Origin: Vulcanimicrobiota bacterium
Lineage (GTDB): Bacteria > Vulcanimicrobiota > Vulcanimicrobiia > Vulcanimicrobiales > Vulcanimicrobiaceae
Assembly (NCBI GenBank): GCA_019237435.1
Contig: JAFAHB010000244.1
Coordinates: 1-15,792 of the forward strand
DNA: 15,792 nt
Direction: 5' to 3'
Positions 1 through 15,792 of the stretch are shown here, one piece after another. The notes beneath the pieces are model-generated. The model was not told the origin of the DNA. It ran no database searches and worked only from the letters and a program-made list of their open reading frames with translations. How positions within the stretch are numbered: the first letter of the stretch is position 1; the number at the start of each line of letters is the position of its first letter. A program made the position numbers and the translations under genes.

Positions 1-172
1 CCAAACGCGGGAGCCGCGTCACGCTCTTGAGCACGATCGCACCGATTTTTGCGAGATCGGCGAAAGGCGCGAACTCTTCACCCGTACCGTAGCAGCCGCT
101 TCCCATCAGCGTCGGATACGGCAGCTCGAGCTTGCCGATCTTCGTCCGAAGACTTGGCCGAACGCTCACCAT
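1..172 (-). CDS. pyrD: Dihydroorotate dehydrogenase catalytic subunit PyrD (class 1B), N-terminal part only
   Basis: Only the first 57 residues lie in the window; the gene runs off the left edge. The reading begins MVSVRPSLRTKIGKLELPYP and continues with GSGCYGTGEEF, then LAKIGAIVLKSVT. This matches the conserved start of class 1B PyrD, where a GTFGYGEE-like loop and a GAIVVKG-like strand begin the FMN-binding TIM barrel. The family oxidises dihydroorotate to orotate in pyrimidine synthesis and passes electrons to PyrK. The ATG at 172 overlaps the pyrK stop within ATGGTGA; the GTG at 169 is an alternative start with a 4-base overlap. The pyrK neighbour strongly supports the 1B type (NAD-linked heterotetramer). 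The active-site residue lies outside the window. Confidence 0.85.
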   Translation of the reverse strand, partial: MVSVRPSLRTKIGKLELPYPTLMGSGCYGTGEEFAPFADLAKIGAIVLKSVTRLPRL

Positions 173-990
173 CGCAACTCATCCGCCCGAAAGACCGGAC
201 CTTCCCGGCAAATCCGCGCGTAAACGACGTCGCTTCCGCCGCGTGAAGCGGGGGGAAAGCTCGGTGCCTGCGCGCTGCTGGCAACGACCGGAACGACGCA
301 GCCCCAGCAGCCGCCGATGCCGCATCCGAAGGTTTCTTCGAGCGCTAGTTGCGCGGGAATGTCGAGCTCACCAGCGATGCGCGCAACGGTGCGCAACATC
401 GGAGTCGGTCCACACGCGTAAATCATATCGGGCCTGCGCGCGCGTTCGAGCGCATCGGTAATGAAACCGCGCTCGCCTGCGCTGCCGTCGTCCGTTGAAA
501 GGACGAGCTCGCAACCCGCGTCGGCGAATCGCTGCGCGTCGACGAGCAGCTGCGCCGTGCGCGCGCCGTAGAAAAGCCGCACGCGTCTGTCCGCGCGCAG
601 CAACGCGTGCGCGCAGAGTAATACCGAGGCTATGCCTACGCCACCCGCAACGATGGCGACGTCGCGCGCGTCAACGGAACAGTCGAAGCCGTTTCCGAGC
701 GGACCGACGACGTCGAGTCGATCACCGCAGCGTAGTTCGGAGAGCTCGCGCGTGCGCTTGCCGGTTACAAAGAAGAGGAGGCTTGCGAGCTTGCCCTCCG
801 CTTCGTAGACGGCGAGCGCGGTTGCAGCCGTCTGCGCGCTTGGTGGAATCGCCATCACATACTGGCCGGGTCGCGTTGCGTCTGCCAGCCGCGGTGCTTC
901 CAGCCCCAATGCAACGACGTCGCTCGCGACTTCGCGACGTTCGATTACCGTGGTCGCGTGCACGGCCGCATTCCGGTCGGCGCTGGCCAT
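166..990 (-). CDS. pyrK: Dihydroorotate dehydrogenase electron-transfer subunit PyrK
   Basis: A 274-residue protein of the ferredoxin-reductase type that carries FAD and a [2Fe-2S] cluster and links PyrD to NAD+. Visible motifs are the FAD-binding RPGQYVMAIPP near residue 40, the nucleotide-binding GGVGIASVL, CGPTPML, and a C-terminal cluster motif with Cys223, Cys228, Cys231 and Cys261 (CGIGGCWGC ... CREGPVF). The gap between the third and fourth cysteine is 29 residues, longer than the roughly 16 I recall for Bacillus PyrK; the extra part is rich in Pro, Ser and Ala. The start is uncertain. I chose ATG 990, giving a normal N-terminus, but TTG codons at 1011 and 1008 are in frame and none has an ideally spaced SD. 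pyrD follows with a short overlap, so the two are translationally coupled. Confidence 0.9.
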   Translation of the reverse strand: MASADRNAAVHATTVIERREVASDVVALGLEAPRLADATRPGQYVMAIPPSAQTAATALAVYEAEGKLASLLFFVTGKRTRELSELRCGDRLDVVGPLGNGFDCSVDARDVAIVAGGVGIASVLLCAHALLRADRRVRLFYGARTAQLLVDAQRFADAGCELVLSTDDGSAGERGFITDALERARRPDMIYACGPTPMLRTVARIAGELDIPAQLALEETFGCGIGGCWGCVVPVVASSAQAPSFPPASRGGSDVVYARICREGPVFRADELRW

Positions 991-1047
991 CTCTTCAGGC
1001 TTTTTCAACAAATTCTTACGAAAATCTCTGCAAAGGGCTGCACACCC

Positions 1048-1076
1048 TTGCTACCAGAGCCGTTATACTGTATAGA
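1048..1076 (+). promoter_or_regulatory. Sigma70-like promoter of the 46-aa gene
   Basis: TTGCTA at 1048-1053 and TATAGA at 1071-1076 are separated by 17 bases, a good housekeeping-sigma layout. Transcription would begin near 1083, leaving a short leader that contains the AAAGGAGGG SD before the ATG at 1110. This AT-rich patch stands out from its GC-rich surroundings. It also lies between divergent genes, so pyrK may be promoted from the same stretch, but I see no convincing pair on the minus strand. Confidence 0.5.
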
Positions 1077-1109
1077 GAGCGTAAATGATCAAGAAAGGAG
1101 GGTCCGCAG

Positions 1110-1250
1110 ATGGCAGGTCTTATCGTCTTCAAATCGCTAGCCGACGCACTGAGAGCGGGCTATCAGGTTTACGATCGGACTGCGGACGGATATCTCGTCA
1201 GGACTCGCACGGCCGCCGGCTGGGCAATGGCCTTGGTTTCCTGTAAGTAA
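1110..1250 (+). CDS. Small 46-aa protein of unknown function, stand-alone gene
   Basis: A 46-codon frame from ATG 1110 to TAA 1248-1250 starts MAGLIVFKSLADALRAGYQV and ends AAGWAMALVSCK. The SD AAAGGAGGG (about 1094-1102) sits at ideal distance and is among the strongest in the window. A 17-spaced promoter lies upstream and a rho-independent terminator 23 bases downstream, so the gene forms a complete monocistronic unit. The peptide has a possible amphipathic helix (KSLADALRAG), then a Tyr/Arg-rich middle (YQVYDRTADGYLVRTRT) that looks like a beta hairpin, and a hydrophobic tail. It has no signal peptide, membrane helix or metal motif. I do not recognise a family. A small cytosolic regulator or binding protein is possible but is only inference. 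Confidence 0.75.
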   Translation: MAGLIVFKSLADALRAGYQVYDRTADGYLVRTRTAAGWAMALVSCK

Positions 1251-1272
1251 GATCGTCTTTTTTCGATACGTA

Positions 1273-1309
1273 AATGCCGCCGGCCAACCGACCGGCGGCA
1301 TTGCTTTTT
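1273..1309 (+). terminator. Rho-independent terminator after the 46-aa gene
   Basis: An 11-bp perfect stem (AATGCCGCCGG at 1273-1283, CCGGCGGCATT at 1292-1302) with an 8-base loop is followed by GC and five T (1305-1309). This is a plus-strand terminator. The hairpin also lies 20 bases past the stop of the convergent minus-strand gene, but on that strand it has no U-run, so a two-way role is possible but less supported. Confidence 0.8.
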
Positions 1310-1321
1310 GGCTCCGAAGGG

Positions 1322-1918
1322 TCAGCTGCGATAATCCGGCGGTGAAGCGGGTTTCTCGATCTCGGGGGTCGAGCCCGGACGCCAGCCGCCGTAGACGGGC
1401 CCCGGCGGCATGCCGCCGCCCGCGTCGCTCGACGCAGGACCCGGCGCCGCTGTCGAGGTCGGGCCGAAGCGCTGGCGGGCCGTCGGGGGGCCGAAGGTGG
1501 CACCGCCCATCACCGCGCCGATGATCTGAGCGATCCCCACGAAGAGCGGAATCAATCCGCCGAGCAGCCAGGGGCCGTAAACGTACGTCCCGTCGCCGCG
1601 GTATCCGATAAAGCCCAAGCCGATCAGCAGCGCGAGACCAATGCACGCGACTTGCAGGCCCTTGCGCAACTGCCGCTGCGCGTAGAAATCCGGCGGGTAA
1701 TAGTCGTACTGGCCGGGCTGATCTTGCGTCGCCGTTCCGGGCGTCCATCCGGACTTCATCGCACGACGCATGTCGCGTGCGTTCGGCGGCGGTACGATGC
1801 CGCGGCGCAGCATTTCCATGCGTTCCTGGTGCGCGAGCACCCGAGAAACCAGCCACACCGTGCAGGGCAAGCCGAAGATGCACGTCACGGCGATCGCGGC
1901 TACAATGTTGTCATCCAT
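1322..1918 (-). CDS. Small multi-helix membrane protein, DUF6249-like
   Basis: A 198-residue protein starting MDDNIVAAIAVTCIFGLPCT. Hydrophobic segments lie at about residues 4-26, 88-106 and 115-140, so three membrane helices are likely. Between the first two is a charged stretch with HQERMEMLRRGIVPP, which resembles the helix seen after the first membrane segment in DUF6249-type proteins; this is a resemblance from memory, not a search result. The C-terminal 55 residues are rich in Pro, Gly and Ala and probably disordered. The ATG at 1918 directly abuts the TAG (1919-1921) of the upstream gene, and GGAG lies eight bases before it, so it is the last gene of a coupled three-gene operon. Function unknown; the context suggests the cell envelope. 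Confidence 0.8.
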   Translation of the reverse strand: MDDNIVAAIAVTCIFGLPCTVWLVSRVLAHQERMEMLRRGIVPPPNARDMRRAMKSGWTPGTATQDQPGQYDYYPPDFYAQRQLRKGLQVACIGLALLIGLGFIGYRGDGTYVYGPWLLGGLIPLFVGIAQIIGAVMGGATFGPPTARQRFGPTSTAAPGPASSDAGGGMPPGPVYGGWRPGSTPEIEKPASPPDYRS

Positions 1919-2827
1919 CTATTGGGCTCCGTTCGTGAGAATGTGAATCGATCCGTCGTCAGTGGCCAGTTTCATTCGGCCCGTGCCCGCGCCGAGACGG
2001 ATCGTACGCTGCGCGGAATCGTTGCTGTCGCGGGAGACTCCGTCGACGGAAATCGTTCCGTCGCCGGTCGACGCATCGATGGTAAGGTTCGAGTTCGGCG
2101 CGAGGCTGACGCGAACCGGGCCGTCCGCGGTTTGCAGCGTTCCATCGCCGGCAACGTTCAAGCCTTTGGCGGTGATACGTCCATCGCGAGTCGTGCCGAC
2201 GAGCGAATCCACTGCGACGTCGGTGAGGCCGAGATGACCGTCCATGGACGTCATTGCGAGCCGATCTGAGTGCAGGTTCGCGGCTTCGATGTAACCGTCG
2301 TCGCTGCGCGCCGTCACGGTGCCTTGCAAATTGCTCAGCGTCACGTGACCGTCCACCGAGTGAACGTCCACGCCGCCGGCGATGCCGTCCACGTCCGCGC
2401 CGCTGCAGCGCGCGATCTCGATACGCGCGTCTTGCGGCACGTCTACGGAGATGCGCTGCACGCTGAATCCAAAAATCTCGACCGACAGGCGCTCGACGTG
2501 TGGACGTTCGATTCGGACCCCGTCGAGCGTTCGCGTGACGGCGAGCCGCGGATAGGGCTGGTTGGAAAAGATCGCGCCTCGCATCTCGGTCAAATCGCGT
2601 ACGTGGACGAGCCCGTCGCTGGACGTACCGACCAAGACGCGTGAACTCGCGTCGTCGATTACGACCTGCGGCCGGGCGCCGGCCGAAATCGGGGCAATCG
2701 GCGCAGCGCTAAACTGCACCTGGTGCATCCCCGACGCAAATGAAGCGCCGCCGATTGCGTAGATCGTCATTCCGACGATCGCAATCTCAGCGGCAACCAG
2801 CATCGCGATAACCGTGGCGCGCGACAC
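1919..2827 (-). CDS. Membrane-anchored DUF4097-like beta-repeat protein
   Basis: A 302-residue protein. Residues 7-29 (IAMLVAAEIAIVGMTIYAIG) form an uncleaved signal-anchor helix. The rest is made of short repeated strands with the recurring pattern S/T-x-D-G-x-(I/V): SSDGLVHV, SVDGHVTL, SDDGYIEA, SMDGHLGL, TRDGRITA, TADGPVRV, TGDGTISV and TDDGSIHI. This is the hallmark of DUF4097 / putative-adhesin right-handed beta folds on the outer face of the membrane. The start is GTG 2827, two bases after the stop of the 41-aa gene. No clear SD is visible, so translation is probably coupled. A second protein with the same DUF4097 character ends the divergent operon (6292-7347). The molecular role of the family is not known. 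Confidence 0.85.
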   Translation of the reverse strand: MSRATVIAMLVAAEIAIVGMTIYAIGGASFASGMHQVQFSAAPIAPISAGARPQVVIDDASSRVLVGTSSDGLVHVRDLTEMRGAIFSNQPYPRLAVTRTLDGVRIERPHVERLSVEIFGFSVQRISVDVPQDARIEIARCSGADVDGIAGGVDVHSVDGHVTLSNLQGTVTARSDDGYIEAANLHSDRLAMTSMDGHLGLTDVAVDSLVGTTRDGRITAKGLNVAGDGTLQTADGPVRVSLAPNSNLTIDASTGDGTISVDGVSRDSNDSAQRTIRLGAGTGRMKLATDDGSIHILTNGAQ

Positions 2828-2829
2828 GG

Positions 2830-2955
2830 TTAGAGACGCGGCCCCCAGCCGTCAAAGGTGGGACGGAGCGATTGCGCGGAGTTTCGCTCGTCGATCGGCT
2901 GCGAACGCTCCGAGCGGACGCCGCCGGGAAGGGTTTTGTTCGGGATCTTGGTCAT
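2830..2955 (-). CDS. 41-aa small protein, first gene of the DUF4097-DUF6249 operon
   Basis: A 41-codon frame from ATG 2955 to TAA 2832-2830. The sequence starts MTKIPNKTLPGGVRSERSQP and ends LRPTFDGWGPRL. The SD AAGGAGG sits about ten bases before the ATG and is the strongest in this operon. The next gene's GTG starts two bases after the stop. The peptide is polar, with many Arg, Pro and Ser, and has no hydrophobic segment, so it should be soluble or disordered. It could be a true small protein, for example a partner of the membrane proteins or of the divergent sigma system, or a leader that couples translation to the SD-poor DUF4097 gene. I do not recognise it. Confidence 0.65.
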   Translation of the reverse strand: MTKIPNKTLPGGVRSERSQPIDERNSAQSLRPTFDGWGPRL

Positions 2956-3075
2956 CTCTGCGTTTTGCCTCCTTGAGAGTTCCTGCCGTAGTTACGGTTT
3001 GGGAGAGCCGATGTTTCGCGCCATCTTAGAGGACCTACAGCGAAACAATAGCGGCCTCGCGCGCGTACGAGGGAC
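2956..3075. promoter_or_regulatory. Divergent intergenic region between the DUF4097 operon and the ECF sigma operon
   Basis: This 120-base gap separates two divergent operons and must hold both promoters. On the minus strand TAAGAT (3028-3023) is a fair -10 hexamer, with a poor -35 (CTATTG) 17 bases upstream. On the plus strand I find no convincing sigma70 pair. The minus strand carries GGAACT, an ECF-like -35 hexamer, at about 2979-2974, but it lies against the SD and cannot serve the gene beside it. Control of one or both operons by the adjacent ECF factor is an inference from layout only. Confidence 0.35.
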
Positions 3076-3663
3076 GTGTCGGCACTCTTGGCAGAGGCTC
3101 CGCGCCCGGGCGTGAGAGCACAGCCGGAAGACGGCGATTTGGTCGCGATGACGCTCCGGGGCAACTCGGAGGCGTTCGCAACTCTCGTCGAGCGATACGA
3201 CCGAGCGGTCTATCACCTCGCGTACCGTACGCTTCACGACGTCGAAGAGGCTCGCGACGCAACGCAAGAAGCCTTTTTCAAAGCGTTTCGCAGCCTGCGG
3301 ACGTTCAAGCCGGGCTCGAAATTCTCGACCTGGATTTTCGCGATCACCTACCACGCGTGTTGCGATCGGCTCAACCGGCGCAAGCGGTATGCAAGCGAGG
3401 AGCTGCCCGAGCGCGCCGACACGGCGCCCGGTCCGGAGCAGCGAGTGATCGCGCTCGACGAAGCCTCCCGGCTGCGGGCCGCGATCGACTCTTTGCCGGA
3501 AAAGTACCGCACGGTGGTGACCCTGTTTCATTTGCAAGGGCGCCAGTACGAGGAAATTGCGAACGTACTGGGCGTTCCAATGGGTACGGTCAAGACGCAT
3601 TTATTTCGGGCAAAGGAGCAGCTGCGCAGGCTCCTGACCGCAACGGAGGTAACGGAATCATGA
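3076..3663 (+). CDS. ECF-family RNA polymerase sigma factor (RpoE/SigW type)
   Basis: A 195-residue two-domain sigma factor. Region 2 covers about residues 22-105, with AFATLVERYD, the region 2.2 motif DATQEAFFKAFRSL and the -10-recognition stretch FSTWIFAITYHACCDRLNRRKR. Region 4 covers about 135-190, with LPEKYRTVVTLFHLQGRQYEEIA and the helix-turn-helix GVPMGTVKTHLFRAKEQLRR. There is no region 1.1 or 3, as expected for ECF factors. The start is GTG 3076, with GAGGG very close upstream; GTG 3112 is in frame and also possible. The stop overlaps the next ATG by four bases (ATGA), which couples it to a membrane protein in the usual anti-sigma position. It most likely turns on an envelope regulon, probably including this operon. 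Confidence 0.92.
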   Translation: MSALLAEAPRPGVRAQPEDGDLVAMTLRGNSEAFATLVERYDRAVYHLAYRTLHDVEEARDATQEAFFKAFRSLRTFKPGSKFSTWIFAITYHACCDRLNRRKRYASEELPERADTAPGPEQRVIALDEASRLRAAIDSLPEKYRTVVTLFHLQGRQYEEIANVLGVPMGTVKTHLFRAKEQLRRLLTATEVTES

Positions 3664-4034
3664 ACATGGACGAGCTCGAACGCGCACTTTTGGAACTACC
3701 GCTGGAGGAGCCGCCGGCAGGCTTGCGCGCCTCGATCTTGCTCGCTACGGCCTACCGGCCGCAGCCGGCGTTCTCGTTCCTCGAAATCGTTACGCTCGGC
3801 ACGCTCGGTGCGGTCGCCCTATGGCTGATCGTGTTGCTCGTCTCGGGAGGCGGTTCGCTCTTCGTGCACACGCTCGGAGCAATCAGCTCGGTTCTCTCGC
3901 GCACCCTGTCGAACGCAGCAACCTTGGCGTGGCTTGCCGCCGGCGCCGCGACGGCACTTTGGCTCACCGTTTTCACCGGATCCCAACCCCTCGCGACGGC
4001 CGCTCACAGGTCCGCAAGGAGGGACAGCCGATAA
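3660..4034 (+). CDS. Two-helix membrane protein, probable anti-sigma factor
   Basis: A 124-residue protein starting MNMDELERALLELPLEEPPA, with the SD GGAGGT nine bases before ATG 3660; ATG 3666 is also usable. A short acidic cytoplasmic part (about 1-38) is followed by membrane helices at about 40-63 (FLEIVTLGTLGAVALWLIVL) and 88-108 (AATLAWLAAGAATALWLTVF), then a basic tail. It lacks the HxxxCxxC zinc motif of classical ZAS anti-sigma factors, so the assignment rests on its position directly after the ECF gene, the 4-base overlap, and the fit of a small cytosolic domain plus membrane helices. An alternative is a membrane accessory protein of the kinase encoded downstream. Confidence 0.65.
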   Translation: MNMDELERALLELPLEEPPAGLRASILLATAYRPQPAFSFLEIVTLGTLGAVALWLIVLLVSGGGSLFVHTLGAISSVLSRTLSNAATLAWLAAGAATALWLTVFTGSQPLATAAHRSARRDSR

Positions 4035-4081
4035 TGTATCGGCATGGAGAAACACGCACCGCAGGAGCGGCGACCCTATAG
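4016..4081 (+). promoter_or_regulatory. SD and overlapping 15-codon frame at the anti-sigma / response-regulator junction
   Basis: AAGGAGGG at 4016-4023 is the only good SD here. It is ten bases from ATG 4034 but 20 bases from the response-regulator ATG at 4044. ATG 4034 shares one base with the TAA (4032-4034) of the preceding gene and opens a 15-codon frame (MYRHGETRTAGAATL) that ends at 4081 inside the response-regulator gene. In the regulator frame a stop at 4032 blocks any earlier start. The short frame may be a coupling leader from which ribosomes reach 4044, or it may be chance. Confidence 0.3.
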
Positions 4082-4736
4082 GATCCTCGTCATCGAGGAC
4101 GACGCGGCGATCAACCGCGTCCTGCAGCTCGAGCTAGAGCACGAGCGCTACGAGGTCGAAGTCGCGCGCGACGGCCTTTCCGGCCTGGAAAAGGCGCTGA
4201 AAGAACCCGATCTGGTGATCCTCGATTTGATGTTGCCGCGCATGGACGGCATCGAGGTTTGCAAGCGCATCCGGGCCAAGAGCCGCGTGCCGATCATTAT
4301 GCTGACCGCGCGCGATCGCGTTCCGGATCGGGTTGCCGGTCTCGACGTCGGTGCCGACGATTACGTCACCAAGCCGTTCTCGACCGAAGAGCTGCTGGCG
4401 CGCGTGCGGGCCCGCCTGCGCGAACGCTCGCCGCAAGGCAACGTGATCGAATACCGCGACGTGGTAATGGATCGCGACCGCCACGAAGTTCATCGCGGCG
4501 GAAAACCGGTCGCGTTGACGGCCAAAGAGTACGCGCTCCTCGAGTACCTGCTCTTACACCGCAATAAGGTGCACACTCGCGACGAACTGTTCAACGGCGT
4601 CTGGGGCAGCGATTTCCTCGGCGACTCCAACCTGATCGACGTCTACATCCGTTATCTGCGCGGCAAAATAGATGACGGCTTTGAGGACAAGCTCATCACA
4701 ACCGTCCGCGGCGTGGGCTATACGATAAAAGATTGA
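4044..4736 (+). CDS. OmpR-family response regulator
   Basis: A 230-residue two-domain regulator. The receiver domain (about 12-125) has the acidic pair Asp19/Asp20 in VIEDD, the phospho-acceptor Asp61 in VILDLMLP, Thr88 in IMLTARD and Lys110 in VTKPF, so all key residues are present. The C-terminal winged-helix domain (about 135-230) has LTAKEYALLEYLL, the recognition helix region SNLIDVYIRYLRGKID and the terminal RGVGYTIKD typical of OmpR/PhoB proteins. The start at ATG 4044 is forced by an in-frame stop at 4032. The gene lies between the anti-sigma-like gene and the histidine kinase, its likely phosphate donor. Its binding sites are probably direct repeats; none is proven here. Confidence 0.95.
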   Translation: MEKHAPQERRPYRILVIEDDAAINRVLQLELEHERYEVEVARDGLSGLEKALKEPDLVILDLMLPRMDGIEVCKRIRAKSRVPIIMLTARDRVPDRVAGLDVGADDYVTKPFSTEELLARVRARLRERSPQGNVIEYRDVVMDRDRHEVHRGGKPVALTAKEYALLEYLLLHRNKVHTRDELFNGVWGSDFLGDSNLIDVYIRYLRGKIDDGFEDKLITTVRGVGYTIKD

Positions 4737-4843
4737 AGGGGCTTTGACTGCTCGGCTTGCGGCGGATACCGGCTACTCGCAGACGCTCGTCGCGGCGCAT
4801 CCATGCTCCGCTCCTGCTGCTCCCCTTTTTCGGCTATCCATTT

Positions 4844-6295
4844 ATGTCCCTTAAGTGGAGGATTGCGTTAGGCTACTCGGCGCTGCTGATCGTCGCGATG
4901 ACGGTGATGAGCGGCATCATCGTCTGGCGCTTTCAGCAGATCCTTTACAACCAGGCGCAGACGAGCGTCAATGCGACGATGAAGGCGATCGTGCAGTTCG
5001 CGCAGCAATCCACTACGCCGTTCTCGCTCGAGGATTCGTCGCTCGGCACGCTTCAGTTTCTCTTCAACAGCGCCAATCTCACGACGTGGAACTCGGCGAA
5101 CAGCTACGTGCAAGTCGACTCGGGCGACGGCTATCCGCTTGCCAAGACGGCGAATCTCGGCGGGCTCACGATCCCTCCCAATCCTAAGGTCTCGCCGGTC
5201 CACGACGTAGCGTTTCGGGAAGTCACGCTGGGCGCCCGTTCGTTTCTCGTCGAGGACCGCTATCTTCAAGAAGGCGTGAACGCGGCCGTCATCCACGTCG
5301 CCGAACCGCTCGACACGCTGCAGCGTACGTTCTCTCGCGCACGCGAAGCAATCGTTATCGTGCTCGTCGGGGCCGTCGGGGCGGTCGTCATTTTCTCGAT
5401 CGTGTTTGCATCGCAAGCGACGACGCCGATCAACGAGCTCTCTCGCGAGATGCGCGAGATCAGCTCCGACCGTCTGGCGCTCGCCGCCGGAAGTTTCGAC
5501 GGCGGGCTCCGTGGTAACGCACTGCCGCGCCGCCGCGACGAAATCGGGCGGCTGGCAAAGAGCTTCAACGATCTGCTCAACCGGCTCGGCGAGGCGTTCG
5601 CGCGCGAACGGCAATTCATTTCCGATGCCTCGCACGAGCTGAAAACGCCCCTGACGTCGATCAACGCAAACGCACAGATGTTGCTACGCTGGGCCGATCA
5701 AGATCGGACGATCCGCCGGGAGAGTTTGGAGACGATCGTACGTGAAAGCGCCGACTTAGCGGGGATGGTCAACGGCATGCTGACCCTGGCCAAGGCCGAC
5801 CGAGGCGACGAGATCCCCAAGGAGCCGCTTTCGCTTGCGCAGATAGCGAGCGAGGTCACGCAAAACGGCGCGTCGCGCGCGGCGGAGAAGCAGATTGACC
5901 TGCGGTTCGAGCACGAGGGAACGCCGATCGTCTACGGTGACGCCAACCTGCTGCGACAAATGATCGGCAACCTCGTCGACAACGCCGTGAAGTTCACCGA
6001 GCGGGGCCGCGTCGACGTTCGGGTGGGTGAGAACCGCAACGCCGCCTGGGTAGAGGTGGCCGACAGCGGGCCCGGCATCGCCGAGGAAGAGCGCGATCGC
6101 ATTTTCGAGCGTTTCTACCGCGCCGATAAGGCGCGCTCGCGGAGCGTTCCGGGTACGGGGCTAGGCTTGGCAATCGTCCGCTCGATTGCTCGCGTACATG
6201 GAGGCGAAGCGAGCGTCGGCCGCTCGGCGGGGGGCGGCGCGGCCTTTCGCGTTCTCTTACCACGCGTCAAGCTTCCGTTCACCGATCTCTCATGA
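4844..6295 (+). CDS. Membrane sensor histidine kinase with HAMP domain
   Basis: A 483-residue kinase starting MSLKWRIALGYSALLIVAMT. The first membrane helix (about 7-30) is followed by an extracytoplasmic sensor region of roughly 130 residues, a second helix (AIVIVLVGAVGAVVIFSIVF), a HAMP linker with TTPINELSREMREI, a HisKA domain with the phospho-acceptor His264 in SDASHELKTPL, and a HATPase domain with Asn380 in NLVDNAVKF, DSGPGI, an ERFYRAD stretch and GTGLGLAI. All catalytic boxes are intact. I chose ATG 4844 because kinases of this type start right before the first helix; TTG 4757 would add 29 Arg-rich residues. Neither start has a clear SD. The stop overlaps the next gene by four bases. 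It is the partner of the response regulator upstream. Confidence 0.93.
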   Translation: MSLKWRIALGYSALLIVAMTVMSGIIVWRFQQILYNQAQTSVNATMKAIVQFAQQSTTPFSLEDSSLGTLQFLFNSANLTTWNSANSYVQVDSGDGYPLAKTANLGGLTIPPNPKVSPVHDVAFREVTLGARSFLVEDRYLQEGVNAAVIHVAEPLDTLQRTFSRAREAIVIVLVGAVGAVVIFSIVFASQATTPINELSREMREISSDRLALAAGSFDGGLRGNALPRRRDEIGRLAKSFNDLLNRLGEAFARERQFISDASHELKTPLTSINANAQMLLRWADQDRTIRRESLETIVRESADLAGMVNGMLTLAKADRGDEIPKEPLSLAQIASEVTQNGASRAAEKQIDLRFEHEGTPIVYGDANLLRQMIGNLVDNAVKFTERGRVDVRVGENRNAAWVEVADSGPGIAEEERDRIFERFYRADKARSRSVPGTGLGLAIVRSIARVHGGEASVGRSAGGGAAFRVLLPRVKLPFTDLS

Positions 6296-7347
6296 TGCTC
6301 TCGCGAGGCCCCCGATACAATGAATCCGTGCGCGGAGGATTCTGGCGGGGGGCACTCGTGGCGCTCGCCGCTTCACTCGTTTCTCTCGTCCTCGCGGCGC
6401 CCGCGCGCGCCGACGAGCAGTTTGACGTTGGTCCGTCGCCGGTCCTCAACGTAAACGTGGGACGCGGTCAGGTGACCATTCAAACCTGGGACCGGCCGCA
6501 GATTCTCATTTCGTCGGCGCAGCCGACCGACGTGCGGCATCTCACGCCCGATCAAGTCGATCCGCGTATTCCCAAGCAGATGCAGATGCAGTCGCACCGC
6601 ATCCAAACCGAGCACGGACCGGTAACGCTTGACGCCGAGCCGTTCGTGCTTCCCGAGTTATCGGGCAGCTCGCACGATGCGATCCTGGCACAAGGCGACG
6701 GCCGCATGACGATCATGGTTCCGCGCGGCACCGCGATGGTGATCGCCCATATGCGCGCCGGCCACTTGACGATCAATGATTATCGGGGCGTCTTTGTAAC
6801 GCACGTACGCGCCGCCGAGATATCCCTCAACAACGTCGGCGGAACGGGTTACGTGGAATCGTTACGCGGACGCGTCGTAGCAACGGATTCGTCCTTCGAT
6901 CGGTTGCGAGTGCGCACGGCGACGGGCGACATGCTTTTCCAACGCTGCACCTCGCAGCAAATTCAAGCGAACAGCGTTTACGGATCGATCGTCTACGACA
7001 ACGGCAGCTTCCAGCCGGGTCTTGCGCGCTTTGAATCCGAGCACGGCAACGTTGCTTTGGGCGTGCGGGGCAACGCTCAGATCGGCGCGCATAGCGGCGC
7101 CGGCCACGTCGTGTCGAGCTTCGATGACGCGCACGTTCAAGGCGATCCGGCGACGAAACAGGCCACGGTCGGCGGGGGCGGTCCGGTCGTTACCGCGACC
7201 TCGAAAAATGGTTCGGTCTACCTCTACAGCGGCTCGATGGACGAACATCCGCACGTCCGCCAAGAGTTGAGCGGCAGCATACAGCTTCCGATTCGCGAGA
7301 ATCCGCCGCCTCGGCCGTTGCCGCGACCCGACCGTCCGCCGATGTAG
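6292..7347 (+). CDS. Exported DUF4097-like beta-repeat protein
   Basis: A 351-residue protein. The N-terminus contains a clear signal peptide, ALVALAASLVSLVLAAPARA, with cleavage after Ala40. The mature part is rich in short strands such as LNVNVGRGQVTIQTWD, GDGRMTIMVPRG, RAGHLTINDYRG, LRGRVVATDS and SVYGSIVYDNG, the DUF4097-like style also seen in the gene at 1919-2827, although this copy lacks a membrane anchor. The last 30 residues are Pro/Arg-rich. ATG 6292 overlaps the kinase stop (ATGA), which implies coupling; ATG 6295 and GTG 6328 are alternatives that keep the signal peptide. As the last gene of the sigma/two-component operon it may be a sensed or secreted effector at the envelope. 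Confidence 0.82.
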   Translation: MMLSRGPRYNESVRGGFWRGALVALAASLVSLVLAAPARADEQFDVGPSPVLNVNVGRGQVTIQTWDRPQILISSAQPTDVRHLTPDQVDPRIPKQMQMQSHRIQTEHGPVTLDAEPFVLPELSGSSHDAILAQGDGRMTIMVPRGTAMVIAHMRAGHLTINDYRGVFVTHVRAAEISLNNVGGTGYVESLRGRVVATDSSFDRLRVRTATGDMLFQRCTSQQIQANSVYGSIVYDNGSFQPGLARFESEHGNVALGVRGNAQIGAHSGAGHVVSSFDDAHVQGDPATKQATVGGGGPVVTATSKNGSVYLYSGSMDEHPHVRQELSGSIQLPIRENPPPRPLPRPDRPPM

Positions 7348-7373
7348 CGAGGCGGCGCGTTCGCGCCGCCTCG
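7348..7373. terminator. Strong GC hairpin between convergent genes
   Basis: The perfect inverted repeat CGAGGCGGCGCG / CGCGCCGCCTCG forms a 12-bp stem closed by TT (in practice a 4-base loop). It begins directly after the stop of the plus-strand operon and lies 32 bases beyond the stop of the minus-strand protease gene. Neither side has a U-run, so it is either a weak two-way intrinsic terminator or a 3'-end stabiliser. Confidence 0.6.
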
Positions 7374-7404
7374 TCGTGCTCCCCAGCGGACCTCCGTTAC
7401 CGAC

Positions 7405-9288
7405 TTAGTGACCGGAGAAGATCGAGTTGCTGATGTCCTGCTGCATGACGTAGTAGTTGATCGATCCGAGGCCCGTGGGCTCGTCCCATCCCGGCCCCGC
7501 GCTGCTTGGTATTCCGTTCGACCCGAAAAGGATGTCGTTGAATCCGCCGATCGGAGCCGTCGTGTCCGGAGGTGCCGCGGACGTGTCGTCTCCCGGCTCG
7601 CCTGCCGGTACGCACTTGGTAGATTTGAGCGGACACGGTTCGTAGTATCCGTACACGCCGTAATAGACGGGTGCTGCGAATCCGAGGTTGTTCTTGAAGT
7701 TGCTCTCCAAGCGCGCCCAGACTCCCATCGACATCGGTGAAGAGAGACTGGTACCGCCGACTCCGGTCTGCGTACCACTGATGAACACATCCATCGGGCA
7801 GCCGTTGTTGTCGGCACACATCGCAATGTCGGCTGTTCCCCGAATACTGTCCGTCGTGCAGACGGCGCAGATTCCGTTGCCCTGCCAGTATCCGGCGGAT
7901 TCGAACGCGCTGTACCCGCCGCCGGTCCCAACCCAGACGTGCTCGCCGTAGTACGTTCCGGGCTCATTGCCGTTCGCATTGGTGTCCAGGGTCGTGCCGC
8001 CGACGGCGACAACGTATGGCGACGACGCGGGATAACAGACTTGAGGCGTTCCGCCGACCGGCGCACCGGTATTGAGGAGAACCGGGCAACCCGAACCGCT
8101 GTCGCCGGTCGAAGCGAACATCGTCATCCCCTGGCTTGCGGCCTCATTGAAGAGCTCGTCGTCGGTTTGCATCGCTCCATCGGCATACGCAACGGCTTCC
8201 GGTTCGCCGAAGGACGAGTTTCCGGCTTGAGTCTTGTTATCGCTGACCCACCGGCTATATTCGAGCGAGATATCCGAGTCACTGAGCGACGTGGTGTCGT
8301 AGACGTAGAGATGTTTCAGCCTGTCGGCAAATCCGCTCGAGATCTGCGTGTCGAGGTCCCATTCATCCAGACCCGACGTATCGCTGCTCGAAGCGCCCAC
8401 CTTCACCACCGAGTACGCCACCGACGGAAGCCCCCAGAACGCTTCGGCGGTGCGCAGGTCGGTAACGACTTGCTTTACGTCGCCTTCCGCCATCACTGCG
8501 ATCGCCGTCTTGCTGCCGGTGCTGCACGTCGTGGGACAGCTCGTGGCCCCGTACGCGACTTGGTATTGAGGCGGACCGTACTCGCCGCCGATGCAAATTC
8601 CGTTCTCGACTTCTAGGCACGGCGGCGGCGTGCCGGCCGTCATCGGCACGAACTTACGCTCGGATTTTACGATATGGGTGTGCATCTGGTACGCATTGGT
8701 CAGCCCGAGCACGGCCAGCACCGTGTTGCGAAGCTTCACCGGCACGAGGGCCGGCTCGACGTTGCCGTAGATCGCTTTTCCGTTCACCGTCGTTCCGTGA
8801 ATGGTCGTGTGAAACGCGGCCTCAACGTGCGAAACGGCGGCGAAGCCGCTAACGATCAAGTTGTTGGGCTCGATGCTGACCTGCGTGAAGCCTTGCTCTT
8901 TGAGATAGTTTGCCACCGCCGCGGCTTCACCGCGCGAGGGGCTGAACATCGCCGTGAACTGCTCCGGCGTCAACCACTGATGAAACGATGCGTTGCCCGG
9001 AGTACGCTGATTGCGGACGAGCTGTCGGGCACCGTCCCCGTCGCGCAGGCGCAAACCGACGACCACGTGCAGCTGCGTTTTGTCCGAGACGCCGGCGCTC
9101 GGGAACTGCTTAAAGGGGATCGCCTTGGTGGCTGTAGCGGCCCATCCCGGGGGGATTCGCTCCGTTGACGCGGGTACGGATGCGCCCGGCAAGAACGGCG
9201 ACGCACCGTTTGATGAGATACTGTTTCCGGTGCACGAAGCCGTTAGAATACCTACGGCAAAGCCGGCACACAGCAGCGGTTTCTTCAT
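7405..9288 (-). CDS. Pro-kumamolisin, S53 (sedolisin) serine-carboxyl peptidase, lipoprotein
   Basis: A 627-residue secreted protease. Residues 1-19 (MKKPLLCAGFAVGILTASC) are a lipoprotein signal with the lipid Cys19. The pro-kumamolisin activation domain covers about 50-215 (FHQWLTPEQFTAMF, LIVSGFAAVSHVEAAFHTTI). The catalytic domain holds Glu309 and Asp313 in LDEWDLDTQ, the oxyanion Asp396 in STGDSGSG and the nucleophile Ser514 in GGTSLSSP, so the full S53 set is present. The C-terminal GFNDILFG and GPGWDEPTGLGSINYY form the calcium site. Extra cysteines in the catalytic part suggest disulfides. Length fits the family. Start ATG 9288 has GGAG seven bases upstream. The enzyme is expected to cleave protein outside the cell at acid pH after self-removal of the pro-domain. 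Confidence 0.95.
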   Translation of the reverse strand: MKKPLLCAGFAVGILTASCTGNSISSNGASPFLPGASVPASTERIPPGWAATATKAIPFKQFPSAGVSDKTQLHVVVGLRLRDGDGARQLVRNQRTPGNASFHQWLTPEQFTAMFSPSRGEAAAVANYLKEQGFTQVSIEPNNLIVSGFAAVSHVEAAFHTTIHGTTVNGKAIYGNVEPALVPVKLRNTVLAVLGLTNAYQMHTHIVKSERKFVPMTAGTPPPCLEVENGICIGGEYGPPQYQVAYGATSCPTTCSTGSKTAIAVMAEGDVKQVVTDLRTAEAFWGLPSVAYSVVKVGASSSDTSGLDEWDLDTQISSGFADRLKHLYVYDTTSLSDSDISLEYSRWVSDNKTQAGNSSFGEPEAVAYADGAMQTDDELFNEAASQGMTMFASTGDSGSGCPVLLNTGAPVGGTPQVCYPASSPYVVAVGGTTLDTNANGNEPGTYYGEHVWVGTGGGYSAFESAGYWQGNGICAVCTTDSIRGTADIAMCADNNGCPMDVFISGTQTGVGGTSLSSPMSMGVWARLESNFKNNLGFAAPVYYGVYGYYEPCPLKSTKCVPAGEPGDDTSAAPPDTTAPIGGFNDILFGSNGIPSSAGPGWDEPTGLGSINYYVMQQDISNSIFSGH

Positions 9289-9360
9289 TACTCGACTCCT
9301 CTCGATAGTGCAACAAGTCGGTTCCGGCGCGGTCACTGGAAAGTCGCCGGCCTGCGGAAA

Positions 9361-9432
9361 ATCATAACGAATTTCGAGCCGTCCGGAACTGGGGTTGTAC
9401 TACACAGTTTCTGCTACAGTTGCTCGCGCGGG
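9361..9432 (-). promoter_or_regulatory. Promoter region of the kumamolisin gene with ACAGTT direct repeats
   Basis: On the minus strand TATGAT (9366-9361) is a fair -10 hexamer about 73 bases before the ATG, without a good -35. Upstream lie two ACAGTT copies (9404-9409 and 9416-9421 in plus-strand reading; AACTGT on the minus strand) spaced 12 bases start to start. The outer copy belongs to the element CTGCTACAGTTGCTCGC (9411-9427), which recurs with one mismatch at 10067-10083. A weak -35 next to repeated sites suggests an activator, which is inference. Confidence 0.45.
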
Positions 9433-9457
9433 CATTACCCTACGAACGCTCCTGCAG

Positions 9458-9490
9458 AAAAAAGGGCTCGCAGTTCACTGCGAGCCCTTT
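9458..9490 (-). terminator. Rho-independent terminator of the small lipoprotein gene
   Basis: A perfect 13-bp stem (AAAGGGCTCGCAG at 9461-9473 with CTGCGAGCCCTTT at 9478-9490) has a TTCA loop in plus-strand reading. On the minus strand it ends in a run of six T (9463-9458), partly within the stem. It lies 26 bases past the stop of the lipoprotein gene and separates it from the protease promoter, so these two minus-strand genes are separate transcripts. Confidence 0.85.
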
Positions 9491-9515
9491 CCCTGCGTCG
9501 CGATCGAGATGCGCG

Positions 9516-9965
9516 CTATAGTGTGACGGTTACCCTGACTCGTAACCTCTCGTACCGGCTGTAGACCACGAAATTTCCGCTGCCTACGACGGCGCCGAGA
9601 ATTTCAAACGTCGTCGCCCTGTTTCCCTTCATCGGGGAAATCACGACGATTCCGCTGGTATTGTTCTTGATCGCAAACGTTCGATTGCCGTACCCACGCT
9701 CGTGGAAATTGCAGCCCACGACTCCGAGAAGGATGATATGCACGTGCGTTCCGCAACTCGAGACGATCTCGTGTCTATCCCGCTTATCCGGGACGATGAC
9801 GGCGCTGTCGGGCGCTTGCCCTTCGTTGTTCTGCGGCGTCGTCACGGCGCTGCTCGTCGGCAAGTAGCTTGACGGTCCAGACGGTGCGCCGTGGCAAGCA
9901 ACCAAGCCCAACGAGAGGACCGCTGCGCCGGCTAACACCGCAAACAGATGGCGCTTGTTCTCCAC
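9516..9965 (-). CDS. Small lipoprotein of unknown function
   Basis: A 149-residue protein. The signal peptide (HLFAVLAGAAVLSLGLVAC) ends in the lipobox LVAC with lipid Cys24. A Ser/Pro/Thr-rich linker (25-55) leads to a compact domain of about 85 residues with two cysteines (SSCGTHVHIILLGVVGC) and a strand-rich pattern (TFAIKNNTSGIVVISP, ATTFEILGAVVGSGNFVVYS, RLRVRVTVTL) that looks like a single Ig-like beta sandwich. The start is GTG 9965, because GGAGG is spaced seven bases from it; an ATG four bases upstream is out of frame. It has its own terminator. I do not recognise a family; an outer-surface or periplasmic protein is likely. Confidence 0.8.
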   Translation of the reverse strand: MENKRHLFAVLAGAAVLSLGLVACHGAPSGPSSYLPTSSAVTTPQNNEGQAPDSAVIVPDKRDRHEIVSSCGTHVHIILLGVVGCNFHERGYGNRTFAIKNNTSGIVVISPMKGNRATTFEILGAVVGSGNFVVYSRYERLRVRVTVTL

Positions 9966-9977
9966 GCATGTTCCTCC
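9965..9977 (-). promoter_or_regulatory. SD deciding a GTG start over a nearby out-of-frame ATG
   Basis: Minus-strand reading is GGAGG, AACATGC, then GTG GAG AAC. The GTG at 9965 has seven-base spacing and leads into the lipoprotein signal peptide. The ATG at 9969, three bases after the SD, opens a different frame without a signal peptide. It may compete for ribosomes and lower expression. Confidence 0.5.
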
Positions 9978-10066
9978 TTAGTAACAAGTAAGCTATGATC
10001 GGCACGAATGTGGCCTCTCGTGACAGACATGGTACCGCTTCCCGAGCCGTGGTCCGCGCACGAACG

Positions 10067-10089
10067 CTGCTACAGTTGGTCGCACAGTC
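10067..10089. promoter_or_regulatory. Second copy of the ACAGTT direct-repeat element
   Basis: CTGCTACAGTTGGTCGC at 10067-10083 matches 9411-9427 in 16 of 17 bases. ACAGTT at 10072-10077 is followed by ACAGTC at 10084-10089, again with a 12-base step. It lies 102 bases upstream of the lipoprotein GTG (minus) and 43 bases upstream of the beta-propeller GTG (plus). Its orientation relative to the minus-strand gene is the same as at the protease gene, which points to shared control of the two secreted proteins, though it could also serve the divergent gene. Confidence 0.45.
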
Positions 10090-10131
10090 GCGCGAGGGTG
10101 GCGGCTCGGCTCTCTTGAAGATTTCGCTGCT

Positions 10132-11094
10132 GTGCTCTGTCTCGTTGAGGCGCGGCGATTAGCGCCTATCCTGGCGGCTGCCGCGCTGACCGGCTGCGCG
10201 GGTGGCTCGTTGACGGCCCCGCCGATGCCGGCGGATTCGTCGACAGCTTTCAGCGCGGTGCGTTCGGGCGCCCAGTTTTACGGCAACGATTACGTGTATA
10301 GCGCGCAGCTGTACGGCAACGACGCGACCGTATACGCTCGGAAAGGCCTTTCCCTGACGCCGCTGGAGACCTTGTATCCCGGCATCGCCGCGCCGCAAGG
10401 AACCATCGTAACGCCAAACGGCTGGTGGTACTTGGCAAACGGCGGTGATGCGAACGTCCTGATCTATCGTTCGACGCGCAAGGGGCCGAACGGCCCGGTG
10501 GGCTCCCTCGACGACAGCGGCGAGGTCCCGGACAACGTCAGCGTCACGGGCGATCGGAACCTCGTTGCGGTTTCAAATGCGGTAAGCGCCGGCAGCGGCA
10601 CCGGAAGCGTGAGCGTTTACGTCAATCGCGAGTCGCGGCCGTCTCGCATCCTCAGCTACGGCAGCGATCAGCTTGCCGGCCAGGGCGTCGCGATCGATCC
10701 GCAAGGCAACTGCTACTGGAGTTTCAACGACGTCAGCAGCCCGAGCAAGGTCGGCTCGATCGTAGGGTTCGCCAACTGCAGCGGAGCGGGCTCGCCGGTA
10801 GTCTCGGGTATCGTCAGCGCCGGTGGAATGGCCTTCGACCATAGTGGCAACTTGTATTACGTCGACGAAGCCGCCGGCATTTACAAATGCCAGAAGACTT
10901 CATCGTGCAAACTGTTAGCGAGCGGCTTCGGCTTGCCGACCAACATCAACTTCGACTCCAAGCAGAAACACTTATGGGTCGCCGACGCGACGGGTTACAT
11001 CGATGCCGTGAATCCTCAGACCGGCAAGATCGAGTTTCAGACGATCTCGGTCGGCGGGGATCCATATGGAATAGCGCCCTCACCGGGCAGCTAG
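10132..11094 (+). CDS. Lipoprotein with NHL/SMP-30-like beta-propeller
   Basis: A 320-residue protein. The signal peptide (RLAPILAAAALTGC) ends in lipobox LTGC with lipid Cys22. The mature part shows blade-like repeats of strands and turns: GTIVTPNGWWYLANGGDANVL, NVSVTGDRNLVAVSN, GVAIDPQGNCYWSFND, GMAFDHSGNLYYVDEAAGIYKC, NINFDSKQKHLWVADATGYIDAV. The D-x-x-G-N-L-Y-V style is typical of NHL/SMP-30 six-bladed propellers. The start is GTG 10132; no other start in frame fits and no good SD is visible. If GAAGAT (10117-10122) is a -10 box the message would be nearly leaderless. The stop is 18 bases before the XRE-ATPase gene, so the two form one unit. The ligand or substrate is not known. Confidence 0.82.
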   Translation: MLCLVEARRLAPILAAAALTGCAGGSLTAPPMPADSSTAFSAVRSGAQFYGNDYVYSAQLYGNDATVYARKGLSLTPLETLYPGIAAPQGTIVTPNGWWYLANGGDANVLIYRSTRKGPNGPVGSLDDSGEVPDNVSVTGDRNLVAVSNAVSAGSGTGSVSVYVNRESRPSRILSYGSDQLAGQGVAIDPQGNCYWSFNDVSSPSKVGSIVGFANCSGAGSPVVSGIVSAGGMAFDHSGNLYYVDEAAGIYKCQKTSSCKLLASGFGLPTNINFDSKQKHLWVADATGYIDAVNPQTGKIEFQTISVGGDPYGIAPSPGS

Positions 11095-11115
11095 GAGTCC
11101 GGCAAGCTCCTAATG
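11092..11115 (+). promoter_or_regulatory. SD-masking inverted repeat at the propeller / regulator junction
   Basis: TAGGAG (11092-11097) and CTCCTA (11107-11112) are exact inverted repeats separated by nine bases and end directly at the ATG (11113). The left arm contains both the stop codon of the upstream gene and the only SD-like GGAG. The hairpin would hide that SD until a ribosome finishing the upstream gene opens it. Confidence 0.45.
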
Positions 11116-13581
11116 CGCGCAACCGGCGCCGATCTTTCCGGTCTGCTCAAGCGCTTTCGAACGCAGGCCGGCCTTTCCCAACAAATGCTTGCGGATCGCG
11201 CGCTCATCAGCGTTCAAGCCGTCTCGGCATTGGAGCGCGGCAGCCGTAAGGTTCCCTATCGGTACACTCTCGAACGCATCGCCGATGCGCTTGCCCTCAA
11301 CGAAGAAGCTCGCATCGAGCTCGAGTTGTCGGCCAGACGCGCGCGCGGATCGCGCCTCGAGCAATCCATAGCGCCTCCGCCTCACAACTTGCCTCGTCAG
11401 CTCACCTCGTTCTGCGGCCGCGGAGAAGTCCTCAAAGAGATCATCGAGCTCCTCGCTCACACGCCGCTGGTCAGCATCGTCGGAACGGGCGGTGCGGGCA
11501 AAACCCGCCTCGCCGTGGCCGTCGGAACCGCGCTGCTCAACAGTTTTGCCGACGGAGTTTGGTTCGTCGACCTTTCGCCTCTTGGCGATTCCTTATTCGT
11601 GCCGCAAGCTTTGGCGGCGGCACTTCGCGTGCAAGAATCTCCGAACCGCCCGCTCTTGGAGTCGCTCATCGCATACCTCGCGCAAAAACGCGCATTGATT
11701 ATTTTCGACAATTGCGAACATGTCATGTCGGGTGCGCGCTCGGTCGCAGGGTCGCTCCTGCGCGAGTGTCCGGAGCTTGCGTTGCTCGCGACTAGCCGCG
11801 AGGCATTGGCCGTAACCGGCGAGCGCGCGTACCGCATCCCTCCGCTCCCCGTTCCGCGCCGCGGAATGCCCACGCCCGAAGAAGCGCTCGGGTACGGCGC
11901 CGTCGAGCTTTTCGTCGATCGTATGCGTGCGGTCGACTCCCAAGTCACGATTACGGGCGAGAACGTCGCGCCGATCGTGGAAATCTGCCGGCATCTGGAC
12001 GGCTTGCCGCTCGCACTCGAGCTTGCAGCGGCACGAACCGCCGTGCTTTCCCCAAGCCAAATTTGCGAACGCCTCGGCCGGATCTTCGACGTTCTGACAA
12101 GCAACGGCGTCGCTGCCATTCCGCGGCATCGAACGATGCGCGCCGTCACCGACTGGAGCTACGAGCTGCTCTCCTCGCAGGCGCGCGTGCTCTTCACACG
12201 CCTCGCGATCTTTGCGGGAGGCTTCTCCTTGGAATCGGCCGGCGCAGTTTGCTGCGACGACGGGCTTCCCGCCGACGTTCTGTTAGAGCTGCTTTCGTTG
12301 CTGGTCGCGCAATCGCTGGTCGCGACCGACTTCCAGAAGGGCGATGCGCGCTATCATCTGCTCGAGGCGACGCGACAGTACGCGTTGGAGAAACTCGAGC
12401 AGCGCGGTGAACGGGAAGTCGTAGCCGGACGGCACGCAATAGCGTTCCTACACATGGCCGAGCGGTTCGACCACGATTGGTACGATGCCCCGGAGCGCGC
12501 GTGGTTTCGAGAAGCCGAAGCAGAGATCGATAACTTTCGCGCCGCTCTCAATTGGACGCTGGCGGAGCGCCGCGACGTGCGCTCCGGTCGCATGCTCGCC
12601 GCGGCGCTCGCGCGCCTCTGGTACTCGATCGCTCCGGTAGAGGGCCGGCGATGGGTACGTCTGGCGATCGATTGCAGCGACGATGAAAGGCAGACCGAGG
12701 TGCTCGCCCGTCTGTGCATCGCCGATGCGGAGCTCTCCGGTTCGCTCGGGGAGTATAAAGCCTCCCTTTCGGCGGCGCAGCGAGCCTTGGCACTCGACGA
12801 AGGCCTCGACGATTTGCAGCGCGCTCGCGCGATGCAAGCCGCGGGCAGCGCGCTTGGCGGACTGGGGCGCGCCGGCGAAGGGCAGAGCCTTCTCGAGTCG
12901 GCACTCGCGCTTTCGCGTCGCCTCGACAACCGCCGGATGCAGGCGCTCGTGCTCGGCGACCTCGGAACCGCGCGTTCCCGATGCGGCGACATTGAGGCAG
13001 CGAGAAAGTTTTACGCCGACGCATTGGCCTATTACGAAGCGCTCAACTTGGAACGACCCGCGGCATCGATCGCAGGTAATCTCGCCGAGGTCGAGTTTGC
13101 GTCAGGCGACGCGGCCGCGGCGCTTGCGCAGGCGGAGGAGGCTCGGGCTGGGCACGAAGCCACGCAGAATCGCCGCGGGGTGGCGAACGACCTTTGCAAC
13201 ATGGCCGCCTACCTCATCGCCCTCAACTGTTTTGACGATGCTCGCGCGTATGGAAGAGAGGCGCTGCTGGCCGTCCGCGACGTCAAGCAAACGGTGCTAA
13301 CGGCCTACGTGCTCCAGCACCTCGCGGCGGCGACGGTATTGCGATCCGATCCCCCTCATCCCGTGGTCGACGCCGTTGCTAAGCGCGCTGCGATGTTGCT
13401 CGGATTCGTCGACGCTCGGCTCGCGAAGCTGGAAGCGCAGCGCGAGTATACCGAGCGCCAAGAGTACGAGCGGGTCATCGCCACGCTGCGCGCGACGATC
13501 GGCGATCGCCTGGAGAGCACGATGGCGCACGGGTCCGAATGGTCGGAGGCCGTTGCCGTTACCGTCGCACTCGAGCTGTAG
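11113..13581 (+). CDS. XRE-family HTH / STAND ATPase / TPR transcriptional regulator
   Basis: An 822-residue protein. Residues 5-60 are an XRE helix-turn-helix (GLLKRFRTQAGLSQQMLADR, VSALERGSRKVPYRYTLERIADAL). After a linker with LPRQLTSFCGR comes a STAND/NB-ARC type NTPase: Walker A VGTGGAGKTRLA with Lys130, Walker B LIIFDNCEHV, sensor LLATSREAL and GLPLALELAAARTAVL (the GLPLA motif). From about 460 to 800 there are helical repeats of TPR style (ERAWFREAEAEIDNFRAALN, ASLSAAQRALALDEGL, RARAMQAAGSALGGLGRAGE). Such proteins sense a ligand or partner by the repeats, bind ATP and then regulate transcription. The short coupling to the propeller lipoprotein suggests a related task. It ends nine bases before the convergent hydrolase gene. 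Confidence 0.93.
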   Translation: MRATGADLSGLLKRFRTQAGLSQQMLADRALISVQAVSALERGSRKVPYRYTLERIADALALNEEARIELELSARRARGSRLEQSIAPPPHNLPRQLTSFCGRGEVLKEIIELLAHTPLVSIVGTGGAGKTRLAVAVGTALLNSFADGVWFVDLSPLGDSLFVPQALAAALRVQESPNRPLLESLIAYLAQKRALIIFDNCEHVMSGARSVAGSLLRECPELALLATSREALAVTGERAYRIPPLPVPRRGMPTPEEALGYGAVELFVDRMRAVDSQVTITGENVAPIVEICRHLDGLPLALELAAARTAVLSPSQICERLGRIFDVLTSNGVAAIPRHRTMRAVTDWSYELLSSQARVLFTRLAIFAGGFSLESAGAVCCDDGLPADVLLELLSLLVAQSLVATDFQKGDARYHLLEATRQYALEKLEQRGEREVVAGRHAIAFLHMAERFDHDWYDAPERAWFREAEAEIDNFRAALNWTLAERRDVRSGRMLAAALARLWYSIAPVEGRRWVRLAIDCSDDERQTEVLARLCIADAELSGSLGEYKASLSAAQRALALDEGLDDLQRARAMQAAGSALGGLGRAGEGQSLLESALALSRRLDNRRMQALVLGDLGTARSRCGDIEAARKFYADALAYYEALNLERPAASIAGNLAEVEFASGDAAAALAQAEEARAGHEATQNRRGVANDLCNMAAYLIALNCFDDARAYGREALLAVRDVKQTVLTAYVLQHLAAATVLRSDPPHPVVDAVAKRAAMLLGFVDARLAKLEAQREYTERQEYERVIATLRATIGDRLESTMAHGSEWSEAVAVTVALEL

Positions 13582-13590
13582 CCGACAACC

Positions 13591-14385
13591 CTAGCGGGCC
13601 GCAGCCGCCAGCTCCGTTTCCAAATCCAGCGTAAATCCGTCGTAGACCGCGATCGCGCGTAAGCCGAGCTCGTCTTCGACCTGCGCGGCGAGGCGCGGCG
13701 GAGACGCTTCGAGCATCGTCGTTCCAAAGTGCTGAAAGACCGCGACTTTGGGGCGTACCTCGGCGACGACGCGGCAAGCGTCATTCCAGGTGAAGTGATC
13801 GACGTTCAATTGGTCGTGATAGCGCAGCACGTTGACTATGAGCACGTCGGGATGATGGCGCGCATAGTCGGCGGCGAGCTCCTCGAAATAGCGGCCGCAA
13901 GGGAGATACGCGACGCGGATCGCGTCATGTACGAAGATCAAGCCGTGCGTTTGGACGGCGTGGCGGTGCCGCATCGAAGTAAATATCTCAATGCCGCCGA
14001 CGCGATATGGACCGCTGCTCGGCTCGAGACGCTCGATGCGCTCGACGAAACGGCGCGCGTAGGGCAAGACGACCGGCTCGTCGTCGAAGGCGTCGGCCGG
14101 CGCAAGCATCGCGCCGCGACGCCGAAACCCGCCCGAAGTCATCGCCTCGATGAGGACGTTGACGTCGCCGGAATGATCCAGATGCTTGTGCGAGAGCACG
14201 ATCGCATCGAGTTCGCGCGGATTGCAGGGCGGTACGTGTGAAAGCGCGCGAACCAGTGCCCCGGGCCCGGGATCCACATGGATTTGCGTCGCACCCAAAC
14301 GAATCCACATGCCGCCGGAGGCGCGAAGTTGGCGCGCGACGACGAAGCGGGCGCCACCGCTCCCTAGGAAGAGAATCGACGACAC
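13591..14385 (-). CDS. Metallo-beta-lactamase-fold hydrolase
   Basis: A 264-residue protein. The start GTG 14385 gives MSSILFLGSGGARFVVARQL, a normal opening strand for this fold; the frame is open further upstream but that part overlaps DUF1501. The main metal motif is H66-K-H68-L-D70-H71 in LSHKHLDHSGD, preceded by HVDPGPGALVR. Further ligand candidates are His142 in RHRHAVQTHG and the late His in FQHFGTTML. The usual bridging Asp of the fourth motif appears to be Cys163 (YLPCGRYFEEL), as in B1 lactamases, which is unusual for a general hydrolase. No signal peptide, so cytosolic. The family includes lactonases, phosphodiesterases and RNases; the substrate cannot be told. It is the last gene of the DUF1800-DUF1501 operon. 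Confidence 0.88.
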   Translation of the reverse strand: MSSILFLGSGGARFVVARQLRASGGMWIRLGATQIHVDPGPGALVRALSHVPPCNPRELDAIVLSHKHLDHSGDVNVLIEAMTSGGFRRRGAMLAPADAFDDEPVVLPYARRFVERIERLEPSSGPYRVGGIEIFTSMRHRHAVQTHGLIFVHDAIRVAYLPCGRYFEELAADYARHHPDVLIVNVLRYHDQLNVDHFTWNDACRVVAEVRPKVAVFQHFGTTMLEASPPRLAAQVEDELGLRAIAVYDGFTLDLETELAAAAR

Positions 14386-14400
14386 TAGGAGGCTCCTAGC
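14383..14400 (-). promoter_or_regulatory. SD within a near-perfect palindrome before the hydrolase start
   Basis: Minus-strand reading from 14400 is GCTAGGAGCCTCCTAGTG: CTAGGAG and CTCCTAG are inverted repeats around one central base, and the right arm runs into the GTG start at 14385. AGGAG is a proper SD seven bases from the GTG. The stop of DUF1501 (TAG, 14404-14402) lies two bases upstream. The same TAGGAG ... CTCCTA design occurs before the XRE-ATPase gene. Confidence 0.45.
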
Positions 14401-14401
14401 G

Positions 14402-15625
14402 CTAAGCGAGGACTGGAAGCTGCTTGAACTCGCCGCCGAGGACGGTCGTCGAGGGCCGGCCCAGCCAGCGCTCGAGCACGGTCGCATAGACGCTGCGGAA
14501 GTCGACGCTGAATCGAACGTTGCCCATATTCGTTTCGGCGAGATCGGGCATCGTTCCGTAAAGGCCGCCTTTGACACCGCCGCCGATCAGAAAGAGCGGG
14601 GATGCCTCGCCGTGGTCAGTTCCGCGGCTTCCATTCTCTTCGATCCGCCGGCCGAACTCGCTAAAGGTCAGCGTTAGCACTCGGCGTTCGTTGCCGTGCG
14701 CGGCGAGGTCCTGATAGAACGCCGCAATTGCGTCGGAGAACTGCTTCAAGAGCAGATCTTGCGTGCGCCGCTGGCTGACATGCGTGTCGAACGAGCCGTG
14801 CTCGACGTAGATCGCCTTGGTTCCGAGGTTGCTTCCGACGATTTGTGCGGCCAAGGCGAGGCTTCGACCGAGCGGCGTCGCGGGGTACGTGGCCTTGGAC
14901 GTATATCCGGCGACCAGCTTGGGGAGCTCCTCGGAGCTGCGCTGAGCGTCACCTTCGATCTCCATGACGTGCGCCAAATACGGCGACGTAAACGGCAGCG
15001 ACCGATCGCGGGCCTGCCGCGAGAAAGCGTCGCGGGCCGCCGCGTTGCGGTCGGAGATCATCGTATACGTACGCAGCGCCGGAATAGCAGCGATGTCGGT
15101 GCGCTCCGAGACCAGCACCTCGGGCACGACTCTGGCAACGGCGATCCCTTTGAAGAGATTCTCCCGCGGAAGCTGCGCCTCGTCAAAGTAACGGCCCAGC
15201 CATCCGGTGTGCTCGTAACGCTCCGGCGCGGCGGTTTGCCAAATCTCCGTCGAGCGGAAATGCGAATGATCCGGATTCGGATAGCCGACACCCTGTACGA
15301 TCGCGACCATTCCGCGATCGTAGAGCGATTTCAGCGACTGCATTTCGGGATTGAACCCGATATGCGCGTCGATGGCGAGCACCGTGTTGCGATCGATCGC
15401 CAGGCCGGGGCGCAGCTGATAGTAGCGATCGTCGCCGTGCGGAACGATGCAGTTCAAACCATCGTTGCCGCCGGCCAGATTGATCAGCACCAGGCAGCGA
15501 TTCTCGCTTCCCGGAAGTCCGGGAAGCGGCGTTTGCGCCAGCGCGCGCGCAAAAACGTGGTCGGTATTCGCGACGACCGCGAGTCCCGAAACAGTCGTGA
15601 GTAAGAAGTTACGTCGATTTATCAT
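14402..15625 (-). CDS. DUF1501 family protein, Tat-exported
   Basis: A 407-residue protein. The N-terminus MINRRNFLLTTVSGLAVVAN carries a twin-arginine motif (RRNFL) and a hydrophobic stretch, so export of a folded protein by Tat is expected. Family marks are LINLAGGNDGLNCIVPHGDDRYYQLRPGL (as separate pieces LAGGNDGLN and DDRYYQLRP), GYPNPDHSHFRSTEIWQTA, YVEHGSFDTH and FSEFGRRIEENGSRGTDHG, all typical of DUF1501, which is related to the sulfatase/alkaline phosphatase fold. Length is usual. ATG 15625 follows the stop of the upstream gene after four bases (TAAGGTCATG), so translation is coupled. DUF1501 and DUF1800 are usually found as a pair; the biochemical role is not settled. Confidence 0.92.
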   Translation of the reverse strand: MINRRNFLLTTVSGLAVVANTDHVFARALAQTPLPGLPGSENRCLVLINLAGGNDGLNCIVPHGDDRYYQLRPGLAIDRNTVLAIDAHIGFNPEMQSLKSLYDRGMVAIVQGVGYPNPDHSHFRSTEIWQTAAPERYEHTGWLGRYFDEAQLPRENLFKGIAVARVVPEVLVSERTDIAAIPALRTYTMISDRNAAARDAFSRQARDRSLPFTSPYLAHVMEIEGDAQRSSEELPKLVAGYTSKATYPATPLGRSLALAAQIVGSNLGTKAIYVEHGSFDTHVSQRRTQDLLLKQFSDAIAAFYQDLAAHGNERRVLTLTFSEFGRRIEENGSRGTDHGEASPLFLIGGGVKGGLYGTMPDLAETNMGNVRFSVDFRSVYATVLERWLGRPSTTVLGGEFKQLPVLA

Positions 15626-15629
15626 GACC

Positions 15630-15792
15630 TTAGCTCAGCTGATAGGCGGGCGTCGCCATCGCAAGATAGGCAGCGCCGCTGATGCGCTGACCGTAGTTCT
15701 CCACCGAAAGTGAGGCGAGCGCGGCGGTGCCCGTTCCATTCAAGTATGCCTCGAGCTCGGCGAGCGCCGCCGGCGACACGTCGTTCTGCAAG
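15630..15792 (-). CDS. Probable DUF1800 family protein, C-terminal part only
   Basis: Only the last 53 residues are present; the gene runs off the right edge. The visible reading is ALAELEAYLNGTGTAALASL and then NYGQRISGAAYLAMATPAYQLS before TAA (15632-15630). The ending with a helix of the form R-(V/I)-x-G-A-A-x-L-x-x-x-x-P-x-Y/F-Q-L resembles the C-terminus of DUF1800 proteins, and position directly before DUF1501 is the usual arrangement. The call therefore rests on context and a short end motif. The stop is four bases before the DUF1501 ATG. Confidence 0.7.
   Translation of the reverse strand, partial: LQNDVSPAALAELEAYLNGTGTAALASLSVENYGQRISGAAYLAMATPAYQLS

Follow-up and report, generated by a model that had tools for sequence, protein, structure and literature searches.

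Among the main means by which bacteria report envelope trouble are two-component systems and ECF sigma factors. One of each is encoded, together with two toastrack (DUF4097) proteins, at a divergent locus of a Vulcanimicrobiota bacterium, a Candidatus Cybelea-like member of the Vulcanimicrobiaceae, which raises the question of whether the two are wired together and, if so, which stands above the other. The locus lies in the window, i.e., the whole stretch of 15,792 nucleotides that was analysed. It is rather probably a regulatory locus shared across the Vulcanimicrobiaceae, a family of soil bacteria; envelope stress is its most likely field, and a SigW-like ECF sigma factor would stand on top. 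Such a stacked locus, apparently with control running opposite to that in Streptomyces and found family-wide in a little-studied phylum, would show how circuits are joined and rewired.

Gene content and order

One strand carries, head to tail, the genes for an ECF sigma factor, a two-span membrane protein, an OmpR-type regulator, a kinase, and an exported toastrack protein, TRB; a second toastrack protein, TRA, and a DUF6249 protein are encoded on the opposite strand (Table 1). The sigma and two-span genes overlap by 4 bp, as do the kinase and TRB genes, and the gap between the two-span gene and the regulator is 9 bp. The first-pass annotation had placed a sigma factor, an anti-sigma-like protein, a regulator, a kinase, and paired DUF4097 proteins in one divergent locus, which is borne out by gene order and by a Pfam scan of the eight proteins of 166-7347. 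The second DUF4097 gene, at 1919-2827, lies outside its stated span of 2830..7347. The DUF6249 protein (1322-1918), the 41-aa gene (2830-2955), and the promoter pair (2993-3067) were absent from that annotation.

Table 1. Features of the divergent locus, in window coordinates.
Feature	Position	Strand	Evidence and remarks
DUF6249 membrane protein, 198 aa	1322..1918	-	Pfam PF19762, 4.8e-10; constant partner in the divergent transcript
TRA, toastrack (DUF4097), 302 aa	1919..2827	-	PF13349, 1.1e-14; N-terminal anchor by eye; optional member
Small gene, 41 aa	2830..2955	-	GGAGG 12 nt before ATG; C-terminus RPTFDGWGPRL; opens the divergent transcript
ECF-type promoter, GAAAC-N16-CGTA	2993..3017	-	Faces small gene-TRA-DUF6249
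ECF-type promoter, GAAAC-N17-CGTA	3042..3067	+	Faces sigma operon; ends 8 nt before the GTG start
ECF sigma factor, 195 aa	3076..3663	+	Sigma70_r2, 4.7e-17; Sigma70_r4_2, 9.4e-18
Two-span membrane protein, 124 aa	3660..4034	+	Proposed minimal anti-sigma factor; conserved LPLEEPPxGLRxSIL, predicted cytosolic
OmpR/PhoB-type response regulator, 230 aa	4044..4736	+	Response_reg, 1.4e-30; Trans_reg_C, 2e-26
Sensor histidine kinase	4844..6295 (listed ORF from 4757)	+	HAMP, HisKA, HATPase_c
TRB, toastrack (DUF4097), 351 aa	6292..7347	+	Pfam, 1.2e-5; signal peptide by eye

The listed kinase start, a TTG at 4757, is probably wrong. In almost every relative within the genus the alignment begins only at residue 23-30, so that the ATG at 4844, 107 bp past the regulator, is the likelier start; one relative, G004, aligns from residue 7 by read-through of stops. 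Both toastrack proteins pass the PF13349 cut-off of 22.9 bits, TRA with 54.8 bits and TRB with 25.2 bits. A structure model of TRB consists mostly of strands (mean pLDDT 82.8), and its best match is 4qrk (E 2.3e-7, probability 1.00, yet with low TM-scores of 0.25 and 0.38), which PMC11237479 names as a toastrack structure.

The order is not unique to this genome, as a check of its conservation revealed. Among the 86 family genomes there are 87 sigma places, and at 83 of them the regulator lies 360-473 bp downstream of the sigma gene on the same strand, so that the grouping exceeds chance; the count omits G028, the only non-family match in the sigma search; the synteny comparison took in 40 loci from 39 relatives. 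On the divergent side, 86 of 88 regions have a DUF6249 homologue upstream of the sigma gene, the contig being cut short upstream in the other two (G076 and G128), and TRA is present in 52 of the 88.

A toastrack protein adjoining a two-component system recalls the Lia and VraTSR systems (PMC11237479), and TRA weakly resembles LiaG of NCBIfam (1.7e-7; 30.7 bits, far under the cut-off of 285). According to the same paper, an actinobacterial Lia-like kinase/regulator core and a divergent PspC gene, in some cases with a toastrack domain, have one promoter region in common, and toastrack output via an operonic sigma factor is foreseen. The present locus differs in that its regulator is OmpR-type, in that no LiaI-LiaF-TM, PspC, or PspA Pfam match occurs among the eight scanned proteins (166-7347), and in that its toastrack domains are predicted, from the signal peptide and N-terminal anchor seen by eye, to lie outside the membrane, whereas an intracellular location is argued in PMC11237479. 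By analogy, the locus may serve envelope sensing, in which each toastrack protein could be a sensor, a ligand, or an output.

Two statements of the first-pass annotation need to be softened. That ECF factors and two-component systems are normally separate is overstated, since sigE-cseABC of Streptomyces joins them in one operon (PMC6767563). "Undescribed system" is too strong given the precedents of sigE-cseABC, Lia/VraTSR, and toastrack with an operonic sigma factor in PMC6767563 and PMC11237479. A search of an open-access library found no paper on DUF4097, an ECF sigma factor, and a histidine kinase together.

Back-to-back promoters and the direction of control

The promoter pair at 2993-3067 lies between the two halves of the locus and follows a family pattern, YGAAACA-N15/16-CGTA, in which the consensus drawn from the upstream regions assigns YGAAACA to -35 and CGTA to -10; the SigW promoter reads TGAAAC/CGTA. 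Both promoters are present in 78 of the 88 sigma-gene upstream regions, the plus site and the minus site in 82 each, and one or both are missing in 10. These regions are related and so not independent, and the 88th comes from G028, an order-level relative without the plus site. Chance expectation from 100 shuffles per region is 0.20 for the plus site, 0.07 for the minus site, and 0.000 for both, and a reversed-pattern control gave 0 and 0. In 78/78 regions with both sites, the two -35 elements stand back to back, 0-48 bp apart. A first set had given both promoters in 19/19 genomes, without the truncated loci L014, L045, L051, L056, and L072, the contig L035 (length and matches as in L040 of G008), and G022, where this place lacks a sigma gene.

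Because the same ECF-type promoter pair faces both halves, the sigma factor of the locus is the most likely driver of both transcripts, that of the kinase operon among them; the promoter type is assigned by consensus, and other sigma factors of the same genomes could read the sites (in the genomes listed, a first look gave 3 to 58 candidate places each, some of which are not sigma genes). The family-wide gene order and the shared promoter type support the "integrated" module of the first-pass annotation, since with a shared regulon one would expect the same promoter on both divergent transcripts.

Over whole genomes, matches to the promoter pattern exceed the control only mildly (74 vs 39; 47 vs 29). 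A pattern search of eight genomes gave 38 hits, of which 16 belong to the locus itself, vs 15 in control, and downstream genes were read for 30 loci per pattern search. A candidate for a further target of this promoter type is an exported aspartyl protease gene, which has the same promoter 8-9 nt before its start in 6 of 8 close genus orthologues (7 of 20 among all homologous loci). An exported 120-aa protein was rejected as a regulon member: the promoter precedes it in three genomes, but in only 3 of 16 homologous genus loci, counting L261, whose start falls beyond the contig end, and by eye the shared upstream part resembles an ordinary -10.

The opposite direction of control has its model in Streptomyces coelicolor. 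In sigE-cseABC, which acts in envelope stress, an ECF sigma gene, a gene for a small envelope protein, a regulator, and a kinase form one operon, in an order similar to that of the operon-like array found here, and sigE transcription depends completely on CseBC (PMC6767563). A cascade of this type, in which the kinase pair senses the envelope, the regulator turns on the sigma gene, and the two-span protein is an accessory rather than an anti-sigma factor, is quite improbable at the present locus. NCBIfam CseB is among the regulator matches (4.2e-56; 189.9 bits, under the cut-off of 350), but MtrA and PhoB score higher, all of them under cut-off. Furthermore, the sigma gene is preceded by an ECF-type promoter in 82/88 regions, whereas the Streptomyces sigE promoter is not a sigma-E target (PMC6767563). 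There is also no anti-sigma factor for sigE. The second gene there encodes a lipoprotein, here a two-span protein, and the toastrack, DUF6249, and small-protein partners set the Vulcanimicrobiaceae locus further apart. Probably, then, the sigma factor stands above the kinase here, the reverse of the Streptomyces direction. Mycobacterium tuberculosis MprAB-SigE-RseA combines a sigma factor, its anti-sigma factor, and a two-component input, but there the sigma gene stands under the two-component system, which induces it.

Outgroup loci and the two units

Outgroup loci contain regulator, kinase, and toastrack genes without the sigma unit. Of the 11 loci of the outgroup family f3, 10 have a TRB-like gene downstream of the kinase, and the contig of the 11th ends just past the kinase; no sigma or two-span match was obtained in the f3 locus stretches. 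Regions upstream of the regulator were compared for 10 of the 11 f3 loci (L067, in which the regulator is missing, being left out) and for G022, and no ECF-type site was found in any of them. Instead, a TYTCAC-N6-TTAATG box stands upstream of the f3 regulator, exact in 9 of the 10 loci and with one mismatch in the other. The TRB profile found no downstream partner in four f2 loci.

This box occurs in 0/88 of the sigma-gene upstream regions. Because the outgroup box was not found there, transcription of the kinase operon in the family probably relies on the sigma promoter. The same count weighs against regulator-driven transcription of the sigma gene as in Streptomyces, though the regulator could use another site. 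In the window, the box has a single match with two mismatches, which is chance level and was discarded.

Two genomes show partial states. In G022, the sigma and regulator-kinase units lie ~1 Mb apart. G086 still has its sigma unit with the two promoters, but there is no regulator match genome-wide and no regulator or kinase match in the stretch; therefore, the halves of the locus can part. Since the outgroups lack the sigma unit, the units are separate in G022, and G086 has the sigma unit only, the locus is, as judged from sequence comparison, two modules joined: a sigma unit and a regulator-kinase-toastrack unit. With the unjoined state preserved in an outgroup and partial states in two genomes, the path of joining is traceable.

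The same observations (f3 kinase operons without a sigma unit, G022, and G086) would also suit two independent systems sharing a place, the sigma unit having been inserted beside an old regulator-kinase-TRB operon and running it by read-through, with no signalling between them. This is unlikely: the sigma-regulator linkage is kept at 83/87 places, and dependence of the kinase operon on the sigma promoter is probable from the missing outgroup box.

As a separate observation, the f3 box was found in 2 of 5 family genomes tested (G010 and G013), before exported proteins that by eye are FecR-domain-like, in surroundings that differ from those in f3.

The two-span partner and a possible wiring

The assignment of the sigma factor to the ECF group (group IV) is over curated cut-offs (PF04542, 62 bits; PF08281, 64 bits; TIGR02937, 120.9 against 42.9). 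Its closest solved relative is SigW (PDB 5wuq, 3.3e-28), which also ranks second among the NCBIfam rows, where the SigW equivalog cut-offs are missed (136.1 vs 209 and 121.9 vs 243.1). The likeness to Bacillus SigW/RsiW does not extend to the partner, in which neither Pfam nor NCBIfam detects a class I anti-sigma domain.

For the two-span protein there is no match in Pfam (E <= 0.1), NCBIfam, or PDB; no anti-sigma family was hit by profile or PDB search. A class I anti-sigma domain has at least 50 residues and was not found by profile; ~39 residues precede the first span, and an HxxxCxxC zinc motif is absent by eye. These features would fit a structural or transport partner, with sigma activity set by transcription alone, a reading that we regard as rather doubtful. 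In the window the two-span and sigma genes overlap, in 20/20 further loci inspected the former comes after the latter, and among seven divergent members 13 of 19 invariant positions fall within residues 1-31, which are predicted to be cytosolic. We therefore propose the protein as a minimal anti-sigma factor. In a model of moderate confidence (mean pLDDT 76.5, pTM 0.41), helices at 40-61, 65-83, and 86-106 are preceded by two short ones at 3-12 and 20-31, where mean pLDDT is just 63-69. Class II anti-sigma domains have fewer than 50 residues, and two helices of CnrY wrap its sigma factor (PMC7406223); the two short helices predicted before the first span may recall this layout, but there is no sequence match. 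The two signal inputs claimed in the first-pass annotation hold only if the two-span protein is indeed an anti-sigma factor.

The sigma factor of the locus would then read both promoters, driving its own operon (sigma factor, two-span protein, regulator, kinase, and TRB) as well as the divergent operon (small protein, TRA, and DUF6249 protein). Envelope damage, perhaps felt via the toastrack or DUF6249 proteins, would release the sigma factor, which would supply more of the kinase pair and of exported TRB and so give a second, phosphorylation-tuned output. TRB would most likely tune the kinase from outside the membrane, by analogy with the suggested effect of CseA on CseC. The most specific version is tentative and less likely than not: a minimal class II-like anti-sigma factor would restrain the ECF sigma factor, which in turn would stand over a two-component system; the kinase operon and the divergent operon would both fire from one bidirectional sigma promoter; and the new small protein would dock with its nearly invariant C-terminus, RPTFxGWGPR[L/I], on a circuit component as a feedback or signalling peptide. 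Such wiring would be previously undescribed.

The small protein is itself sharply defined. Relatives of the 41-aa gene with R[PT]TFxGWGP occur in 28 of 88 regions, not counting at least G013, where the motif is RSTF, and the looser pattern RxTFxGWGP gives 30/88. For the protein, 79 protein clusters were obtained at E <= 1, and minority letters in the gene number 5, 4, and 88 at codon positions 1, 2, and 3, respectively.

Gene order of the locus and its conservation

The first-pass annotation had described an ECF sigma factor, an anti-sigma-like membrane protein, a response regulator, a kinase and two DUF4097-like proteins in one divergent locus; the genes found here (see table) confirm and strengthen that observation. 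The window is contig 12 of an assembly of 1.78 Mb that is 68% complete. The start of the kinase is better placed at an internal ATG, because nearly all relatives from the genus align only from residue 23–30.

Features of the sigma/kinase/toastrack (DUF4097) locus and its surroundings in the window
Feature	Position	Strand	Remark
pyrK-like (dihydroorotate dehydrogenase electron-transfer) protein	166–1011	-
DUF6249 protein	1322–1918	-	after TRA
Toastrack protein TRA	1919–2827	-	divergent
Small ORF, 41 codons	2830–2955	-	between minus promoter and TRA
ECF sigma factor	3076–3663	+	Pfam
Two-span membrane protein	3660–4034	+
OmpR-type regulator	4044–4736	+
Kinase	4844–6295	+	start at ATG 4844
Toastrack protein TRB	6292–7347	+

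A search with the kinase matches 40 of 41 genomes, counting the window's own, at E <= 1e-40. The order FNR (pyrK-like) - DUF6249 - (TRA) // sigma - two-span - regulator - kinase - TRB, in which // separates the divergent transcripts, recurs in the genus and the family, and the exceptions in this set are truncated contigs and the genome G022. The sigma protein finds matches in 149 genomes of the phylum, 87 of them at E <= 1e-60, including 86 family members, and the regulator is present in 87 of 99 family genomes (E <= 1e-90). When the two tables are joined, the regulator lies 360–473 bp downstream on the same strand at 83 of the 87 family sigma places, so that the gene order is indeed conserved across genomes. 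As to the four exceptions, sigma factor and regulator are about 1 Mb apart on one contig in G022; the sigma gene ends a contig in G069, with the regulator on another; in G024 a regulator fragment follows the sigma unit and the remainder opens another contig with the kinase; and in G086 no regulator match is found in the genome and other genes occupy the place. Conversely, three regulator places are without a sigma match above threshold: the contig is cut off within or just before the sigma unit in G005 and G009, and the regulator is 511 bp from a contig end in G100. Joint absence of both genes from some MAGs is not evidence, because linked genes vanish from assemblies together.

The regions compared upstream of the sigma gene number 88, one for each family sigma place and one for G028; each covers the 430 nt that precede residue 30 of the sigma factor, except in G076 (202 nt). 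DUF6249 is constant (86/88, the contig being cut short in the other two), and TRA is optional (52/88). The locus of G119, for example, is complete from DUF6249 to TRB, TRA included, and both promoters are present. The pyrK-like gene often adjoins the locus across the family and class. A DUF6249 // sigma - two-span unit is also present on contig C30 (L151) of G028, which is related at the level of the order and does not belong to the family; about 1.9 kb beyond the unit, at the contig end, lies a regulator 77% identical to that of the family, and transfer or contamination is possible. In the window, genes for a pro-kumamolisin-type protease, a small exported protein, a propeller-like protein and an HTH/NB-ARC/TPR regulator (7405–13581) separate TRB from a metallo-hydrolase/DUF1501 pair. 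This pair is close behind TRB in genus relatives showing both genes, and the intervening stretch therefore seems to have been inserted in the lineage of the window.

The divergent promoter pair and a putative further target

Alignment of the divergent intergenic region from 19 genomes revealed two conserved blocks in strongly drifted sequence: GAAAC-N16/17-CGTA on the plus strand before the sigma gene, and GAAAC-N16-CGTA on the minus strand pointing to the divergent genes, each in 19/19. Among the 88 regions, which are related by descent and are not 88 independent events, 82 have the plus site, 82 the minus site and 78 both, against 0.20, 0.07 and 0.000 expected from 100 dinucleotide shuffles per region; the reversed pattern, used as a control, is found in none. 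In all 78 regions with both sites, the -35 elements stand back to back, 0–48 bp apart. The consensus is YGAAACA...CGTA. The closest solved relative of the sigma factor is SigW, whose promoter consensus is TGAAAC/CGTA. In 14 of the 19 aligned genomes, including the window, 8 nt separate the end of the -10 element from the assigned start of the sigma gene, and the message may therefore have no leader or almost none. In G002, G011, G013 and G001, the assigned GTG is directly followed by a short insert that resembles a repeat and is rich in CTTCGACTC; the sigma N-terminus is therefore variable.

Genome-wide, the pattern is in mild excess over the control in two near-complete genomes (74 vs 39 and 47 vs 29). 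Of two candidate targets, an exported aspartyl protease whose G003 copy matches PF13650 was retained: the promoter is located 8–9 nt before the ATG in 6/8 close orthologues and in 7/20 homologous loci examined. Among genus relatives it is found at six of seven loci (L269–L274, L276), and in the incomplete genome to which the window belongs, no protease match exceeds the threshold. An exported 120-aa protein was rejected as a target, with the promoter at only 3/16 loci.

The regulator-kinase operon in the outgroup family

Of the 11 loci in the outgroup family f3, 10 have a TRB-like gene downstream of the kinase, and in the other, L063, the contig stops about 220 bp past the kinase; the pyrK-like gene lies in the vicinity in all but L067, which is truncated. 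These locus stretches give no match to the sigma factor, two-span protein or DUF6249, and no ECF-type site is found upstream of the regulator in 10 loci. There, a TYTCAC-N6-TTAATG box is present instead (nine exact, one with one mismatch). In each of the five f3 genomes searched this box has a single occurrence, the one at the regulator, and all 88 sigma-gene regions lack it. An operon lacking the sigma unit, with its own box missing at the sigma genes, argues for later insertion of that unit. Most likely, the sigma/two-span // DUF6249 unit was inserted between pyrK and an older regulator-kinase-toastrack operon and captured its expression. The sigma and regulator-kinase units are able to separate again (G022, G086). 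The box also appears in two family genomes, at G010:C1:2540460 (L294), G013:C3:153689 (L295) and G013:C7:336537 (L296), shortly before genes for exported proteins, FecR-domain-like by eye, which are possible regulator targets.

Component proteins and a proposed circuit

The integrated envelope-sensing module proposed in the first-pass annotation is partly supported. Gene order, its conservation, the promoter pair, the small protein and the outgroup state are established at the level of sequence; we infer the steps of the circuit. The sigma factor would read both promoters of the pair and the two-span protein would brake it; the regulator and kinase would form a second layer induced by the sigma factor, with the kinase tuned by TRB. 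The locus is a variant of the sigE-cseABC-like operon and of Lia-like toastrack systems. In Streptomyces, CseBC turns on sigE, whose promoter is not a target of sigma-E itself, and an anti-sigma factor is absent (PMC6767563); the direction, from kinase pair to sigma factor, is thus opposite to that proposed here.

The 124-aa two-span protein has no match among families or in the PDB. Its model from 26 sequences (mean pLDDT 76.5, pTM 0.41) has short helices at 3–12 and 20–31 (pLDDT 63–69) and spans at 40–61 and 86–106 with one helix in between; a LxLPLEEPPxGLRxSIL stretch is best conserved. The class II anti-sigma factor CnrY also has two short helices, with which it wraps CnrH (PMC7406223); this is a resemblance rather than membership.

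The small ORF, whose product closes with R[P/T]TFxGWGP followed by two residues, or by six in G007, is found in 28/88 regions and is always preceded by GGAG at a distance of 20 nt or less. In the nine codons of the motif, the first, second and third positions carry 5, 4 and 88 minority letters, respectively, so the ORF encodes a protein under purifying selection. The looser motif RxTFxGWGP is found in 30 regions, where the GGAGG-to-ATG spacing is 12 nt in 25, 11 in two and 15 in two, with none in one; 12 nt is rather long, yet constant. The protein is one new family, with 79 related clusters in the protein database (E <= 1), some labelled Candidatus Cybelea or Baltobacteraceae, which NCBI puts in Vulcanimicrobiaceae, Vulcanimicrobiota. 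Inspection by eye shows neither a signal peptide nor a span, and the protein is proposed as a cytosolic feedback element.

The TRB model is strand-rich (mean pLDDT 82.8, pTM 0.78), and its best match is 4qrk (E 2.3e-7, TM-scores 0.25 and 0.38), among the structures called toastrack in PMC11237479. TRB has a signal peptide by eye (ARAD; A40 and D41 invariant in 30 sequences) and TRA an N-terminal anchor by eye, so both domains are expected to be extracytoplasmic, whereas that paper argues for an intracellular location of toastrack.
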